Of a stretch of DNA of 64,000 bases, positions 1-64,000 are shown piece after piece. Location: assembly GCF_001299475.1 (NCBI RefSeq), contig NZ_CYUJ01000003.1:314409-378408 (forward strand), written 5' to 3'. The notes beneath the pieces are model-generated. The model saw nothing but the letters and a program-made list of their open reading frames with translations. It searched no databases and was not told where the DNA came from. Source of the DNA: Neofamilia massiliensis. GTDB lineage: Bacteria > Bacillota > Clostridia > Tissierellales > Peptoniphilaceae. The translations under genes and the position numbers were made by a program. Position 1 is the stretch's first letter, and each line of letters starts with the position of its first letter.

Positions 1-192
1 CTGGCTAATTAAATCGTAATTGTCATAGAGTTCTGCTGTATCTATAAAATTTACACCTTGGTCGTAGGCAAAGGATATAAGTCTACCTGCCTGGTCTTTA
101 GATAAGTTTCCTTGAGACTTAGTCATAGTCAAAGAGCCTAGACAAAGTCTAGATACTTCTATGTTTGTATTTCCTAATTTTCTATATTCCAT
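1..192 (-). CDS. Aldo/keto reductase, N-terminal part (cut by window edge)
   Basis: The 64 visible residues begin MEYRKLGNTNIEVSRLCLGS and include the family pattern NFIDTAELYDNYD, whose Asp and Tyr correspond to the catalytic residues of NAD(P)H-dependent aldo/keto reductases. The rest lies beyond base 1. The start codon sits only 11 bases after a perfect terminator stem and no Shine-Dalgarno sequence is visible, so expression may depend on read-through or leaderless initiation. The start is chosen because the family normally begins with this M-x-Y-R-x-L-G motif. Substrate is unknown. Confidence 0.85.
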   Translation of the reverse strand, partial: MEYRKLGNTNIEVSRLCLGSLTMTKSQGNLSKDQAGRLISFAYDQGVNFIDTAELYDNYDLISQ

Positions 193-203
193 AAAGCAAA
201 AAA

Positions 204-240
204 TTAGGTAGTCAAATTCTCAAGGAAAATGACTACCTAA
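204..240 (-). terminator. Intrinsic terminator after ireB
   Basis: Perfect 11-bp inverted repeat (TTAGGTAGTCA / TGACTACCTAA) with a 15-base loop, followed on the minus strand by a T-rich run. It ends the alaS-ireB transcript and almost touches the next start codon at 192. Confidence 0.85.
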
Positions 241-245
241 ACCTC

Positions 246-506
246 TTAATTATCTTCATTCAAATATTCTTTCAAAAGTTCTTCCAACAGATTTTCTCTT
301 TCAACTTCGCGAATTAAATTTCTAGCGTTATTATAAGATGTTATATAAGTTGGATCTCCTGAAAGGATATAGCCAATAATTTGATCATAGGGTTCATAGC
401 CTTTTTCTTCTAAGGCCTTGTAAACCTCTTTTAAAATAGTCTTAACTGATAGTAAATCATTAAGTTTTGAAAATTTTTGAGTTTCGAACATATCTTTGTT
501 AGTCAT
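246..506 (-). CDS. ireB: IreB family (UPF0297) regulatory phosphoprotein
   Basis: This 86-residue protein matches the small UPF0297/YrzL family: it has a variable N-terminus ending in F-x-x-T/Q, then the conserved stretch [20 protein letters not shown] and [15 protein letters not shown]. In Enterococcus IreB is a substrate of the Ser/Thr kinase IreK and modulates cell-wall stress and cephalosporin resistance. It lies 18 bases downstream of alaS, the usual neighbour. In many Bacillota the next genes are ruvX and yrzB; here the unit instead ends at a terminator. Confidence 0.9.
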
Positions 507-524
507 TTGCTCACTCTCTTTTCT

Positions 525-3152
525 TTACAATAAATTCTCAACTATATGGTACACAAAATCCAAGGCTTCGTCAAGTTTTTCAGGATCTTTTCCTCCTGCT
601 GTAGCCATATCTGGCCTACCACCTCCGCCACCTTTGGTTATTGCTGCAACTTCTTTTACAATCTTACCTGCATTAAGTCCCTTATCAATTAAATCCTTAG
701 AAACAGTTGCTACAAAATTTACCTTGCCTTCGCTTGCTGTTCCTAAAACAACAACAGCTGAGCCTAGCTTGTCTCTAAGTTCATCTGCTAGTTCTCTTAG
801 GCTGTTAACATCTTGGCCATCTATTCTAGCTGATAAAACTTTTATTTCTGAAACTTCTTTGTAGGTCTTTAATAGGTCGTCAATTCCCGCCCTGGCATTT
901 TCTTTCTTTAAATTTTCTAAGTCCTTAGAAATATTTTTATTTTCTTCAACTAGGGCTTGGGCCTTTTCTAATAAGTTGCCCTTATTGGCCTTTAGGGTGT
1001 CAATTAAAATTTCTTCTCTGCCTTCAAGATTTTTCAAAAGCTTGTAGACATTTTCACCAGTTGTTGCTTCAATCCTCCTAACACCTGATGCAATTCCTGC
1101 TTCAGATAAAATTTTAAAAATTCCAATGTCAGAAGTTTTTTCTACGTGAGTTCCTCCACAAAGTTCTTTGGAAACATTAGGGAAGGAAACAATTCTAACT
1201 TGGTCCTTGTACTTGTCTTCAAAAATTCCTACAGCCCCTTCTTCATAGGCTTGGCTAATAGGTTTTTCGTAGATGTCAGAATGAATTTCTTCGTATATAT
1301 ATTTATTTACCAAGTCTTCAATTTCATTTAACTTGTCCTTTGAAACTGCTTCGTAGTGAGAGAAGTCAAATCTAAAGGAGTGGTCAGTTACTTCTGATCC
1401 AGCTTGGTTAACATGGTCGCCTAAAACTTTTTTTAGTGCTGCATTTAATAAGTGGGTTGCTGAGTGATTTCTAGCAATAGCCCTTCTTCTAGCCTGGTTG
1501 ACACAAGTTGAAACTTGGTCATTTACTTTTAAAGATCCACTTTCTAAGTGGCCTAGGTGGATAATTATTCCGTCCTTGGTCTTTTTAGTGTCTTCTACTT
1601 CAAAGACAAAGTCGTCTCCAAGGATTTGTCCTGTGTCGCCAACTTGTCCTCCGCCTTCTGGATAGAAAGATGAAGAATCTAAAATTAAGGCTCCTTGGTC
1701 TCCTTGGTCCAAAGTTTCAACTTCGTTTTTGTCTTTTAAGATTTTTAAAATCTTTCCTGCTCCCTTAGTAGAGTCGTAGCCAGAAAACTTAGTTTCGTCT
1801 CCTTGGATTTTTAAGTCTGAACTTTGGGCTGACCAACCAACATTTTCTCCAGCGTGAGAGGCAGACCTTGCCATTTGTCTTTGTTTTTCCATTTCGGCTT
1901 TAAAGCCTTCTTCGTCAACGGAAATATTTTTTTCTACTAAAATTTCTTTAGTAAGGTCAAGTGGAAAGCCGTAGGTGTCGTATAGTTTAAAGGCGTCAGC
2001 TCCAGCTAGGGTAGTCTTTTTTGATTTTTTTAAATCATCTATATAAGAAGCTAGAATTTCTATGCCCTTGTCTAAGGTTTCTGCAAATTTTTCTTCTTCA
2101 GTTTTTATTACAGAAAGAATCTTGTCTTCTTTTTCTTTTAGTTCTCTATAAGAAACTGACCAAGAATCAATTACAAGTTGAGCTAGGTCTGTTAGGAAAA
2201 GATCGTCAATGCCTAGAAGTTTTCCATGTCTAGCCGCCCTTCTAATAATTCTTCTCATAACATAGCCCCTACCTTCGTTTGATGGTATAACCATGTCTGA
2301 AGCTAAAAAGGTCATAGCCCTAATGTGGTCTGTAATTACTCTAACTGACATATCTTTTTCTTCGTCAGTTCCATACTTGTAGGCAGAAATTTTTTCAATT
2401 TCTTTTATAATATCTTGGATAGCTGCAATTTCAAAAATATTGTCTGCTCCTTCAAGGACAGCAGTAATTCTTTCTAGTCCCATACCTGTATCAATGTTTG
2501 GATGAGCTAGAGGATTGTAGTTGCCGTTTTCGTCTTTATCAAATTGGGTAAATACAAGGTTCCAAACTTCTAAAAACCTGTCTCCTTCTCCACCTGGTTT
2601 AGTATCGTCGCCGTATTCAGGTCCCCTGTCTATATAGATTTCAGAACAAGGTCCAGATGGTCCAACTTCTAATTCCCAGAAGTTGTCTTCCTTGCCTAGT
2701 CTAATAATTCTCTCTTTAGGTAGGCCAATTTCCTTTTCCCAAATATCAAAGGCCTCGTCGTCATCTAAATAAACAGTAACCCAAAGAAGGTCTTTTTCTA
2801 TTTCTAATCTTTCAGTTAAAAATTCCCAGGCCCAGTGGATGGCTTCTCTTTTAAAATAATCTCCAAAGGAAAAGTTTCCTAGCATTTCAAAAAATGTTGC
2901 GTGACGGGCTGTTACTCCAACATTTTCTAAATCTCCTGTTCTCATACATTTTTGGCAGGTGGACATTCTAGTTTTTGGTGGAACTAGTTCTCCTGTAAAA
3001 TATTTTTTAAGTGGAGCCATTCCTGCTCCTATAAGTAATAGTGACTTATCATTTACTGGAACAAGTGAATAAGAGTCATGAACTAGATGACCCTTACTTG
3101 CAAAAAAATCTAAAAACTCTTTTCTAACTTCGTGCAGTCCTAACTTTCTCAT
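525..3152 (-). CDS. alaS: Alanine--tRNA ligase
   Basis: Charges tRNA-Ala in the cytoplasm. The 875-residue length is normal for the full enzyme. Seen in order: the class II catalytic domain from residue 1 (FLDFFASKGH), an editing domain with zinc-binding HSATH near residue 560 and CGGTH near residue 666, a coiled-coil stretch about 700-760, and the glycine-rich C-Ala signature GGGGGRPDMA near the end. Its start overlaps the stop of the upstream AI-2E permease gene by 4 bases, so the two are translationally coupled. No T-box leader was seen for this gene. Confidence 0.98.
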   Translation of the reverse strand: MRKLGLHEVRKEFLDFFASKGHLVHDSYSLVPVNDKSLLLIGAGMAPLKKYFTGELVPPKTRMSTCQKCMRTGDLENVGVTARHATFFEMLGNFSFGDYFKREAIHWAWEFLTERLEIEKDLLWVTVYLDDDEAFDIWEKEIGLPKERIIRLGKEDNFWELEVGPSGPCSEIYIDRGPEYGDDTKPGGEGDRFLEVWNLVFTQFDKDENGNYNPLAHPNIDTGMGLERITAVLEGADNIFEIAAIQDIIKEIEKISAYKYGTDEEKDMSVRVITDHIRAMTFLASDMVIPSNEGRGYVMRRIIRRAARHGKLLGIDDLFLTDLAQLVIDSWSVSYRELKEKEDKILSVIKTEEEKFAETLDKGIEILASYIDDLKKSKKTTLAGADAFKLYDTYGFPLDLTKEILVEKNISVDEEGFKAEMEKQRQMARSASHAGENVGWSAQSSDLKIQGDETKFSGYDSTKGAGKILKILKDKNEVETLDQGDQGALILDSSSFYPEGGGQVGDTGQILGDDFVFEVEDTKKTKDGIIIHLGHLESGSLKVNDQVSTCVNQARRRAIARNHSATHLLNAALKKVLGDHVNQAGSEVTDHSFRFDFSHYEAVSKDKLNEIEDLVNKYIYEEIHSDIYEKPISQAYEEGAVGIFEDKYKDQVRIVSFPNVSKELCGGTHVEKTSDIGIFKILSEAGIASGVRRIEATTGENVYKLLKNLEGREEILIDTLKANKGNLLEKAQALVEENKNISKDLENLKKENARAGIDDLLKTYKEVSEIKVLSARIDGQDVNSLRELADELRDKLGSAVVVLGTASEGKVNFVATVSKDLIDKGLNAGKIVKEVAAITKGGGGGRPDMATAGGKDPEKLDEALDFVYHIVENLL

Positions 3153-4393
3153 TTCTTTATACTTTCATCCTTTTCTTGTTTTTTCGCCTTAAGTTTATCT
3201 CTAAAAAATTCAATTAATACTAAGCCAATTGCTGCTAGTGGAACAGACACAACCATTCCCCAAACACCAAACATTCCCCCGCCAATAATTATGGCTAAGA
3301 AAATAAATAGTGGATTTAGGCCCATTGAGTTTCCAATAATCTTTGGAGCCAGTACATTGTTTTCAGCCCATTGGATTACTAAATAGAATATAGCTACAAT
3401 AAGTCCCTTTATTGGTGATTGGATTACAGCAAATAAAAACGCTGGAATAAAACCAAGTAGAGGTCCAATGTATGGAATAATATCTGCTATACAAGTAATA
3501 ATACCTATTACAATGGCAAAGTCTATTCTTAAAATTAAAAGTAAAACAGCAGTAAAGGCACCGACAAAAACTGCCAGGATAATTCTACCTCTAATAAATT
3601 CACTTAAAATTTTATTTATACGTTCACTTAAATATCTTAGGTCATCTTTATAGACTTCTGGAATTAAATTTTTAGTCTTAGCAACATATCTCTTTTTGTC
3701 TACTAGGAAGTAGTAGGTCATAATTAAAATCATGGCTATAGAAAATAAAACCGAAATTAGGTTTTGTACAGAATGTGAAACCATGGTAGTAATTGACGAA
3801 GCAGAATTGCTAATCCAGTCCATTAAAGAGTTTATAATTTTTCTATAAGACTTGTTAATTGAATCCATAACAGTCTTGTAGGCTTCTGAGTCTTCATAGC
3901 CTGGTGTCATCTCAGCAATAGTCGAAAACTTTTTAGCCAAATAGTCTGCATACTTAGGAAGGTCAGTAACTAGGTTTGCAACTTCCTTAGTGATTTGTGG
4001 TACAACTACTACTGATAAAATAATTAAAAGCAAAAGAATTGATAAGTAGACAATTGCCACTCCCCAACCTCTTTTAACTCCCTTTTTTTCTAACTTGTTG
4101 ACTAGGGGGTTTAATATATAGGCTAAAATCGCCGATATAATTGCAGCAGTTAATACCTTTCCTATTATTGGATTTTTTCTCATTATTACAAGGGCAATTA
4201 ATAGTATTAAAAGGTCTCTTAAAATTCTTTTTAATAAAACAGTATTTATTTTTATTTTTTTTGATCTTTCAATATATCTGTTGCCAATATTAATTAGATA
4301 ATATCCTGCCAGCAAAATAAAACCTATACCTACTAGCCAGGTTATTGTACTAGCAAAGACCGAAAAATTTCCAGCTTTTATTAGTTCGTTCAT
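3149..4393 (-). CDS. AI-2E family transporter (PF01594), YrrI-like permease
   Basis: A 414-residue membrane protein with about eight hydrophobic segments: two near the N-terminus, a pair around residues 60-100, one near 115-135, and a C-terminal cluster with the family hallmark DIIPYIGPLLGFIPA and the terminal VVSVPLAAIGLVLIEFF. Members export quorum signals (TqsA) or act as Na+/H+ antiporters; the substrate here cannot be told. The same family member (yrrI) sits beside alaS in Bacillus, so the location supports the family call. It has a good GGAGG site and a TATAAT -10 at 4412-4417. Confidence 0.9.
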   Translation of the reverse strand: MNELIKAGNFSVFASTITWLVGIGFILLAGYYLINIGNRYIERSKKIKINTVLLKRILRDLLILLIALVIMRKNPIIGKVLTAAIISAILAYILNPLVNKLEKKGVKRGWGVAIVYLSILLLLIILSVVVVPQITKEVANLVTDLPKYADYLAKKFSTIAEMTPGYEDSEAYKTVMDSINKSYRKIINSLMDWISNSASSITTMVSHSVQNLISVLFSIAMILIMTYYFLVDKKRYVAKTKNLIPEVYKDDLRYLSERINKILSEFIRGRIILAVFVGAFTAVLLLILRIDFAIVIGIITCIADIIPYIGPLLGFIPAFLFAVIQSPIKGLIVAIFYLVIQWAENNVLAPKIIGNSMGLNPLFIFLAIIIGGGMFGVWGMVVSVPLAAIGLVLIEFFRDKLKAKKQEKDESIKK

Positions 4394-4481
4394 AAAATTC
4401 CTCCACTATTTATTATATGATAAATAAAGGTAAAAATCTATCTTATAGATATAAAATTTAACTTTTAATCACAATAAAAAA

Positions 4482-4502
4482 TAGGAGCCTTAAAGACTCC
4501 TA
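4482..4502 (-). terminator. Intrinsic terminator after glutaredoxin gene
   Basis: Minus-strand stem TAGGAGTC / GGCTCCTA with a 5-base loop followed by TTTTTT, 12 bases after the stop of the glutaredoxin-like gene. Confidence 0.8.
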
Positions 4503-4514
4503 AGATTTAAAAAA

Positions 4515-4745
4515 CTATTTGTCTAATAGTGTGTCGATTTTTGCCTTGTCAAAGCCAACAATTTCGTCGTTGTCAATAACAATTACAGGAACTCCTGTAT
4601 GGCCCTTAGCCATAAGTTCTTCTCTTGCTTCTCTTGATGTTGAAATATTTCTTTCTTCGTACTCAACACCTTTTTCTGTTAAATAATCTTTTGCAAGTGT
4701 GCAATAAGGACAAGTTGAACTAGTATATACAATTACGTTTTTCAT
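4515..4745 (-). CDS. Glutaredoxin-like protein (NrdH/Grx type)
   Basis: A 76-residue thioredoxin-fold protein with the redox motif CPYC at residues 13-16 and the cis-proline segment GHTGVPVIVID about residues 48-58, followed by VGFDKAKID. It is expected to reduce disulfides in the cytoplasm, possibly as electron donor for a ribonucleotide reductase or in thiol stress. It is a single-gene unit with its own terminator. A strong GGAG site precedes the ATG. Upstream at 4792-4816 is a sequence resembling a general-stress (sigma-B type) promoter. Confidence 0.88.
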   Translation of the reverse strand: MKNVIVYTSSTCPYCTLAKDYLTEKGVEYEERNISTSREAREELMAKGHTGVPVIVIDNDEIVGFDKAKIDTLLDK

Positions 4746-4791
4746 AATTAACTCCTTTTCTAAAATAAATTTTCTCTTTACTAATTTAAAT

Positions 4792-4816
4792 TTACCCGAT
4801 TAAAAAAAGCTTAAAC
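4792..4816 (-). promoter_or_regulatory. Sigma-B-like promoter of the glutaredoxin gene
   Basis: On the minus strand GTTTAA is followed after 13 bases by GGGTAA, nearly the Bacillus sigma-B consensus GTTTAA-N(12-15)-GGGTAT. It would give a leader of about 40 bases. No convincing sigma-A boxes were found nearby. The assignment is a pattern match only. Confidence 0.4.
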
Positions 4817-4859
4817 AAAATCACTAAAGGTCATAAAATTTTTTCTAGATAAAGGTTTT

Positions 4860-5147
4860 TTAATCATGACAAACGTGGTCTATACCAGCAGTTAAAAGTT
4901 CAACAACGTGGTCGTCGTCTAGACTATAATAAACTTCTCTCCCGATCTTTTTAGCCTTAACTAACTTTAGGTCCTTAAGTTTTTTTAGTTGGTGGGAGGT
5001 AGCTGATTGTTCCATTTCAATTTCCTTGCAAATTGTCGATACATTTTTTTCTTCTTCTAAGAGAGACTTAATAATCTTTAGCCTAGTTGGGTCACTTAGG
5101 CATTTGAAAATTTCTGCTAATTTAAATAGAACTTCTTGGTCAAACAT
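4860..5147 (-). CDS. ArsR/SmtB family metal-responsive repressor, CzrA-like
   Basis: A 95-residue winged-helix repressor: LAEIFKCLSDPTRLKIIKSLL, then the recognition-helix region QSATSHQLKKLKDLKLV and wing GREVYYSLDD. The C-terminal helix reads D-x-H, ten residues, H-x-x-H, which is exactly the alpha-5 site of CzrA/SmtB zinc or cobalt sensors; no N-terminal Cys site is present. I start at the second Met (5147) because GGAGG lies 5 bases before it, while the first ATG contains that ribosome site. The gene overlaps the rsmA stop. No metal exporter is adjacent, so the target is elsewhere or unknown. Confidence 0.85.
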   Translation of the reverse strand: MFDQEVLFKLAEIFKCLSDPTRLKIIKSLLEEEKNVSTICKEIEMEQSATSHQLKKLKDLKLVKAKKIGREVYYSLDDDHVVELLTAGIDHVCHD

Positions 5148-6000
5148 TTTTACCTCCATGGTCTAATAATTTTTCTCCCAATAACAAGTAATCATCTAGG
5201 GAAAGATTTTCTGCCCTATAAGTTGTAGGCAGGTCAAGGTCTTTTAGCACTCCTTCAACAAAAGATTTTTCTAAGTCTAGGCCCTTGGATAGAGAATTTA
5301 AAATAGTCTTTCTCCTTTGGCCAAAGGCTGCCCGCAAAACTCTTTCTAAGTCTTCAATTGTTAGAGGCCTGTCTTCCCTAGCTATTTTTATTTTTACAAC
5401 TGCAGAGTCTACCTTAGGCTGGGGCATAAAAACAGTCTTCGGTACATTCATTAGTATCCCAGCAGGTCCAAAGTAGGAAATAAAAACAGAAATTGATCCG
5501 TACTCTTTTTTGGTCTTGTCTGCAACAATTCTCTGAGCAACTTCCTTTTGCATCATTACAATAATTTCAGAAATGTTGGCCTGAGACTTTAAAAGATAAA
5601 TTAAAATTGGGCTAGTAATATAATAAGGTAGATTTGCCACAACTTTAAAGGGCTCGTCGCCAAAATATTCCCTAGTTACTTCTTCTATATTTGTCTTTAA
5701 AACATCTGCAAAGTGGACCTTGACATTGGAAAACTCTCCCAGTGTGTAGGCTAAAATTTCTCTTAGACTTTCGTCTACTTCTATGGCCAAAACTTTTTTT
5801 GCCTTCTGAGCCATTGAATATGTTAAGGTCCCAATACCTGGGCCAATTTCCAAAATATTTTCTCCTTGGATTTGTCCTTGGTCTACAATTTTATCTACTA
5901 TATTTTGGTCAATTAAAAAATTTTGTCCTAAAGACTTGCTAAAGGAAAATCCATATTGGTCTAAAAGGTTTTTTAATTCTCTAGCTGATGTTAGCTTCAT
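5140..6000 (-). CDS. rsmA: 16S rRNA (adenine1518/1519-N6)-dimethyltransferase
   Basis: RsmA/KsgA dimethylates two adjacent adenines in the 3' hairpin of 16S rRNA during late 30S assembly. The 286-residue protein shows FSKSLGQNFLID at the N-terminus, SAM motif I EIGPGIGTLT, and catalytic motif IV NLPYYITSPI. The C-terminal region with QRRKTILNSL is also typical. It forms the common pair with rnmV, whose stop overlaps its start by 4 bases. Confidence 0.97.
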   Translation of the reverse strand: MKLTSARELKNLLDQYGFSFSKSLGQNFLIDQNIVDKIVDQGQIQGENILEIGPGIGTLTYSMAQKAKKVLAIEVDESLREILAYTLGEFSNVKVHFADVLKTNIEEVTREYFGDEPFKVVANLPYYITSPILIYLLKSQANISEIIVMMQKEVAQRIVADKTKKEYGSISVFISYFGPAGILMNVPKTVFMPQPKVDSAVVKIKIAREDRPLTIEDLERVLRAAFGQRRKTILNSLSKGLDLEKSFVEGVLKDLDLPTTYRAENLSLDDYLLLGEKLLDHGGKNV

Positions 6001-6533
6001 AGCTTTATTTCCTCCAAGGCCCTTTCTAAATCTTCCCTGCTTATTTGAAAGGAGTTTAAAATATTTAAAAACTGCTTGCCATTGCCATAGTCTATGTTTA
6101 ATTTCGCTGCCAATTTTTCTCTAAGGACTTTTGAATTTTTCTTACCTGTTAGACCGTATTTTATTAGGTCTTCTTTTTTAAAGGTTGGCTCAAAGTCCTT
6201 TACTTGAGGTTTAGCTTTTGCTATGGCCTTTCGAACATCATCAGCGCTGGCGTTTTCTACACCAATGTCATCTCCCTTAATGGCTTTGCCCCTTGGCAAA
6301 AAGGCATGCTTGGCGTTGGGAATTTTTTCTCCTAGGTCCTTGCGAATTTTTTTGCCAACATAGTCTGGGTCAGTGAAAATAATTATTCCCCTAGTCCTTT
6401 CTAGGACCTTTAGTTTTTCAATTAAGACCTTGCCATAGGCATAGCCGTGGGTTTGGATGACGTCAGCGTCTAAGGCTTTTTTTACAATTTGCTCGTCATC
6501 TCTGCCTTCAACTACAATAACTTCTTTAATCAT
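5997..6533 (-). CDS. rnmV: Ribonuclease M5 (TOPRIM)
   Basis: RNase M5 matures the 3' and 5' ends of 5S rRNA. The TOPRIM domain is visible: VVEGRDDEQIV with the conserved Glu at residue 9, and the DxD motif in IIIFTDPDYVGKKIR about residues 50-65. A C-terminal helical domain follows (GLTGKKNSKVLREKLAAKL). Length 178 is normal. It overlaps tatD upstream and rsmA downstream, giving one cotranscribed tatD-rnmV-rsmA group. Confidence 0.95.
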   Translation of the reverse strand: MIKEVIVVEGRDDEQIVKKALDADVIQTHGYAYGKVLIEKLKVLERTRGIIIFTDPDYVGKKIRKDLGEKIPNAKHAFLPRGKAIKGDDIGVENASADDVRKAIAKAKPQVKDFEPTFKKEDLIKYGLTGKKNSKVLREKLAAKLNIDYGNGKQFLNILNSFQISREDLERALEEIKL

Positions 6534-7305
6534 TTGATAACCTATAAAATCTCAAAGTATTTGCATCAGTTTGTTTTTCCAATTCTTCTAAACTTATGCC
6601 TCTAAGACTTGCTATATTTTTTGCCGTATGAAGAACATACTTTGGTTCATTTCTCTTGCCTCTAAAGGGAACTGGCGTCATATAAGGACAGTCAGTTTCA
6701 AGTAATAATCTATCAAGAGGAACTTCTATTGCAACTTCTTTTGGCTTTTTGGCATTTTTAAAGGTTGTCACTCCACCAAGGCTAATATAAAAACCTAGTT
6801 TCATATACTCTCTCATTAGTTCAACTGAACCAGAAAAACAGTGGAGAAGAGCGACAAAGTCTTCGTGCTTGTCCTTATAGGACTTTAAAATATCAAAGAC
6901 CTTTTGGTCAGCTTCCCTAGCGTGAATGACAACTGGCATTTTTAATTCAACAGCCAAGTCAAGTTGACCTAAGAAGGCTTCTTCTTGAACCTCTGGACTT
7001 GGGCTGTCGTCATAGTGGTTGTCTAGGCCAATTTCTCCAATGGCGACGACTTTTTCATTTTTTGAAAGATCTCTTATAATTTTTAAAGAATCTTCTGAAT
7101 ATTCATCTGCGTCAAGTGGATGGATGCCAACTATGGCGTAGACATTGTCGTATTTTTTTGCAAAGTCAACTGAGGTCTTAGATGTTTGAATGTTAGACCC
7201 GCAGTTGAAAAAATAATCTATTCCATAATCCTTTAAATTTCCTAAAATCTCATCTCTATCTGTATCAAAGGCTCTGTCTTCTAAGTGGCCGTGTGCATCT
7301 ATCAT
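6526..7305 (-). CDS. tatD: TatD family metal-dependent deoxyribonuclease
   Basis: A 259-residue TIM-barrel hydrolase of the TatD/YcfH family. Metal ligands and catalytic residues are visible: DAHGHLED at the N-terminus (HxH), AIGEIGLDNHY with the bridging Glu, VVIHARE, LLHCFSGS, and LLLETDCPYMTP with the catalytic Asp. Enzymes of this family are 3'-5' nucleases linked to DNA repair and RNA quality control. Start ATG shares one base with the metG stop (TAATG). Confidence 0.93.
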   Translation of the reverse strand: MIDAHGHLEDRAFDTDRDEILGNLKDYGIDYFFNCGSNIQTSKTSVDFAKKYDNVYAIVGIHPLDADEYSEDSLKIIRDLSKNEKVVAIGEIGLDNHYDDSPSPEVQEEAFLGQLDLAVELKMPVVIHAREADQKVFDILKSYKDKHEDFVALLHCFSGSVELMREYMKLGFYISLGGVTTFKNAKKPKEVAIEVPLDRLLLETDCPYMTPVPFRGKRNEPKYVLHTAKNIASLRGISLEELEKQTDANTLRFYRLSND

Positions 7306-9278
7306 TATTCTACCTTGGCTCCATTTCTAAGTTCTTTTTTTACAGTTAGAAGGTCTAAGTTGCCATCTTCATCTTCAGCTGCAAGTAACATGCCCTCTGA
7401 GTCAATGCCTCTAAAGTTGTGAGGCTTTAGATTGTAAAGGACAAAAAGTTTCCTGCCTTCCATCTCTTCTATTGAATATTTAGACTTTAAGTTAGTAACT
7501 ATAGTTATGTCTTTAGATCCAATATCAACTGTTAGGACATAAAGTCTGTCAGCATTTGGATGATCTATACATTTTTTAACTGTTCCCATTCTAATGTCTA
7601 ACTTGTCAAAGTCTTCTAGGGTTATTTCTGCCTTTTTGTCGTCTTCGAGACCTTCTGCTTCCCCTTTAAAACCTGGTGCCTTTTTTTCTTCTTCTCTTTC
7701 TTTAATTAAGGCATCATTTCTCTTTACCATTTCCTCCATTTCAACTTTTACATTAAGTCTTGGGAAGATAATTTCAGATTTTTTAACTTTTGTTCCAGCC
7801 TTTGTTAAGCCCCAAACATTGGCATCTTCAATTTTTGGTAAATCGTTTAGACCAAGTTGGTCTCTAATTTTTAAAGATGTTTCAGTTAATAGTGGATAGA
7901 GTAAGTTTGAAATTATTCTAAGAGACTCGCAAAGGTTGTAAAGAATTGTGTTAATCCTTTCCTTGTTTTCATCTTTGGCTACAACCCAAGGTTCTGTTTC
8001 ATCTACATATTTGTTAGTCCTTCTAATTAGGGACCAAATGTCTTCTAAGGATCCAGAAAAATCATAGACTTCCATTTTTTCGTTGACCTTGTCTAAAATT
8101 GATGTGGCAACATTTTTTAAGTCCTCATCAACTGCTTCATAGGCTCCTGGTTCATTAATTATGCCATCAGAATATTTTTCTACCATGGATACAGTTCTAG
8201 AAAGTAAATTTCCTAAGTCGTTGGCTAGGTCAGAATTAAGTCTGTTTAAAAACTTTTCCCTAGTGAAAGACCCATCTTGGCCAAAGGTAAATTCGCGAAG
8301 TAAGAAATATTTTAGGGAGTCAACTCCGTAGGCTTCTACAATTGGCTCTGGATAGAAAATATTTTTCTTAGACTTAGACATTTTTTCGTTGTCAAATAAA
8401 ATCCAGCCGTGGCCAAAAACTTGTTTAGGAAGTTCTAGGTCCAAGGCCATAAGTAGGGCTGGCCAAATTATTGTGTGGAATCTTACAATTTCCTTGCCAA
8501 CAAAGTGGGTTGATGCTGGCCAAAGTCTATTAAACTTTTCTTCGTCAGTGCCATAGCCTATAGCTGTTAAATAACAAGAAAGGGCGTCGATCCAAACATA
8601 GACAACGTGTTTTGGATCAAAGGGAACCTTTACTCCCCAGGAAAAACTTGACCTAGTTACTGATAAGTCGTCTAAGCCGTCTTTTAAAAAGTTATTTACC
8701 ATTTCGTGTTCCCTAGACTTTGGCATAATAAAGTTAGGGTTGTCCTTGTAGTATTGAAGAAGTCTTTCCCTGTACTTAGAAAGTCTAAAGAAATAAGTTT
8801 CTTCTTTTGCAAGACTTACTTCCCTGCCACAGTCTGGACAGATGTGGTCTTCGCCAACTTGGGTTTCAGTCCAAAATGATTCGCAAGGAGTGCAGTAGTA
8901 GCCTTCGTATTCTCCCTTATAGATATCTCCCTTGTCATAGAGTTTTTGGAAGATGTCTTGGACATTTTTTTCATGGGCCTTGTCAGTTGATCTAACAAAG
9001 GCGTCGTAGTGAATATCTAAACTTTTCCATAGGTCTTTAGCAGAAGCTACAATTGGATCAATATAATCTAATGGATTGTCGTAGCCATTTTCTCCAGCCT
9101 TGTCTTCTAGCTTTTGTCCATGTTCATCTGTTCCAGTTGTAAAAAATACATCGTAGCCTTGATAGGTCTTAAATTTCTTATAGGTATCTACTGCAATTGT
9201 GCAATAGGTGTGACCTATGTGTAAGTTGTCATTAGGATAATAAATTGGTGTCGTAACATACAAACTCTTCTTATTCAT
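7305..9278 (-). CDS. metG: Methionine--tRNA ligase
   Basis: A 657-residue class I synthetase. It has the NLHIGHTY (HIGH) motif near the start, a zinc knuckle with CTPC and CPDC about residues 128-150, KMSKSKK near residue 300, the anticodon-binding helices, and a C-terminal dimerising tRNA-binding domain (about 560-657, LDIRMGTVKKC). The ATG at 9278 is chosen because AAGGAG lies just upstream; an open extension to 9365 runs back through the T-box leader and is not coding. Confidence 0.97.
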   Translation of the reverse strand: MNKKSLYVTTPIYYPNDNLHIGHTYCTIAVDTYKKFKTYQGYDVFFTTGTDEHGQKLEDKAGENGYDNPLDYIDPIVASAKDLWKSLDIHYDAFVRSTDKAHEKNVQDIFQKLYDKGDIYKGEYEGYYCTPCESFWTETQVGEDHICPDCGREVSLAKEETYFFRLSKYRERLLQYYKDNPNFIMPKSREHEMVNNFLKDGLDDLSVTRSSFSWGVKVPFDPKHVVYVWIDALSCYLTAIGYGTDEEKFNRLWPASTHFVGKEIVRFHTIIWPALLMALDLELPKQVFGHGWILFDNEKMSKSKKNIFYPEPIVEAYGVDSLKYFLLREFTFGQDGSFTREKFLNRLNSDLANDLGNLLSRTVSMVEKYSDGIINEPGAYEAVDEDLKNVATSILDKVNEKMEVYDFSGSLEDIWSLIRRTNKYVDETEPWVVAKDENKERINTILYNLCESLRIISNLLYPLLTETSLKIRDQLGLNDLPKIEDANVWGLTKAGTKVKKSEIIFPRLNVKVEMEEMVKRNDALIKEREEEKKAPGFKGEAEGLEDDKKAEITLEDFDKLDIRMGTVKKCIDHPNADRLYVLTVDIGSKDITIVTNLKSKYSIEEMEGRKLFVLYNLKPHNFRGIDSEGMLLAAEDEDGNLDLLTVKKELRNGAKVE

Positions 9279-9320
9279 TAAAGTCTCCTTTATATTATAA
9301 TTTTTTCTACTTAACAATAA

Positions 9321-9530
9321 AAAAACTCCGTCACAACAAAGAGACGAAGTTATCCGCGGTTCCACTCTAATTATCTATAAAAATAGATCAGCTTTAACTT
9401 TTAACGCAAGTAAAACGGCATTGTCGCGAAAATGGAGTCATCTTCAAGGAAAATTTCTACTGACTTCCACCAGTCGTCAGCTCTCTATAAGTAAATTTTT
9501 CGTCTACTCTTTCCATCTAATCTTTATCAA
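9321..9530 (-). promoter_or_regulatory. T-box leader of metG (methionine specifier)
   Basis: On the minus strand the T-box core AGAGTGGAACCGCGG lies at 9371-9352 and is followed by a terminator stem (ACTTCGTC / GACGGAGT, 9350-9325) ending in a U-run. Upstream are stem I features (GAGAGC, TGGTG) and the segment TTGAAGATGACTCC in which ATG at 9441-9439, followed by A, is the likely specifier. Uncharged tRNA-Met would stabilise the antiterminator and permit metG transcription. The T-box core is certain; the specifier assignment is by eye. Confidence 0.88.
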
Positions 9531-9573
9531 AGTATATTATAAAAATTCTACTTTGTAAAGATAAAAGCTCTGA

Positions 9574-10206
9574 CTAAAAATTATTAAGATTTACAATTCT
9601 AAAGTTATAGGCTTTATAAAAATCTATATCATGACCTGTTATAATTATTGTACTATTCTTATAATTTTCCATTAGCCAATCTAATATAGACTTAGCTAGA
9701 TCTATATCTAGGGAGTTAATAGGCTCATCTAGAATTATAATATCTTTTTCTACAGCTAAACTTCTAGCCAAAGCCACCCTTTGTCTTTGACCACCAGATA
9801 GGATAGAAACTTTGTCGTTTATATATTCATCTAATTGGACAATCTTTAAAATCTTTTTTATCTGAGATTCTTTATCCTTGCTTTTAGAAAAATATAAAGG
9901 GATTAGCACGTTTTCATATACACTTTCATCTTCTATTAAGGCATACTCTTGAAACATATAGGAAATATTTCTCTTGATTTCTTCTATATCCTTTTCTTTA
10001 TAAGTGCTTATATCCTTTTTATCAATATAATATTCACCAGTAAAATCTCTATCTATTAAAGCTAATATTTTTAATAAAGTCGTCTTACCAATTCCAGATG
10101 GTCCTGTAAGTAATAATTTTTCACCTTCTTCTATTTTTAAATTAAGGTCTTTCAAAACATTTCTGTCTTTAAATGATTTGTTAATATTTTTAAGTAAGAT
10201 TTCCAT
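9574..10206 (-). CDS. ABC transporter ATPase, lactococcin-972 export/immunity type
   Basis: A 210-residue ATPase with Walker A GPSGIGKTT, Q-loop FQEYALIEDESVYENV, signature LSGGQRQRVALAR, Walker B DIIILDEP and switch His in ITGHD. The Q-loop region FQ-x-YALIE is typical of ATPases that accompany lactococcin-972-type bacteriocins. It is the last gene of the locus, 10 bases after the second membrane protein. It probably energises the two FtsX-like membrane proteins upstream rather than a classical six-helix exporter. Confidence 0.8.
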   Translation of the reverse strand: MEILLKNINKSFKDRNVLKDLNLKIEEGEKLLLTGPSGIGKTTLLKILALIDRDFTGEYYIDKKDISTYKEKDIEEIKRNISYMFQEYALIEDESVYENVLIPLYFSKSKDKESQIKKILKIVQLDEYINDKVSILSGGQRQRVALARSLAVEKDIIILDEPINSLDIDLAKSILDWLMENYKNSTIIITGHDIDFYKAYNFRIVNLNNF

Positions 10207-10215
10207 AATTCGTTC

Positions 10216-11184
10216 CTATTTTAAACTATTTTTCTTTTTGTAGTATAACAATGATATTATTAAATATATATTTGTAGCCAGTAGAGGTAAAACAAAGAAA
10301 AAGTTTAGACAATTTAGTTTCTTCCCTAATAATAATACAGAGCTAGAAATTAGAGCTAACATAATAAATATCGTTAATACTATAGTTTTCTTATTAAGGC
10401 CATAAATCTTATAAATGCTTATATATCTATTCATTTCAATCAAATTGTTTTTTAAAATTAGTTCTAAACTAGTAAGCATGGCTATAAAATTTGCTAACAT
10501 TAAAGGCATCATATACAGCAAAATAAAATTTGGACTAGATTCTGCTGCTCTAAAGAAAATATCTTTCTCTCCAAAAAATTCATTTAACTCATCTATTTTA
10601 CTTCTATCGTTCCCAAATATTAAAGAATGATTAATTATTTTCTCAATAAGTTCTGAGTCTTCTTTTTCTATAAAGTTTTGGTAATTAGAAGAATTTACAA
10701 ATACTATACCTCTGTTTTCATCTAAATCTAACTTTTTGTACAAGCCTATTAAGCTTTCATCCTTACTTCTAATTATTTTATAATCCTTATTGTTAATAGA
10801 AACTTTTTCCTCTCCTAACTTATAATTATTGAGACCTAAAATAATGTCTTCTTTACTATCCTCCTCAAAAAAAATACTCTTATCTCCTAATAAAATGTAC
10901 TTATCAAAGGCAATTTCACCTAAGCCATATAAATTTTCATCATATAAGGCTATAAAATCTTCTATATTATCTACTTTAGGCTTTTCATTAGACAGAATTA
11001 TTGTCTCAACGTCTTTTCTATTGTATTTATTATTTATACTTATATTTAGAATTTTACTTTCGTATTCAAATGAGTCTACAAGCCTAAAAAATATATTAGA
11101 GAAGAGGAATATTCCTACTGTACTTATTATTATAAACAATAAATTCTTTCTGATAAAATTAATTACAAACTTGAAGTTAATCAT
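10216..11184 (-). CDS. Bacteriocin-associated membrane protein, second half
   Basis: A 322-residue protein with one N-terminal membrane helix (about residues 14-33), an extracytoplasmic domain of about 180 residues, and three C-terminal helices (about 222-246, 268-288, 294-315). This is the 1+3 layout of FtsX/MacB-type permeases. With the 317-residue neighbour it adds up to the size of the single 7-8 helix protein found in lactococcin-972 loci. Its start overlaps the upstream gene by 4 bases. Function as permease or immunity protein is inferred from context. Confidence 0.65.
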   Translation of the reverse strand: MINFKFVINFIRKNLLFIIISTVGIFLFSNIFFRLVDSFEYESKILNISINNKYNRKDVETIILSNEKPKVDNIEDFIALYDENLYGLGEIAFDKYILLGDKSIFFEEDSKEDIILGLNNYKLGEEKVSINNKDYKIIRSKDESLIGLYKKLDLDENRGIVFVNSSNYQNFIEKEDSELIEKIINHSLIFGNDRSKIDELNEFFGEKDIFFRAAESSPNFILLYMMPLMLANFIAMLTSLELILKNNLIEMNRYISIYKIYGLNKKTIVLTIFIMLALISSSVLLLGKKLNCLNFFFVLPLLATNIYLIISLLYYKKKNSLK

Positions 11185-12134
11185 TTTATAGCCTCCATGT
11201 CCTTGTTAATATTTTTAATTAAATATGAATTGCCTAAGTTAAAAATAAGCATAAAATACAAAATATGAACAATTGTTGTGAATATAAAAGAATTCAGTTT
11301 TATTTGGTAATTAAAGTGAATTAAGAGTAAAATTGGAAAAGCTATTAGGACACTATAAAATATAGCCATCAAGTCAATTCTTTTTAGCTCTTTTAAAATT
11401 TTTTCTTTTGAATTAGACGAAAGATAATAAAGTTGTATTATTTTTAGATTATTTTTTTTATAAAAGTAAGCAGATATTCCAGCTAATAAATATATTATTA
11501 AGACAATATAGTAAACAAGCCAGGCTCTTTTTTCTATTGAAAAGTTATTAACTAATTTTAGAAAGTATAAGTCTCCAATTTTGTGTTTTTCCTTATAACC
11601 ATTGTCTTTAAGTAATCGAGAAATTTTTTCCATTGACTCAGAATCTTCAGAGTCAAGATAAACAATATTCCCAAAATAATCTAAGGCAAATAAATTTTTA
11701 TAACGAGTAAGGCCCTTATAATCTAAAGGTGAATTGTCTTTAATTTTGTAAAGATTATCGTTATTTTCATCCCATTCTTTTGAAAAAGCTATATCACTTC
11801 TGTTTTTGTAATCATCTTTTGAGAAATATCTACCTTCTCCATTGCTATACTTAAGATAAAAATTATAAAAATATCTAGTATCAAAGAATCCTGCATAAGA
11901 TTTTTCATTATAAGTAGTTATTAGAGTTATATCTAAATCATCAATTTGATCATAAATACTATTTGTAGGAAAGTTTGTCTCAGTATTTGTAAACTCCTTA
12001 TACTTATAGCTTAGATTAAAAGGGGTTTTTGCATTATCAAGTATTCTTCTATATAAGTAATTAGAAGAAAGAGATAAAGAAATAAAAAGGCAGATCAAAA
12101 GTAAAATTATTTTTTTGTTTTTTAAATTGTTCAT
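11181..12134 (-). CDS. Bacteriocin-associated membrane protein, first half
   Basis: A 317-residue protein with the same architecture as the following gene: an N-terminal helix (about 9-25), an outside domain rich in Tyr and Asp, then three helices (about 206-226, 252-273, 282-305). It follows the bacteriocin-precursor-like gene by 57 bases. In lactococcin-972 systems one long multi-helix protein occupies this place; here two separate genes do. Whether they arose by splitting or represent the ancestral state cannot be told from one sequence. Confidence 0.65.
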   Translation of the reverse strand: MNNLKNKKIILLLICLFISLSLSSNYLYRRILDNAKTPFNLSYKYKEFTNTETNFPTNSIYDQIDDLDITLITTYNEKSYAGFFDTRYFYNFYLKYSNGEGRYFSKDDYKNRSDIAFSKEWDENNDNLYKIKDNSPLDYKGLTRYKNLFALDYFGNIVYLDSEDSESMEKISRLLKDNGYKEKHKIGDLYFLKLVNNFSIEKRAWLVYYIVLIIYLLAGISAYFYKKNNLKIIQLYYLSSNSKEKILKELKRIDLMAIFYSVLIAFPILLLIHFNYQIKLNSFIFTTIVHILYFMLIFNLGNSYLIKNINKDMEAIK

Positions 12135-12191
12135 ACATACTCTCCTAAATTAAAATCCTAAGCTTTACATATTATCACTTTATAATTGTTG

Positions 12192-12563
12192 CTATCTTAA
12201 TCTATAAGGTGTTACCTTTGCTGGAACAAGATTAATATCTCCGCTAACTCTAGTTACTTCTCCAAAATCCCATGGATCTTTAAATGTCACTCTTTTCTTT
12301 AAAACTTGAGTATCTGTTTCGCTTTTACTTTCAAGTATATTTGACTTATAAGTTCCTCTTAGATTCCAAGTAATTTTTACAAGTCTTGGATAGTAATAAG
12401 TTCCATACCTTAGTTCTCTATCTGAACCTTTAATAGATAAAAATCCATAATAGTCGTCTGAAAGTCCATCTGGATGGTAATGAGCCACATAAGTATCCTC
12501 AGACATTGATGCTAATTCGGTAAAACCAGCAAAAACTATGCTAGCTATCGAAAACGTTATCAC
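12192..12563 (-). CDS. Lactococcin-972-like secreted precursor, 5' end disrupted
   Basis: The best ATG for this frame is at 12605, preceded by AGAGAG, and would encode MN-stop-KKFNISLILGIV, a classic signal peptide interrupted by TAA at codon 3 (12599-12597). Downstream the frame is intact for 124 codons: hydrophobic core, cleavage region near VFAGFTE, and a Tyr/Trp-rich mature part (GTYYYPRLVKITWNLRG). The only alternative start is GTG at 12563 with a weak site and no basic residues before the hydrophobic core. Identity as a bacteriocin rests mainly on the adjoining membrane and ATPase genes. It may be a pseudogene or a sequencing error. Confidence 0.55.
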   Translation of the reverse strand: MITFSIASIVFAGFTELASMSEDTYVAHYHPDGLSDDYYGFLSIKGSDRELRYGTYYYPRLVKITWNLRGTYKSNILESKSETDTQVLKKRVTFKDPWDFGEVTRVSGDINLVPAKVTPYRLR

Positions 12564-12641
12564 AATTCCTAAAATTAAACTAATGTTAAATTTTTTTTAA
12601 TTCATAATTCTCTCTATAAACTCACAAACTTAGATAATTAA

Positions 12642-12670
12642 ACTATATCATAGTTATATTTTTTTTTCAA
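12642..12670 (-). promoter_or_regulatory. Sigma-A promoter of the bacteriocin locus
   Basis: Minus strand TTGAAA, 17 bases, TATAGT, placed about 35 bases before the AGAGAG-ATG at 12605. The stretch 12671-12830 between it and the hemL terminator is AT-rich and I see no gene in it. Confidence 0.6.
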
Positions 12671-12837
12671 TTTATTGAATCTTTTTAATTTTATTCTGCT
12701 AGCTAATTCATTGTCTTATAATTTTTACCTCTAAGCTAATATCTTATTGGATTATTAAGAGAATTGTCCTCTCTATTCTATTTATATACAACTTATATAA
12801 AAGACACTCTAATAATTATATAGAATTAATTTGATAA

Positions 12838-12872
12838 AAAGACCTAGACAAAAATTCTTCTGCCTAGGTCTT
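12838..12872 (-). terminator. Intrinsic terminator after hemL
   Basis: Stem AAGACCTAG / CTAGGTCTT closed over a loop of about 16 bases and followed by TTTTT on the minus strand, 10 bases after the hemL stop. It ends the tetrapyrrole operon. Confidence 0.85.
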
Positions 12873-12882
12873 GACTTTATTT

Positions 12883-14163
12883 TTATTTGTTCGCTGCGAT
12901 TTCTTTTAAGACTTCTAAGTTGTCTTCTAAAAATTTATCTAGCATTTCTTCTGTGTGGGCATCTGATAAGAAGATGGCTTCAAATTGAGCTGGAGCAACT
13001 ATATAGCCTCGGTCTAACATCTTTTTAAAGTAGACCTTATAAGTTTCTGTGTCGGCGTGCTTAACATCTTCGTAGGATTTAATCTTATCAAAGTCTCCAA
13101 AGAAGAGACTGATCATTGACTTGTACCTAGATACTTTTCCTTTGACTCCTGATTCTTTGAGGTTTTTATTAAAGCCTGCTTCAAGTTTTTCTGCAAAGTG
13201 GTCTAGCTCTTCATATATTTCTCCATGGTCCTTTAAATATTTTAAAATATCTAGGCCCATTTTCATAGCCAGAGGATTTCCTGATAGGGTTCCTGCCTGG
13301 TAGACTCCTCCTGTTGGCGAAAGATTTTTCATGATTTCTCTCTTGCCTGCAAAGGCTCCAACTGGCAGGCCGCCGCCAATTATTTTTCCAAAGCAGTAAA
13401 GGTCTGCTTCAATTTCAAAGTCCTTGGATATTGATCCAAAGCCTGTCCTAAAACCTGTAATAACTTCGTCAAAAATTAAGACGACGCCATTTTCTTCAGT
13501 TAATTTTCTTAAGTCTTGAATAAATTTTTTATCTGGAACAACAACTCCCATGTTGCCTGCTATTGGTTCAATAATTACACAGGCCACTTGGTCCTTGTTG
13601 CTTTCAATTTGTTTCTTAACGTCTTCAATATTGTTATACTGGCAGACAATGGTATCCTTTATTACATCAGCTGGAACTCCAAGTGATGTTGGCGCCTGAT
13701 AGGTTAAAGTTCCTGATCCAGACTTAACTAAAAGGGCATCTGAATGGCCGTGGTAGCAGCCTTCGAATTTTATTATTTTATTTCTGCCTGTATAACCTCT
13801 GGCCAGTCTTATTGCTGACATAGTTGCCTCTGTTCCAGAGTTAACCATACGAACCATGTCTGTATTTGTAGCCTTGGTTAAAAACTCTGCCATTTCAACT
13901 TCAATTTCTGTTGGCAGACCAAAGGTTATTCCCTCTGCTAAATAAGTTTTTGCTTTTTCTATAAAGTCTTCTCTGCCGTGGCCTAAAATCATTGGCCCCC
14001 ATGAGCAGATAAAGTCTACATATTTATTTCCGTCGACGTCATAGACATAGGGTCCCTTGGCGTATTTAAAAAATACTGGCTCCATGCCTACTGATCCAAA
14101 GGCCCTTACTGGTGAGTTAACTCCACCTGGCATTACATCTATTGCTCTTTTATATAAGTTCAA
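12883..14163 (-). CDS. hemL: Glutamate-1-semialdehyde 2,1-aminomutase
   Basis: PLP enzyme that turns glutamate-1-semialdehyde into 5-aminolevulinate, working with HemA. Visible are NSGTEATMSAIRLARG, YHGHSDALL, IFDEVITGFR and the PLP-lysine segment CFGKIIGGGLPVGAF. I place the start at TTG 14163: GGAGGG lies 6 bases before it and it overlaps the hemB stop as TTGA, giving 426 residues, the normal size. An upstream ATG at 14184 would place the ribosome site inside the gene. Last gene of the hem operon. Confidence 0.95.
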   Translation of the reverse strand: MNLYKRAIDVMPGGVNSPVRAFGSVGMEPVFFKYAKGPYVYDVDGNKYVDFICSWGPMILGHGREDFIEKAKTYLAEGITFGLPTEIEVEMAEFLTKATNTDMVRMVNSGTEATMSAIRLARGYTGRNKIIKFEGCYHGHSDALLVKSGSGTLTYQAPTSLGVPADVIKDTIVCQYNNIEDVKKQIESNKDQVACVIIEPIAGNMGVVVPDKKFIQDLRKLTEENGVVLIFDEVITGFRTGFGSISKDFEIEADLYCFGKIIGGGLPVGAFAGKREIMKNLSPTGGVYQAGTLSGNPLAMKMGLDILKYLKDHGEIYEELDHFAEKLEAGFNKNLKESGVKGKVSRYKSMISLFFGDFDKIKSYEDVKHADTETYKVYFKKMLDRGYIVAPAQFEAIFLSDAHTEEMLDKFLEDNLEVLKEIAANK

Positions 14164-15128
14164 TATCTTCCCTCCTTTAACCACTTGGCTACTTCCTTGG
14201 CGTGGTAAGAAATAATTAATTTAGCTCCTGCCCTTTTCATAGCTATTAGACTTTCGTAAATTACAGATTCATTTAAAAGTCCTTCTTCAATTGCCTTTAG
14301 GAGCATTGAATATTCTCCTGAAACATTATAGGCAACAATGGTTGTATTAAAGTTTTGGCTGGCTTCTTTAATTACATCTAAGTAGGCCAAGGCTGGTTTT
14401 ACAATTATAAAGTCTGCGTCTTCTTTAAGGTCTAAGTCAATTTCTCTTAGGGCTTCTGCTCCGTTGTGAAAGTCCATTTGGTAGGCTTTTCTGTCGCCAA
14501 ATTGTGGGGCAGAATTTGCCGCTTCTCTAAAGGGACCGTAGTAGGCTGAAGCGTATTTTGCTGAGTAGGCCATTATTGGAATATTTTCAAAGCCATTTGC
14601 GTCTAACTCTTTACGAATTCTCCTTACTCTAAAATCCATCATATCAGATGGGGCAATAATATCCGCTCCTGCCTCAGCATGAGAAAGGGAAATTTTTGCT
14701 AGGTATTCAAGCGTTTTGTCATTAAGGACTTGGCCAGACTCATTTAAGATTCCACAGTGGCCGTGATCGGTGTACTCGCACATGCAGACATCAGTAATAA
14801 CTAAAAGCTCATCTGTTAGCTCTTTGATTTTTCTAATGCCCTTTTGGATAATTCCATCTTTAGCATAGGCTTCAGACCCACAAGAGTCTTTGTGGTCTGG
14901 TATGCCAAAGAGGATTACTGCCTTTATTCCCAAGTCCACTAGTTCATTTATTTCATCTGCTAACATGTCTATAGAAAAATGATAGACCCCTGGCAGAGAG
15001 GAAATTTCTCTTTTAATCCCCTCCCCTTCTACTAGGAAAAGTGGGTAGATAAAATCTTTGACTTCAAGACTTGTCTCCCTAATCATCTCCCTTATTATAG
15101 GATTGTTTCTAGTTCTTCTCATTCTCAT
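14160..15128 (-). CDS. hemB: Delta-aminolevulinic acid dehydratase (porphobilinogen synthase)
   Basis: Condenses two 5-aminolevulinate molecules to porphobilinogen. The 322-residue protein has the zinc site DVCMCEYTDHGHCG with three cysteines, and the two Schiff-base lysines in YSAKYAS and IVKPALAYLD. It is therefore of the zinc-dependent class. The start overlaps the end of cobA-hemD by 20 bases; a second Met two residues on is possible. Confidence 0.97.
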   Translation of the reverse strand: MRMRRTRNNPIIREMIRETSLEVKDFIYPLFLVEGEGIKREISSLPGVYHFSIDMLADEINELVDLGIKAVILFGIPDHKDSCGSEAYAKDGIIQKGIRKIKELTDELLVITDVCMCEYTDHGHCGILNESGQVLNDKTLEYLAKISLSHAEAGADIIAPSDMMDFRVRRIRKELDANGFENIPIMAYSAKYASAYYGPFREAANSAPQFGDRKAYQMDFHNGAEALREIDLDLKEDADFIIVKPALAYLDVIKEASQNFNTTIVAYNVSGEYSMLLKAIEEGLLNESVIYESLIAMKRAGAKLIISYHAKEVAKWLKEGRY

Positions 15129-16608
15129 TTTTGCTGTCCTCCCTTAAAAATTCTATTAAAGAATCAATTGTCGCTTCTTTAGATTGGCCATAAAGTTTTA
15201 AGCCAAATTTTTCTATTGTCTTTGAAGTAATGTCTCCTATGGAAACAATTTTTGCTCCAGCTGTTTTTTCCTTGCCATAAAGTTTTATAAAGTTTTCAAC
15301 TGTTGACGATGAAGTAAATAAAATATAATCAACCTTGTCAAAATCTACTTTTTCTTCTGGAAGTGTATTTTCATAAACTACAAAAGAATCTAAAGTTCCT
15401 AAGTCCCTGTAGCCATTTAATAATTTTTCCCTAGTTAAGTTTGAGTGAGGCAAGAAAAATCTCGGTTTATATCCGCAATTTTTTAAATCTCTTTTAATTG
15501 CGTCTAATAGTTCTTCACCAATATAGGTATCTGGTTCAATATCTGGCTTAAGGCCATAAGATTTAATTAGTTTTGAAGTCATTTTGCCAATTGAACAAAT
15601 TTTTACTCCTGCCAGGTCCCGAATATCGTGGTCTTTTAAAAAGTTTTTAAAAAATATTTCTCCACCGTTTACTGAATGGATAACCAAGTGGCTATATCTC
15701 TTTTCTTTAAAGTCTTCAAGAGCCTGGGTAAAGTTTTCGTCAACTCTTTCCTTTATTTCTATACAAGGAGCCTCTATAACTTCAGCTCCTAGGTCTGTAA
15801 GCTTTTCACTAAGACTAGATGCTTGGGTCCTTGCCCTTGTTACTAGAATTTTTTTAGAAAACAAGTCTAGGTTTTCGTAAAAGTTTAGTTGGTCTCTTAG
15901 TCTTATTACTTCTCCAATTACAATTAAAGATGGAGATCCAAAATCCTTGTCTTGGATGTCTGCATAAATATTTTCTACAGTTGACACTTGAATTTTTTGG
16001 TCTGGATAGCCTCCGTGCATTATTACTGCTGCAGGCCTATCCTTGTCCATGCCAGCTTCAATTAAATCTGCGCTTAAATCTTTTAAATTCTTTAGGCCCA
16101 TATAAAAAACTAAAGTCCCGTCTAGCTTTGCGTAGGCAGAAAAATTATTTTCTGTTCCCTGGCTCCTGTGGCCAGTAATAAAACTTATTGAAGTGGCCAC
16201 ATCTCTAAAAGTTGCAGGAATTCCAGCATACATTAAAGATAGGACTCCTGAAGTTACACCTGGTATTACTTCAAAGTCTAGGCCATTTTCTAAAAGATAA
16301 AGGGCCTCTTCTCCACCTCGACCAAAGATGTAGGGGTCACCGCCCTTTAGTCTAACTACATTTTTTCCTTCCTTGGACTTTTCTACAATTAAGTCGTTGA
16401 TCTGGTCTTGAGTTAAAAAGTGGTCGCCTGCAGTTTTGCCAGCATAGTACATTTCCTTTTTGCCTTCGTAATCTTTTATAATGTCTGAATTTAAAAGTCT
16501 ATCGTAGACAATTACATCGGCAGCGTCTAAAGCTTTTTTCGCCTTAATGGTCAGCATGTCTTTTGGGCCAATGCCTGCTCCAGTTATTTTAACTATTCCT
16601 TTTTTCAT
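15109..16608 (-). CDS. cobA-hemD: Fused uroporphyrinogen-III methyltransferase / uroporphyrinogen-III synthase
   Basis: A 499-residue two-domain enzyme. Residues 1-about 245 are SUMT (VKITGAGIGPKDMLTIKAKKAL, the RLKGGDPYIFGRGGEE loop, VIPGVTSG), which adds two methyl groups to give precorrin-2. Residues about 250-495 are HemD (KKILVTRAR, then a bilobal pattern ending SIGDITSKTI). The fusion commits uroporphyrinogen III straight to precorrin-2, so the operon serves siroheme or cobalamin rather than heme. Overlaps hemC by 20 bases. Confidence 0.95.
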   Translation of the reverse strand: MKKGIVKITGAGIGPKDMLTIKAKKALDAADVIVYDRLLNSDIIKDYEGKKEMYYAGKTAGDHFLTQDQINDLIVEKSKEGKNVVRLKGGDPYIFGRGGEEALYLLENGLDFEVIPGVTSGVLSLMYAGIPATFRDVATSISFITGHRSQGTENNFSAYAKLDGTLVFYMGLKNLKDLSADLIEAGMDKDRPAAVIMHGGYPDQKIQVSTVENIYADIQDKDFGSPSLIVIGEVIRLRDQLNFYENLDLFSKKILVTRARTQASSLSEKLTDLGAEVIEAPCIEIKERVDENFTQALEDFKEKRYSHLVIHSVNGGEIFFKNFLKDHDIRDLAGVKICSIGKMTSKLIKSYGLKPDIEPDTYIGEELLDAIKRDLKNCGYKPRFFLPHSNLTREKLLNGYRDLGTLDSFVVYENTLPEEKVDFDKVDYILFTSSSTVENFIKLYGKEKTAGAKIVSIGDITSKTIEKFGLKLYGQSKEATIDSLIEFLREDSKNENEKN

Positions 16609-17491
16609 AAACAGCCTCTTTCACTTGGTCAGCTAATTTTCTAGCTAGGTCAACTCTCTTATTTAAATCGCCTGCAAGTTCACGTCTTACTAAAATATTT
16701 TCTTCTGCGTCTCCAAAACAGGCCACTAACCTACAAGTAGACCTGGAAAATTCTGAATAAATTCCAATTGGACTGTGGCAATCTGCGTCAAGTTCTCTTT
16801 GATAGGCCCTTTCTGCATCGAATCTAAGGCCAGTTTCTTCATCTGCCAGGGCTTGTAAATATTTTATTACTTGGCTATCTTCCCTGTATTGAAGGGCTAA
16901 AATTCCCTGGCAGGGAGATGGAATTATTTCTTCAGGAGAAAAGGTATAGGAAATCCTGTCTCCATAGCCAGCCCTAAGAAGGCCAGCCTTGGCTAGAATA
17001 ACTCCGTCTAGATTTTCACTTTGGATTTTTCCCATTCTCGTTTCAATGTTACCTCTAATAGCTTTAGTAGAAATATTTTTTACCAGTCTCTCTAGTTGGA
17101 TTTTTCTTCTGGCTGATCCTGTTCCAACTAAAAATCCTTCCATTTGATCTAGAGACTTAATAGGTTTTTTTGCAACTAAAATATCCCTTGGATCTTCTCC
17201 CTTTGGCGGCCTAGCAAAAACTAAACCGTCAGGAGATTTTCCTGGCATGTCCTTCATTGAATGAACTGCTAGATCAATTCTTCCATCTAAAAGAGCTTTT
17301 TCAATTTCTTTGACAAAGACTCCCTTGTCGCCAATTTTTGAAACTTCCCTGTCTAAGATTTTGTCTCCAAGAGTGTGGATGATTTCTATTTCAATTTTTA
17401 TTTCAGGAAATTTTTCCTCTAAAAGTTTTTTAACGTGTTTGCTTTGTATTAGGGCTAAGTTTGACCCTCTTGAACCAATTGTTATTTGCAA
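16589..17491 (-). CDS. hemC: Porphobilinogen deaminase (hydroxymethylbilane synthase)
   Basis: Polymerises four porphobilinogens into hydroxymethylbilane. The 300-residue protein starts MQITIGSRGSNLALIQSK, carries AVHSMKDMP with the catalytic Asp, the phosphate-contacting TGSARRKIQL, and the dipyrromethane-cofactor cysteine in ELDADCHSPIG. It overlaps the preceding precorrin-2 dehydrogenase gene by 10 bases and the following cobA-hemD gene by 20. Confidence 0.97.
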   Translation of the reverse strand: MQITIGSRGSNLALIQSKHVKKLLEEKFPEIKIEIEIIHTLGDKILDREVSKIGDKGVFVKEIEKALLDGRIDLAVHSMKDMPGKSPDGLVFARPPKGEDPRDILVAKKPIKSLDQMEGFLVGTGSARRKIQLERLVKNISTKAIRGNIETRMGKIQSENLDGVILAKAGLLRAGYGDRISYTFSPEEIIPSPCQGILALQYREDSQVIKYLQALADEETGLRFDAERAYQRELDADCHSPIGIYSEFSRSTCRLVACFGDAEENILVRRELAGDLNKRVDLARKLADQVKEAVYEKRNS

Positions 17492-18078
17492 TTTTCTTCT
17501 CCGTATTTTTTTATTTGATCAAGGGGTTTAGCATAAAGGTCGCGAATTGTCTGACCTATATTTTTTTCTCCCCTTTCTACTAGGTCTTGTCTAATTTTAT
17601 TTAGTGCTTCAATTTTTTCATAGTCTAAGTCAGCTAAAAGCTCTTCAACTTGGTCTGATAAAATTCCTAAAAGACCTGGATTTTTCCCTCCAGTTGACAG
17701 GCTAATAGTTAGGTCTCCCTGGCTTAGAATTTTATTCATAATAAAGTCTGAGTTTTCTGAAGTAGAAGCATTTAAAAATGGAATTTTCTTCTGTCTTGCC
17801 TGGTCTTCTAAGTTTTTATTTAAAGTTTTATCTGAGCTGGCAATTATTAAATAATCATAAGATCCTAGGACAAAATTTTCATCAAGGTCTCTCCATATAA
17901 AATTTAATTTTGAATTTGTTTCTAAACTTTTAAAGTCGTCTACAAAGTCCTTGGAAACTATATCAATGCTAAAGTCTGTTTCGACTAAGACCTTAACTTT
18001 TCTAAAAGCAACCCTGCCGCCTCCAACAACTAAGACTTTTTTATCCTTGGTATCTATACTTACAGCTAGGTATCTCAT
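17482..18078 (-). CDS. Precorrin-2 dehydrogenase (CysG N-terminal/Met8p/SirC-like)
   Basis: A 198-residue protein with a Rossmann start MRYLAVSIDTKDKKVLVVGGG and VAFRKVKVLVE, followed by LNASTSEN and the helical section SLSTGGKNPGLLGILSDQVEELL that is typical of siroheme synthase N-domains. It oxidises precorrin-2 to sirohydrochlorin with NAD+; chelatase activity cannot be judged. It lies between hemA and hemC, overlapping both by 4 and 10 bases. Confidence 0.88.
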   Translation of the reverse strand: MRYLAVSIDTKDKKVLVVGGGRVAFRKVKVLVETDFSIDIVSKDFVDDFKSLETNSKLNFIWRDLDENFVLGSYDYLIIASSDKTLNKNLEDQARQKKIPFLNASTSENSDFIMNKILSQGDLTISLSTGGKNPGLLGILSDQVEELLADLDYEKIEALNKIRQDLVERGEKNIGQTIRDLYAKPLDQIKKYGEENCK

Positions 18079-19310
18079 ATATCAAACACCTCTTCCATAA
18101 CTTTAATTGCAATGGTCTTTTCTTCTGATGACTCCATTTCCTTTAAGGCCAAAAGTGGCTCTCTCATTGCCCTTCTTATTGAGGCTCTAACAATTTTTTC
18201 TACTTTTCTCTTTTCCATCTGGTTGAGGTTAGTTTTTCTAAAAATATAATTTAAGGTCATGTCAGCAATTTCCCTGCATCTTTCGTCTGCTGTTGCCATT
18301 ATTGGGTCAACCTTAGTTTGCCCCCACCAGGTTTTTATTTCAGAAATCTTTTCTTGAATTTCTCCTTGGTACTTATCTAAGATTTCTTTTTTCTTTTGTA
18401 AGTTTTCATCTGACAGTTCTTTTAAGTTGTCTATGTCATAGAGGATGACATGGTCTAGGTCAGAAACCTCAGATGCTACGTCTCTTGGTAGACCAAGGTC
18501 CATTATATAAAGGTCAGAAGATCTTTTTCCTATATGACTTTTCTTTATAATTGTATGAGGAGATGAAGTTGCTGTAATTAAAACTTTACACGACAAAATA
18601 GCCTTGGCTAGGTCTTCGTAGGCGACGATTTCTAAATCTCCTAGGTCCCTTGCAACCTTTAAAGAGTTTTCGTAAGTTCTATTACTTACTCTAACTTTTG
18701 CTCCTCTTTCAAGTAAATACATGGCTGCAAGTTTTCCCATTTGGCCTAAACCTATAACCAAGGCTTCCTGGTCTTTTAAGTCTATCTCTTCTTCAATTTT
18801 TCTAATGCCCATATAGGATATGGAAACTGGAATATTTGAAACACCTGTCCTTGCCTTGGTCCACTTGGCAAAGGTGATGGCCTCTCTAAAGACCTTGTTT
18901 AAATATTTCTTCGCAGCTCCAACTTCAATTGCCAAAATTTGGGCATCAGTAATTTGACCTAGAATTTGATCCTCTCCTATGATCAAAGACTCTAGGCCTA
19001 TGGCTGTATTAAAAAGATGTCTAAGGGCCTGGTCGTTTTTTAAAAAAACTACTTGGTCTTCTTTTAAATCAACTTTAAAATAGTCCCTTAGATAGCCTTG
19101 AATTTTTTCACTGGCAGAATCTATATCTTCTCCTACAAAATATATTTCCGTCCTGTTGCAGGTTGACAAAATCAAAGCTTCTTCTACAAAATGTTCTGAA
19201 AAATAACTTAGGCTTTCAATTTTATCCTTGTCATAAAAGTGTATCTTCTCTCTTACTTCTATTGGAGTCTTCTTGTGGTCAATGCCAACAAGTCCAAAAT
19301 TCATTAACAA
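18075..19310 (-). CDS. hemA: Glutamyl-tRNA reductase
   Basis: First enzyme of C5-pathway tetrapyrrole synthesis, reducing Glu-tRNA to glutamate-1-semialdehyde with NADPH. The 411-residue protein shows the nucleophile Cys in ALILSTCNRTEIY near residue 50, GLESLIIGEDQILGQ, NADPH-binding VIGLGQMGKLA, SNRT, and a C-terminal dimerisation helix. It heads the six-gene operon, with a sigma-A promoter at 19370-19399. The Met two residues into the frame at 19304 (MNFGLVGIDHKKTP) is also possible. Confidence 0.97.
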   Translation of the reverse strand: MLMNFGLVGIDHKKTPIEVREKIHFYDKDKIESLSYFSEHFVEEALILSTCNRTEIYFVGEDIDSASEKIQGYLRDYFKVDLKEDQVVFLKNDQALRHLFNTAIGLESLIIGEDQILGQITDAQILAIEVGAAKKYLNKVFREAITFAKWTKARTGVSNIPVSISYMGIRKIEEEIDLKDQEALVIGLGQMGKLAAMYLLERGAKVRVSNRTYENSLKVARDLGDLEIVAYEDLAKAILSCKVLITATSSPHTIIKKSHIGKRSSDLYIMDLGLPRDVASEVSDLDHVILYDIDNLKELSDENLQKKKEILDKYQGEIQEKISEIKTWWGQTKVDPIMATADERCREIADMTLNYIFRKTNLNQMEKRKVEKIVRASIRRAMREPLLALKEMESSEEKTIAIKVMEEVFDI

Positions 19311-19369
19311 GTTTTTTCCTCTTTTCGATAAAATTTTCTACCACCCTAGATATTTCCCTCTCTATAAGT

Positions 19370-19399
19370 ATTATAATGTTTGTTGATAGTGGAATTCAA
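19370..19399 (-). promoter_or_regulatory. Sigma-A promoter of the hemA operon
   Basis: Minus strand TTGAAT, 18 bases, TATAAT; transcription would start about 55 bases before the hemA ATG. Confidence 0.65.
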
Positions 19400-19415
19400 G
19401 TTTATTTATAAAAAG

Positions 19416-20039
19416 CTAGTGGCTAGTTGCTATGGAAATAGCGTAAATTTTTTTTGCTCCAGCATTTTTTAAAAGCTTGGCACATTCTTCAACAGTTGAT
19501 CCTGTTGTTATAACGTCATCTAAAAGTAAAATGTTTTTGTCCTTAATTGCTTCTGGCCTTTTTATGGCAAATGAGTCAGCTAGATTTGTAGCCCTAGAAG
19601 ACCTATCAAGTCTAGCCTGCTCCAAAGTTTTCTTTATTTTTATAAGATTATTTGCATCTACTTGGATTTTTGTGTTTAAAGAAACTTCATCTGCTAAAAG
19701 TTCAACTTGATTAAAACCTCTTTCAACCAGGGTTTTCTTGTGAACTGGCACAGGAATTATTAGGTCTACCTTTTTGTTAAGACCTAAATAAAATATCTTG
19801 TCAGTTAATAATTCTCCAAAGACCTTTCCTAAATACCTTTTTTTATAAAACTTAAAGGATGTAATTGAATCCCTAAGTAGGGACCCATAATAAAAACAGG
19901 CAAAGGCTTCATCTACATAAGAAAAATCTTTGACTACCTTTTCTGCCTTTGGTGAAAATAATTCTAGACAAGAGTTACAAATATAAAGATAGTTTTGGGT
20001 TTTTCTATTACAAATTAAACAAGTTTTTTTCTCCGTCAT
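19416..20039 (-). CDS. comF: ComF family phosphoribosyltransferase-like protein
   Basis: A 207-residue protein with an N-terminal zinc ribbon (CLIC and CNSC), a middle motif LIIPVPVHKKTLVERGFNQVE and the PRTase loop ILLLDDVITTGSTVEE. ComFC proteins take part in DNA uptake during competence and bind PRPP; the exact reaction is unsettled. I start at 20039 because AAGGTGG lies just upstream and the zinc ribbon begins there, although the frame is open to 20102 inside recD2. It overlaps recD2 by 32 bases. Confidence 0.88.
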   Translation of the reverse strand: MTEKKTCLICNRKTQNYLYICNSCLELFSPKAEKVVKDFSYVDEAFACFYYGSLLRDSITSFKFYKKRYLGKVFGELLTDKIFYLGLNKKVDLIIPVPVHKKTLVERGFNQVELLADEVSLNTKIQVDANNLIKIKKTLEQARLDRSSRATNLADSFAIKRPEAIKDKNILLLDDVITTGSTVEECAKLLKNAGAKKIYAISIATSH

Positions 20040-22254
20040 ATAAAACCACCTTATAAAAGCCTTGGATTTTTTCTCTAAGTCCTGTATATCTTTCGTTAAC
20101 ATAGGTGTTGTCTATCATGGTTTTAAGTCTAGCTTCTTTGCCAACTAAGACAACAAGTTTTTTTGCCCTGGTTATGGCTGTATAAATAAGATTTCGATTT
20201 GCAAGTAAGTCTGGGGCATAGTGGACGGGAATTATAACTACAGGAAATTCTGATCCTTGGGACTTGTGAATGGTTATTGCATATGCCAGGGTCAAGTCTG
20301 CTAAAGTGTCTTCACCATAGGTCACTTCTCTGCCGTCAAAGTCTACAACCATAGTCTTTCGAAAACTATCGATTTCACTTATAAAACCAATATCTCCATT
20401 ATAAATTCCAGTTCCTGAATCGTATTTAATTCGATCCTCTGTATAGGCCTCCCACTCAACTTGGTAGTTGTTTTTTGTTTGCATAACCTTGTCGCCTTTT
20501 CTAAAAACTGTGTTTGCAAAAACTAATTCTTCTACAGCAAAGTTTGGAGGGTTTAAAGAGTTTTGTAATTCATAATTTAGATTTTCAACTCCAACTAGGC
20601 CTTTTTTCATTGGAGTCATAACTTGTATGTCCTTTTTTGGATCTATGCCATAAAATTTTTCCAGCCTTGATCCAACTAGACTTTTTATGTGGTCCACAGT
20701 TTCTACTTCAGACTTGGAGCCAATCATAAAAAAGTCGCTATCTGCTTCGTTTAAAATTGGAAAATAGCCTTGGTTAATTCTATGGGCGTTGTCTACAATT
20801 TTCGATCCGCCACTTTGCCTAAAAATTTTATTTAGCTGGACAAGAGGAATTAAATTTGAGTTAATCATGTCCTTTAAAATGTTTCCTGGTCCAACAGATG
20901 GAATTTGGTTGACGTCTCCTAGGAGAATTAGTCTGGACCTTGGAGACATTGCCCTTAATAAATCTGTTAAAAGCTGGGTGTCTACCATAGACATTTCGTC
21001 AACTATTATCATTTCTTGGTCAAGGGGATTTTCTTCGTTTTTCCCAAAGACCATGGCAGATCCATTAAATTGATATTCTAAAAGCCTGTGAATTGTCTTT
21101 GCATCGTCTCCAGTTGCCTCTTCCATTCTCTTTGCAGCCCTGCCAGTTGGAGCAGCAAGTAAATAACCTATGCCAAGTTCTCTAGCTATGTGCAAAATTG
21201 CCTTTAAGGTTGTAGTCTTTCCTGTTCCAGGTCCGCCTGTAATAATTAAAACTCGATTTTCAAAGGCAGACTTTATCGCCTGTCTCTGTTCACTTGCAAA
21301 ACTTAGGCCCTCTAGGGATTCAATCATATTTATCTTTGAATCAATTGAAGATGTAGGACAGTAGACTCCAGTTTTGTTTAGCTTATTTATCTTTAAGGCA
21401 ATATAATTTTCGCTGGAGTAAAGATTGTTGTTGTAGGCTTTAACTCTTCCACCTTCAAGGACCATGCGAATATTTCTATTGGTCATAAATTGTTTTTCGC
21501 TAGCTTCTATATCCCTATCATTAACTCCTAAATAATCTTTTATCCTCATCCTTAATTCTTCATAAGGAAGATAACAAGATCCTTCGTTAGTTGAAAGTTT
21601 TAATAGATAGACCATGGCAGCTTCAATTCTATTAGGGTCGTTGTCTTTTACTCCTGCTTCCTTGGCAATTTGGTCGGCAGTTTTAAAGGAAATTCCATCA
21701 TGAGAATTTATAAGTAAATAGGGATTTTTCTTTATTACTTCTAAAACTCCGTCGCCGTATTTTTGAAAGAGCTTTTCTCCTAGGCTTTTGCTAATGCCAA
21801 AATTAGAAAGTTCTATCATTAAATCTCTCAGGTCAACTTGGTCGTTAAAGGACTCCATTATTTTATCAAAAGTCTTTTTGCCAATGCCCTTAACAGTTAA
21901 AAGTTTTTCTGGACTAGACTTAAAAACATCGTAGGCATCTTCGCCAAATTTTTCTAAAATTCTTTCAGCCAAGGTTGGACCAACAAAGTCAATGGCTCCA
22001 CTTCTTAAGTAGGCGTCAAAGGCATTTGAATAAGTTGTAGTTTTACTTAAAAGTCTTTTCACTTTAAACTGCTCGCCATATTTGTCGTGGTAAATCATGT
22101 CTCCACTTAATTTTAGACTTGCGCCAATAGGTTGGTATGGAAAATAACCGACGACAGTAAGCATACCGTCCTCGGTTGATAGTCTTGCTACAGTATAAGA
22201 ATTTCCATCGTTTCTATAGACGATGCTTTCTAAAATTCCCTCTACAACTAGCAT
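20008..22254 (-). CDS. recD2: ATP-dependent RecD-like DNA helicase
   Basis: A 748-residue SF1 5'-3' helicase with the RecD2 layout: an N-terminal OB-like domain (VVEGILESIVYRNDGNSYTVARL), helix-hairpin-helix repeats (TVKGIGKKTFDKI), Walker A GGPGTGKTTTLKAI near residue 340, Walker B IIVDEMSMVD near 415, GDVNQIPSVGPGNIL and a C-terminal motif VI region YAITIHKSQGSEFPVV and YTAITRAKK. RecD2 acts alone, without RecBC, in replication-fork and mismatch maintenance. It follows the PC4-like gene by 3 bases. Confidence 0.95.
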   Translation of the reverse strand: MLVVEGILESIVYRNDGNSYTVARLSTEDGMLTVVGYFPYQPIGASLKLSGDMIYHDKYGEQFKVKRLLSKTTTYSNAFDAYLRSGAIDFVGPTLAERILEKFGEDAYDVFKSSPEKLLTVKGIGKKTFDKIMESFNDQVDLRDLMIELSNFGISKSLGEKLFQKYGDGVLEVIKKNPYLLINSHDGISFKTADQIAKEAGVKDNDPNRIEAAMVYLLKLSTNEGSCYLPYEELRMRIKDYLGVNDRDIEASEKQFMTNRNIRMVLEGGRVKAYNNNLYSSENYIALKINKLNKTGVYCPTSSIDSKINMIESLEGLSFASEQRQAIKSAFENRVLIITGGPGTGKTTTLKAILHIARELGIGYLLAAPTGRAAKRMEEATGDDAKTIHRLLEYQFNGSAMVFGKNEENPLDQEMIIVDEMSMVDTQLLTDLLRAMSPRSRLILLGDVNQIPSVGPGNILKDMINSNLIPLVQLNKIFRQSGGSKIVDNAHRINQGYFPILNEADSDFFMIGSKSEVETVDHIKSLVGSRLEKFYGIDPKKDIQVMTPMKKGLVGVENLNYELQNSLNPPNFAVEELVFANTVFRKGDKVMQTKNNYQVEWEAYTEDRIKYDSGTGIYNGDIGFISEIDSFRKTMVVDFDGREVTYGEDTLADLTLAYAITIHKSQGSEFPVVIIPVHYAPDLLANRNLIYTAITRAKKLVVLVGKEARLKTMIDNTYVNERYTGLREKIQGFYKVVLYDGEKNLFNL

Positions 22255-22257
22255 ATT

Positions 22258-22476
22258 TTATTTTATGTCTTTTAATAATTCTTTAAGCTGAAGAAGTTCT
22301 TCTTTTGAAAGGGTAATTCCCTTAGACATTTTTTGGTGGTCTGGATCCCATTCACGAATGTCATATTTTGCTGGATAGTCATTATAAGAAACTAGATTTA
22401 GTTCTTTTGTCCAGCCGTTTTCTTTTTCTCCTAGGACGCCAATTTTTTCTACAATTTCAAATTTAAATTCTGCCAT
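22258..22476 (-). CDS. PC4/YdbC-like single-stranded nucleic acid binding protein
   Basis: A 72-residue protein of the YdbC family: EFKFEIVEKIGVLGEKENGWTKELNLVSYND followed by YDIREWDPDHQKMSKGITLS and a final LKELLKD helix, the bacterial version of the transcriptional coactivator PC4 fold. Such proteins dimerise and bind ssDNA. It has a GGAGAG site and is the first gene of a unit with recD2 and comF, which fits a DNA-metabolism role. Confidence 0.88.
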   Translation of the reverse strand: MAEFKFEIVEKIGVLGEKENGWTKELNLVSYNDYPAKYDIREWDPDHQKMSKGITLSKEELLQLKELLKDIK

Positions 22477-22563
22477 TTTATCTCTCCTTTAAATTATTTT
22501 TCTCTACTTATAGAATACACCAAAGACAAATAATTTTCATTAGCTTATAAATTTTTTTCAAGA

Positions 22564-22591
22564 AAAAAACAAGGACCCTAAAGCCCTTGTC
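22564..22591 (-). terminator. Intrinsic terminator after the membrane protein gene
   Basis: Minus-strand stem ACAAGG / CCTTGT (extended imperfectly inward) followed by a run of T, placed directly after the stop at 22599. Confidence 0.7.
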
Positions 22592-22598
22592 TCATTTC

Positions 22599-23621
22599 TT
22601 ATATTAATTTTGGTAGTAGATAAATAATCATAGCAAGGAAGAACATTATTATGGCTCCAAGTAGACCTTGGGTAAAGTCATACTTGTTAAATGCAATCTT
22701 ATCTTTCACTGTTTGTCTGCCTAAAAGCACAGATAGGAAGCCAAATATTGGGAAGAAAATTAAAACTGCCTTTACTGAAACTCCAAATTCAAAAAATCTA
22801 AAGAAGGTTAAAACACTTATTATCATAGCCAAAATCATTAGATATGGGTTCTTTGACTTGTCTAACCAAATTAAGGCTAGGACTAAGACAGCTGATAAAA
22901 TAAAAATTACATTGTTAACCTTGTGCCAGAAATTTAGAGAAGAAATTTTTTCTCCGTCATAAACTTCTAGAACATTTACATACATGCCAGATTCGTTAAA
23001 GCTTTGAGTTTCTGAGTCGTTAATATATTCTCCGTCTGTAAAATTATCTACTCTTGAGTTTGTTAAAAATACTGAAACCTTAGATAGCTCTTCTCCTTCA
23101 TCATAAATTAGTCTCTTTGGTTCGTAGGAGATTCTAAATTTATAGTTTTTAACTCCTTCTGAAAGTGGAACCCTAATTTCTGAAGTTGAAGTAAACTTAT
23201 AGTTTTCTAAGTTCTTGTGCATTTGCCCGTAGTTTAGTTTTTCGTCAAAAATCAAATTGTTGATCTTGTCGTATTCGCCTTTTAAGGTGGCCTTTGAGTG
23301 TTTTGGAACTACTGAGTCACCAAAAAAACTTTGTTCAGCAGTTTTTCCTAAAATTCTCATTGATGAGTCAACACCTGTGTATTCAAATTCCACATCATAG
23401 GAAATTAAATCATTTAAAAGACCATCTGTTTCAGACCTTCTAATTTTTAAATTTGCTACATTTGTTGGAATATCAAAATACACTCCTGCAAATGGAATGG
23501 TTTTATTGTATTTTTCCTTCCATAATATGTCCTTGCCAAACATTGGTGATAGGCTAGACAAAAATAGGGTTAGGAGTAGTAATAAATATATAATTAGATT
23601 TTTTACCTTTTTGTTCATCAT
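22599..23621 (-). CDS. Membrane-anchored protein of unknown function
   Basis: I do not recognise this 340-residue protein. It has an N-terminal signal or anchor (about residues 7-25), an extracytoplasmic beta-rich region of about 200 residues beginning KYNKTIPFAGVYFDIPTNV, and four C-terminal helices (about 236-254, 261-279, 282-300, 317-338) separated by basic loops. A soluble ectodomain on a four-helix base suggests a sensor or envelope assembly factor, but that is only inference. It has its own terminator and lies 65 bases after nagB. Confidence 0.75.
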   Translation of the reverse strand: MMNKKVKNLIIYLLLLLTLFLSSLSPMFGKDILWKEKYNKTIPFAGVYFDIPTNVANLKIRRSETDGLLNDLISYDVEFEYTGVDSSMRILGKTAEQSFFGDSVVPKHSKATLKGEYDKINNLIFDEKLNYGQMHKNLENYKFTSTSEIRVPLSEGVKNYKFRISYEPKRLIYDEGEELSKVSVFLTNSRVDNFTDGEYINDSETQSFNESGMYVNVLEVYDGEKISSLNFWHKVNNVIFILSAVLVLALIWLDKSKNPYLMILAMIISVLTFFRFFEFGVSVKAVLIFFPIFGFLSVLLGRQTVKDKIAFNKYDFTQGLLGAIIMFFLAMIIYLLPKLI

Positions 23622-23686
23622 AGACCTTCCTTTTTACTTCTCTAATATTTTTATTCAGGCCTTAACTAAAAGCTAGAGGCTTAAAT

Positions 23687-24415
23687 CTATTTTAACATAC
23701 TTGCAGCCTCTTCATCTACTATTATTGTTAAATCGTTATGCAATTGTAAAATACTTGAAGGAACTTCTGGTGTAATTGGTCCTTTTACAGTTTTAAAAAT
23801 TGCATCAGCTTTGTTTTTGCCATTGGCTACGAGAATAATCTTTCTTGCATTTAAAATTGATTTCATTCCCATGGTTATTGCCTCTCTTGGCACATCATCT
23901 ATTGATTCAAAAAATCTTGAGTTGGCCTTAATAGTTTCTTCTGTAAGTTTTATGCCATGGGTTGGACCGACAAATGCAGGACCTGGTTCGTTAAAACCAA
24001 TATGGCCGTTAATGCCAATTCCTAGTATTTGTAAGTCAATGCCGCCAGCGTCTAAGATTTTTTGGTCATAGTCAAGGCCAGCTTGGGTCGGGTCCTTGGT
24101 CATTGCTGGTGGAACAAAAGTGTTTTCTTTTTTTATATTGACCTTGGAAAAAAGGTGCTTGTTCATAAAGTACCTGTAAGACTGGTCATTGTTTTCATCT
24201 ATGCCTAAATAATCGTCTAAGTTAAATGAAGTTACATGACTAAAATCCAATTTTCCTTGGTCATACATTCTAGCTAAGATTTCGTACATTCCTTCTGGTG
24301 TAGAACCTGTTGCAAGGCCTAAAACAATAGGGTCTTTGGCAGCCATTTCTTTGGCTACTAGGTCTGCTGCCATTTGGCTTAATTCTTCATAATTTTTTAC
24401 AACAAATATTTTCAT
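23687..24415 (-). CDS. nagB: Glucosamine-6-phosphate deaminase
   Basis: Converts glucosamine-6-phosphate to fructose-6-phosphate and ammonia. The 242-residue length and motifs are standard: LGLATGSTPEGMYE, SFNLDDYLGID with the catalytic Asp, and LGIGINGHIGFNEPG with the catalytic His and Glu. No nagA or transport gene is adjacent. Preceded by a good AAGGAG site. Confidence 0.96.
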   Translation of the reverse strand: MKIFVVKNYEELSQMAADLVAKEMAAKDPIVLGLATGSTPEGMYEILARMYDQGKLDFSHVTSFNLDDYLGIDENNDQSYRYFMNKHLFSKVNIKKENTFVPPAMTKDPTQAGLDYDQKILDAGGIDLQILGIGINGHIGFNEPGPAFVGPTHGIKLTEETIKANSRFFESIDDVPREAITMGMKSILNARKIILVANGKNKADAIFKTVKGPITPEVPSSILQLHNDLTIIVDEEAASMLK

Positions 24416-24518
24416 ATAGGTTCTCCTTATTAATTTAAAAATTTAATAACATGTCAATTTTTTTACTAAAAAATTTTATCACAAAATTCCTGATTTTACA
24501 TGAAAAAATTTTGAAAAC

Positions 24519-26165
24519 CTATTTGTTTTCCATTAAAATAAGTTCCATTAACCTGTTTTTTATATCTAAAAGGGCCTCTGAATAATCTGAATAATTTTTC
24601 TTTATAAAGTCCTTGCCAAAGTCCTTGTCATCTTGCTTTTGATAGGCTTCCATTAATTCTAAAACTTCTTCTAATGACTTGTCTAAGTTTTCTTTTAGGT
24701 CCACTCCATAGTCTTCGTCTATAGAAATTTTGTCAGTTTTTCCACCAATTTCTACAATTTCTCCTGGTTTTGGAATTTCTGCATTTAAATTAAATCTCTG
24801 TTTGATTTCCTTTTGCATATTTTCTTGGGCATCAAGTTCGCCGTGAACCAAATAAAGTTTTTTTGGCTTTGACTTAATTGCTCCCAGCCAATTTAAAAGC
24901 ATATTTTTATCTGCATGGGCTGAAAGACCTTGAAGCTCTTCGATTTCTGCACGAATTTTTATTACTTCGCCAAGGAGTCTAATTTCTTTGGCTCCGTCTA
25001 AAATCTTTCTTCCTGTTGACCCATTAGCTTGGTAGCCTACAAACAAGATTGTGTTTTTTGGATCCCATAAATGGTGCTTTAAGTGGTGGCGGATCCTACC
25101 TGCATCTGCCATACCTGAAGCTGAAATTATTACCTTTGGAAAAGACGACTTGTTTAAAGACTTTGATTCTTCAACTGTCTTTACAAATCTCAAGTTTGGA
25201 AAAGAAAATGGATTGTCTCCTCCGAGAATTTGTTCTCTGGTCTTTTCGTTAAAAAGGTCTGAGTTTTTTTGATAGGCTTCAGTTGCTTCATAGGCCATTG
25301 GCGAATCTACATAAACTGGTACCCTCTTATATTCTTCAAAGCCTTTTTTGTCGTAGTAGTTGTTTAGTTGATAGATAAGTTCCTGAGTCCTGCCAACTGC
25401 AAAGGATGGAATAATTACTGATCCGCCTCTGGCTGCAGTTCTTTCTATTATATCTATTAACTTGTGCTCAGATTCTTCATAAGGTTCGTGGAGTCTATTT
25501 CCATAAGTAGATTCCATTAAGAGAATATCAGCTGCTTCAACAACTTGGGGCTTATTAATTAATGCTTTTTCGTCAACTCCTAGGTCTCCTGAAAAAACTA
25601 ATTTTGTGTTCTTGTCATTTTCTTTTATCCACAATTCTACAATTGCTGATCCAATAATGTGACCTGCATCTAAAAACCTTAGGGTAAAGGTCTCATCTAT
25701 TTCTATATAGTGGTCGTAGTAGTATTCTTCAAAGTATGAAAAAGACCTGCTAGCATCTGCAAGAGTGTATAGGGGTTCAAGAAGTTTTTTCCCTGCCCTC
25801 TTTCTCTTTTGATTTTCCCATTCTACGTCTGATTCTTGAATATGGGCTGAGTCTTCTAGCATAATTCTTGCTAGGTCAACTGTGGCCTTTGTCGCTAAAA
25901 TTCTTCCGCTAAAACCTTCTTTAACAAGTTTTGGAATCCTACCAATGTGGTCTATGTGGGCATGGGAAACTATTAGATAGTCAATGTCTGCTGGATTGTA
26001 GGGAAAGTCTGCAAAGTTTAAAAGATCTTCTTCCTTGCCTCCTTGAAACATTCCACAATCTAAGAGAAGTTTCTTTCCTCCTGCCTCTATTAAGTAATTA
26101 GATCCAGTTACTTGTCTGGTCGCTCCATAAAATTTTATTTTCAATTTTTTCACCTCTTTATTCAT
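24519..26165 (-). CDS. MBL-fold/beta-CASP RNA exonuclease-type metallohydrolase
   Basis: A 548-residue cytoplasmic metallohydrolase of the COG1236 (CPSF73/YSH1-like) group. The metallo-beta-lactamase motif HAHIDH is near residue 65, motif GHIIGSAIVEL near 175, the beta-CASP domain follows (VDSPMAYEAT, ISASGMADAGRI), and the RMMBL part contains LSAHADKNMLLNWL and the final motif LVHGELDAQ. A 60-residue acidic and helical tail is added at the C-terminus. It probably cleaves RNA, but the substrate is unknown. Confidence 0.9.
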   Translation of the reverse strand: MNKEVKKLKIKFYGATRQVTGSNYLIEAGGKKLLLDCGMFQGGKEEDLLNFADFPYNPADIDYLIVSHAHIDHIGRIPKLVKEGFSGRILATKATVDLARIMLEDSAHIQESDVEWENQKRKRAGKKLLEPLYTLADASRSFSYFEEYYYDHYIEIDETFTLRFLDAGHIIGSAIVELWIKENDKNTKLVFSGDLGVDEKALINKPQVVEAADILLMESTYGNRLHEPYEESEHKLIDIIERTAARGGSVIIPSFAVGRTQELIYQLNNYYDKKGFEEYKRVPVYVDSPMAYEATEAYQKNSDLFNEKTREQILGGDNPFSFPNLRFVKTVEESKSLNKSSFPKVIISASGMADAGRIRHHLKHHLWDPKNTILFVGYQANGSTGRKILDGAKEIRLLGEVIKIRAEIEELQGLSAHADKNMLLNWLGAIKSKPKKLYLVHGELDAQENMQKEIKQRFNLNAEIPKPGEIVEIGGKTDKISIDEDYGVDLKENLDKSLEEVLELMEAYQKQDDKDFGKDFIKKNYSDYSEALLDIKNRLMELILMENK

Positions 26166-26197
26166 TATACCCTATTGGAAGAATTTTTATATAAAAA

Positions 26198-26223
26198 CCA
26201 GCTAGATTTAACTTTCTAGCTGG
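26198..26223 (-). terminator. Intrinsic terminator of the polyamine operon
   Basis: Perfect 9-bp stem CCAGCTAGA / TCTAGCTGG, 8-base loop, followed on the minus strand by TTTTTAT, just after the potD stop. Confidence 0.9.
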
Positions 26224-26231
26224 CAGGATTT

Positions 26232-27278
26232 TTAATTTGCATTTGTAACTTCAGTCCAAATTTTATCGTAGGTTGATAAAATTGACGAATCGTTTTTATA
26301 AATTTCTCCATTTGCTAGGTCAGCTTCATCTGGATAGGCAACCTTGGAGTTTTTAATTTCATCTGGCAGTAAGTCTACAGCTTCGTCAATTGGAGATGAA
26401 AAACCCACAGAGTATTCAGCATTTAAAGCTGCATTTTCTGGCCTGCACATAAAGTCAATAAATTTTAAGGCAGCCTCGTAGTTTTGGCAGCCCTTTGGAA
26501 TAACCATGGCATCATACCAAATGTTTGGTCCTTCCTTTGGCAGTACATATTTTAAATCTGAATTTTGCTCTATCATCATTAGGGCATCACCTGAATACAT
26601 AAAGCCAATATGACCGTCTCCTGAAACTAAGGTATCTCTCCCTTCGTCAGCTTGGTAGGCAAGAACGTGAGGCTTTTGTTTTAAAAGTAAGTTTTTTGCT
26701 TCTTCTAATTGGCCCAGGTCTGTTGAGTTCATTGAATAGCCTAGGGCTTTTAAGGCTACGGCTATTGAATCTCTCGATGAGTTGTACATAACGATTTTTC
26801 CGTCATACTTTTCGTTAAAAAGATCCATCCAAGAATCAATTGGATCTGTAATTTCATTTGAGTTATAAATTATTCCTCCTGTTCCCCAAAAATATGGAAC
26901 AGAGTATTTATTTTCTGGATCAAAGGCTGGATTTTTTAAAGATGCATTTACTTTTTCAAAGTTAGGAACCTTCGTTAAATCTATTTCCTCTAACATATCT
27001 TCTTGAATCATTCTCTCAATCATATAGTCAGATGGAACTAGAATGTCATAAGAGTCGATGCCTTGTTTTACTTTTATATACATGTCTTCATTTGATGAGA
27101 AGGTGTCATAAACGACCTTAATTCCAGTTTCTTCTTCAAATTTTCCAAGGAGGCTTTCATCTATATAGTCTCCCCAGTTGTAAACATTTAATATTTCCTT
27201 GCCGTCATCACTGCCACAGCCTGTTAATAAAATTAGGCAAAGGGCTAAAATTCCTAGTAGTTTTTTATTCATTTTCAT
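26232..27278 (-). CDS. potD: Spermidine/putrescine-binding lipoprotein
   Basis: A 348-residue extracellular binding protein with lipobox LLTGC at residues 18-22. The mature part begins DDGKEILNVYNWGDYIDESLL, which is the PotD/PotF hallmark, and includes YDILVPSDYMIERM and NIWYDAMVIPKGCQN. It delivers polyamines to the PotBC channel. The gene is last in the operon and overlaps potC by 14 bases. Confidence 0.95.
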   Translation of the reverse strand: MKMNKKLLGILALCLILLTGCGSDDGKEILNVYNWGDYIDESLLGKFEEETGIKVVYDTFSSNEDMYIKVKQGIDSYDILVPSDYMIERMIQEDMLEEIDLTKVPNFEKVNASLKNPAFDPENKYSVPYFWGTGGIIYNSNEITDPIDSWMDLFNEKYDGKIVMYNSSRDSIAVALKALGYSMNSTDLGQLEEAKNLLLKQKPHVLAYQADEGRDTLVSGDGHIGFMYSGDALMMIEQNSDLKYVLPKEGPNIWYDAMVIPKGCQNYEAALKFIDFMCRPENAALNAEYSVGFSSPIDEAVDLLPDEIKNSKVAYPDEADLANGEIYKNDSSILSTYDKIWTEVTNAN

Positions 27279-28044
27279 TTTCTCCTTGACTTGATTTGTT
27301 AATTATTAAAACTAATAAAAGCATGGCCCCAAACATTAGTGTTGAAAGGGCGTTTATAGATGGGTTCACTCCCTTTTTGGCCATAGAATAAATTAATATT
27401 GATAGGTTAGAATAACCATGGCCTGTATTGAAATAGGAAATTATAAAGTCGTCAATGGAAAGAGTAAAGGCCATTAGAGCTCCTGTTATAATTCCCGTTT
27501 TTATTTGTGGCACAATTACATGGACTGCAGAATAAAATGGAGTTGCGCCTAGGTCCATCGATGCATCAATTAGGTTTTTGTCTAACTGGTTTAGTTTTGG
27601 AAGCACATTTAATATTACATAGGGAACTGAAAAGACCACATGAGATATTAACATAGTTGAAAAGCCAAACTTTACGCTAAAAAACTTAAATAACGACATC
27701 ATTGCAACTGCTGTAACTATATCTGGATTTATTACCGGTATATAGTTTAAATTTAAAATTAAATCCTTAGATCTGCCTCTCAACTGATAAATTCCTATGG
27801 CAGAAATTGTGCCGAGAATTGTGGAAATTATAGTTGATAAAAGCGCAACTACCAAGGTGTTTGAAAGAGCTGTCATTATTGCCCTGTCTGTAAATAATTT
27901 CTTGTACCAAATTAGGCTAAAGGAATCAAAAGAGCCTCTTAGTCTTGATGAATTAAAAGAAAAAACTATTAGGACAAGAATTGGTAAATATAAAAATAAA
28001 TAAACTAGAAAAAGATAAAACTTATTTTTAAAATCCTTTACCAT
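27265..28044 (-). CDS. potC: Spermidine/putrescine ABC permease PotC
   Basis: A 259-residue inner-membrane permease with six helices and the cytoplasmic EAA-like loop NLIDASMDLGATPFYSAVHVIVPQIKTGI that contacts the ATPase. It pairs with PotB, and the two genes overlap by 7 bases. A Y-F-N-S-S-R motif (FSFNSSRL) near the first helix is typical of PotC. Confidence 0.94.
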   Translation of the reverse strand: MVKDFKNKFYLFLVYLFLYLPILVLIVFSFNSSRLRGSFDSFSLIWYKKLFTDRAIMTALSNTLVVALLSTIISTILGTISAIGIYQLRGRSKDLILNLNYIPVINPDIVTAVAMMSLFKFFSVKFGFSTMLISHVVFSVPYVILNVLPKLNQLDKNLIDASMDLGATPFYSAVHVIVPQIKTGIITGALMAFTLSIDDFIISYFNTGHGYSNLSILIYSMAKKGVNPSINALSTLMFGAMLLLVLIINKSSQGENENE

Positions 28045-28868
28045 AAGCCTCCCTCACTTTCCCTGTCAATATTAAGCTTTGATGAAACAATAATCCAAAT
28101 AAACATTAAGAAAACTAGGATCATTGAAATTGCAGATCCAAAATGCCAGTCTCCTGTAAATCTAAATTGTTGTTCAATTACATTTCCTATAAGCATGGCC
28201 TTGTTGCCACCAAGAAGTGACGAAATTACAAAGGTAGACAGGGCTGGAATAAAGACCATAATAACCCCTGAACTAACTCCAGCTAATGAAAGTGGGAAAA
28301 TTACTTTTGTAAAAACTTCCCTTTCGCTGGCTCCTAAGTCTCTGGCAGCTTCAACTAGGCTTTCGTCCATTTTATTTAAAACTGTATAAATTGGCAAAAC
28401 CATATAAGGCAAAAAGTTATAAACCATGCCTAAAAGTATCGCCTTGTTGTTATAAATTATATCAAAAGGTCCAAGGCCAATTAGACCAAAAAATTTATTT
28501 ATAAGGCCATTGCTGCCAAGTAAGCTAAGCCAGGCATAGGTCCTTAGTAAAAAGTTCATCCACATTGGAATTACAAAAAGTAAAATCAAAATATTTTGTA
28601 GCTTTTCCTTTTGCCTAGAAATTATAAAGGCTGCTGGATAACCTATAATAAAACAAAGAACAGTTGACACTGCTGCTAGGACCAAGGAATTTTTTAAAAT
28701 AGACAAATAAGTCTTTTCAAAAAACCTTACAAAGTTATCCAGAGAAAAACTAAAGGTTGATATATTCATCATGTCCCCTTGGCTAAAGGCCATTAAAGTA
28801 ATTAAAGCTAAGGGCATGACTACAAAAATTAAAAGCCAAAAGAAATAGGGTATAGAGTATTTTTTCAT
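28038..28868 (-). CDS. potB: Spermidine/putrescine ABC permease PotB
   Basis: A 276-residue permease with six membrane helices and the EAA loop [29 protein letters not shown] about residues 165-195. It forms the translocation channel with PotC. It overlaps potA by 4 bases. Confidence 0.94.
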
Positions 28869-29908
28869 GCCATCTTCCTCATTATGTGAATATTTTCTGG
28901 AATAACATTGATGCCAACTAATTCGTCAACTTCCTTGGCTATGGTAGACTGAGCCAACCAAGAAAAGTCTTCTCCTCTAATTACCATTTCATAGTGGACT
29001 CCCTTAAAGACAAGAGACTCAACAACTCCTTGAAGTTTGCCCTCTTCTGGCCTGACAATTTCAACGTCTTCTGGTCTAATGACAACATCAACTTCTTGGT
29101 CCTTGTCAAAGCCCTTGTCAACGCAAGGAAAAATTTTCCCAAACATTTCTAAGACAAAATCTTCTTTCATTATTCCTGAATCAATATTTGATTCTCCAAT
29201 AAAGTCTGCAACAAAGGCATTTTTTGGTTCGTTATAAATATCAATAGGACTGCCAATTTGTTGGATAATTCCTTCATTTAAAACTACAATTGTGTCAGAC
29301 ATAGAAAGGGCTTCTTCTTGGTCGTGGGTTACATAGACAAAGGTAATGCCAACTGACTGTTGAATTTCCTTTAGCTCAACTTGCATTTCCTTTCTAAGTT
29401 TTAAATCTAAGGCTCCTAGAGGCTCATCTAAAAGTAAAACCTTGGGCCTGTTAACTAAGGCTCTGGCAATTGCAATTCTCTGTTGCTGGCCACCTGATAG
29501 GGATGAAATATTTCTGTTTTCATAGCCAGCTAGGCCTACTAGCCTTAAAACTTCCCTGCGCCTTTCTTCAATTTCCTTAGGCGGAACCTTTTTTAATTTT
29601 AAACCAAAGTCAATGTTGCCTCCTACTGTTAGGTGAGGAAAGAGGGCGTACTTTTGGAAGACTGTATTAATCTCTCTCTTATAAGGAGCTAGGTTATTTA
29701 TGTTTTGACCGTCAAAAAATACTTGGCCTTCGTCTGCGTTTTCAAAGCCTCCAATAATTCTAAGAGTTGTAGTCTTTCCACAACCTGAAGGACCTAAAAG
29801 AGTCAAAAATTCATTTTCATATATTTTTAAATTTAATTTGTCTAGGATTTTGTTGTCTCCATAGGACTTTGAAATATTTTTTAAATCGATTATAACTTTC
29901 TTTTCCAT
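28865..29908 (-). CDS. potA: Spermidine/putrescine ABC ATPase
   Basis: A 347-residue ATPase with Walker [10 protein letters not shown], signature [13 protein letters not shown], Walker [12 protein letters not shown] and switch VTHDQEEA, followed by a C-terminal TOBE-like regulatory domain (about 245-347, [11 protein letters not shown]). It powers PotBC. It starts 9 bases after the regulator gene. Confidence 0.96.
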
Positions 29909-29917
29909 ACTAACTCC

Positions 29918-30454
29918 TTAAAAATTTGGTGGGCTAGATATCCAAATTATTTTTGCCTTTCTTTTTCCTGGGTTTTCTAGCCTGTGGTTTTTATCTGCAG
30001 AGAAATAAAAACTTTGGCCTGTCTTTATATTAAATACTTGGTCGCCATAAACTAAATCAATTTGGCCTTCAAGAACATAACCAAACTCTTCTCCTTCAAA
30101 GGGATCTAGGTCCAAGGACCTTCCTCCACCCTTTATTTCCATTAAAGTTGGTTCCATGTGATTTTTTTGTGAGTTTGGCACTAGCCAATTTATAATATAT
30201 TTATTTTCTTCATCAATGTATTCTGAAAATTCTTCTTCTGCAAAGACAATTTTTTCTTCCTTTTCAGAAAAAAACTTAGCTGGACTAACTCCTAAGCCGT
30301 CAAGTATATCTATAAAAGATGTTATTGACGGAGAGGCCAGGTTGTTTTCAACTTGAGAAATAAATCCCTTAGTAAGTTCACACCTTTGGGCCAACTCTTC
30401 TTGAGTAAGGCCTTGGGCTAGTCGAATGTCTTTTATTTTTTCGCCAAAATTCAT
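29918..30454 (-). CDS. XRE-cupin transcriptional regulator of polyamine uptake
   Basis: A 178-residue regulator: N-terminal helix-turn-helix (residues about 5-60, IRLAQGLTQEELAQRCELTKGFISQVEN) and a C-terminal cupin domain (about 105-175, containing EEFGYVLEGQIDLVYGD). This is the PuuR-like layout often seen as first gene of pot operons, where polyamines probably relieve repression. It is transcribed with potABCD from the promoter at 30499-30526. Confidence 0.9.
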   Translation of the reverse strand: MNFGEKIKDIRLAQGLTQEELAQRCELTKGFISQVENNLASPSITSFIDILDGLGVSPAKFFSEKEEKIVFAEEEFSEYIDEENKYIINWLVPNSQKNHMEPTLMEIKGGGRSLDLDPFEGEEFGYVLEGQIDLVYGDQVFNIKTGQSFYFSADKNHRLENPGKRKAKIIWISSPPNF

Positions 30455-30498
30455 TTAAGACCATCCTTATTAAGTATTTTGTTTATTATTACTAAACC

Positions 30499-30526
30499 AT
30501 TTTAGCAAATAGATTTTCAAAGTCAA
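30499..30526 (-). promoter_or_regulatory. Sigma-A promoter of the pot operon
   Basis: Minus strand TTGACT, 16 bases, TAAAAT, about 45 bases before the regulator ATG. The regulator presumably acts near here; no clear palindrome was recognised. Confidence 0.6.
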
Positions 30527-30554
30527 TAGGGATTTTAAATTTTACAAAAAAATA

Positions 30555-30583
30555 ACCTTTCCTTGGTGGATCCAAAGAAAGGT
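30555..30583 (-). terminator. Intrinsic terminator after the 530-residue gene
   Basis: Minus-strand stem ACCTTTCTTTGG / CCAAGGAAAGGT (one G-T pair), short loop, then TATTTTTTT. Confidence 0.85.
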
Positions 30584-30595
30584 ATGATTTTATTT

Positions 30596-32188
30596 TTATC
30601 TAAAGTCAGCAAGGTTAATGACCTTGGCTTTTTTTTGTTTCTTTTCTTCTTGGCCTTGAAGAAATTTTCCTAATTCATTGTAGTCGTAAAAAATTTCTCC
30701 TTGGTGGTCTCTTTCTCTAATTATATCTAAGGCCTGTAAAAGTTTTAAAATTTCTACTTCTTTTTTATCTAGACCAAAATCAAAAAAGTTATTGGTCCTT
30801 AGGGCTTCCATGGTCTTAGTAAAAGTTTCTTCGCCAGTTTTTTCTGCTTTGGCCAAATAATAAGTAAAGGTCTCCTTCCTAAAGATACCTTTAATAATAT
30901 TTGCAAGTCTAATAACTGGGTCAGAGTCTAAAAAGAAATTTAGCCTATCAGTTGGAAAAACTTGGCCCTCATCTATAAAAACTAAGTTGTTGGCTAAAAG
31001 AATTGCAAAAGATAGATCGACTAAGATCTTAGTTTTTTCAAAATCTTTGTCTTCAGAAGACTTGTAGTCTGGAATAAATTCTTCTAAAAATGACCTTATA
31101 GACTTTAATTTTATCTTATTAGTTACAGTTAGGTCTAGGTTTGCGTCTCTAGCTAGGCAGTCTATAAAGTAGCTTAGCTTTACAAATTCATTTAAGTCGT
31201 CAGAGTTTTTCATAACTTCCTTACCTACAAAGTCTATGGTTTCTTGGTCAGTTAGAGGATGATTTTTTAGAATTTCTTTTCTTAGAGAAAGTATATTTTC
31301 CTCAGCCTGTAAAATATATTTTTTCCCTAGAACTTCATGGCCTAGGTCTTGGCTAACTGATTCCATTAGGTACTTGCAAATTTCTATAAAACTTTCTAGG
31401 TCTCCATCGACAACAAAATTTCCAACCTGACATTGACCTTTTATATAGTCATAATAGTTTAGTTGATAAAGGTCTAAATCTTCAGGCGAAATAATTAAAT
31501 ACTTGGTAAGGCCGTTAAGATGATTGTAAAAATTAAGCACTTCTGCCTCATCAAAGTTATCTAAAAGTTCTCCTCCATATTCATTCATTAAGTCATCAAT
31601 GCTTGCTAAATAACCTTTAAGCATCCTGCCTACAAGAATTCTGTCTACAAAAATATGGCTGGCATTAGTATCATCGTAATTAATTAAAATATCATAAATG
31701 CTATCAGCTTCTTCGTCATCTAGGCTGACAAAGGTCTTAGCCATATAAAATTCTCCCTCTTGGTAAAAGGTCATTGCATAAAAGACCTGGCCTTCAGGAA
31801 AAGTTACTCCTTCTTCTTTTCTAAACTCGGTAATTTTTCCTGACTGAATTCTCTCCACTCTTACAGAGTCATCAGTCTGAGAAATTAATTTAAAAAATTC
31901 AAAATTCACAGACAAAAAACTAGTTTTTTCAATATAGTCATAGACAAAATTCCTGTCTTCATCTTCAATATAAACTAGACTTTGGACTAAATAGTCTTTG
32001 GCAACTGCAAAATGGAAAAGGGTCATTTGCTCTTTGGAAATTTGTTTTAATTTATTTTTAGAAAAACCTAGGCTATTTGCAATAATATTATTTAAATTAT
32101 CTTCCTCGCTTCTAACAAAGTTTTCAAAATCTTTAAAGCTAATTATTTTTGAAATTTCTTCTTTCTTTATAATTTTTATAGTAGTCAC
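30596..32188 (-). CDS. Acidic cytoplasmic protein of unknown function
   Basis: I do not recognise this 530-residue protein. It has no signal peptide or membrane helix, is rich in Asp, Glu, Leu and Phe, and is predicted largely helical. Residues 100-190 look more beta-like (VFYAMTFYQEGEFYMAKTF). The tail is a lysine-rich linker ending in KVINLADFR, a short motif seen at the ends of SEC-C-like and other proteins, but no zinc cysteines are present. The only frame-opening start is GTG 32188, which is part of a GAGGTG ribosome-site-like sequence; an ATA 12 bases on is placed better. It stands alone between promoter 32202-32229 and a terminator. Confidence 0.8.
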   Translation of the reverse strand: MTTIKIIKKEEISKIISFKDFENFVRSEEDNLNNIIANSLGFSKNKLKQISKEQMTLFHFAVAKDYLVQSLVYIEDEDRNFVYDYIEKTSFLSVNFEFFKLISQTDDSVRVERIQSGKITEFRKEEGVTFPEGQVFYAMTFYQEGEFYMAKTFVSLDDEEADSIYDILINYDDTNASHIFVDRILVGRMLKGYLASIDDLMNEYGGELLDNFDEAEVLNFYNHLNGLTKYLIISPEDLDLYQLNYYDYIKGQCQVGNFVVDGDLESFIEICKYLMESVSQDLGHEVLGKKYILQAEENILSLRKEILKNHPLTDQETIDFVGKEVMKNSDDLNEFVKLSYFIDCLARDANLDLTVTNKIKLKSIRSFLEEFIPDYKSSEDKDFEKTKILVDLSFAILLANNLVFIDEGQVFPTDRLNFFLDSDPVIRLANIIKGIFRKETFTYYLAKAEKTGEETFTKTMEALRTNNFFDFGLDKKEVEILKLLQALDIIRERDHQGEIFYDYNELGKFLQGQEEKKQKKAKVINLADFR

Positions 32189-32201
32189 CTCTTTTATTAC
32201 A

Positions 32202-32229
32202 AGTATATATTATAATTAAAATATAGCAA
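32202..32229 (-). promoter_or_regulatory. Sigma-A promoter of the 530-residue gene
   Basis: Minus strand TTGCTA, 16 bases, TATACT, very close to the GAGGTG at the gene start. Confidence 0.5.
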
Positions 32230-32263
32230 GAATAAAACTTTAATTTAATATGGCTAATAAAAC

Positions 32264-32288
32264 GTTAACATTTTATTTTTTAGGGTAT
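32264..32288 (+). promoter_or_regulatory. Sigma-B-like promoter of hpf
   Basis: GTTAAC, 13 bases, GGGTAT: the -10 equals the Bacillus sigma-B consensus and the -35 is close to GTTTAA. It would give a leader of about 38 bases to the hpf ATG. In Bacillus the orthologous yvyD is under sigma-B and sigma-H, which supports but does not prove the reading. Confidence 0.4.
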
Positions 32289-32333
32289 GAATGAGATAAG
32301 AATAAAATAGGTTAAAAACCTAGGAGGTATATT

Positions 32334-32870
32334 ATGAAATTTAATTATACAGGTAGAAATTTACAAGTAAGTGACGACATGAGAGACCAAACTGAAAAGA
32401 CTCTAGGAAAATTAGACAAGTACTTTGACACAGATGTAAATTGTAATGTAGTCTTCTCTCACTTTAAAGACAACCTTATTGTAGAAGCGACAATTAACCT
32501 ACCAGGTGCCTTTATTCGTGCAGAAGAAACTGACAGGGATATTAGAACAGCCTTAGACAGAGTTAGCGAAGTCCTAACTAGACAAATAGTTAAACACAAG
32601 GCAAAATTACAAAAGAAATTCCGTGGCAAGGATACAATTAGAATAGAAAACATTCCTGACCTAGGTCCAGTAGAAGAAGACCACAGCGAAGAAAAAATTG
32701 TAAAAACTAAGACCTACGACCTAAGACCAATGATGGAAGAAGAAGCCATCTTACAAATGGAATTAGTTGGCCACAACTTCTACGTCTTTAACAACGCAGA
32801 AACCAACCAAGTTAACGTACTTTATAAGAGAAATAAAGGCGGCTATGGAATCTTGGTTCCAAAAAACTAA
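32334..32870 (+). CDS. hpf: Ribosome hibernation promoting factor, long form
   Basis: A 178-residue long HPF that dimerises 70S ribosomes into 100S particles in stationary phase. The N-terminal domain (1-about 100: MKFNYTGRNLQVSDDMRDQTEKTL, ATINLPGAFIRAEE) binds the decoding region and the C-terminal domain (about 122-178: RPMMEEEAILQMELVGHNFYVFNNAE, KGGYGIL) dimerises. Preceded by a perfect AGGAGG. It is a single gene followed by a bidirectional terminator. Confidence 0.95.
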   Translation: MKFNYTGRNLQVSDDMRDQTEKTLGKLDKYFDTDVNCNVVFSHFKDNLIVEATINLPGAFIRAEETDRDIRTALDRVSEVLTRQIVKHKAKLQKKFRGKDTIRIENIPDLGPVEEDHSEEKIVKTKTYDLRPMMEEEAILQMELVGHNFYVFNNAETNQVNVLYKRNKGGYGILVPKN

Positions 32871-32906
32871 ATAATTAAGCTAGTAAACTAGCATCTTATA
32901 AAAAAT

Positions 32907-32933
32907 CCCTCTTAAGATTTTATCCTAAGAGGG
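32907..32933. terminator. Bidirectional terminator between hpf and a lipoprotein gene
   Basis: Stem CCCTCTTA / TAAGAGGG with T-rich runs on both sides, placed between two convergent genes. Confidence 0.88.
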
Positions 32934-32940
32934 TTTATTT

Positions 32941-33648
32941 TTAATCTAAAACTTCAATTTTATAAATTTGTCCAAGTCTTGCTGGACTTGAAGTTAATGG
33001 GTCTGTATTTATTAAGTCTCCATCAAAGAAAACTTTCACCGACCTTCCTTCTAGTCCTTCAGTTGTAACTCTGCCGTCTTTACTATAATCCAAGTTTTCT
33101 ATTTCAAGTGATACTGGTTTATCCACTTGGTCCATAAATAAAAATTCTTCAGGATATGATGTGACTTCAACTAAAAGTCTATCATCTTCTGCCCCAATAA
33201 CCTTGGCGGTAAAATTCGCAACCATTTTTGGCGGGCCATTATAGGAGATAGCAATGTCTCTAAAAATAATCCACCTGTCGTCTATCTCTAAACTTATATA
33301 GCCTGAATCTGAAGAAAACTGGTAGTCATAACCTGGGCCAAAGTTTCCCTGATCATTTGCACTTGGGCTTTCATTTGTACTTACAGTTGAAGTAATTTGT
33401 CCATCAGCTGTTCCACATTTGCTCATTGAATTTACATAGCCTGTGTCTATATAGATATGGTCATCTACTTGAACCATTGGAGGCAGAGCTTGCTTTCCAC
33501 TTTGGACTTCTTCTTCACCTTGTACTTCTTCTTCACTTTGAATTTCTTCTTCACTTGCCTTTGAGTTTTCGCTCTGCTCTTGAGACTCTGGATTTTTATT
33601 GCAGGCCAGCAAGAGACAAAAAACTAAGACCAAGGATAATTTTTTCAT
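32941..33648 (-). CDS. Surface lipoprotein with acidic repeat linker
   Basis: A 235-residue lipoprotein with lipobox LLLAC near residue 16. An acidic linker (about 20-50) contains three tandem copies of E-E-E-(I/V)-Q-(S/G). The folded part (about 55-235) contains VDDHIYIDTGYVNSMSKCGTADGQ and a glycine-rich GNFGPGYDYQF segment, a pattern I have seen in hypothetical lipoproteins of other clostridia but cannot name. It is likely anchored on the cell face; no function is assigned. Confidence 0.82.
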   Translation of the reverse strand: MKKLSLVLVFCLLLACNKNPESQEQSENSKASEEEIQSEEEVQGEEEVQSGKQALPPMVQVDDHIYIDTGYVNSMSKCGTADGQITSTVSTNESPSANDQGNFGPGYDYQFSSDSGYISLEIDDRWIIFRDIAISYNGPPKMVANFTAKVIGAEDDRLLVEVTSYPEEFLFMDQVDKPVSLEIENLDYSKDGRVTTEGLEGRSVKVFFDGDLINTDPLTSSPARLGQIYKIEVLD

Positions 33649-33737
33649 AAGATCTCCTCAACTTTCTTTTCTTTATTATAGCATAATGCCTAATTTATTT
33701 CATTTAAAATTAATTTATCCTAGACTGTGTTTTTTTG

Positions 33738-33746
33738 TGATATAAT
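33738..33746 (+). promoter_or_regulatory. Extended -10 promoter
   Basis: TGA-TATAAT, an extended -10 element about 50 bases before the lipoprotein ATG at 33798; no good -35 is present. Confidence 0.5.
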
Positions 33747-33797
33747 AGGTCTAAAGGAAGGAAGCGTTTACGAAAAAATCTATCTAGGAGGGATAGC

Positions 33798-34343
33798 ATG
33801 AAGAAAAAGTATTTAATTTTATTAAGCCTCGTTCTTGCCCTAGCCTGTTTACTAATGGCATGTACAAATGAAAATCAAAGTGCTAAAGAAACTCCTGCAG
33901 AAGAACCTAAGAAAGTAAGTTCCCAATCTGTTCTTCAAAAGGAAATTCAAAAAGCTGAGGAAAATAAGCTTAAATGGAATACAAAAAAGGACTTAAAGGT
34001 TGCAGCAGGAACTAGAGATATTGCTGAAGTTTTAAATGAAATTGCCTATGACAATGTTGTTGCTGTTCCTGAAGATGCCTTAGATTTATTTCCTGAAGCA
34101 AAAAGTATAGGTGATTATAAAAATCCAGATCTTTCTGACCTGACTTATGATGATATAGACCTAATTATTTCTGAATCAACAAAAAATTTCTTAATAGATG
34201 CCATGAATGAATCTGGCAAACAATTTGAAATTCTTCTAGTGGATTTAGAAAACGAAGATAATAGAGATGGAGGTCTTGTGGCTATAGGTAGGATCTTAGG
34301 ACTAGAAGATGTTACTAAAGTCGCCTATAATATTGAAAAGTAA
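33798..34343 (+). CDS. Lipoprotein resembling the N-terminal half of an iron/heme-binding protein
   Basis: A 181-residue lipoprotein with lipobox LLMAC near residue 22. After a Lys/Glu-rich linker, residues about 68-181 resemble the first lobe of ABC-importer binding proteins of the FepB/IsdE fold: AAGTRDIAEVLNEIAYDNVVAVPE, then DYKNPDLSDLTYDDIDLIIS and the start of the backbone helix. The second lobe (about 120 residues) is absent and a terminator follows directly. It may be a truncation or a specialised one-lobe protein. Strong AGGAGG site. Confidence 0.6.
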   Translation: MKKKYLILLSLVLALACLLMACTNENQSAKETPAEEPKKVSSQSVLQKEIQKAEENKLKWNTKKDLKVAAGTRDIAEVLNEIAYDNVVAVPEDALDLFPEAKSIGDYKNPDLSDLTYDDIDLIISESTKNFLIDAMNESGKQFEILLVDLENEDNRDGGLVAIGRILGLEDVTKVAYNIEK

Positions 34344-34370
34344 AATAAAAATGTAAAAATATAAAGATAA

Positions 34371-34399
34371 AAACCAAGCTAAAAAACTTAGCTTGGTTT
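34371..34399. terminator. Bidirectional terminator between lipoprotein gene and mazF
   Basis: Perfect 12-bp stem AAACCAAGCTAA / TTAGCTTGGTTT with a 5-base loop and T/A runs on either side. Confidence 0.92.
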
Positions 34400-34412
34400 T
34401 TTATGTAGGCTC

Positions 34413-34769
34413 TTAATAGGCGTTTTGTAGGGCTAGGGAAATTATTATAGCAGAGTCTATTTGGTCTAAACGTCTTTGGTCAAACTTACCTATTTTGTCT
34501 TTGATTCTCTGTTTGTCTATGGTTCTAATTTGTTCAAGTAGGACTACTGAATCTTTTGGCAGGCCATATTTTTCACTGGCATTTATTTTTACGTGAGTTG
34601 GTAGGTCTACCTTGTTAGTCCTAGATGTTATTGGTGCAATAATTATTGTTGGCGAATATTTATTGCCTACGTTATTTTGGATTACTACTACTGGCCTAAG
34701 TCCACCCTGTTCTGATCCTAAAACTGGACTTAGGTTTGCATAAAAGAGGTCGCCTCTATTTATTATCAT
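34413..34769 (-). CDS. mazF: MazF/PemK family mRNA interferase
   Basis: A 118-residue toxin of the NdoA (EndoA) type: MIINRGDLFYANLSPVLGSEQGGLRPVVVIQN, the IAPITSR strand, and LLEQIRTIDKQRI with the conserved Glu-Gln-Ile-Arg. It cleaves RNA at short specific sites. No MazE antitoxin gene is present upstream; the neighbour is the AcpS-NnrD gene, 4 bases away. In Bacillus this toxin also lies near acpS and alr, so it is a chromosomal resident. Regulation without MazE is unexplained. Confidence 0.92.
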   Translation of the reverse strand: MIINRGDLFYANLSPVLGSEQGGLRPVVVIQNNVGNKYSPTIIIAPITSRTNKVDLPTHVKINASEKYGLPKDSVVLLEQIRTIDKQRIKDKIGKFDQRRLDQIDSAIIISLALQNAY

Positions 34770-34773
34770 AAAA

Positions 34774-35955
34774 TCACCTTTCTTCTAAATTTTTAAAAAC
34801 TCTGTCTAAGCCATTTATTATATCTCCAGCAATCATCGAGGTCTTAGATTTTTCTTCTGCAGCTCCAAGGCCTGCAAGTGAATGAACTTCTACCCCTAAG
34901 AGGGCTGCTTCATAAATTCCATAACCTTGAGCAAGGAAGGATGTAATTATTCCTGCTAGAACATCTCCTGATCCTGCTGTTGCAAGTCCAGAGTTTTCCC
35001 TTTCTATAAAATGACCGCTCTCTCCATCTGTAATAAAAGTTACAGAATCTTTTAAGACCAAGACCAACTTATATTCTTTGGCAAATTCTTTAGCCCTTTC
35101 ATAAAGTCTTGGACCTGGTGGAATTACTTCTTTAATAAGTCTAGAAAATTCTAAAATATGTGGAGTTAGTATTAGCTGGGAATTATTTACATAAAGTTGG
35201 TCCACGTTTTCAGCAAGGATATTTATGCCATCAGCGTCTAGGACGAGTTTATTGTCTCCAAGTAAAAGCTCTTTTAAAACTTCTCTTTTGTTTCTAGAAA
35301 GACCTAGACCTGGACCAAATAAAATTCCGTCCATCTTCTTAGCATCTTTTAAAATATTTCCCTGCCTTAAAATAACTTCTGTGTGTTTTATTGAAAGTGG
35401 TAAAAGAATGTCGTCTTCTTCAAAGACATAGTGATATGTATAACCGCAACCTGCCTTTAAAGAAGCTAGAGCTGATAGGTAGCCTGCCCCTAGCATAGAC
35501 TTTGATGAGCCAATTATCATTGTCCTGCCAAAACTACCCTTGTGAGACTTGTCTGGTCTTTGTTTGTAAAGCTTAAATATATCTTCTGGAATATCTAAAT
35601 GGCCTTTTGTTCTTCCAGGTTTTTCACTTCCAACAGTTACAACATAGTCTCCATCGTGGGATGATGATATGTAAAATTCTCTTCCTTTTGCCAGTGCATA
35701 TGGTGCGCCGTGTTCGTCGTGGCAGATTTCTATGTCTTTAAACTTTAAGTCTTTGCCAAAACCTGTCCCCAAACACTTGCCTATACTTTCTTTAAAGGAA
35801 AACATCCCTGCTATAGTTTCGTCCTTGTAATTTTTCTTTTTTATATATGCAATTTCATCTTCAGTAAAACACTTGTCTAAAAATTTCTGACCAAACTTGT
35901 AATATAAGTTTTTGATCCTTTTAATTTTTACTAGGTCTACTCCAATACTTGTCAT
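34774..35955 (-). CDS. Fusion of holo-ACP synthase and ADP-dependent NAD(P)H-hydrate dehydratase
   Basis: Residues 1-about 112 are AcpS: IGVDLVKIKRI with the Mg-binding Asp, MFSFKESIGKCLGTG with the catalytic Glu, and SSHDGDYVVTV. Residues about 130-393 are NnrD: GSFGRTMIIGSSKSMLGAGYLS, GPGLG, LDADGIN and AGSGDVLAGII. AcpS loads phosphopantetheine on acyl carrier protein; NnrD repairs damaged NAD(P)HX. The NnrE epimerase domain usually joined to NnrD is missing. I start at ATG 35955 because the promoter -10 lies at 35978-35983, making the upstream GTG at 35970 practically the transcript end. Confidence 0.9.
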   Translation of the reverse strand: MTSIGVDLVKIKRIKNLYYKFGQKFLDKCFTEDEIAYIKKKNYKDETIAGMFSFKESIGKCLGTGFGKDLKFKDIEICHDEHGAPYALAKGREFYISSSHDGDYVVTVGSEKPGRTKGHLDIPEDIFKLYKQRPDKSHKGSFGRTMIIGSSKSMLGAGYLSALASLKAGCGYTYHYVFEEDDILLPLSIKHTEVILRQGNILKDAKKMDGILFGPGLGLSRNKREVLKELLLGDNKLVLDADGINILAENVDQLYVNNSQLILTPHILEFSRLIKEVIPPGPRLYERAKEFAKEYKLVLVLKDSVTFITDGESGHFIERENSGLATAGSGDVLAGIITSFLAQGYGIYEAALLGVEVHSLAGLGAAEEKSKTSMIAGDIINGLDRVFKNLEER

Positions 35956-35977
35956 TTCTATACTTATCACCAGTCTT

Positions 35978-36005
35978 ATTATACTACATTTTTTTATTTT
36001 TGTAA
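35978..36005 (-). promoter_or_regulatory. Sigma-A promoter of acpS-nnrD
   Basis: Minus strand TTACAA, 16 bases, TATAAT. The predicted start leaves only about 15 bases of leader before ATG 35955. Confidence 0.55.
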
Positions 36006-36053
36006 GTATTTTATCAACTTATAATCAGTCTATAATTAAAATTAGAATTTTTA

Positions 36054-36062
36054 TGTTATAAT
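36054..36062 (+). promoter_or_regulatory. Extended -10 promoter of the aldo/keto reductase gene
   Basis: TGT-TATAAT, 21 bases before the ATG at 36084; the -35 region is not recognisable. Confidence 0.45.
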
Positions 36063-36083
36063 AAATTATTGTAGGAGGTAATA

Positions 36084-37217
36084 ATGAAATATATTAATTT
36101 TACAAAAGATAAGGTGGAGGTTTCTCGCTTAGGCTTTGGACTAATGAGACTTCCTATTATAGAAGATGATAACTCCCTTATTGATTATAAAAAATCAAGA
36201 GAATTAATTGACCTAGCCTTAGAAAGTGGAATAACTTATTTTGACACTGCCTATGTCTACCACGGCAAGCAAGGTGAAATTTTTACAGGCGAGGTTTTAA
36301 AAGACCATAGAGATAAAATAAAAATTGCTACAAAGTGCCCTGTCTGGCAAATTGAAAAAGAAGAAGACTTCGATTATCTATTAGACATTGAATTACAAAA
36401 ACTACAAACAGACTATATCGACTTCTACCTGCTGCACAGTTTAGATCGAGAAAAATTTGAAAATGTAAAAAAACATAATGTTTATAATAGAGCCTTAAAG
36501 GCAAAGAAAGCTGGAAAGATAAAATATTTAGGTTTTTCCTTCCACGACAACCTAGAGCTATTTAAAGAAATTATAGATACCTATGACTTTGATTTTTGTC
36601 AAATCCAACTTAACTATTTAGACGAAGGCTACCAAGCAGGCCTTGAAGGACTTAAGTATGCCAAAGACAAGGGACTTGGCGTAATAATTATGGAACCCCT
36701 TAGAGGCGGCCAACTTGCAAACCTGCCTCAGTCTATTACAGAAAAATTAGGAGATGACACTCCTGCCAACCTGGGCTTTTCGTATTTATTAAACAAGGGC
36801 CTAGTAGATATAGTTTTATCTGGCATGAACACCAAAGAGCAGATAATAGAAAACTGCAAAACTTTTTCTGAAGTTGAAGCAGATTCACTAGATGCTGATA
36901 GCTTAGAAAAAATCGACTATTTAAAAAATGAAATGAAGGCTAGGATAAAAATCGACTGTACAGGTTGTTCTTATTGTATGCCTTGCCCTGCTGGAGTTGA
37001 AATTCCAGACATCTTTAGGGCCTACAACAACAAGTATATTTTTGAAGATGAGAAAAAATCTGTAGAAACTTATGAGAGAATACAAAAGAGAAATGCAGGA
37101 AAGGAAGCTTGCGTCAAATGTGGCAAATGCGAAAGTAAATGCCCACAACAGTTACAAATTATTGCTGGCTTAGAAAAAGCCCACCAAGACTTAGCTGGAG
37201 GCTCAAATGAAAAATAA
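36084..37217 (+). CDS. Aldo/keto reductase with C-terminal 4Fe-4S domain
   Basis: A 377-residue protein. Residues 1-about 270 are an AKR barrel: YINFTKDKVEVSRLGFGLMRLP, YFDTAYVYHG with the catalytic Tyr, and Lys in IATKCP. Residues about 285-360 hold two ferredoxin-like clusters (CTGCSYCMPCPAG and CVKCGKCESKCPQ). Such proteins are common in anaerobes and may couple ferredoxin to carbonyl reduction; the substrate is unknown. Perfect AGGAGG site. Confidence 0.93.
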   Translation: MKYINFTKDKVEVSRLGFGLMRLPIIEDDNSLIDYKKSRELIDLALESGITYFDTAYVYHGKQGEIFTGEVLKDHRDKIKIATKCPVWQIEKEEDFDYLLDIELQKLQTDYIDFYLLHSLDREKFENVKKHNVYNRALKAKKAGKIKYLGFSFHDNLELFKEIIDTYDFDFCQIQLNYLDEGYQAGLEGLKYAKDKGLGVIIMEPLRGGQLANLPQSITEKLGDDTPANLGFSYLLNKGLVDIVLSGMNTKEQIIENCKTFSEVEADSLDADSLEKIDYLKNEMKARIKIDCTGCSYCMPCPAGVEIPDIFRAYNNKYIFEDEKKSVETYERIQKRNAGKEACVKCGKCESKCPQQLQIIAGLEKAHQDLAGGSNEK

Positions 37218-37800
37218 ATTTTTTATAATTCTATTAGGACTAGCCCTAGTTCTAACTGGCTGTTCAAAAAATAAGGACAAAAACTCAGACGGAGAAATTA
37301 ATAATCCATCTGAAAGTCCTGCAGTTACTATTGAAAGACAAAGTGAAAGCGAAAACTTAGACGAAGAAAATACAAATCTTCAAGCAGATGAAAATCTAAA
37401 TAACGAAGAAAATACAAATAATGAAGAAACTGAAGAAGAAGAAACTGAAGAAAATTCTGAAGAAGACCCAGAAGTTTCTAAAAGCCTAGAGGATGAAATA
37501 AAAACCCTAGAAGAAAATTCTGACTACATTTCAATTATAAAAATGTCCCAAACTGGACCAAATGGCAAGGAGATCCACGTAGTTGAAGACCTAAAGGGAT
37601 CTTTAAAAAATATTGTCCTACCTGATATTCCAAATATGCAGGCCAACTACAATTATTTAATCTTCTTAATGGATGGAGAAAACGGGGACATCACCCTTAC
37701 TGATTCAGAAAGAGGCCTAATTTTAATTGAAAACACTACAGATGAAAGACTTATTTTAATAAAAGAACTTTTAAAGACAGACGACACTGACGAAAACTAA
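37207..37800 (+). CDS. Acidic lipoprotein of unknown function
   Basis: A 197-residue lipoprotein with lipobox LTGC near residue 19. Residues about 30-95 form a strongly acidic, Asn/Glu-rich low-complexity linker, and a small domain of about 100 residues follows (YISIIKMSQTGPNGKEIHVVEDL ... LIFLMDGENGDITLTDSERGLILI). I do not recognise the domain. It overlaps the end of the reductase gene by 11 bases and precedes the ABC exporter by 10, so the three are likely cotranscribed. Confidence 0.8.
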   Translation: MKNKFFIILLGLALVLTGCSKNKDKNSDGEINNPSESPAVTIERQSESENLDEENTNLQADENLNNEENTNNEETEEEETEENSEEDPEVSKSLEDEIKTLEENSDYISIIKMSQTGPNGKEIHVVEDLKGSLKNIVLPDIPNMQANYNYLIFLMDGENGDITLTDSERGLILIENTTDERLILIKELLKTDDTDEN

Positions 37801-37810
37801 AGGAGGATAA

Positions 37811-39604
37811 ATGCCAAAAAACAACTATTCAAACTTAGACCTTTGGAAGAGATTTTTGCCCTATTTTAAAAAGTACAAGGGCCTAGTATTTTTAGACCTC
37901 TTTTGTGCAGGTCTTACTACCTTAAACGAACTTGCTTTTCCAATTATTCTAAGAAAGTTAACTGATACAGCAACAACAAATGCACAACTACTAACTATGT
38001 CCTTTATTTTAAGGATAAGTTCTCTATATATTATTTTAAAACTAATTGACATAGTCGCCTACTATTTTATGAACAACGTAGGCCATGTCACTGGAGCTAA
38101 AATCGAAACTGATATGAGGATGGATATTTTTTCCCACCTCCAACAAATGTCAACGTCCTTTTATAACAAAAACAAGGTTGGAAAACTTATGTCAAGAATT
38201 ACCCACGACCTTTTTGACGTTACAGAATTTGCCCACCACTGTCCAGAAGAATTTTTCATTGGCGGAATAAAACTTTTAGTTTCCTTTATAATCCTAGTGA
38301 GAATTAACCTTCCCCTTACCCTACTTTTATTTTTAATTATTCCTGTAATGATCTTTGCCATGTCAAAGAAAAACAGGGCCGTAAGGGCGACAATGGCTAA
38401 CCAAAGAACCCACATTGGAGAACTAAATTCATCTATTGAAGACTCTCTCCTTGGAATGAATGTAGTAAAATCCTTTACTAACGAAAACTATGAAATAGAA
38501 AAATTTCAAGTAGACAACAACGCCTTTTTAGATATAAAAAAAGGTATGTACAAAAATCTTTCAGTCTTTCATGCAATTTCCAGGTCCTTTGACGCTCTTA
38601 TGTATATTGTAATTATTCTCTTTGGCGGCATCTTTATGATGAAGGGATCCTTAGACCCAAAAGACCTAGTAGTCTTTGTTCTCTACGCCAATGTTCTAAC
38701 TGCAACAATTAGAAGAATCGTAGAATTTTCTGAGCAGTTTCACAGGGGCATGTCAGGGATAGAAAAATTTGTAGAAGTAATGGATACTGGCATAGAAATA
38801 TTTGACGACGAAGACGCCATAGACTTAAAAAATGTTAAAGGCCAAGTTGACCTTGACAAGGTGTCCTTTAGATACAACGAAGATGAAGACTATGTCCTTA
38901 AGGACCTTTCTCTATCAGTAAAGCCTGGAGAAAATGTAGCCATAGTCGGCCCATCTGGAGCTGGAAAAACTACAATTATAAATTTAATCCCAAGATTTTA
39001 TGACATTGACTCAGGGGCAATAAAAATTGACGGCACAGACGTTAGAAAGATAAAATTAAATTCCCTTAGAGGAAATATTGGCATAGTCCAACAAGACGTC
39101 TACCTTTTTAACGACACAATTTTAGAAAATATTAGATACGGAAAACCTGACGCATCTGACGAAGAAATTATCAGAGCTGCAAAATTAGCAGGAGCAGATG
39201 AATTTATAGATCAAATGCCACAAGGATATCAAACTCCAGTTGGAGAAAGAGGAGTTAGACTTTCAGGTGGACAAAAACAAAGAATCTCCATAGCCAGAGT
39301 TTTCTTAAAAAATCCACCAATTCTAATCTTAGACGAAGCAACCTCAGCCTTAGACAACAGATCAGAAAAACTAGTTCAGTCATCCCTTGACCAGCTATCT
39401 AACGGCAGAACTACAATAACCATAGCCCACAGGTTGTCTACAATATTAAACGCAGACAAGATAATAGTTCTAACAGAAGACGGCATCCAAGAAGAAGGCA
39501 ACCACCAAGAACTAATGCAAAACAAGGGCCTCTATTACAAACTTTACACCCAAGGCCAATCATCCTTCGACGAAGAATCCTTTGACAAATTAATGGAAAA
39601 ATAA
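37811..39604 (+). CDS. ABC exporter half-transporter (permease-ATPase)
   Basis: A 597-residue multidrug/lipid-type half-transporter. Six membrane helices lie in residues about 20-300. The ATPase domain has Walker A GPSGAGKTT, signature LSGGQKQRISIAR, Walker B ILILDEATSALD and switch IAHRLST. All catalytic residues are canonical, so it can act as a homodimer. GGAGG site 5 bases before the ATG. Substrate unknown. Confidence 0.92.
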   Translation: MPKNNYSNLDLWKRFLPYFKKYKGLVFLDLFCAGLTTLNELAFPIILRKLTDTATTNAQLLTMSFILRISSLYIILKLIDIVAYYFMNNVGHVTGAKIETDMRMDIFSHLQQMSTSFYNKNKVGKLMSRITHDLFDVTEFAHHCPEEFFIGGIKLLVSFIILVRINLPLTLLLFLIIPVMIFAMSKKNRAVRATMANQRTHIGELNSSIEDSLLGMNVVKSFTNENYEIEKFQVDNNAFLDIKKGMYKNLSVFHAISRSFDALMYIVIILFGGIFMMKGSLDPKDLVVFVLYANVLTATIRRIVEFSEQFHRGMSGIEKFVEVMDTGIEIFDDEDAIDLKNVKGQVDLDKVSFRYNEDEDYVLKDLSLSVKPGENVAIVGPSGAGKTTIINLIPRFYDIDSGAIKIDGTDVRKIKLNSLRGNIGIVQQDVYLFNDTILENIRYGKPDASDEEIIRAAKLAGADEFIDQMPQGYQTPVGERGVRLSGGQKQRISIARVFLKNPPILILDEATSALDNRSEKLVQSSLDQLSNGRTTITIAHRLSTILNADKIIVLTEDGIQEEGNHQELMQNKGLYYKLYTQGQSSFDEESFDKLMEK

Positions 39605-39610
39605 AAACAC

Positions 39611-39646
39611 AAAGACCTAGGAAAAGAAAAATCCTAGGTCTTTTTT
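39611..39646 (+). terminator. Intrinsic terminator after the ABC exporter
   Basis: Perfect 12-bp stem AAAGACCTAGGA / TCCTAGGTCTTT then TTT. It may also end the convergent transcript from the other side. Confidence 0.9.
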
Positions 39647-39700
39647 GGTTAAATATTATTTTTGTATTTACTTCCAATCCAAGTATTAAATTTACAAATT

Positions 39701-41464
39701 TTATTTATTATCATACCAAGCAGCTTGGGCCTGCCACATGGAATAATATTCTCCTCTCTTTTTCATTAACTCCTCATGACTTCCCTCTTCAACAATTTGT
39801 CCAGCTTCCATAAGGATAATTCTATCGGCAAATTTTGTCGATGCCAACCTGTGGGTTACAATTACAGCACAGCGGTCTGCAACTATCTCTTTAAACTGCT
39901 GATACAACTTTGATTCTTCAATTGGATCAATGGCAGAAGTTGGCTCGTCTAATATAATAAATTCACTTGGTCGAAATAGACCTCTTGCAAGAGCCAGCCT
40001 CTGCCACTGGCCACCTGAAAGGTCAACTCCAGCAAATTCAGGAGCCAAAATAGTTTCAAATGGAAGGCCCTGATAATTAAAGCTGGCTTCTTCTAAAGAA
40101 GATTTAATTCTTTCCACATTGTCCTTAGCATTTAAATTACTAATCGTCACATTTTCTTTTAAGCTTAGCTTATATCTTTGAAAGTTTTGAAATACAGCTG
40201 AAATGCTTGCATAATTTTTTCCAAGTCCTTGTCCTTGGACTTTTTGTCCACCAATTATTAGCTGCCCGGAATCAGGTCCATACAGGCCAGTCAATAACTT
40301 TACCAGTGTTGACTTGCCACTGCCATTTGTTCCAACAAGAGCTATGGTCTCTCCTGCTTTAATTTCTAGAGAAAGATTTTTTATAGCATCCTTACTTTGG
40401 CCTGGATAGGAAAAAGAAATTCCCCTTGCTTTAATTCCCTGGCTAAAGTCTGCTGGCAAATTTTCTTCTAAGTCTTCTTCTAGGTCCATTAGCTGATAAA
40501 AGTTTGCAACTTGGCCGACAAGTTCACTTCCTTGGCTAAGTTGAGAAGATACAAGCTCATCTATAATTCCAAATACATCTCCTAACATTAGAAAGACAGC
40601 TGCAAACATACCGACACTAATAAGGCCTGCCATAAGTTGGCTAAATAAAATATAAATAGAAAGGCCGAGACCTAAAAAGGTAAAGCCATTAAGGCCCATT
40701 TGAATATAGGCTATTTTTTTCTCTGTCTGCCACCTTTTTTCTGTCATTATATGGAGTGATTCCAAAAAGAGCTTGAAAAAATACTTGTAAGCTCCAAGCA
40801 TTCTCGTTTCTTTATAAGACCTCACGTGGACAATACTATTTTTATAGGCCTGACACCTTCTTCGCTCTGGTGCAAGCCCTTCTTCTAAGTCCACAAAGTA
40901 TTTGGCCTTAATTATCTGTCCTAACACAGCTGGAACAAAGGCCAATAAAAGAATGGTCCCTAAAAGTGGAGATGTGAAAAATAAGTAACTTCCTACTAAA
41001 AGTAAATATATAAAATAATAACTGACCATTTGTAGACAAAGTGATGCAAAGTGACCTAGGCTTTCGTATTCTAAACACTCTTTGGTTTTTTCAATTTGGT
41101 CTAAAAAGTTTACATCTTCAAAATATATTGCTGGCAGGCGACCAAGCTTTTTTTGAAAATCAACCATGAATTTTCCCATATTGCTATAGGATACCTTGCT
41201 CAGCAAGTATTGACTTAGGCCACTAAGTAACTCTTGGAAGATAATTACAAAAATTAATAGAAAAAGACTGGTCGCTATAGTCGAAAATGATTTTGCCTTA
41301 GATACATTGTCGAAAAGTCTTTTACTTATAAGAATTTCAGCAGCACAAACTAAGGCACGGAAAACAGCTATCAACTGTTCTGTTACAGCCCAGCCCCTGC
41401 CCTTGGAAAAATATTCTCGGCTATTTCGAAGAATTATCGAAAAATAAGATTTATTCTTTATCAT
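39701..41464 (-). CDS. ABC exporter half-transporter, peptide/lantibiotic-export type (partner B)
   Basis: A 587-residue half-transporter with six helices in the first about 320 residues. Walker A is GTNGSGKST, signature DLSGGQWQRLALAR, Walker B FIILDEPTSAID and switch VTHRLAS. The Q-W-Q in the signature is characteristic of NisT/SpaB-like peptide exporters. I start at ATG 41464, which overlaps the partner gene stop as ATGA and has AGGTGG upstream; a GTG at 41476 is less good. Probably forms a heterodimer with the preceding gene product. Confidence 0.9.
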   Translation of the reverse strand: MIKNKSYFSIILRNSREYFSKGRGWAVTEQLIAVFRALVCAAEILISKRLFDNVSKAKSFSTIATSLFLLIFVIIFQELLSGLSQYLLSKVSYSNMGKFMVDFQKKLGRLPAIYFEDVNFLDQIEKTKECLEYESLGHFASLCLQMVSYYFIYLLLVGSYLFFTSPLLGTILLLAFVPAVLGQIIKAKYFVDLEEGLAPERRRCQAYKNSIVHVRSYKETRMLGAYKYFFKLFLESLHIMTEKRWQTEKKIAYIQMGLNGFTFLGLGLSIYILFSQLMAGLISVGMFAAVFLMLGDVFGIIDELVSSQLSQGSELVGQVANFYQLMDLEEDLEENLPADFSQGIKARGISFSYPGQSKDAIKNLSLEIKAGETIALVGTNGSGKSTLVKLLTGLYGPDSGQLIIGGQKVQGQGLGKNYASISAVFQNFQRYKLSLKENVTISNLNAKDNVERIKSSLEEASFNYQGLPFETILAPEFAGVDLSGGQWQRLALARGLFRPSEFIILDEPTSAIDPIEESKLYQQFKEIVADRCAVIVTHRLASTKFADRIILMEAGQIVEEGSHEELMKKRGEYYSMWQAQAAWYDNK

Positions 41465-43290
41465 ATAGAGTACCACCTACTTTGTTCTCGGTACATTTCA
41501 GCATAAAGTCCTCTTTCACTTATTAATTGCTGGTGACTACCTCTTTGAACAATTTTCCCTCCATCTAAAACTAGGATTTGGTCTGCTAATTTTGTTGATC
41601 CAAACCTATGGCTAATAAAAATCGCCGTTTTACCTGCCATTAAATCTTGAAATTGATGGTAAAGTTGGTTTTCAGAAATAGGATCTAAGGCCGCAGTTGG
41701 CTCGTCTAATATTTTAATAGGCCCCTGGCTTAAAATAGACCGTGCAAGAGCAAGTTTTTGCCACTGGCCACCAGATAAGTCAATACCATGAGGATGAATT
41801 TTTCCAAGTTTACTTTCTATTCCCCTTGGTTCTTGGTCCACCATTTCTTTTAGACCAACTTTTTCCAAGGCAAGATTAAAATCATTTTCTGTCAATCCAT
41901 AGGCTGTATTACCTAAAAGTAAATTGTCTTTTATTGAGATTTGGTAGTGGGAAAAGTCTTGATAAATAACTGAAAAGAGACTTTTTAATTGAGACTGATG
42001 CAGGGAGCGAATATCTCTTCCATCAATTAAAATTTCTCCTTCATAGTCATCATAAAGTCCTGTCAATAATTTTGTAATTGTAGTTTTTCCTGCGCCATTG
42101 GATCCAACAAAGGCATAGTGTTTGCCTTTTTCAAGAACAAAAGACAGGTCATCTAAGATTAGACGGTCGCTGTTAGGATAGGAAAAAGAAACATTATTAA
42201 AGACAATTTTTTCAAAATTCATAGGATCTTTTTCTGGCAAGTCTGTTGCCCCAGTTACTGAGTCCATTTCCATTAACTTGGTCAAACCTTCCATGTATTC
42301 TTTTGCTTCTGCAATGTTTTTAATTGCATCTTGAAACTGAGAGCCTAAACCTTTGCCCATGCCAATAAGGGCTGCCACAAGGCCAGTAAACATTCCTGGA
42401 CTAAGATTTCCTAAAAGCAAAGGCTCAATTAAAGTAAGGGCTGTTAGCATACTGATAACTAAAAGTCCAATGCTTGTTGCCTTAGTTGCAAGGCGGGTTT
42501 TAAAAAGAACGCCAAGTTGTATATTGCTTGCCTTTAAAAAATTTTCATAATAGCGGTCTGTCATTTTATCTGCATAGGCAAAGAGGGTTCTCTCAAGGGC
42601 CGCTTCTCGGCTACATAACATTTCATCTGAAAAATAACTATAGCGTCTTTCGTATTTTCTGGCATCTACTTTGGCTCCATAATTTTTCTTGCCTGCCCAA
42701 AGGGCAATATAAACAAGTGGAAGAGAGCAAAAGAAAATTATAAGTGCACTCCACCACATTTGTGTAATTAAAAGAAATACTAAAGAACCAAGGGCAAAAA
42801 CACTGCGAATAATTGCAATATAAGCTTCTAAGCCATCTAAAAATGTTTCTTCCATTTCGTCTGCTGTTATCTCAAGCATTTCTTGACAAGCTGAATCTTC
42901 CATGTAGGAATATTTTAATTTAGCTTGGACTTCAATAATTAAAGGAAGAAGCTGGTCTTCTAACAATAATTTTATCCTCGCACCAACAAGCATATACAAA
43001 CTTCCTGTCATGCTCATAAAGGCTGTGAGAAAAATTAAAAAACAAAGGGGCCTGTAAATTTCAGAATATATCCTAGCCCCATGAAAAATATCAAGGGCTC
43101 TATCAACAAAACCTGCTGTTGCAAGAGCCATAAGTGACGTAGAAGCAAGACCATCAATAATTGTTAAGAACATTAAAAAACCTACTTGCATAGGCGCAAT
43201 TTTATAGGTCAAAAAAATAATATCAAGGGCTCTATATTTTCTTTTTTCTAATTTAAAATTTTTCTTTTTATTATTAATGGTCGTCTTCAT
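41461..43290 (-). CDS. ABC exporter half-transporter, peptide/lantibiotic-export type (partner A)
   Basis: A 609-residue half-transporter: basic N-terminus (MKTTINNKKKNFKLEKRKYR), six helices, then Walker A GSNGAGKTT, signature DLSGGQWQKLALAR, Walker B IKILDEPTAALD and switch ISHRFGS. It is first of a two-gene operon and is driven by the promoter at 43317-43345. The first 13 codons and promoter recur as a relic at 50334-50442, showing that this locus was once duplicated. Confidence 0.9.
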   Translation of the reverse strand: MKTTINNKKKNFKLEKRKYRALDIIFLTYKIAPMQVGFLMFLTIIDGLASTSLMALATAGFVDRALDIFHGARIYSEIYRPLCFLIFLTAFMSMTGSLYMLVGARIKLLLEDQLLPLIIEVQAKLKYSYMEDSACQEMLEITADEMEETFLDGLEAYIAIIRSVFALGSLVFLLITQMWWSALIIFFCSLPLVYIALWAGKKNYGAKVDARKYERRYSYFSDEMLCSREAALERTLFAYADKMTDRYYENFLKASNIQLGVLFKTRLATKATSIGLLVISMLTALTLIEPLLLGNLSPGMFTGLVAALIGMGKGLGSQFQDAIKNIAEAKEYMEGLTKLMEMDSVTGATDLPEKDPMNFEKIVFNNVSFSYPNSDRLILDDLSFVLEKGKHYAFVGSNGAGKTTITKLLTGLYDDYEGEILIDGRDIRSLHQSQLKSLFSVIYQDFSHYQISIKDNLLLGNTAYGLTENDFNLALEKVGLKEMVDQEPRGIESKLGKIHPHGIDLSGGQWQKLALARSILSQGPIKILDEPTAALDPISENQLYHQFQDLMAGKTAIFISHRFGSTKLADQILVLDGGKIVQRGSHQQLISERGLYAEMYREQSRWYSI

Positions 43291-43354
43291 CTAGTCACCT
43301 ACTTTACTTAGTTAAAAGTATAAAGTATTATTTTATATATAACAAGGGACATTA
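43283..43354. repeat. 72-bp promoter repeat, copy 1
   Basis: This stretch, covering the promoter, ribosome site and first codons of the exporter gene, is repeated in the same orientation at 50371-50442 with only two mismatches. Confidence 0.9.
43317..43345 (-). promoter_or_regulatory. Promoter of the exporter pair
   Basis: Minus strand TTGTTA, 17 bases, TATACT, about 25 bases before the ATG at 43290. Identical boxes occur in repeat copy 2. Confidence 0.65.
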
Positions 43355-43440
43355 GCGTTCTAAGTCAAGAAATATTTAATTAACTTATCTCGATAAAGTT
43401 TAATAAAAACAAATCTACTAAAGAATCTCAACTTGAAAAA

Positions 43441-43461
43441 TGCTAGGCTTTTACACCTAGC
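43441..43461 (-). terminator. Terminator after the ABC-2 cluster
   Basis: Minus-strand stem TGCTAGG / CCTAGCA with an 7-base loop followed by TTTTT, 16 bases beyond the small membrane protein gene. Confidence 0.85.
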
Positions 43462-43476
43462 ACTAATAAATAAAAA

Positions 43477-43842
43477 TCAATTTTTTAAACTTGTATATTC
43501 TTTTATGCTAACAATAGTTACTATTACAAATAGTAATGGAAAAATTAATATTCTTTCGTCTATACCCATAATCATTTGCATAGCAATCAGGCTAATTGCA
43601 TTGACAGTAGAAAATAATAACAAAAATAGTTTTAAGGACATATTTTTAAAATCATTTTTTACTACAACTAAATAAAAAATTACAACAACTATTATTTTAC
43701 TTAGATCGTAAAAGATATTGGCGACCATATTCATTTGGCTTACATTCTTACTAAGACAATAATAATTCCAAATTGCTGGTATTATTATGGCAACTAACAA
43801 TAAGGGATTAAATAGGCTTCTTTCTTTTTTTGAATTATTCAT
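43477..43842 (-). CDS. Small four-helix membrane protein
   Basis: A 121-residue protein with four hydrophobic segments (about 11-28, 42-60, 69-91, 96-114) and a basic N-terminus. I do not recognise it. It is the last gene of the ABC-2 cluster, 26 bases after the permease gene, and small proteins at this position often give immunity to peptides, which is inference only. ATG 43842 is preferred over GTG 43848 because AAGGAG lies 9 bases before it. Confidence 0.75.
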   Translation of the reverse strand: MNNSKKERSLFNPLLLVAIIIPAIWNYYCLSKNVSQMNMVANIFYDLSKIIVVVIFYLVVVKNDFKNMSLKLFLLLFSTVNAISLIAMQMIMGIDERILIFPLLFVIVTIVSIKEYTSLKN

Positions 43843-43868
43843 ATACACACTCTCCTTTTAATTTTTCC

Positions 43869-45113
43869 CTAGTCACTTTCATAATTTTTATACAAGAAAT
43901 AACTTGCTATATTAAGACCAAGGATAAATATTCCTAAGATTAAAAGGCTGCCTTTAAAGGCTATGCCTGTGTCGCCTTGTAGTAGCTCTTCTATTTTAAA
44001 GTAAGAAAATGGATTGTAGGCTCCTTGGAAAAGCATTAGACTTAGGGCTATTATTGATCCAACTAGAGAGCCAAAGTCACTCTTTAAAAGGATGGAAATA
44101 AAATTTATCACTGCTATTAAAAACATTAAATAGACTAGCATTAGACTTATATAATAGGTCTTATAGGAGCTTGTTCCCATAGCTACTAGGTATTTATAAA
44201 TTTCTTTAGACGAATTTAAAGAAAATAGTCCTTCTAGGGCCAGTGAGTTTACTGCATGGCCTAAGTCTGTCCCACTTCCATTAATTATTCCCGCTATTAA
44301 AACTGGCAAGAAAAAAACTAAAAGGGTAACTATCAGGGTCTTTAGAAGACTTATCAAAGTTCTAGCTAAAAATATTTTCTTTTTGTCAAAGGGCTGGCTG
44401 TTTAAAGTCTTTATATGACCTTCTTCAAATTCCTTGGACCAAGTATTGTAATTTAGTAAGACAACTAGGGCAATAAGTAAATAAGGAACCTTCTCTTTCA
44501 TTTGAAAGTCAAGCATTGATAGACCTGTTGGACTTATGTTTGCTCCTTCCCCAAGGTCTGCCCTTGCCTTTACTGTTACAAATCTCTTATAAAAATCTTC
44601 TATATTGTATTTATATAAAAGGGCTGTGTTTTTTGGGACAATTTCTTTTTCAATTAAATCCTTGTAGGTCATTTTGTTAATTGTGTTTGCATTTGCTATA
44701 GCAGTTTTAAAATTCTTGTCTAAGTCTGCCTTATCATCTTCTAGCCCATTTTTAAAAGCAGCTTCTATGTTTCCATAATATGGTTCAATATTTAAGACTA
44801 GAAATTTTTCTGTATCTATATTAGCCAGGTCTTTTTGTAGGTCTTCTATTTCTTCTTCAGACCCACCTTCTTCTTTTAATTCTTTTAGTCTTTTAGTCAT
44901 ATCTATAGAAAGTTCATCTAAGTATAAATAAGACTGATAGGCATCCATTCTGTTGGCCTGGGCCTTTAACATTTGGTCTTGGAAGAGTCCTGCCCTAAGG
45001 TCCTTGTAGATTTTAAAATTATAGGTCGTAGCTAAAATTAAAATTACTAGGACTAGAAGAATCATTCTTCTATTTGTATGAGTCCTTAATTCTCCCCTTA
45101 ATAGGTCTTTCAT
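43869..45113 (-). CDS. ABC-2 type permease
   Basis: A 414-residue permease: one N-terminal helix (about 17-35), a long outside region of about 170 residues, then five to six helices (from LIALVVLLNYNTW onward), with the cytoplasmic LNSQPFDKKKIFLARTLIS motif typical of ABC-2 permeases. It overlaps the ATPase gene by 4 bases. Together with the ATPase and the paralogous permeases upstream it likely forms a peptide or lipid exporter. Confidence 0.85.
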   Translation of the reverse strand: MKDLLRGELRTHTNRRMILLVLVILILATTYNFKIYKDLRAGLFQDQMLKAQANRMDAYQSYLYLDELSIDMTKRLKELKEEGGSEEEIEDLQKDLANIDTEKFLVLNIEPYYGNIEAAFKNGLEDDKADLDKNFKTAIANANTINKMTYKDLIEKEIVPKNTALLYKYNIEDFYKRFVTVKARADLGEGANISPTGLSMLDFQMKEKVPYLLIALVVLLNYNTWSKEFEEGHIKTLNSQPFDKKKIFLARTLISLLKTLIVTLLVFFLPVLIAGIINGSGTDLGHAVNSLALEGLFSLNSSKEIYKYLVAMGTSSYKTYYISLMLVYLMFLIAVINFISILLKSDFGSLVGSIIALSLMLFQGAYNPFSYFKIEELLQGDTGIAFKGSLLILGIFILGLNIASYFLYKNYESD

Positions 45114-46021
45114 TGGTTCTTCACCTCAATTATACTTTGATAAAGCTCTTCAAGGCCAAGACTTTCCTTGCTAATGTCTTTGATATAAATTTTTTCTTCA
45201 AATAATTTTTCAAGGAGAGATCCAATTTTACTTGATTCTAAGTTAAAGGATATATAGTTTTCTGTAGCAGGATTTTTGCTGATGGAATATTCTATTTCCC
45301 TTTCTTCTAGAATCTTTATTAGCTTAGAATTATCACTTGTATCTATGTCATAAGTTGACAGTTCTAAAATTCCGCCAGAAATTTTATCGTCATAGACAAC
45401 TTTTCCGTTTTCTATCATTAGAACCCTGTCTGATATTTTTTCCAGTTCTGACAGCTGGTGGGAAGATAATAAAATACTTGAGCCTGAATTTTTTAAATCA
45501 ACTAGAGTTTTTCTTAAATTTAAAACTCCTTCAAAATCTAGGCCGTTCATTGGCTCATCTAAGATTAGAAGTTTTGGCTTGTGCATTATTACTAGAGACA
45601 GCATTAGTCTCATTTTCATTCCCATAGAATATGTTGAAACTGGTTTTTTTAAATATGATCCAAGGTTAGAAAAGTCAATCATCTCTTGGACTCTTGCTTT
45701 TGGAATTTTTCTCCAAGCTGCCATTTGCTTGTAGTGGTCATAGGCTGAAAGGTTTGGATAAAGGGCTGGAGATTCTATACTTACTCCTATTTTTTCTAGG
45801 GCCTTTATTCTATCTTTTTTTATATCAAAGCCACAAATTGAAACACTTCCTGAGTCAAAGGCCATAAGACCTGATAGGCATTTCATTGTTGTAGACTTTC
45901 CAGATCCATTGCGGCCTAAGAAGCCTAGGATTTCTCCTTCATTTATTGTAAAGCTTAAATCTTTTAAAACTTCTTTTTTTCCAAAAGATTTTTGTAAATT
46001 TTCAACTTTTAAAACTTCCAT
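45110..46021 (-). CDS. ABC-2 transporter ATPase
   Basis: A 303-residue ATPase with Walker A GRNGSGKST, signature YSMGMKMRLMLSL (CcmA/BcrA-like divergent signature), Walker B LLILDEPMNGLD and switch SSHQLSE, followed by a C-terminal dimerisation domain. The start is ATG 46021, directly behind AAGGTGGAG; the open frame further upstream is the end of the permease gene in another phase. The type is that of bacitracin/lantibiotic immunity transporters. Confidence 0.92.
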   Translation of the reverse strand: MEVLKVENLQKSFGKKEVLKDLSFTINEGEILGFLGRNGSGKSTTMKCLSGLMAFDSGSVSICGFDIKKDRIKALEKIGVSIESPALYPNLSAYDHYKQMAAWRKIPKARVQEMIDFSNLGSYLKKPVSTYSMGMKMRLMLSLVIMHKPKLLILDEPMNGLDFEGVLNLRKTLVDLKNSGSSILLSSHQLSELEKISDRVLMIENGKVVYDDKISGGILELSTYDIDTSDNSKLIKILEEREIEYSISKNPATENYISFNLESSKIGSLLEKLFEEKIYIKDISKESLGLEELYQSIIEVKNQ

Positions 46022-46290
46022 TTTCTCCACCTTTCTTATTCTAAATCTCTTTTCCTTGCAAGAAATAGAGAAATTCCTAGCATAAGTATTATCCACCCTA
46101 TTAACAAAACAAAGGCATTAAAGTAGGAAATATATTCCCTGCCTAAGGTTAGCTTCCAGCCATTTGGCAAGATAAAGGGATTAAATTTATTTAAGAAAAA
46201 TCTGCTGTTAATTTTCCCACCTAAAAATGTCATGGTCCCAATGGCTCCATTTAAAACAAATCCGAAAATTTTGTTTTTTATAAAGAGAGA
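46017..46290. repeat. Near-identical 3' segment of paralogous permeases, copy 1
   Basis: About 270 bases covering the last 85 or so codons of the permease gene plus the following ribosome site and ATG are nearly identical to 47488-47760. Confidence 0.88.
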
Positions 46291-47409
46291 TATGCTGGTC
46301 GCTGTTATAACTAGTAAAGTTAGCTTTAATAGGTCTATGCTTATAACATAAAATATAAAACTTAAAAATGAAATATTTTTTAAATCTGAATACTCTATAG
46401 TATCTCCTAACAAGCCATTAACAACATTAGTCATTCCAAAAGTGCCAGAATCAATCCATTTATTTTCGAAAGCTGTTTCAAATGACCTCAGTCCCTTATC
46501 TACAACAGTAATGTCAGTAAATGCCTTATATCTTTCTCCTGTTACTAGCACATAAAGATATGAAATAATCTTTGGTAAGTAGACTAAAACTAAAGAAAAA
46601 ATAAAAAATAAAATTAATAGGTATAGATAATTCATATATTTCTTCTTGGGCCTTAAGTATGTATTTTTTATAGTACCCATACTTTTTTGTTGTATTAGGA
46701 GATAGAAAATAACAAGTGGCACAATGCTAATAAAGAAATTTTCCATCCACTCAATAAAGCTTCCAAGTTGACCATAATTTACAAGTCTAATAAAATTATA
46801 GATATTATAATCACTTGTATTTGGAAGAGTAGCTTTCAAAAAATATGAATCTAATTTATTTTCAATAGCAAGAATATTATAGTTTAAAAGATCTTTTTGA
46901 TTTATAAATTCCTCACTAGGGGAAAGAAAATTAATGGCCTGAAAATTATATGGGAAATTTATATCTTCTAAAAATTTATCTATTTTTCTTGGATAAGCTT
47001 TGTATGGACTTATTTGGTTCTCTCCATAAAGTCCAGAATAATGTTCGTTTCTAATTAGAGAAGCTAAGCATTGACATTGGGCAAATTCTCTATCTGGAAC
47101 CTTCTTATCTTCAGAATATTTTTTTAATATTCTATGAACTTCTCTTGTAGACCAGTCATAAGAATCCTTATAATTATTATAAAGTTTTTTATCAGAACTT
47201 GTGTCTTGAGATTTAGCTCTAAGAAGGTCATTTTCTTTCCACATCGCATCAAATTTCATAAGACCTTCTAAAGATAAGTAATTGGCTTCCTCTCTAGCTA
47301 TAGAAGTGTTCTTTAAATCGCTTGCAAAAATAATGTACAATATAGTTAAAAAAAGTAAAATGAAAATTATTACTTTATTCTTGAGCATGGCTTTTAAATC
47401 TGTTTTCAT
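46036..47409 (-). CDS. ABC-2-like permease, paralogue 1
   Basis: A 457-residue protein starting MKTDLKAMLKNKVIIFILLFL: one N-terminal helix, an outside domain of about 185 residues, then six helices from about 215. The last 90 residues (from ITATSISLF) are almost identical to those of paralogue 2, whereas the outside domains share well under half of their residues. It lies 15 bases before the ATPase gene and is probably one of its membrane partners. Confidence 0.82.
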   Translation of the reverse strand: MKTDLKAMLKNKVIIFILLFLTILYIIFASDLKNTSIAREEANYLSLEGLMKFDAMWKENDLLRAKSQDTSSDKKLYNNYKDSYDWSTREVHRILKKYSEDKKVPDREFAQCQCLASLIRNEHYSGLYGENQISPYKAYPRKIDKFLEDINFPYNFQAINFLSPSEEFINQKDLLNYNILAIENKLDSYFLKATLPNTSDYNIYNFIRLVNYGQLGSFIEWMENFFISIVPLVIFYLLIQQKSMGTIKNTYLRPKKKYMNYLYLLILFFIFSLVLVYLPKIISYLYVLVTGERYKAFTDITVVDKGLRSFETAFENKWIDSGTFGMTNVVNGLLGDTIEYSDLKNISFLSFIFYVISIDLLKLTLLVITATSISLFIKNKIFGFVLNGAIGTMTFLGGKINSRFFLNKFNPFILPNGWKLTLGREYISYFNAFVLLIGWIILMLGISLFLARKRDLE

Positions 47410-47482
47410 ATATATTACCTCTTGGTTTATTAATAAAGCTTAGAAATCCTAGCATTTTTCTATTTTATAATTTAAATACTTT

Positions 47483-47487
47483 CCATT
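47483..47487 (-). other. Relic of an ATPase gene start between the two permease genes
   Basis: After the stop of paralogue 2 the sequence repeats the AAAGGTGGAG ribosome site and an ATG-GAA as found before the real ATPase gene, but the frame stops after four codons. It marks a past duplication of permease plus ATPase whose ATPase copy was lost. Confidence 0.7.
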
Positions 47488-47760
47488 TTTCTCCACCTTT
47501 CTTACTCTAAATCTCTTTTCCTTGCAAGAAATAGAGAAATTCCTAGCATAAGTATAATCCACCCTAATAATAAAACAAAGGCATTAAAGTAGGAAATATA
47601 TTCCCTGCCTAAGGTTAGCTTCCAGCCATTTGGCAAGATAAAGGGATTAAATTTATTTAAGAAAAATCTGCTATTAATTTTCCCGCCTAAAATTGTCATG
47701 GTCCCAATGGCTCCATTTAGAACAAATCCGAAAATTTTGTTTTTCATAAAGAGACTAATA
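47488..47760. repeat. Near-identical 3' segment of paralogous permeases, copy 2
   Basis: Partner of 46017-46290. Similarity falls off abruptly toward the 5' halves of the genes, suggesting local gene conversion. Confidence 0.88.
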
Positions 47761-48872
47761 CTTGTTGCAGTTATTACTAATAAAATAATTTTTAGTAGGT
47801 CTATTGTCAAATAGTAGGACAAAAATTTAAGGAAGCTAATATTTGCTAGGTCATTGTAGGCTAATAGGTCTCCCTTGCTACCAAGCTTCCAATCTGTCAT
47901 TGAAAAGCCTTGTAGTTCATCAGCCCAAAAATTTTCATAACTTGTTGCAAATGTATTTAGACCTTTTTGAAATACTGTAACATGAGCCTTGGTCTTATAG
48001 AGGTCTCCTGTTATTAAGACATAAATATAGGAAATGATTCTAGGCAAATATACAATAAAAATAGCTAGGCATAAAAATATCAGGATGAAATATAGGTAAT
48101 TTTTTATTTTTCTTTCAGGTCTTAAGTATAAATTTTTAATTGTCCCATCTTTTTTATAGAGATTTACTAGATAAAATATTACTAGAGGCAAGATCCCAAG
48201 AGAAAAAGTCTCCATCATATAGATAAGTTTAGAAATTGTTCCATAGTTTATATTTCTAATATAGGTGTAGATGCTATATTCTGTTGACGGATATGGGTCT
48301 TTTTCAAAATAGGCATCTATCATAGATTCAACAGTCTTTATATTATAGGCAACCAGGTCTTTGTATAAGCTACCATTAGATTCTTCGAAATAATTTATGT
48401 CTTCAATATTAAATGTAAAATCAAATTCCTTTAAAAACTTTTCAATTTTTTCTGGATAGGCCTTGTAGGGACTTACAAAGTCAGCTCCATAATTTCCAGA
48501 AAAACGTTCATTATGAACAAGTATTTTCAATATTAATAACTTTTCAACTTCTTGAGGATTGACATCTTGGCCCTTTGAATATTTTTCAAGTAAGGCAGAC
48601 ATCTCAGCCATAATATTTTCGTAATAAGTTAAGTAGTTATTGTAATATTTTTTGTCAGAAGTTGGATCTTGAAGCTTGGCTTCGTATAAATGCTGGCTTT
48701 TATATGTCATCAAAGACTGGTAGGTGTTTTTTAAGCTCAGATAACTAAGTTCATCTTTCCCTATAGAATGGTCTTTTGAAATAAAAGTAAAGCTAAAATA
48801 TATTAGCGTCAAAAAGACAAATATAAATACTATTAGCTTGTTTTTAAATATGGCCTTTATATCTGTTTGCAA
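47502..48872 (-). CDS. ABC-2-like permease, paralogue 2
   Basis: A 456-residue paralogue beginning MQTDIKAIFKNKLIVFIFVFL, same topology as the next gene: one helix, outside domain, six helices. The outside domain keeps the pattern NNYLTYYENIMAEMSALLEKYS and the motif N-E-R-F-S-G-N-Y-G. Divergent outside domains on a conserved base would fit recognition of different peptides, but that is inference. Confidence 0.82.
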   Translation of the reverse strand: MQTDIKAIFKNKLIVFIFVFLTLIYFSFTFISKDHSIGKDELSYLSLKNTYQSLMTYKSQHLYEAKLQDPTSDKKYYNNYLTYYENIMAEMSALLEKYSKGQDVNPQEVEKLLILKILVHNERFSGNYGADFVSPYKAYPEKIEKFLKEFDFTFNIEDINYFEESNGSLYKDLVAYNIKTVESMIDAYFEKDPYPSTEYSIYTYIRNINYGTISKLIYMMETFSLGILPLVIFYLVNLYKKDGTIKNLYLRPERKIKNYLYFILIFLCLAIFIVYLPRIISYIYVLITGDLYKTKAHVTVFQKGLNTFATSYENFWADELQGFSMTDWKLGSKGDLLAYNDLANISFLKFLSYYLTIDLLKIILLVITATSISLFMKNKIFGFVLNGAIGTMTILGGKINSRFFLNKFNPFILPNGWKLTLGREYISYFNAFVLLLGWIILMLGISLFLARKRDLE

Positions 48873-48943
48873 AATATATACTCCTTCTATAATTGATATT
48901 TTAAATCTTTCAATTACTATATAAGCAAATCTGTAAATAAATT

Positions 48944-50125
48944 TTATCGAATTGTTCTTAAAATCTTCTTATAATCATCATCTTCTCGAAGGATTATGTC
49001 AGGCTCAATTATTATATTAAAGAGATTTCCATCTTCATCACATCTTCTACCAGTGAAAAATTGAAAAAGCAAGTTTGAGTTTTTTAGCCTATAGGCGTTT
49101 AGACCGTGGCCTTGAGAAAAACTTCCATTTCCTCTGCTAATTGAGCTCCTACTTATAACTTTTCCAAAACCTGTGTCTTTAGCAAATTGAGCAAACATTA
49201 TAGATGCTGATAGAGACTGGTCATTTAATAATAAATATATCTTTGGATCGTAGTTAATTTCTTTTTCAGAATCTAAATGAAAGTCAAATGTAAAGATATT
49301 TAATTCCTCGCCTTTTTGACTTGGTAAAATATTTTTTTCAAAATGCGAATCGTAAGAATCGTAAATATATTCTGCAATTTTTCCCTTGGCAAGATAGTTG
49401 ATTTTCATATCTATGTCTTGATCAATTAAAAGCTTTACAATATTGTACCATCCATTTAAATCGCCTCCGTAATTATTTCTAAGGTCAATAATTATATTTT
49501 CATAGGGTCTTTCTAAAAGAGCGTCTTGTATTTGCTTTTTATTTTTATCCAAGTCTTCAATTACAAAGGTGTTAAGGTCTAAAATTAATGTTTTATAAGC
49601 CTCTTCTTTAATTATTTCCATTTCAACAATATCACTTGCTGAGTAAGAATTATTAGTTGATATTTTTTCTTCTAGGTCTTTGTAGCGTTTTTTAGTATTT
49701 TCATTTAAAACTGTATCTTTGAGATATTTCTCTGTGTCCTTAGGAATATTCTCAAGTAGGGTTTTTTCAATATTTTCTGCTACAGGCTTATATTGTTGGG
49801 CATAAACCATATTTAGATGACCTTCTTGATGGAGTCCAACTGCTAAAAGGTCGCAAAGCAAAAAATAAAAGTCTTCAAACTTTTCTACATTTTCAATTTG
49901 TCCCCTATAAACTTCTTTCAAAGACTCTACATTTATTCCCATATTTTTCAAAATATCAAAATACAAGTAGTTGTCCTCTAAAACCTGCCACAATTCATCA
50001 TAATCTTCTAGCATCTGTTCTTTAGTAAGCTCATAAGTATAGTCTGTTTTATTTTCGCAACTAGTAAAAATTATTGTCAAAGTAAGCAATGATAAAATTA
50101 TTAGTATTTTCTTTGTTTTGTTCAT
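48944..50125 (-). CDS. S41 family (tail-specific) protease lipoprotein
   Basis: A 393-residue lipoprotein with signal peptide and lipobox IFTSC near residue 23. The S41 core is visible: IIIDLRNNYGGDLNGW about residues 210-225, LLLNDQSLSASIMFAQFAKDTGFGKVI with the likely catalytic Ser, and IIEPDIIL near the C-terminus. No PDZ domain is evident. Nisin-resistance protein (NSR), which cleaves lantibiotics at the membrane, is a related S41 enzyme; the adjoining ABC genes make a similar role plausible here. Confidence 0.82.
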   Translation of the reverse strand: MNKTKKILIILSLLTLTIIFTSCENKTDYTYELTKEQMLEDYDELWQVLEDNYLYFDILKNMGINVESLKEVYRGQIENVEKFEDFYFLLCDLLAVGLHQEGHLNMVYAQQYKPVAENIEKTLLENIPKDTEKYLKDTVLNENTKKRYKDLEEKISTNNSYSASDIVEMEIIKEEAYKTLILDLNTFVIEDLDKNKKQIQDALLERPYENIIIDLRNNYGGDLNGWYNIVKLLIDQDIDMKINYLAKGKIAEYIYDSYDSHFEKNILPSQKGEELNIFTFDFHLDSEKEINYDPKIYLLLNDQSLSASIMFAQFAKDTGFGKVISRSSISRGNGSFSQGHGLNAYRLKNSNLLFQFFTGRRCDEDGNLFNIIIEPDIILREDDDYKKILRTIR

Positions 50126-50251
50126 GTCTCTCCTTTAGAAAATTTGGTATTTATAAAAAATTTACACCATTATAATTTATATCAAACTCTAAATATAGAT
50201 ATTTATCCCCAATTGTGCTAATATAATATTAATATAAAAGTGGAGTTTTTA

Positions 50252-50273
50252 AAAGTGCAAATGTTTGCACTTT
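50252..50273. promoter_or_regulatory. Perfect palindrome, probable operator
   Basis: AAAGTGCAAA-TG-TTTGCACTTT: perfect 10-bp arms with a 2-base centre between the S41 protease gene and the XRE-TPR regulator gene. It is followed at 50283 by an orphan GGAGGG-ATG whose frame stops after three codons. In the 330-base gap 50126-50456 this palindrome, the exporter relic and the repeated promoter are all that I recognise. Confidence 0.6.
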
Positions 50274-50333
50274 ACATTTTGAAGGAGGGATGATATATTA
50301 ATAATTTGGCTAGCATTTATCATTTATCTCTCC

Positions 50334-50378
50334 TTATATTTTATAATTTTTCTTATTATCATTAATATTTGTCTTCAT
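50334..50378 (-). pseudogene. Relic of the 5' end of an exporter gene
   Basis: A complete promoter, ribosome site and ATG are followed by 14 codons reading MKTNINDNKKNYKI and then a stop. The intact exporter gene at 43290 begins MKTTINNKKKNFKL, so this is the decayed start of a second copy. A GGAGAG and a short frame follow immediately. A functional short peptide cannot be excluded. Confidence 0.7.
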
Positions 50379-50442
50379 CTAGTCAGCTACTTTACTTAGT
50401 TAAAAGTATAATGTATTATTTTATATATAACAAGGGACATTA
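50371..50442. repeat. 72-bp promoter repeat, copy 2
   Basis: 70 of 72 bases match 43283-43354. Here the repeat lies between the relic and the divergently read regulator gene, so it includes the regulator's upstream region. Confidence 0.9.
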
Positions 50443-50456
50443 AAGTCCTTTTTGAG

Positions 50457-51362
50457 GTGGTTAATATTTATAATATAAAAAATTTTGCTGACAAACTTAG
50501 GGACTTGCGTTTAGAAAATAATCTTACTCAAGAAGAAGTTGCTGCTTTGGCTTTAATAAGTAAGAAAACTCTTAGCCGAATTGAAAATGGGACAGTTATT
50601 CCTAAAATTGAAACTTTAGAAGTTCTTTCTGATGTCTATAAAACTGACTTAATTAAATTATACTTAGAGTCTAGGTATATAAACTTTGAACTCTTTTCTT
50701 CTATCTTGGCTAATATTGATATTTTAATTGAAAAAAGATTTTTTGATGAATTAATAAGCGAAAAAAATAATTTAGAAAGACTTGGAAGTCATGTAGAAAC
50801 TGGTTTTTTAAAAATAAGAATTGACCAATATATTTTGTTTATTGATTCTATTTTAGCTATGGAAGAAGATGATACTTCCAGAGCAAAACTACTTACTACT
50901 AAGGCCTTAAAACTCACTAAAGAAAACTTTGATGTCAATAATTATAGGGATTTTTCTTTTTCTACTTTAGAGCTAAGATTATTAATGATCTTAGGGAAAG
51001 TCTATTATTTAGAAGATAATTATAAAAGTTATAGAGAAATTCTTTATTTTTGTTTTTCCTCTGTCGATCCTAGGGACAAATTTTTTATTTCTACTTGTAT
51101 TAACCTAGGAAATGTCTATAAGAGAGATGCGAATTATGAAAAGGCCTTGGAAGTTTTTAATCTTGGCCTTGAAGCAGCTTTAAAAAATAATTATTTAGCT
51201 GAGCTAGATCTTTTATTTTTTGCTAAAGGGTCTTGTGAGTATAAATTAGGAATATCTACTTATAAAGATTCATTTTCTAAGGCCTTAGATTTTTGTACTA
51301 TAACTGGCAAAGACCAAACTAAGATATTAATTGCAGAAAAAATCAAAAAATATTTTTCATAG
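50457..51362 (+). CDS. XRE-HTH/TPR regulator (RRNPP/Rgg-like)
   Basis: A 301-residue regulator with an N-terminal helix-turn-helix (about residues 12-66: LRDLRLENNLTQEEVAALALISKKTLSRIENG) and a C-terminal all-helical region with TPR-like repeats (ACINLGNVYKRDANYEKALEVFNLGL type). This is the layout of peptide-sensing RRNPP regulators such as Rgg and PlcR. The only start codon available is GTG 50457, buried in GAGGTGG; ATT at 50466 is better spaced. It reads away from the protease/ABC block and probably controls it. Confidence 0.82.
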   Translation: MVNIYNIKNFADKLRDLRLENNLTQEEVAALALISKKTLSRIENGTVIPKIETLEVLSDVYKTDLIKLYLESRYINFELFSSILANIDILIEKRFFDELISEKNNLERLGSHVETGFLKIRIDQYILFIDSILAMEEDDTSRAKLLTTKALKLTKENFDVNNYRDFSFSTLELRLLMILGKVYYLEDNYKSYREILYFCFSSVDPRDKFFISTCINLGNVYKRDANYEKALEVFNLGLEAALKNNYLAELDLLFFAKGSCEYKLGISTYKDSFSKALDFCTITGKDQTKILIAEKIKKYFS

Positions 51363-51380
51363 AAATTTACATTCATAAAA

Positions 51381-51433
51381 AAATCGACCTAGAGAATTTT
51401 TTCCTCTAGGTCTTTTTTAAGTTCAAATTTATT
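51381..51433. repeat. 53-bp direct repeat containing a terminator, copy A
   Basis: Matches 57116-57168 with one mismatch and in the same orientation. It contains the stem GACCTAGAG / CTCTAGGTC followed by TTTTTT, which ends the regulator transcript. The two copies bracket the 5.7-kb segment with the ABC genes. Confidence 0.92.
51386..51417 (+). terminator. Terminator of the XRE-TPR regulator gene
   Basis: Perfect 9-bp stem GACCTAGAG / CTCTAGGTC, 9-base loop, then TTTTTT. Confidence 0.9.
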
Positions 51434-51574
51434 GGTTCTATAATATCTGTTGGGGGATAAGAAATTATCCAAATCAGGTAAGGTCGAGGCTTAGCCTCCT
51501 CTCAGATCTTTAAAATAACACCCTTGTATATTTTTATTTTAAAGCTTGTAAAGGTTTCGGTCAAGCAAGAAGAG

Positions 51575-51687
51575 TTTTATCTTAGATTAATATCGAATAT
51601 GTATCTATTGATATTAGGTGGAATTTGTCTTATGATTGCCTTAATAGAAATCTAAGATAAAAATAATATTTAGATATAAATCTAAGA
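51575..51687. promoter_or_regulatory. Inverted and direct repeats upstream of the ArsR-like gene
   Basis: A perfect 14-bp inverted repeat (TTTTATCTTAGATT at 51575-51588, AATCTAAGATAAAA at 51649-51662) plus a further AAATCTAAGA at 51678-51687, just before the ribosome site of the gene at 51699. The arms could be binding sites for that regulator or form a leader hairpin. The rest of the 51434-51698 gap holds IS-like sequence but no convincing gene. Confidence 0.5.
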
Positions 51688-51698
51688 AAGGACATGAA

Positions 51699-52898
51699 AT
51701 GAATCCTAAATTTAATAATTTTAACCTAGTAAAAAAACCAATTCTTGTTAATGAAGCAGGAGTAATGATTTATCTTTACACAGATTACTTGGCTGCAAAA
51801 AACAAAAACTTTTTCTCATTTGAGGAGTCCTACCCAGGTTTTAACTACTCCCAGGATATGAATTTGACCTACCTAGATACGGCCTTTTATAACAACAAGG
51901 TCTATACAGATTTTGTTAGAAGTATTAAAAAAGGATCCCTTCCCCATCTAGAGGAATTTTTCCATGACAAAAACGAAGATATTTTAAATCTTTTTTATCT
52001 ATTTTCGGAAAATGACGGGAATTACTTGCCTTTTATGGCGGGAATTTTCCAAAATATTAATGTCATTGATATAAAAGATTTCACCTACGATATCTTTGAA
52101 CTTGTATTCGACCTTTCTTTCTTAAAATTTGTCGGTGTAGACATAAATGATTCAGAACTAAAATCAGCAAATATAAAAGAATGGACGAAAAAAGCCCTTA
52201 AATCAGATTTTCTTAGCCTTATACCTACTCTTCCCTACGAAGATAAGCTTTCAATGGCACTTTTGAGATCTTTTTCCAACAAAAAATCAATATACGATAG
52301 GCTTTATCCACTACTAGAAAAAATTTGTGAGATTTTAGAAAGTAATTTTACAAAAATTCAAGATGAATTCATGGAACATTTTAAAAAAATAAAAAAAGAT
52401 GATTACAAAAAGGTCTATGATATTATAAATCAAGTTGGCCTTAATGATTTTCTTAGGAAAAGAGAACAACCACTTAATATCTATGGACTAATCCTTGCAC
52501 CAAACATGACCATGATTCAGTTTATATCAGAAGATTACGATTACGCCTTTATGAAGTTTGGAATTTATTCAAATAAAGAATTTATCGAAAAGGAAAATAA
52601 GCTAAAACACCTAAACCAATACCTAAAAATTCTAGGAGACACAACTAGGATTGACATCTTAGATCTCTTAAAGGAAAGAAATTACTATGCCAAAGAGCTT
52701 TCTGACAAGCTTTTTATAAGACCAGCGACCCTGTCTTACCACATAAACCAACTTCAAGTTTGCGGCTTTATTGGAGCCTATATCGAGGGCAGGAAGACCT
52801 ATTATTATTTGAGAAAACCTGGTTTTGACAAAGTTATAGAAGAACTCACTGAATTTTCTAAGGATATAAGGGAGGAAGAACATGGAAAAGAATCTTAA
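51699..52898 (+). CDS. Transcriptional regulator with C-terminal ArsR-type winged helix
   Basis: A 399-residue protein. The first about 310 residues are a helical domain I do not recognise. Residues about 318-385 form an ArsR-like winged helix (LKILGDTTRIDILDLLKERNYYAKELSDKLF, then ATLSYHINQLQVCGFI and wing GRKTYYYL). The reversed order, sensor first and DNA-binding last, is unusual for ArsR proteins. It overlaps the following ABC gene by 17 bases, so it most likely regulates that exporter. Confidence 0.82.
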   Translation: MNPKFNNFNLVKKPILVNEAGVMIYLYTDYLAAKNKNFFSFEESYPGFNYSQDMNLTYLDTAFYNNKVYTDFVRSIKKGSLPHLEEFFHDKNEDILNLFYLFSENDGNYLPFMAGIFQNINVIDIKDFTYDIFELVFDLSFLKFVGVDINDSELKSANIKEWTKKALKSDFLSLIPTLPYEDKLSMALLRSFSNKKSIYDRLYPLLEKICEILESNFTKIQDEFMEHFKKIKKDDYKKVYDIINQVGLNDFLRKREQPLNIYGLILAPNMTMIQFISEDYDYAFMKFGIYSNKEFIEKENKLKHLNQYLKILGDTTRIDILDLLKERNYYAKELSDKLFIRPATLSYHINQLQVCGFIGAYIEGRKTYYYLRKPGFDKVIEELTEFSKDIREEEHGKES

Positions 52899-54750
52899 AA
52901 ACTTAAAAGAAAACCTAGCCCAAAATTTAAATGACGAAGAGGTTGTAAAATCATATCTCAGAGCGAATAAACTTTCGAATTTTGACCTTCTAAAAATGGC
53001 CTATGAGCCCTTTAAGAACAATCTTAAAATTAAATTATCCCTCATAATTTATCCTTTCACTGCTGGTCTCATACCAATTATAGAGGCCTTTATCATGTAT
53101 TATTTAGTAGGTCTAATAGAAAAAAACACTGAACTAAAGACAATGATTTTTGTAATTTTAGCCTACGCCCTAATAGTTTTCGTCTGCTCAATAATCTCAA
53201 ATCAGATAGAGCGCAGAACTTACGCAACATATATGGGTACAAGGCTTGAATACTTTATAAAAGCAAGTGGTCCTATCATGGAAATGGACTACGGTCTTGG
53301 TGAAAATTCTCTCTTCATGGCAGAATTTTCCCGAGGTTTTGAACCTTTTTCTAACAACGTCGAGGGTCTTGAAGGAATTTATCACGATATGTATAAGATT
53401 TTGGCAAATCTTATGTCTTTTGTGATAATATCAGTGATTATGGCAAAACTATCTCCCCTAATTTTTATCCTTGCCATAATTTCAATCCTGATTCAGCTGG
53501 CGATTAAATCTTATACAAATAAATACAGACATTCCCACATGGGAGAATTAAGAAAAGTAAAAAGAAAAACCGACACATATTACAAGGAAGCATCCGATTT
53601 TCGTTTTGCTAAAGATATCAGGGTTTTCTCTTTCAAAGACAAATTTATAGAGGGTTTTAAACCCCTTGTGGCTGATGTAGTTAAGATTTCAAGGACCTTT
53701 ATCAAACCTGAAATGTATTTATCCCCTGTTCTTGCAGTCCTCCTTGTAGGAGTAGAGGCTATCGCTTATTACTTCCTAACAGGAAAAATATTATCAGACC
53801 AAATCACACTAAAAAACCTAACTCTAATCATCACATCAGTAGCAATTTATTCACAAGTTATCTTAAGTCTTGTGATGAATATTGCCAAAACCAGGTCAAA
53901 CCTCCTCTATGTATCAGATGGTTTTGATATGCTAAGGGCAGACCTCAAATCAGACGCAGGAGATGATAAAATTACAGGACCAATGTCAATTGAATTTAGG
54001 AATGTGAGCTTTTCCTATCCCCTATCTGATAAAAATGTTTTGGGAAATCTATCATTTACAATTCGTGAAAAAGAGAAAGTCGCAATTGTTGGTGTAAATG
54101 GAGCGGGCAAATCTACTATAGTTTCTCTTATCCTTGGCCTTTATAAGCCAACAGCAGGTGACATTTTTATAAATGGGATAAATGCTAATGACCTTGACCT
54201 AAAGGAAAGGTACGCCGCCTTTGCAACAGTTTTACAAAATGTAGAGCCCCTTGCAGTATCCATTGCAGAAAATGTGGCAGCAACTGATGAAAACATTGAT
54301 AGGGAAAGAGTAATTGACTCACTAAAAAAAGCAGGGCTTGCCTATAAGCTTGACCAATTACCAAAGGGAATCGACACCCAAATGACCCGAAATATCCACG
54401 ATGACGGAACACTTTTCTCCGGTGGAGAAAACCAGAAACTTGCAATCGCAAGAGCTCTTTACAAGAAAGATGCAAAAGCTTTAATAATGGATGAGCCAAC
54501 AGCCGCCCTCGATGCCCTAGCAGAAGAGAAAATCTATAGGAACCTTGATGAAATTAGTAAGGACAAAACCTTAATTTTTATCTCCCACAGATTAGCATCA
54601 ACTAGATTTTGTGATAAAATTATGCTTCTTGATGGCGGTAAGGTTACCGAATACGGGACTCACGATGAGCTTTTGAAAGAAAATGGTCTCTATAAGGAAA
54701 TGTACGAATCCCAAAGAAAATACTACTTGGAGGAAAATCATGAAAAATAA
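52882..54750 (+). CDS. ABC exporter half-transporter, first of pair
   Basis: A 622-residue half-transporter with six helices (residues about 50-330). Walker A is GVNGAGKST, signature LFSGGENQKLAIAR (E in place of Q), Walker B ALIMDEPTAALD and switch ISHRLAS. It is close in type to peptide/antibiotic exporters. It overlaps its partner by 11 bases and presumably forms a heterodimer with it. Part of the inserted segment 51434-57115. Confidence 0.9.
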   Translation: MEKNLKNLKENLAQNLNDEEVVKSYLRANKLSNFDLLKMAYEPFKNNLKIKLSLIIYPFTAGLIPIIEAFIMYYLVGLIEKNTELKTMIFVILAYALIVFVCSIISNQIERRTYATYMGTRLEYFIKASGPIMEMDYGLGENSLFMAEFSRGFEPFSNNVEGLEGIYHDMYKILANLMSFVIISVIMAKLSPLIFILAIISILIQLAIKSYTNKYRHSHMGELRKVKRKTDTYYKEASDFRFAKDIRVFSFKDKFIEGFKPLVADVVKISRTFIKPEMYLSPVLAVLLVGVEAIAYYFLTGKILSDQITLKNLTLIITSVAIYSQVILSLVMNIAKTRSNLLYVSDGFDMLRADLKSDAGDDKITGPMSIEFRNVSFSYPLSDKNVLGNLSFTIREKEKVAIVGVNGAGKSTIVSLILGLYKPTAGDIFINGINANDLDLKERYAAFATVLQNVEPLAVSIAENVAATDENIDRERVIDSLKKAGLAYKLDQLPKGIDTQMTRNIHDDGTLFSGGENQKLAIARALYKKDAKALIMDEPTAALDALAEEKIYRNLDEISKDKTLIFISHRLASTRFCDKIMLLDGGKVTEYGTHDELLKENGLYKEMYESQRKYYLEENHEK

Positions 54751-56506
54751 ATTAAGGGCCCTATGGCTTTTTGCGAAAATTACTGCAAAAAACGATCCTC
54801 TTTATATACCGGTAATTATCCTAAACGCATTGGCTCCAGCAGCAGCAACCATGGTAAATGTCTTTGTGCCAATGATTTTTATTAACCAAATCACAGACCC
54901 AAAGCCAGCTGACCAGTTTATAAAAATTGTAGTCTTGTTAATTATAGGAAAAATCCTCCTAGAAAGTCTTGAAAGACTTCTAAGCCGAGAAGAATTTGTA
55001 AGACGCCAGGGAATTAATGATTATTTGACCTTTGAACTTGCAAAAAAAGCTATGGATTTGACTTATCAAAATATAGAAAATCCCCACACCCTAGACCTAA
55101 AGGAAAAGGCTAATGCTGCTATAAATATGGGAGCTATCCACAACCTCCTATATACACTCAAGGATATCATCACAAGCCTTGCAACAATGATTGGTACTGC
55201 TATCATCATCATATCCTTTTCACCCTACTTGGTCGGATTTTCTATCCTGATTTCCCTGCTAATAATTTTTGTAAATGGCAAAGAATCGGCCTATACCAGC
55301 AAGTTCAACCTAGAGATTGTAAATGTAAATAGGAGATTTTCCTATTATTTCTCCCTCATGGCAAGTCCCCACTACCAAAAGGAAATCAGGGTTTTCGACC
55401 TAGGACCTATGGTCAAGTCCAAAACCCAAGGATATTTAGACCAAATGATGGATGGGTTTGAAGATAAATTTGCCTATGAAGGAAATATGGGAGCTATTAA
55501 AATATTTTTAGAATCTATTTTAAGACTAGTTTCCTACACCTATGTTGCGATGAGGACTCTATCAGCTGCCTACGGTCCACAAATTTCCTTTGGATCTTTC
55601 TCAGCTATAATTTCTGCCAACGAAAACTTTATGAAATCTTTCCAAACCATGTTTTCAGAGCTGGCGGACTTTATTATGAGTTTAGCAAACCTTGAACCTC
55701 TCTATGATTTCTACGTCCTAGATTCTGATAAAGAAGAAAATTTAGATGAAGCCGGAGATTTTGAGAGCCTAGAATTTAAAAACGTGACCTTTACCTATCC
55801 AGGATCAGACAGGAAAATCATTGATAATTTATCATTTAAGATTAATAAAGGAGAGAAAATCTCAATCGTTGGTGTAAATAACGCAGGAAAGACAACTATA
55901 GTTAAGATTCTCCTAAGGTTTTTCGACATAGATAGCGGAGAGATTTTATATAATGGTGTAAACATCAAAAATATCAGCAAGAAATCTCTTTATGAGAAAA
56001 TCAGCGGAGTCTTCCAAGACTTTGCCATCATGCCTTTTACAATAAAGGAAAATATAATTGCAAACAAGGATTTTGACAAAGAAAAAACTGATGAGATTCT
56101 AAAAGAGCTTGACCTAGATGGTAGAGTAGGTGAGTTAGAAAATGGTCTTGATACCTACCTCAATAAGGACATATACGAAAATGCTACAGACCTATCTCTT
56201 GGCCAAAAGCAAAAGCTTGCTATAGCTAGGGCTATCTACCAGGATACAGACTTTCTAGTCCTAGATGAGCCAACAGCATCCCTCGATCCCCTTGCAGAAA
56301 GCAAGATCTACGAGCATTTTAATGAGATGACTCAGGGAAAAACTGCAATCTTTATCTCCCACAGGATGAGCTCATCAAGGTTTACCGACAAGATTTTACT
56401 TTTAGACAATGCCAAAACAGTAGCCTTTGACAGCCACAAAAACCTCATGAAATACAAAAACAAATACTCTGACCTCTACAAGGCTCAGGCCAAATATTTT
56501 CAATAA
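54740..56506 (+). CDS. ABC exporter half-transporter, second of pair, with altered motifs
   Basis: A 588-residue half-transporter. I start at ATG 54740, which has TTGGAGGAAA upstream. Its ATPase domain departs from consensus: Walker A reads GVNNAGKTT (Asn for Gly) and the signature reads LSLGQKQKLAIAR (Leu for Gly), while Walker B FLVLDEPTASLD and switch ISHRMSS are normal. One degenerate site is common in heterodimeric ABC exporters. Confidence 0.9.
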   Translation: MKNKLRALWLFAKITAKNDPLYIPVIILNALAPAAATMVNVFVPMIFINQITDPKPADQFIKIVVLLIIGKILLESLERLLSREEFVRRQGINDYLTFELAKKAMDLTYQNIENPHTLDLKEKANAAINMGAIHNLLYTLKDIITSLATMIGTAIIIISFSPYLVGFSILISLLIIFVNGKESAYTSKFNLEIVNVNRRFSYYFSLMASPHYQKEIRVFDLGPMVKSKTQGYLDQMMDGFEDKFAYEGNMGAIKIFLESILRLVSYTYVAMRTLSAAYGPQISFGSFSAIISANENFMKSFQTMFSELADFIMSLANLEPLYDFYVLDSDKEENLDEAGDFESLEFKNVTFTYPGSDRKIIDNLSFKINKGEKISIVGVNNAGKTTIVKILLRFFDIDSGEILYNGVNIKNISKKSLYEKISGVFQDFAIMPFTIKENIIANKDFDKEKTDEILKELDLDGRVGELENGLDTYLNKDIYENATDLSLGQKQKLAIARAIYQDTDFLVLDEPTASLDPLAESKIYEHFNEMTQGKTAIFISHRMSSSRFTDKILLLDNAKTVAFDSHKNLMKYKNKYSDLYKAQAKYFQ

Positions 56507-56510
56507 AAAA

Positions 56511-56529
56511 GGGCTGTTGCAAAATAGCC
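56511..56529. other. Insertion-sequence-end-like sequence
   Basis: GGGCTGTTGCAAAATAGCC resembles the terminal inverted repeats of IS1182/IS6-type insertion sequences. No transposase gene is attached. It lies right after the last ABC gene and just before the intron 3' end, at the right border of the inserted segment. Confidence 0.4.
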
Positions 56530-56534
56530 AAAAA

Positions 56535-57114
56535 ATCGAATAGGGGCTAAGAACTAGCCCCTTTCACACCACCCGTACGTGCCGTTCGGCATACGGCGGT
56601 TCAATATTTCTTGTATTATATTATTTATTTCTGATGCATCTATTTAACTTTATTCTTTTTGTATCCGAACCTTGAGAAATAAATACGTCATTTCTTGTAT
56701 TCCATCAAGTCATAGTGCACCCTTTTCCAATATTACAATAAATATTGTTCCTCCCTTCGCTCCATTTCCATTACAGAAACTTCTTTGCTACTATGGATTC
56801 TGCTGACTTCTCACTATTAGTTGTTACTTCTAAATCGCTAGTGAGACCTCACGGGATAAGTCACCAATCTTTCCTTGTCTACCTGCCTAATTTACTTACA
56901 TGGGTTACGGTTGTCTTTTGGACTTCACGACTTTTAGCCCGCTTATCCACCACGCAAGCCTTAGTATTAGGTTTCTGTTCGTCAGGCAACAATTTTGCTA
57001 TCCCTTCTTCTCGCCTGCATCTCACGATACAAACCTTGGGAGTCGCTATGAGGTTCGCTGGCAACTGCGCCCTACGTGGTCTTTCACCACAGATTGATGA
57101 CATACCTGTCATAC
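56535..57114 (-). mobile_element. Group IIC intron, ORF-less, in the purH terminator
   Basis: Read on the minus strand, the 580 bases follow the group IIC plan of the Oceanobacillus intron. The 5' end is GTATGACAGG; DII/DIII contain GAAGTCAGCAGAATCCATAG and GGAACAA. Domain V (56602-56567) has GAACCGCC, a GAAC loop and GTGGTG. Domain VI is a stem with a bulged A at 56541, seven bases from the 3' end GAT. Upstream exon GATTTA can pair with TAAATT of the intron (EBS1). There is no reverse transcriptase gene. The intron lies right after the purH terminator stem, as IIC introns do. Domain V may carry one extra G in its lower strand. Confidence 0.85.
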
Positions 57115-57115
57115 T

Positions 57116-57168
57116 AAATCGACCTAGAGAAATTTTTCCTCTAGGTCTTTTTTAAGTTCAAATTTATT
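57116..57168. repeat. 53-bp direct repeat containing a terminator, copy B
   Basis: Second copy of 51381-51433. It abuts the purH stop on one side and the intron 5' end on the other. On the minus strand it provides the purH terminator stem CTAGAGG ... CTCTAGGTC, whose T-tract is split by the intron. Confidence 0.92.
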
Positions 57169-58697
57169 TAGTGTCTAAAGTGTCTGGTCTTTGTAAATAT
57201 TAGGGTCATGTCGTATTTGTCACAAAGATCAATTACACCTTGATCTTTTATTGATCCGCCTGGACTTATCATGGCCTTTACTCCAGCCTTGTGAAGGGCT
57301 TCTACTGTGTCCTCAAAGAAGAAGGCGTCTGATGCTAGGACTGCTCCACTTATTTTGTCGCCAGCTCTTTCTATGGCTTCTTCTACTGCCCAGGACCTTC
57401 TAACTTCTCCTTGGCCAATTCCTACTGTGGCCTTGTCTTTTGCTAAGACTACTCCATTTGAGGCTACGTTTTTTACACACTTCCAAGCAAATTTTAAATT
57501 TTCTATCTCTTCATCTGTTGCCTTTCTCTTCGTTACTGTTTCAAAGGCAAAGTCTTTTTCTTCTTGAGAAAACTTGTCTTGGTCTTGGTAGACTAGGCCT
57601 GACAGTACTTGTTTAAAGTTCTTTTTGTCTAAGTCAAAGTCTGCTAGGTCTTTTATTTCTATAAGTCTAAGATTCTTTTTCTTAGTTAGAATTTCCACAG
57701 CTCCAGCTGAAAAGCTTGGGGCTATTATTACTTCTAAGAAGTAGGAGCTCATGTGGTCAGCAGTTTTTTCGTCAACTTCCCTATTTAGGGCAAAGATGCC
57801 GCCGAAAATTGATGTTGGGTCACATTCATAGGCCCTTATATAGGCGTCATAAATGTTTTCGCCAACTCCTATTCCAGATGGGTTGGTGTGTTTTACTCCA
57901 ACTGCTGCTGGCTCTTTAAATTCTTTTACTGCCTTTACTGTTGCAAAGATGTCGTTTAGGTTGTTGTAAGATAATTCTTTGCCGTGAAGTTGTTTTATTT
58001 CTATGCCTAGGTCGTCAAAGGCGTTTTTGTAGTAGGCTGCCTTTTGATGTGGGTTTTCTCCATAGCGAAGTTGGTCTACCTTGTCATAGGTCATTGTAAG
58101 TTTTTCTGGATAAGAAACTTCTAGGTAGTTGTTAAAGTAAGAGGCTATTAGGCTGTCGTATTGGGCTGTGTATGAAAAAGCCTTTCTAGCTAGGTCTGCC
58201 CTTAGGTCTATAGAATCTTCGCCATTTTTTAAAGTTTCTAAAACTCTTTCATAGTCTGCTGGGTCTGTTAAGATCAAAACGTCCTTGTAGTTTTTAGCTG
58301 CTGCCCTAATCATTGATGGGCCGCCAATGTCTATGTTTTCTATCATCTCTTCATGAGGGGCCTTTTCCTTTAACTTTTTCGCAAAAGGATAGAGGTTGTT
58401 GACTACCATGTCTATTGACTCAATATGGTTTTCTTTTATTGTCTCAACATGGTCTTCATGGTCTCTTCTATAGAGGATGCCTCCGTGGATCATTGGATTT
58501 AAGGTCTTTACCCTGCCGTCTAAAATTTCTGGAAACTTTGTCACTTGAGAAACATCTATTGGGTTTAGACCGTTTTCTTTTAAGTGCTTAAAGGTCCCTC
58601 CTGTTGAAATTATTTCCCAGCCTAGGTCTTCAAGGCCCTTGGCTAAATCTACAATATTTGTCTTGTCAAATACAGAAATTAGTGCTTTCTTTTTCAT
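57168..58697 (-). CDS. purH: Bifunctional AICAR transformylase / IMP cyclohydrolase
   Basis: Last two steps to IMP. The 509-residue protein has the cyclohydrolase domain (1-about 195: ALISVFDKTNIVDLAKGLEDLGWEIISTGGT, NLYPF, NIDIGGPSMIRAAAKN) and the transformylase domain (about 200-509: LRYGENPHQKAAYYKN, HTNPSGIGVGE, SDAFFFED and FTKTRHFRH). Last gene of the pur operon; its terminator carries the group IIC intron. purD does not follow, in contrast to Bacillus. Confidence 0.97.
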   Translation of the reverse strand: MKKKALISVFDKTNIVDLAKGLEDLGWEIISTGGTFKHLKENGLNPIDVSQVTKFPEILDGRVKTLNPMIHGGILYRRDHEDHVETIKENHIESIDMVVNNLYPFAKKLKEKAPHEEMIENIDIGGPSMIRAAAKNYKDVLILTDPADYERVLETLKNGEDSIDLRADLARKAFSYTAQYDSLIASYFNNYLEVSYPEKLTMTYDKVDQLRYGENPHQKAAYYKNAFDDLGIEIKQLHGKELSYNNLNDIFATVKAVKEFKEPAAVGVKHTNPSGIGVGENIYDAYIRAYECDPTSIFGGIFALNREVDEKTADHMSSYFLEVIIAPSFSAGAVEILTKKKNLRLIEIKDLADFDLDKKNFKQVLSGLVYQDQDKFSQEEKDFAFETVTKRKATDEEIENLKFAWKCVKNVASNGVVLAKDKATVGIGQGEVRRSWAVEEAIERAGDKISGAVLASDAFFFEDTVEALHKAGVKAMISPGGSIKDQGVIDLCDKYDMTLIFTKTRHFRH

Positions 58698-58700
58698 TTT

Positions 58701-59327
58701 TTACCTCACTTTAACTATTCTTCCTTGGATTTCAAATTTGTCGTCACAATAGTCTTTTACTGTCTTGACTAATAGTTTATGTTCTTCTTTTATAATTCGC
58801 TTTTGCAAGTCTTCTGCCTGGTCTCCATCTAAAACTGGAACAGAAACCTGGTAGATTATTGGTCCAGCGTCAGCAACTTCACTAACAAAATGAGTTGTGG
58901 CTCCTGATACTTTCACTCCATAGTCTAAGGCTGCCTGGTGGACTCTTAGTCCATAATAACCTTCGCCACAAAATGATGGAATTAATGATGGGTGAATATT
59001 TATAATCTTATTTTCATAGGCTCTAATAAAGTCTGGACCGAGAATTTTTAAAAAGCCTCCTAGGACTACAAAGTCAATTTGTCTGTCTCTTAAAATTTCT
59101 ATAAGCTGCTTGTCATATTCTTCAACGCTTATGTTGTCGCCTCTTAAATATATGGCTTCAATACCATGGGCCTTTGCTCTTTCAAGGCCATAAGCAGATT
59201 TTCGATTGGAAACAACTAGGCCAAGGTCGCCTTTAATTTCTCCAGCTTCTACTCCATCAATTAGGGCTTGGAGGTTGGATCCTCCGCCAGAAACTAAAAC
59301 TGCAAATCTCTTTAGATTTCTACACAT
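58701..59327 (-). CDS. purN: Phosphoribosylglycinamide formyltransferase
   Basis: Formyl-tetrahydrofolate-dependent GAR transformylase of 208 residues. Visible are VLVSGGGSNLQALID, the catalytic Asn-His region IINIHPSLIPSF, and GATTHFVSEVADAGPII with the conserved His and Asp. It overlaps purM by 16 bases and ends 3 bases before purH. Confidence 0.95.
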   Translation of the reverse strand: MCRNLKRFAVLVSGGGSNLQALIDGVEAGEIKGDLGLVVSNRKSAYGLERAKAHGIEAIYLRGDNISVEEYDKQLIEILRDRQIDFVVLGGFLKILGPDFIRAYENKIINIHPSLIPSFCGEGYYGLRVHQAALDYGVKVSGATTHFVSEVADAGPIIYQVSVPVLDGDQAEDLQKRIIKEEHKLLVKTVKDYCDDKFEIQGRIVKVR

Positions 59328-60328
59328 AAGTCACCCTTAGTAACTTTGCCTAGCCTATAAAGTTTTTGGTCTTCCTTGGATAAAATTTCTTGGGCAGTTT
59401 CTTCTGAAACAACTAAGACCATGCCTAGGCCCATATTAAAGGTGCCATACATTTCTTTTGTTTCAATGCCTCCCCATTCTTGAAGAAGTTTAAAAATCTT
59501 AGGAATTTCTACTTGGGTCATGTCTACGTCAGCTCCATGGCCTTCAGGCAGGATCCTTGGTAGGTTTTCATAAATGCCGCCGCCTGTTATATGGCAAAGG
59601 CCTTTGATTTCGTACTTTTCTATTAGTGGATAGACGTCTTTTACATAAATTTTTGTTGGCACTAGGAGGGCTTCCCCTAAAGTAGTTCCAAGGTCGTCTA
59701 TATAGTCATTTAGGTCCATCTTCTTGTGGTCAAAGATAATTTTTCTCACAAGTGAATAGCCATTTGAGTGAACTCCAGATGATGGAAGGCCTAAAAGCAC
59801 ATCGCCTTCAGAAATTTTTGAGCCGTCGATGATCTTGTCTTTTTCTACTACTCCAACTGCAAAGCCTGCAAGGTCGTAGTCATTTTCTTTATAAATTCCA
59901 GGCATTTCTGCTGTTTCTCCACCTAAAAGGGCAGCTCCAGCTTTTTTACAACCTGATGCAACTCCTTCTACTATCGCCGCCATTTTTTCAGGAACTAGTT
60001 TTCCTGTTGCTATATAGTCTAAGAAAAATATTGGCTTGGCTCCTTGGCACAAGATGTCATTTACACACATGGCCACACAGTCTTCGCCAACTGTGTTGTG
60101 GATGTCCATCATTTGGGCTATTTGAACCTTTGAACCTACTCCGTCTGTCCCAGAAACTAAAACTGGGTTTTCCATTTTTAATTTTCCAAGGTCAAACATG
60201 CCAGCAAAGCCGCCAATGTCGTTAAGAACTCCTTCGATGTGAGTTGCTTTTACTGTTTCTTTTATCAACTTTACCTGTTTGTAGCCAGCTTCTTTGTCTA
60301 CGCCAGCGTCTTTATAAGTTATTGCCAT
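59312..60328 (-). CDS. purM: Phosphoribosylformylglycinamidine cyclo-ligase (AIR synthetase)
   Basis: ATP-dependent ring closure to AIR. The 338-residue protein starts ITYKDAGVDKEAGYKQV and contains LVSGTDGVGSKVQIA, GEDCVAMCVNDILCQGAKPIFFLDY, LLGGETAEMPG, SSGVHSNGYSLVRK and HITGGGIYENLPRIL, all standard. Overlaps purF by 17 bases. Confidence 0.97.
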   Translation of the reverse strand: MAITYKDAGVDKEAGYKQVKLIKETVKATHIEGVLNDIGGFAGMFDLGKLKMENPVLVSGTDGVGSKVQIAQMMDIHNTVGEDCVAMCVNDILCQGAKPIFFLDYIATGKLVPEKMAAIVEGVASGCKKAGAALLGGETAEMPGIYKENDYDLAGFAVGVVEKDKIIDGSKISEGDVLLGLPSSGVHSNGYSLVRKIIFDHKKMDLNDYIDDLGTTLGEALLVPTKIYVKDVYPLIEKYEIKGLCHITGGGIYENLPRILPEGHGADVDMTQVEIPKIFKLLQEWGGIETKEMYGTFNMGLGMVLVVSEETAQEILSKEDQKLYRLGKVTKGDLCVEI

Positions 60329-61598
60329 TTTCCACCTCTATTGGATAATTTCCATCAAAACAATGCTTACAAAATCTATTGCCACCACATACACTTACTA
60401 AACTATCTAGGCTCAAATAGGCCAAAGAGTCTGCACCGATTTCCTTACAGGTATCTTCAACACTTAGGTTTGCGCCTATTAAATATTTTTCGTCTGGTGT
60501 ATCTACACATAGGTCACATGAGTGTTTTACAGGTGGACAGGCTATACGAACGTGAACCTCAATGGCTCCAGCATCTCTTAGCATTTTTACTGTAGACTTA
60601 ATTGTAGTTCCACGAACTATTGAGTCGTCTACTAGGATTACTCTTTTGCCGTCAAGGTTTTTCTTTAGTGGATTCATCTTTATTTTTACAGCCTTTTCTC
60701 TCATTCTTTGGTCAGGGAGAATAAAACTTCTGCCTACATACCTGTTTTTTAAAATTCCTTCTTTATATGGAATTCTAGATTCGTGAGAGTAGCCAAGGGC
60801 TGCAATTGTTCCAGAGTCTGGCGCTCCAATTACTAGGTCTCCATTTACTGGTTCTTCTTCTGCCAGCCTTCTACCCATATTGTATCTGGCTTCATAAACA
60901 GATTTTCCTCCAATATAGGAGTCTTGTCTGGCTATATAAACATATTCGAAGATACAATTTTTTTCTTGTCTCTCGCCAGTAAATTGAGACTTAAGACCGT
61001 CTTTATCAATAGTTACAATTTCTCCTGGCAGGATGTCTCTTAAAAACTCTGCGCCAATTGAATCTATAGCTGCAGTTTCTGAGGCTACAACATAGGAGTT
61101 GTCGTACTTGCCTAGGACTAGGTTTTTTATTCCCCAAGGGTCTCTAATGGCTATCATCCTGTCTTTGTTAATGTGAATAATAGAATAGGCGCCCTTTAAA
61201 TTTTTAATTTTTTCTGGCAGGTCTTCTTCATTACACAAAAAATCTGCTATGTGTTTTCTACTAAGGGCCTTTTCTAAAAAGTTTCCGTCTATAGAAAGTA
61301 GGGCCTGGGTTTTTTCACATGGAAAGACCTCTGGTAAAAAAGTCGCGTTTTTATCGTCGTCTTCAAAGGCATATCTTACATGGGCTGCTCCCTTGTTGCC
61401 TTTTATAGAATTGATTTCTTCTTCCTTATAAATATCAGAAACCAAGCCTGGTCCCCTAAGTTCGTTTATTTTATCATCATCAACTACAACAAGGCCACTT
61501 CCAACCTCTCCCCTGTGTTGAAGGGCGTACAAGGACCAGTGAAGAAGTGGAGCAACGTTTATATCTTCATTTCCAAAAATTCCAATATGTCCGCTCAA
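60312..61598 (-). CDS. purF: PurF-type amidophosphoribosyltransferase with degenerate glutaminase domain
   Basis: The 428-residue protein aligns with PurF throughout, but starts M-SGHIGIFG (TTG start, AAAGGAG upstream) where active enzymes expose an N-terminal Cys: the nucleophile is Ser. Other glutaminase residues are also changed: QHRGQE to QHRGEV, HVRYAT to HVRYAF, HNGN to IDGN, and the SDTEV segment is gone. The PRPP domain is intact (VILVDDSIVRGTT, IKNRYVGRSFI), and four iron-sulfur-type cysteines appear to remain (NCIF, a C near CDLC, FCKHC). It should make phosphoribosylamine from free ammonia, not glutamine. Confidence 0.93.
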   Translation of the reverse strand: MSGHIGIFGNEDINVAPLLHWSLYALQHRGEVGSGLVVVDDDKINELRGPGLVSDIYKEEEINSIKGNKGAAHVRYAFEDDDKNATFLPEVFPCEKTQALLSIDGNFLEKALSRKHIADFLCNEEDLPEKIKNLKGAYSIIHINKDRMIAIRDPWGIKNLVLGKYDNSYVVASETAAIDSIGAEFLRDILPGEIVTIDKDGLKSQFTGERQEKNCIFEYVYIARQDSYIGGKSVYEARYNMGRRLAEEEPVNGDLVIGAPDSGTIAALGYSHESRIPYKEGILKNRYVGRSFILPDQRMREKAVKIKMNPLKKNLDGKRVILVDDSIVRGTTIKSTVKMLRDAGAIEVHVRIACPPVKHSCDLCVDTPDEKYLIGANLSVEDTCKEIGADSLAYLSLDSLVSVCGGNRFCKHCFDGNYPIEVENGNNL

Positions 61599-61615
61599 TA
61601 TTTTCTCCTTTGTCT

Positions 61616-62086
61616 TTAATTAAGGTCTAAGTCTTTGTCAGCTTGAACTACAGCAGCTTCAAGGTCTTTTCTGTATTTTACTAATTTTTCTCTTAAAGCC
61701 TCATCTTCAATGGCTAGCATTGAAATAGCAAGAAGGGCTGCATTTTCTCCGCCATCTATTGCAACTGTAGCAACTGGAATGCCCTTTGGCATTTGTACTG
61801 TTGAAAGTAGAGAGTCTAAGCCGTCCATAGTTGATGACTTAATTGGAATACCAATAACTGGTTTTACTGTCATACCTGCTACAACTCCAGCTAGGTGGGC
61901 AGCCTTGCCAGCCATGGCTATAAAAATTTTAGAATCAGTTGACCCAACATAGTCTTCAAGGACATTAAGGGCCCTGTGGGCTGAAATTACTTTTACTTCA
62001 TAAGGAACGTCAAATTCCTTTAAAATCTTAATAACTTTTTCTGCAATTGCCTTGTCAGAGGCTGATCCCATAATTACACTTATCAT
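61616..62086 (-). CDS. purE: N5-carboxyaminoimidazole ribonucleotide mutase
   Basis: A 156-residue class I-like PurE: MGSASDKAIAEKVIKIL, VISAHRAL (usually SAHRTP, His kept), AGKAAHLAGVVAGMT (usually AGGAAHLPG) and LLSTVQMPKGIPVATVAI. The changes around the active site are notable but do not remove the catalytic His. No PurK gene is present, so the carboxylated substrate may form spontaneously or PurK lies elsewhere. Confidence 0.94.
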   Translation of the reverse strand: MISVIMGSASDKAIAEKVIKILKEFDVPYEVKVISAHRALNVLEDYVGSTDSKIFIAMAGKAAHLAGVVAGMTVKPVIGIPIKSSTMDGLDSLLSTVQMPKGIPVATVAIDGGENAALLAISMLAIEDEALREKLVKYRKDLEAAVVQADKDLDLN

Positions 62087-62099
62087 TTTGTCCTCCTAA

Positions 62100-62777
62100 T
62101 TAAATTAAATAAGAATGAATTTCTAATGGAGAAAGTTTTTTATCTCCCTTGTAAACTCTCATTGATCCACCTGAGATTTCGTCAATTAACATAATTTCGC
62201 CATCATCATCTCTGGCAAATTCAAATTTTATATCATAAAGATCAAGCCCCTTTTCAGCTAGTACTTCTTTTACGATTTTTGCTATTTCTTTAGTCATAGA
62301 AATTATGGTCTTGTATTCGTCTTTAGTTAAGATCCCAAGCATTTCTAAGGCTTCATCTGTAATAAGAGGGTCTTTTCTTTCGTCATCTTTTAAAGTTATT
62401 TCTGCATAGGCATCAAGTGGAGTGCCGTCTTCAATGTATTTTCCATATCTGCGAATAAAGGAACCAACTGCCCTAAACCTACAAATAGCTTCAAGGCCTT
62501 CTCCAAAGACATGGGCGTTTTTAACTTCCATAGTGTTGTCATCAATGTTTGCTGAAAGGTAGTGGGTTTTTATTCCCCTGTCGTTTAAAAGTTCGTAGAA
62601 GAATTTTGTAATCTTTAAGGCTTCTCTTCCTGCGCCGTCAATTTTTAGGCCAACTTGGTTTTCACCTGGATCAAAAACTCCGTCCTTGCCAGTTACATCA
62701 TCTTTAAATTTTAGACAAATGTTGCCACTTTCCATTTTGTAAACGTCTTTTGTCTTACCTGTGTAAATTTTTTCCAT
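62100..62777 (-). CDS. purC: SAICAR synthetase
   Basis: First gene of the pur operon, 225 residues, the short bacterial form. It begins EKIYTGKTKDVYKMESGNICLKFKDDVTGKDG, with the ATP-binding loop and FRAVGSFIRRYG, VTLK-type ITLKDDERKDPLI, DLYDIKFEFARD and LIDEISGGSMRVY (usually DEISPDTCR-like; here GGSMR). Regulated by the riboswitch directly upstream. Confidence 0.95.
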   Translation of the reverse strand: MEKIYTGKTKDVYKMESGNICLKFKDDVTGKDGVFDPGENQVGLKIDGAGREALKITKFFYELLNDRGIKTHYLSANIDDNTMEVKNAHVFGEGLEAICRFRAVGSFIRRYGKYIEDGTPLDAYAEITLKDDERKDPLITDEALEMLGILTKDEYKTIISMTKEIAKIVKEVLAEKGLDLYDIKFEFARDDDGEIMLIDEISGGSMRVYKGDKKLSPLEIHSYLI

Positions 62778-62796
62778 GATTTCCTCCCAATCAAAA

Positions 62797-62925
62797 AAAT
62801 AAAGCCCAAAAGGGTAGGCTTACGAAACCTACCCCCCTGGGCTTTTGTCCCTTAGGTGTAGTGCTAAATTAATCAGCACCTATGTCGCTTGGTTCTTTAG
62901 GATAGTCCTCGAATCCCTAGACATA
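62797..62925 (-). promoter_or_regulatory. ykkC-family riboswitch, probably PRPP type, with terminator
   Basis: The minus-strand leader shows GTCTAGGGATTCG at its 5' end and GGGACAAAAGCCCAGGGGGG at its 3' end, the conserved ends of the ykkC aptamer family, with a variable hairpin GGTGCTG...AGCAC between them. The 3' aptamer segment can instead pair to form a terminator (AAGCCCA...TTGGGCTT followed by TATTTTTTT, 62844-62793). Members in front of pur genes sense PRPP; ppGpp members usually precede amino-acid genes. The ligand is inferred from the gene controlled. Confidence 0.78.
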
Positions 62926-62955
62926 CTTTCTAAAATATAGCTTTCTTTCATATTT

Positions 62956-62984
62956 ATACTAGCAATTTTAGGTCTTTTTGTCAA
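62956..62984 (-). promoter_or_regulatory. Sigma-A promoter of the pur operon
   Basis: Minus strand TTGACA, 17 bases, TAGTAT. The -35 is perfect and the transcript would start a few bases upstream of the riboswitch. Confidence 0.75.
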
Positions 62985-63039
62985 CAAATTAAAGGCCTAG
63001 AAATTAAATTTTACTTTTCTTGAATCTCTTTACAAGAAC

Positions 63040-63654
63040 TTATCCTATTCTCTTTTTAATGTTTTCAAGAAGCATTTCTACAGCAATTTTATTTTCCCCG
63101 CCGCGAGGAATAATTATATCTGCATATTTTTTTGAAGGTTCCACAAATTGGTCGTGCATTGGCTTAACAGTAGATTCGTATTGGTCGAGGATTGACTCTA
63201 GTGACCTACCTCTTTCAATGGCGTCTCTGCGAATCCTCCTAATTAGTCTTTCGTCATCGTCAGTTTCTACAAAGATTTTTATATCCATTAGGTCTCTTAG
63301 GTCCTTGTTTTCTAAAATCAAGATGCCGTCAACAACTATAACCTTTTTCGGCTGAACAATAACTTCTTCGCTAGACCTATCGTGGATGGTGTAATCGTAA
63401 ACTGGTCTTTTTATTTCCCTGCCTGCAATTAATTCTTTTAAATGGTCAATCATAATATCTGTATCAAAGGCATTGGGATGGTCGTAATTTAATTTTGATC
63501 TTTCTTCAAAGAGTAAATTTTTATGAGACTTGTAATAAAAATCGTGGCAGAGAACTGCTATGTCATTTTCAAAGTTTTTTCTCAGTTCATTTACAATTGT
63601 CGTCTTGCCTGAAGCTGTTCCACCAGCTACTCCTATAACTGTTACCTTATTCAT
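63040..63654 (-). CDS. udk: Uridine kinase
   Basis: Phosphorylates uridine and cytidine in pyrimidine salvage. The 204-residue protein has Walker A GVAGGTASGKTTIV, HDFYYKSHKNL, NYDHPNAFDTDIMIDHL, PVYDYTIHDR and the lid-region RRIRRDAIERGRSLESILDQY. Good AGAGGTGG site. Single gene between the pur promoter region and a cut-off membrane protein gene. Confidence 0.96.
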   Translation of the reverse strand: MNKVTVIGVAGGTASGKTTIVNELRKNFENDIAVLCHDFYYKSHKNLLFEERSKLNYDHPNAFDTDIMIDHLKELIAGREIKRPVYDYTIHDRSSEEVIVQPKKVIVVDGILILENKDLRDLMDIKIFVETDDDERLIRRIRRDAIERGRSLESILDQYESTVKPMHDQFVEPSKKYADIIIPRGGENKIAVEMLLENIKKRIG

Positions 63655-63680
63655 AGTCCACCTCTTATTTTCTTACAAAT

Positions 63681-63709
63681 AGAATAGCCTATTTTCAAAA
63701 AATTTGCAA
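63681..63709 (-). promoter_or_regulatory. Sigma-A promoter of udk
   Basis: Minus strand TTGCAA, 17 bases, TATTCT, about 20 bases before the ribosome site. Confidence 0.55.
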
Positions 63710-63716
63710 AAAGATT

Positions 63717-64000
63717 TTATGCCTGGAGGGCTTCCTCAGCCTTGGCTCTAAGTAAGTCTCTTTGAACCTTTTCTTGTCTCTTTTTTACTAAAAAGGCAAT
63801 GGCTAAAAATACAAAGGTTGGAACATTAAAAATAATTAAGGTTATAAGGCTTGTAAGGAAAAGTTGAATCCTTGATATATCTGGCAGGGCTAAAATATTA
63901 AAAAACATAAGTAGCGACCACAAAAAGTTTATGGCTGGCAAGATTAGTACAAAAAGTTTGTTTCTAAGGGCTGATAGAAACCCTTGAATAGTAAATAGGC
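63717..64000 (-). CDS. Membrane protein, C-terminal part (cut by window edge)
   Basis: The frame is open to the window end, so 93 residues of a longer protein are visible. They contain two hydrophobic segments (about residues 18-36 and 47-71 of the visible part) and a basic, Glu-rich C-terminal tail (KKRQEKVQRDLLRAKAEEALQA). I do not recognise the family; DUF-type small integral proteins with a lysine/arginine tail are common in this group. Confidence 0.7.
   Translation of the reverse strand, partial: LFTIQGFLSALRNKLFVLILPAINFLWSLLMFFNILALPDISRIQLFLTSLITLIIFNVPTFVFLAIAFLVKKRQEKVQRDLLRAKAEEALQA

Follow-up and report, generated by a model that had tools for sequence, protein, structure and literature searches.

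A precursor-free cassette with an S41 protease and an ABC-2 transporter in Neofamilia massiliensis, and its possible role in immunity to Cys-rich peptides

Gene content of the locus

The window is the whole stretch of DNA that was analysed, 64,000 nucleotides from Neofamilia massiliensis. The genes that the initial annotation had named at positions 43477-51362, among them an S41 protease, an ATPase, three permeases and an XRE-TPR regulator, are all observed there. A single leftward row (all genes on the reverse strand) begins with the S41 protease, a predicted lipoprotein (48944..50125), followed by the paralogous permeases P1b (47502..48872) and P1a (46036..47409), which we read as specificity-type ABC-2 permease halves, the ATPase (45110..46021; the ORF spans 45110-46096, and the start at 46021 is likelier than that at 46096), a third permease, P2 (43869..45113), the putative shared ABC-2 half, in which a long polar domain follows the first membrane segment, and a 123-aa small protein (43477..43848). 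The last of these had been described as a tiny four-helix protein and does have four hydrophobic segments; it has no match in Pfam, NCBIfam or PADLOC. For P1a and P1b, no Pfam or NCBIfam model scores above cut-off. The permeases are 414-457 aa long, and the first two hydrophobic segments found lie about 185 (P1) to 227 (P2) residues apart.

The XRE-TPR (RRNPP-like) regulator A is intact and divergent from the S41/ABC row (50457..51362, forward strand; start uncertain, GTG 50457 or ATT 50466). At the end of the row is a terminator-like hairpin (43439..43464, reverse strand; -14.3 kcal/mol, z -3.98), found by its folding energy figure only and missing from the terminator list of the pattern scan. 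Two ABC exporter halves follow on the reverse strand, half 2 (41461..43290), the first gene of the exporter row, and half 1 (39701..41476); they had been noted as QWQ exporters, and LSGGQWQ is present in both. Regulator A, both exporters and the six genes of the row are open frames with no internal stops. PADLOC returned only generic ATPase and HTH matches for eight locus proteins and no known anti-phage system, and an anti-phage defence reading was dropped on these grounds.

Duplicated promoter region and regulators

The cassette (7 kb) is framed by 116-nt direct repeats, 89% identical, which duplicate the promoter of the exporters. Copy 1 (43246..43361) contains the exporter start codon and promoter region, and copy 2 (50334..50449) repeats this promoter region and keeps 14 codons of the exporter start as a vestige. 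The duplication is a plain observation: the 67-nt core of the repeat has 0.00 expected occurrences in 100 shuffles of the window, and an 89-nt query taken out of the repeat finds two places in the genome. A leftward promoter-like TTGTTA-17-TATACT precedes the exporters (43317..43345, reverse strand), accompanied by the dyad TACTTTTAACTAAGTA at 43305-43320, and a second lies upstream of the S41 gene (50405..50433, reverse strand; dyad 50393-50408), both sites being consensus matches only.

Between the S41 row and copy 2 of the repeat lies an operator-like palindrome, AAAGTGCAAATGTTTGCACTTT (50252..50273), directly followed by the 5' stub of a second, truncated XRE-TPR regulator (50274..50316, forward strand; a ribosome site and about 8 codons). 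The palindrome recurs with one mismatch at the sister locus L038 and with three in the same-genus genome G001. The stub sequence GGAGRGATGATATATTAATAATTT is common to the window, L038 and L042, and thus L038, itself a P1-P2-ATPase locus, is observed to have both palindrome and stub in common with the window. The duplicated promoter, the operator palindrome and the truncated second regulator are all absent from the initial annotation.

Regulator A matches HTH_3 of Pfam (4.8e-14), with a TPR_2 match (4.8e-4) under the TPR_2 cut-off. It resembles Rgg/SHP and other RRNPP regulators in combining an XRE helix-turn-helix with TPR and in its divergence from peptide-related genes. It differs from them in that its match to RNPP_C of Pfam is under the cut-off (22.3 bits versus 26.5) and in that no convincing signal peptide ORF is found near it; two sister regulators also depart from those systems in having apparent ATT start codons. 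A 24-aa ORF at 50249-50323 is a rejected signal peptide candidate, since it runs antisense to the conserved palindrome and the regulator stub.

One promoter region common to the exporters and the S41 row would suit a locus for maturation and secretion, in which a peptide encoded elsewhere leaves the cell through the QWQ exporters and/or the P1-P2 pump, is trimmed outside by the S41 protease, and signals back to the XRE-TPR regulator. Two papers (PMC13361665, PMC8092268) tie RRNPP-type regulators to RaS-RiPPs through Rgg/SHP systems, which also favours such a locus. We regard it as unlikely but as a reading to be taken seriously: the window contains neither a precursor nor a convincing signal peptide, the 24-aa ORF being antisense, and further evidence on both sides comes from the sister loci and the S41 proteins.

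The P1-ATPase-P2 module and its sister loci

We define the P1-ATPase-P2 module as P1, P2 and an ATPase of the 49-64% identical group, mutually adjacent. Modules so defined are found in the window and at L038, L039, L040, L044 and L062, that is, four copies in the window's own genome and one each in two other genera, and the window ATPase shows 51-55% identity to its counterparts in the other five. Broken remains of a module are present in G001 (L041, L042). P1 relatives occur in 3 of 130 genomes of the family. At the class level they occur in at least 1 of 391 genomes, with up to four candidates scored per genome; this is a lower bound because the divergent P1 of G055, a genome in the sample, was missed. 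Plasmids searched with one L039 P1, with three S41 proteins and, at a strict E of 1e-60, with the L039 ATPase gave no matches, and viral contigs contained no P1 relatives. The predicted structure of P1 is poor (mean pLDDT 47.8) and unusable.

The module is observed to recur with precursors. At L039 a Cys-rich precursor and its own P1 form a unit that is present five times in tandem, all five units sharing one ATPase, one P2, one radical-SAM maturase and one exporter, and L062, in another genus, is a one-precursor version (P1 homology by hhalign, E 1.2e-8). Judging from the five units on one ATPase and P2, together with the one-precursor version, P1 most likely contributes the peptide-specific half to an ABC-2 immunity transporter. 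Since L039 and L062 each also carry a separate ABC exporter, export need not fall to the P1/P2 pump, which argues against the pump as a secretion device. At L040 a candidate peptide (a 4-Cys ORF) accompanies P1-P2-ATPase, and no exporter is found in 18 kb around the locus; transport direction is not readable from sequence, and L040 fits export too. More distant P2-like permeases adjoin small proteins in 7 of the 18 loci examined (5 genomes). Most of these small proteins have a signal sequence, as judged by eye, and could be exported by Sec.

The sister precursors recall Clo7bot-type radical SAM/SPASM systems (TIGR04333/TIGR04334), in that the sister loci have a related maturase (288 bits) and short Cys-rich precursors. 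Unlike in those systems, maturase and precursors score below their curated thresholds of 600 and 31 bits, respectively, and the window has neither. Among 9 matched genomes of the class one exceeds the cut-off (L059), without a P1 match, and the pairing of precursor and permease is seen in two (L039, L062).

The window itself yielded no Cys-rich precursor ORF at 5 Cys (the L040 ORF has 4), and when 39000-57200 was scanned again with a threshold of 3 Cys, the single ORF obtained ran antisense within an exporter gene. The window also contains no radical-SAM maturase, the genome's single TIGR04334 match lying in L039. The MKYxVNP leader pattern is likewise confined to L039 in this genome, which counts against secretion of a peptide encoded elsewhere. 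A precursor-free window is as expected for immunity without production.

P1a and P1b are 56% identical. Their DNA identity is 96-97% over the last 58 aligned codons and 50-62% over the first 350, a distribution from which we read a homogenised C-terminus and a diverged outer part. Co-divergence of precursors and P1 is unsupported (r 0.33; 21 of 120 permutations as high).

The S41 protease

The protease belongs to family S41 (PF03572, 2.6e-19) and has a lipobox-like IIFTSC, judged by eye. His103 and Ser306 are present in each of the 21 aligned rows, and we equate them with the NSR residues, whose roles are described in PMC4698656, by motif alignment rather than structure; the predicted structure is poor (mean pLDDT 39.8) and unusable. 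The initial annotation had likened the protein to the nisin-resistance protein NSR. Family and His/Ser pair agree with this, and the rest does not: the TASSAEM motif of NSR is not conserved, its position reading SLSASIM, and NSR (4y68) is a weak match at E 0.029 with a two-row profile and unlisted at E 0.1 with a four-row S41 profile. At Ser+3 the window protein alone has Ile, where 18 of 21 rows have Glu or Asp; PMC4698656 gives 22% activity left for NSR Glu239Ala.

The window S41 is observed in the tree to group with those of L003, L060 and L105 (support 99/99), on a long branch (3.33). Two of these three lie in RiPP loci, a LanM/C39-exporter locus (L003) and a radical-SAM locus (L060). At L060 the S41 gene comes directly after the precursor, between precursor and exporter, which fits maturation and counts against an immunity reading. 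Two further S41 proteins fall in the other group of the tree, that of L153, which lies beside a P2-like permease, an ATPase and a small secreted protein, and that of L115, 1.4 kb from ABC, FtsX permease and two-component genes. The tree requires one change of context at baseline, 2 and 3 when L153 and L115 are counted as peptide contexts, and two instead of one when L105 is dropped from the peptide-context label. The proposal that peptide-context S41 proteins form one clade is thus weakened, and S41 proteins as general markers of peptide loci are rejected, most of 18 neighbourhoods being without peptide or pump set. A permease at L105 (12985-14232) was considered as a P2 analogue and set aside, profile comparison having found nothing. 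Of the 130 family genomes, the window's own alone has a close S41 relative (E 1e-20); none of the other 129 does.

The Ile at Ser+3, the branch of 3.33, the truncated second regulator and the broken module in G001 could together describe a decaying remnant, with a weakened protease and little activity left. We consider this very improbable in view of the open frames of the row, the exporters and regulator A, the promoter-like and terminator-like sites, and the S41 His and Ser that have been kept.

Relation to known systems

LanFEG transporters are made up of one ATPase and two unlike permease halves (in part PMC8003753). The window row resembles LanFEG/CprABC in having one ATPase and unlike permease halves in a single gene row, in the location of such sets in or near peptide gene clusters, and in its ATPase, whose best NCBIfam match is the lantibiotic protection ATPase TIGR03740. 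That match is under the cut-off (202.9 bits versus 309.75), and the MutE/EpiE model TIGR03732 gives P2 14.5 bits against a cut-off of 145.2, with no match for P1a or P1b. Further differences are the long permeases, the several P1 per P2, and sister loci with Cys-rich radical-SAM precursors rather than lanthipeptides.

The nsr operon (NSR, NsrFP, NsrRK) is similar in that an ABC pump and a regulator accompany a surface S41 protease whose His and Ser are conserved, and PMC8003753 and PMC4698656 describe nsr-type operons as pairing S41 with such a pump. Apart from the lost TASSAEM, the partners differ: the window has an ABC-2 module, not a BceAB-type pump, and an XRE-TPR regulator in place of a two-component system, and among ten locus proteins scanned Pfam gave no match to a BceAB/FtsX-type permease or a two-component system. 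The cassette lacks defining features of classical nsr and LanFEG loci.

These likenesses bear on a reading in which the locus gives broad-spectrum protection from foreign antimicrobial peptides (lantibiotics, bacitracin, host peptides), untied to the strain's own peptide family. The TIGR03740 match, the S41-pump pairing of nsr-type operons and the surroundings of the L115 S41 speak for it, as does an S41 relative from Paenibacillus profundus, whose locus also encodes a LANC_like/DUF4135 synthetase and a C39 exporter. It appears improbable to us, given that the window permeases are under cut-off for every LanE/LanG or FtsX model, that the scanned locus proteins include no two-component genes, and that the ties of sister modules to Cys-rich precursors point to cognate peptides.

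Proposed function

Close relatives of the pump at other places in the genome pair one-to-one with genes for small Cys-rich peptides, and on that account the window set probably serves as a shield against peptides of this kind. We lean, with somewhat better than even confidence, towards the cassette being an inducible, precursor-free immunity or resistance unit against Cys-rich, probably radical-SAM-modified peptides, within the exporter regulon. P1a or P1b, P2 and two ATPase subunits would make up an ABC-2 pump of LanFEG-like logic that may clear the peptide out of the membrane, specificity coming from the divergent outer domain of P1 while the common C-terminal part would fit P2. The surface S41 lipoprotein may cut or trap the peptide, and expression of the pump row and of both exporters would be induced by the XRE-TPR regulator through the duplicated promoter, the palindromic operator or both.

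The peptide resistance or processing role proposed by the initial annotation is thus upheld in part. Its peptide-directed side is supported by the recurrence of the module beside Cys-rich precursors and radical-SAM maturases and by the S41 grouping. The expected co-occurrence of the genes elsewhere is seen only for components: the ABC module, the regulator with its operator, and the S41 proteins each recur in peptide or pump contexts, and the full set is unseen elsewhere among the 130 family genomes. This, the absent precursor/P1 co-divergence, the Ile at Ser+3 and the unclean context grouping of the S41 proteins count against immunity.

More tentatively, and as a possibility rather than an expectation, the module may be a combinatorial immunity transporter, in which a single ATPase and a single P2 would work with a range of interchangeable P1 halves. 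A P1 gene would lie next to the gene for its own Cys-rich peptide, as at L039, or occur without it, as in the window, the pure shield version. The immunity repertoire would be widened by added P1 genes and diverging outer domains, while gene conversion would keep the P2-facing part of P1 alike. The shield cassette would have gained a surface protease, joined a foreign peptide-sensing regulator through the promoter duplication, and would resist peptides made by siblings. The P1 permease, precursor and secreted-peptide families are absent from the family libraries scanned here. If the combinatorial view is true, the one-to-one pairing of peptide and transporter half would make the specificity of RiPP transporters readable from gene order, and would offer a direct system for studying how immunity to many peptides evolves in bacteria around a single pump core.

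Organization and origin of the cassette

The gene set from which the initial annotation proposed a candidate peptide-resistance or peptide-processing locus (S41 protease, permeases, ATPase, small protein, XRE-TPR regulator and QWQ exporters) is present where it had been placed. The cassette is a leftward row that begins with the S41 protease gene (48944-50125), encoding a predicted lipoprotein with a lipobox-like start, and continues with two specificity-type ABC-2 permease halves, P1b (47502-48872) and P1a (46036-47409), the ATPase (45110-46021), the common permease half P2 (43869-45113) and a 123-aa four-helix protein (43477-43848), 3' of which is a terminator-like hairpin (43439-43464) not picked up by a pattern scan. 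To the right of this row is the divergent, intact XRE-TPR gene of regulator A (50457-51362), for which a cognate peptide was looked for and none found; both exporter genes to the left of the cassette carry the LSGGQWQ motif. The permeases have a single N-terminal hydrophobic segment, followed by a long polar stretch and then the remaining segments. P1a and P1b are 56% identical. Their DNA identity is 50-62% in the first 350 aligned codons, rises to 79% in the 50 that follow and reaches 96-97% in the final 58, a pattern that points to a recent duplication, or to gene conversion, sparing the outer part. Elsewhere in the window, a 197-aa ORF (37207-37800) without a match in Pfam and NCBIfam scans at the limits used has an aldo-keto reductase/ferredoxin fusion on one side and an MsbA-like exporter on the other.

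The cassette is flanked by a 116-nt direct repeat of 89% identity (43246-43361 and 50334-50449), and a query made from it finds only these two places in the whole genome. Copy 1 is the start and promoter region of the exporter row; copy 2 has the same leftward promoter-like TTGTTA-17-TATACT and the dyad TACTTTTAACTAAGTA, along with 14 codons left over from the exporter start. Promoter-like sites would also arise by chance in DNA this rich in AT (9 observed vs 5.0 in shuffles, and 15 vs 9.4); the promoter argument depends on the conservation of the site in both copies, by which the exporter and S41 rows have one and the same promoter region in the same orientation. A separate 53-nt direct repeat (51381-51433 and 57116-57168, 98%), which bears a terminator, brackets an ArsR-type regulator and two ABC exporters, along with group II intron fragments (56752-57031, minus strand).

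Between repeat copy 2 and the S41 gene is a palindrome, AAAGTGCAAATGTTTGCACTTT (50252-50273), after which come a ribosome site and the opening codons of a second regulator, whose gene then breaks off. The palindrome recurs with one mismatch, together with the same GGAGRGATGATATATTAATAATTT stretch, upstream of the XRE-TPR regulator of L038, a locus of the same genome in which the regulator is divergent from P1, P2 and ATPase, and with three mismatches upstream of that of L042, from a genome of the same genus (G001). These two regulators have no ATG, GTG or TTG ahead of the HTH, and their likeliest start is ATT (12305 and 9924, respectively, both plus strand), which is preceded by a strong ribosome site and overlaps a mini-ORF of three codons (ATG ATA TAT TAA). 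In the window the corresponding sites are at 50297 (the stub) and 50466 (plus strand). We infer that the cassette stems from a locus like L038, equipped with a regulator of its own, and that on its insertion between the exporter row and regulator A this regulator was lost and the promoter region duplicated.

Distribution of the P1-ATPase-P2 module and its precursors

A two-row P1 profile has nine matches in the N. massiliensis genome and, of the 130 genomes of the family, matches 3. The P2 profile at E 1e-5 finds 15 of the 130, three of them strongly (E < 1e-100; N. massiliensis, G055 and G071); among 291 genomes of the class it finds 8, two strongly (N. massiliensis and G055). Besides the window, modules are found in L038 (with a regulator), L040 and L039 (with five P1 genes) of the same genome and, from other genera, in L044, which starts at a contig end, and L062, whose P1 is related to the others (hhalign E 1.2e-8). 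ATPase identity is 49-64% among the six modules and at most 45% to six other ATPases compared. In G001, P1, ATPase and XRE-TPR regulator genes survive only as broken remnants (L041 9196-11010 and L042 7849-10820), at places with the neighbours of L039 and L038; the modules come and go.

In L039 (contig C2, 5696-19799), five tandem units, each a Cys-rich precursor and its own P1, come after a radical-SAM/SPASM maturase and Agr genes and have a single ATPase, P2 and exporter in common, the exporter following P2. The 65-72-aa precursor ORF is upstream of P1 in 5/5 cases; its two ends are constant, MKYIVNP at the start and SPTSFNF at the finish (once SPSSFNF), and the maturase scores 288 bits against TIGR04334, below the cut-off of 600. 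L062 brings together one Cys-rich precursor, P1, maturase, ATPase, P2 and exporter. In L040 a 53-aa ORF (8611-8772, minus strand) with four Cys (CPGYNFCPGYEYCPC), a ribosome site and no Pfam match lies between P1 and P2 and, judged by eye, is a candidate precursor; no maturase was seen in the 18 kb fetched. A precursor or candidate thus accompanies three of the six modules, and none was seen in L038 or in Cys-rich ORF scans of the window. Literature searches, with subscription journals mostly outside their scope, found nothing on Clo7bot, TIGR04333 or TIGR04334, nor on tandem precursor/permease immunity.

As the window holds pump, protease and regulator with no precursor seen, we lean towards reading the cassette as a precursor-free immunity or resistance unit for peptides. 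The alternative that the P1-P2 pump exports the peptide would suit L040, where no exporter was seen in the 18 kb fetched, but L039 and L062 each own a separate exporter beside the module, which favours immunity, as does the one-to-one pairing of precursor and P1, suited to a peptide-specific shield. The locus is alike in logic to nsr and LanFEG but misses features defining each, and we rate it as a new variant among peptide immunity loci; the nsr comparison draws on PMC4698656 and PMC8003753.

Ten of 21 weaker P2 matches in the family lie within open frames of 801-859 codons. A 97-116-aa ORF, in most cases with a signal sequence by eye, adjoins a P2-like permease in 7 of 18 fetched loci from five genomes (L150, L151, L152, L153, L156, L158 and L167); those scanned had no Pfam or NCBIfam match above cut-off. 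In L150 (G059, 6496-14200) the permease occurs four times at intervals of about 2,378 bp, every copy with the same profile score and an internal TAA, either a recent amplification or an assembly artefact.

Relatives of the S41 protease

Close S41 relatives (E 1e-20) are limited to N. massiliensis itself among the 130 family genomes, and a four-row profile extends the relatives to 22 of 391 class genomes. In L060 the S41 gene shares a row with a maturase, a Cys-rich precursor and an exporter. That of L003 (Paenibacillus profundus) has a LANC_like synthetase and a C39-type exporter in its vicinity, and that of L153 adjoins genes for an 836-aa permease, an ATPase and a small secreted protein. Among 18 S41 neighbourhoods, L105 pairs S41 with a divergent XRE-TPR gene and, about 2.7 kb off, an ABC transporter. 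In L115 (G421, same class; 7612-14757), 1.4 kb downstream of S41, an ABC ATPase lies with an FtsX-type permease and two-component genes, which makes an nsr-like set. No peptide set was seen in the others, several of which have unrelated transporter genes close by.

In a tree of 21 S41 rows, built without six partial matches (L088-L093) and without L106 and L110 as near-duplicates, the window, L003, L060 and L105 fall on one side of a branch with support 99/99, the window branch being long (3.33). The peptide-context label was as clustered in 0 of 500 shuffles. Adding L153 requires two changes (2/500 shuffles as low), and adding L153 and L115 three (6/500), so peptide context extends beyond this group; leaving out L105, labelled by regulator and pump only, gives two changes (55/500). 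The nearest known kin of the window protease are thus partly RiPP-locus proteins. The placement of S41 in L060 would suit the alternative that the protease serves maturation; for the resistance reading, the S41-plus-pump contexts of L153 and L115 offset the looser tree grouping. Of the proposed NSR-family membership, His103 and Ser306 are retained, but NSR itself is a weak sequence match to the window protein. Both residues are present in all 21 rows, and the residue at +3 from the Ser is Glu or Asp in 18, Ile in the window, and Thr and Gln in the other two.
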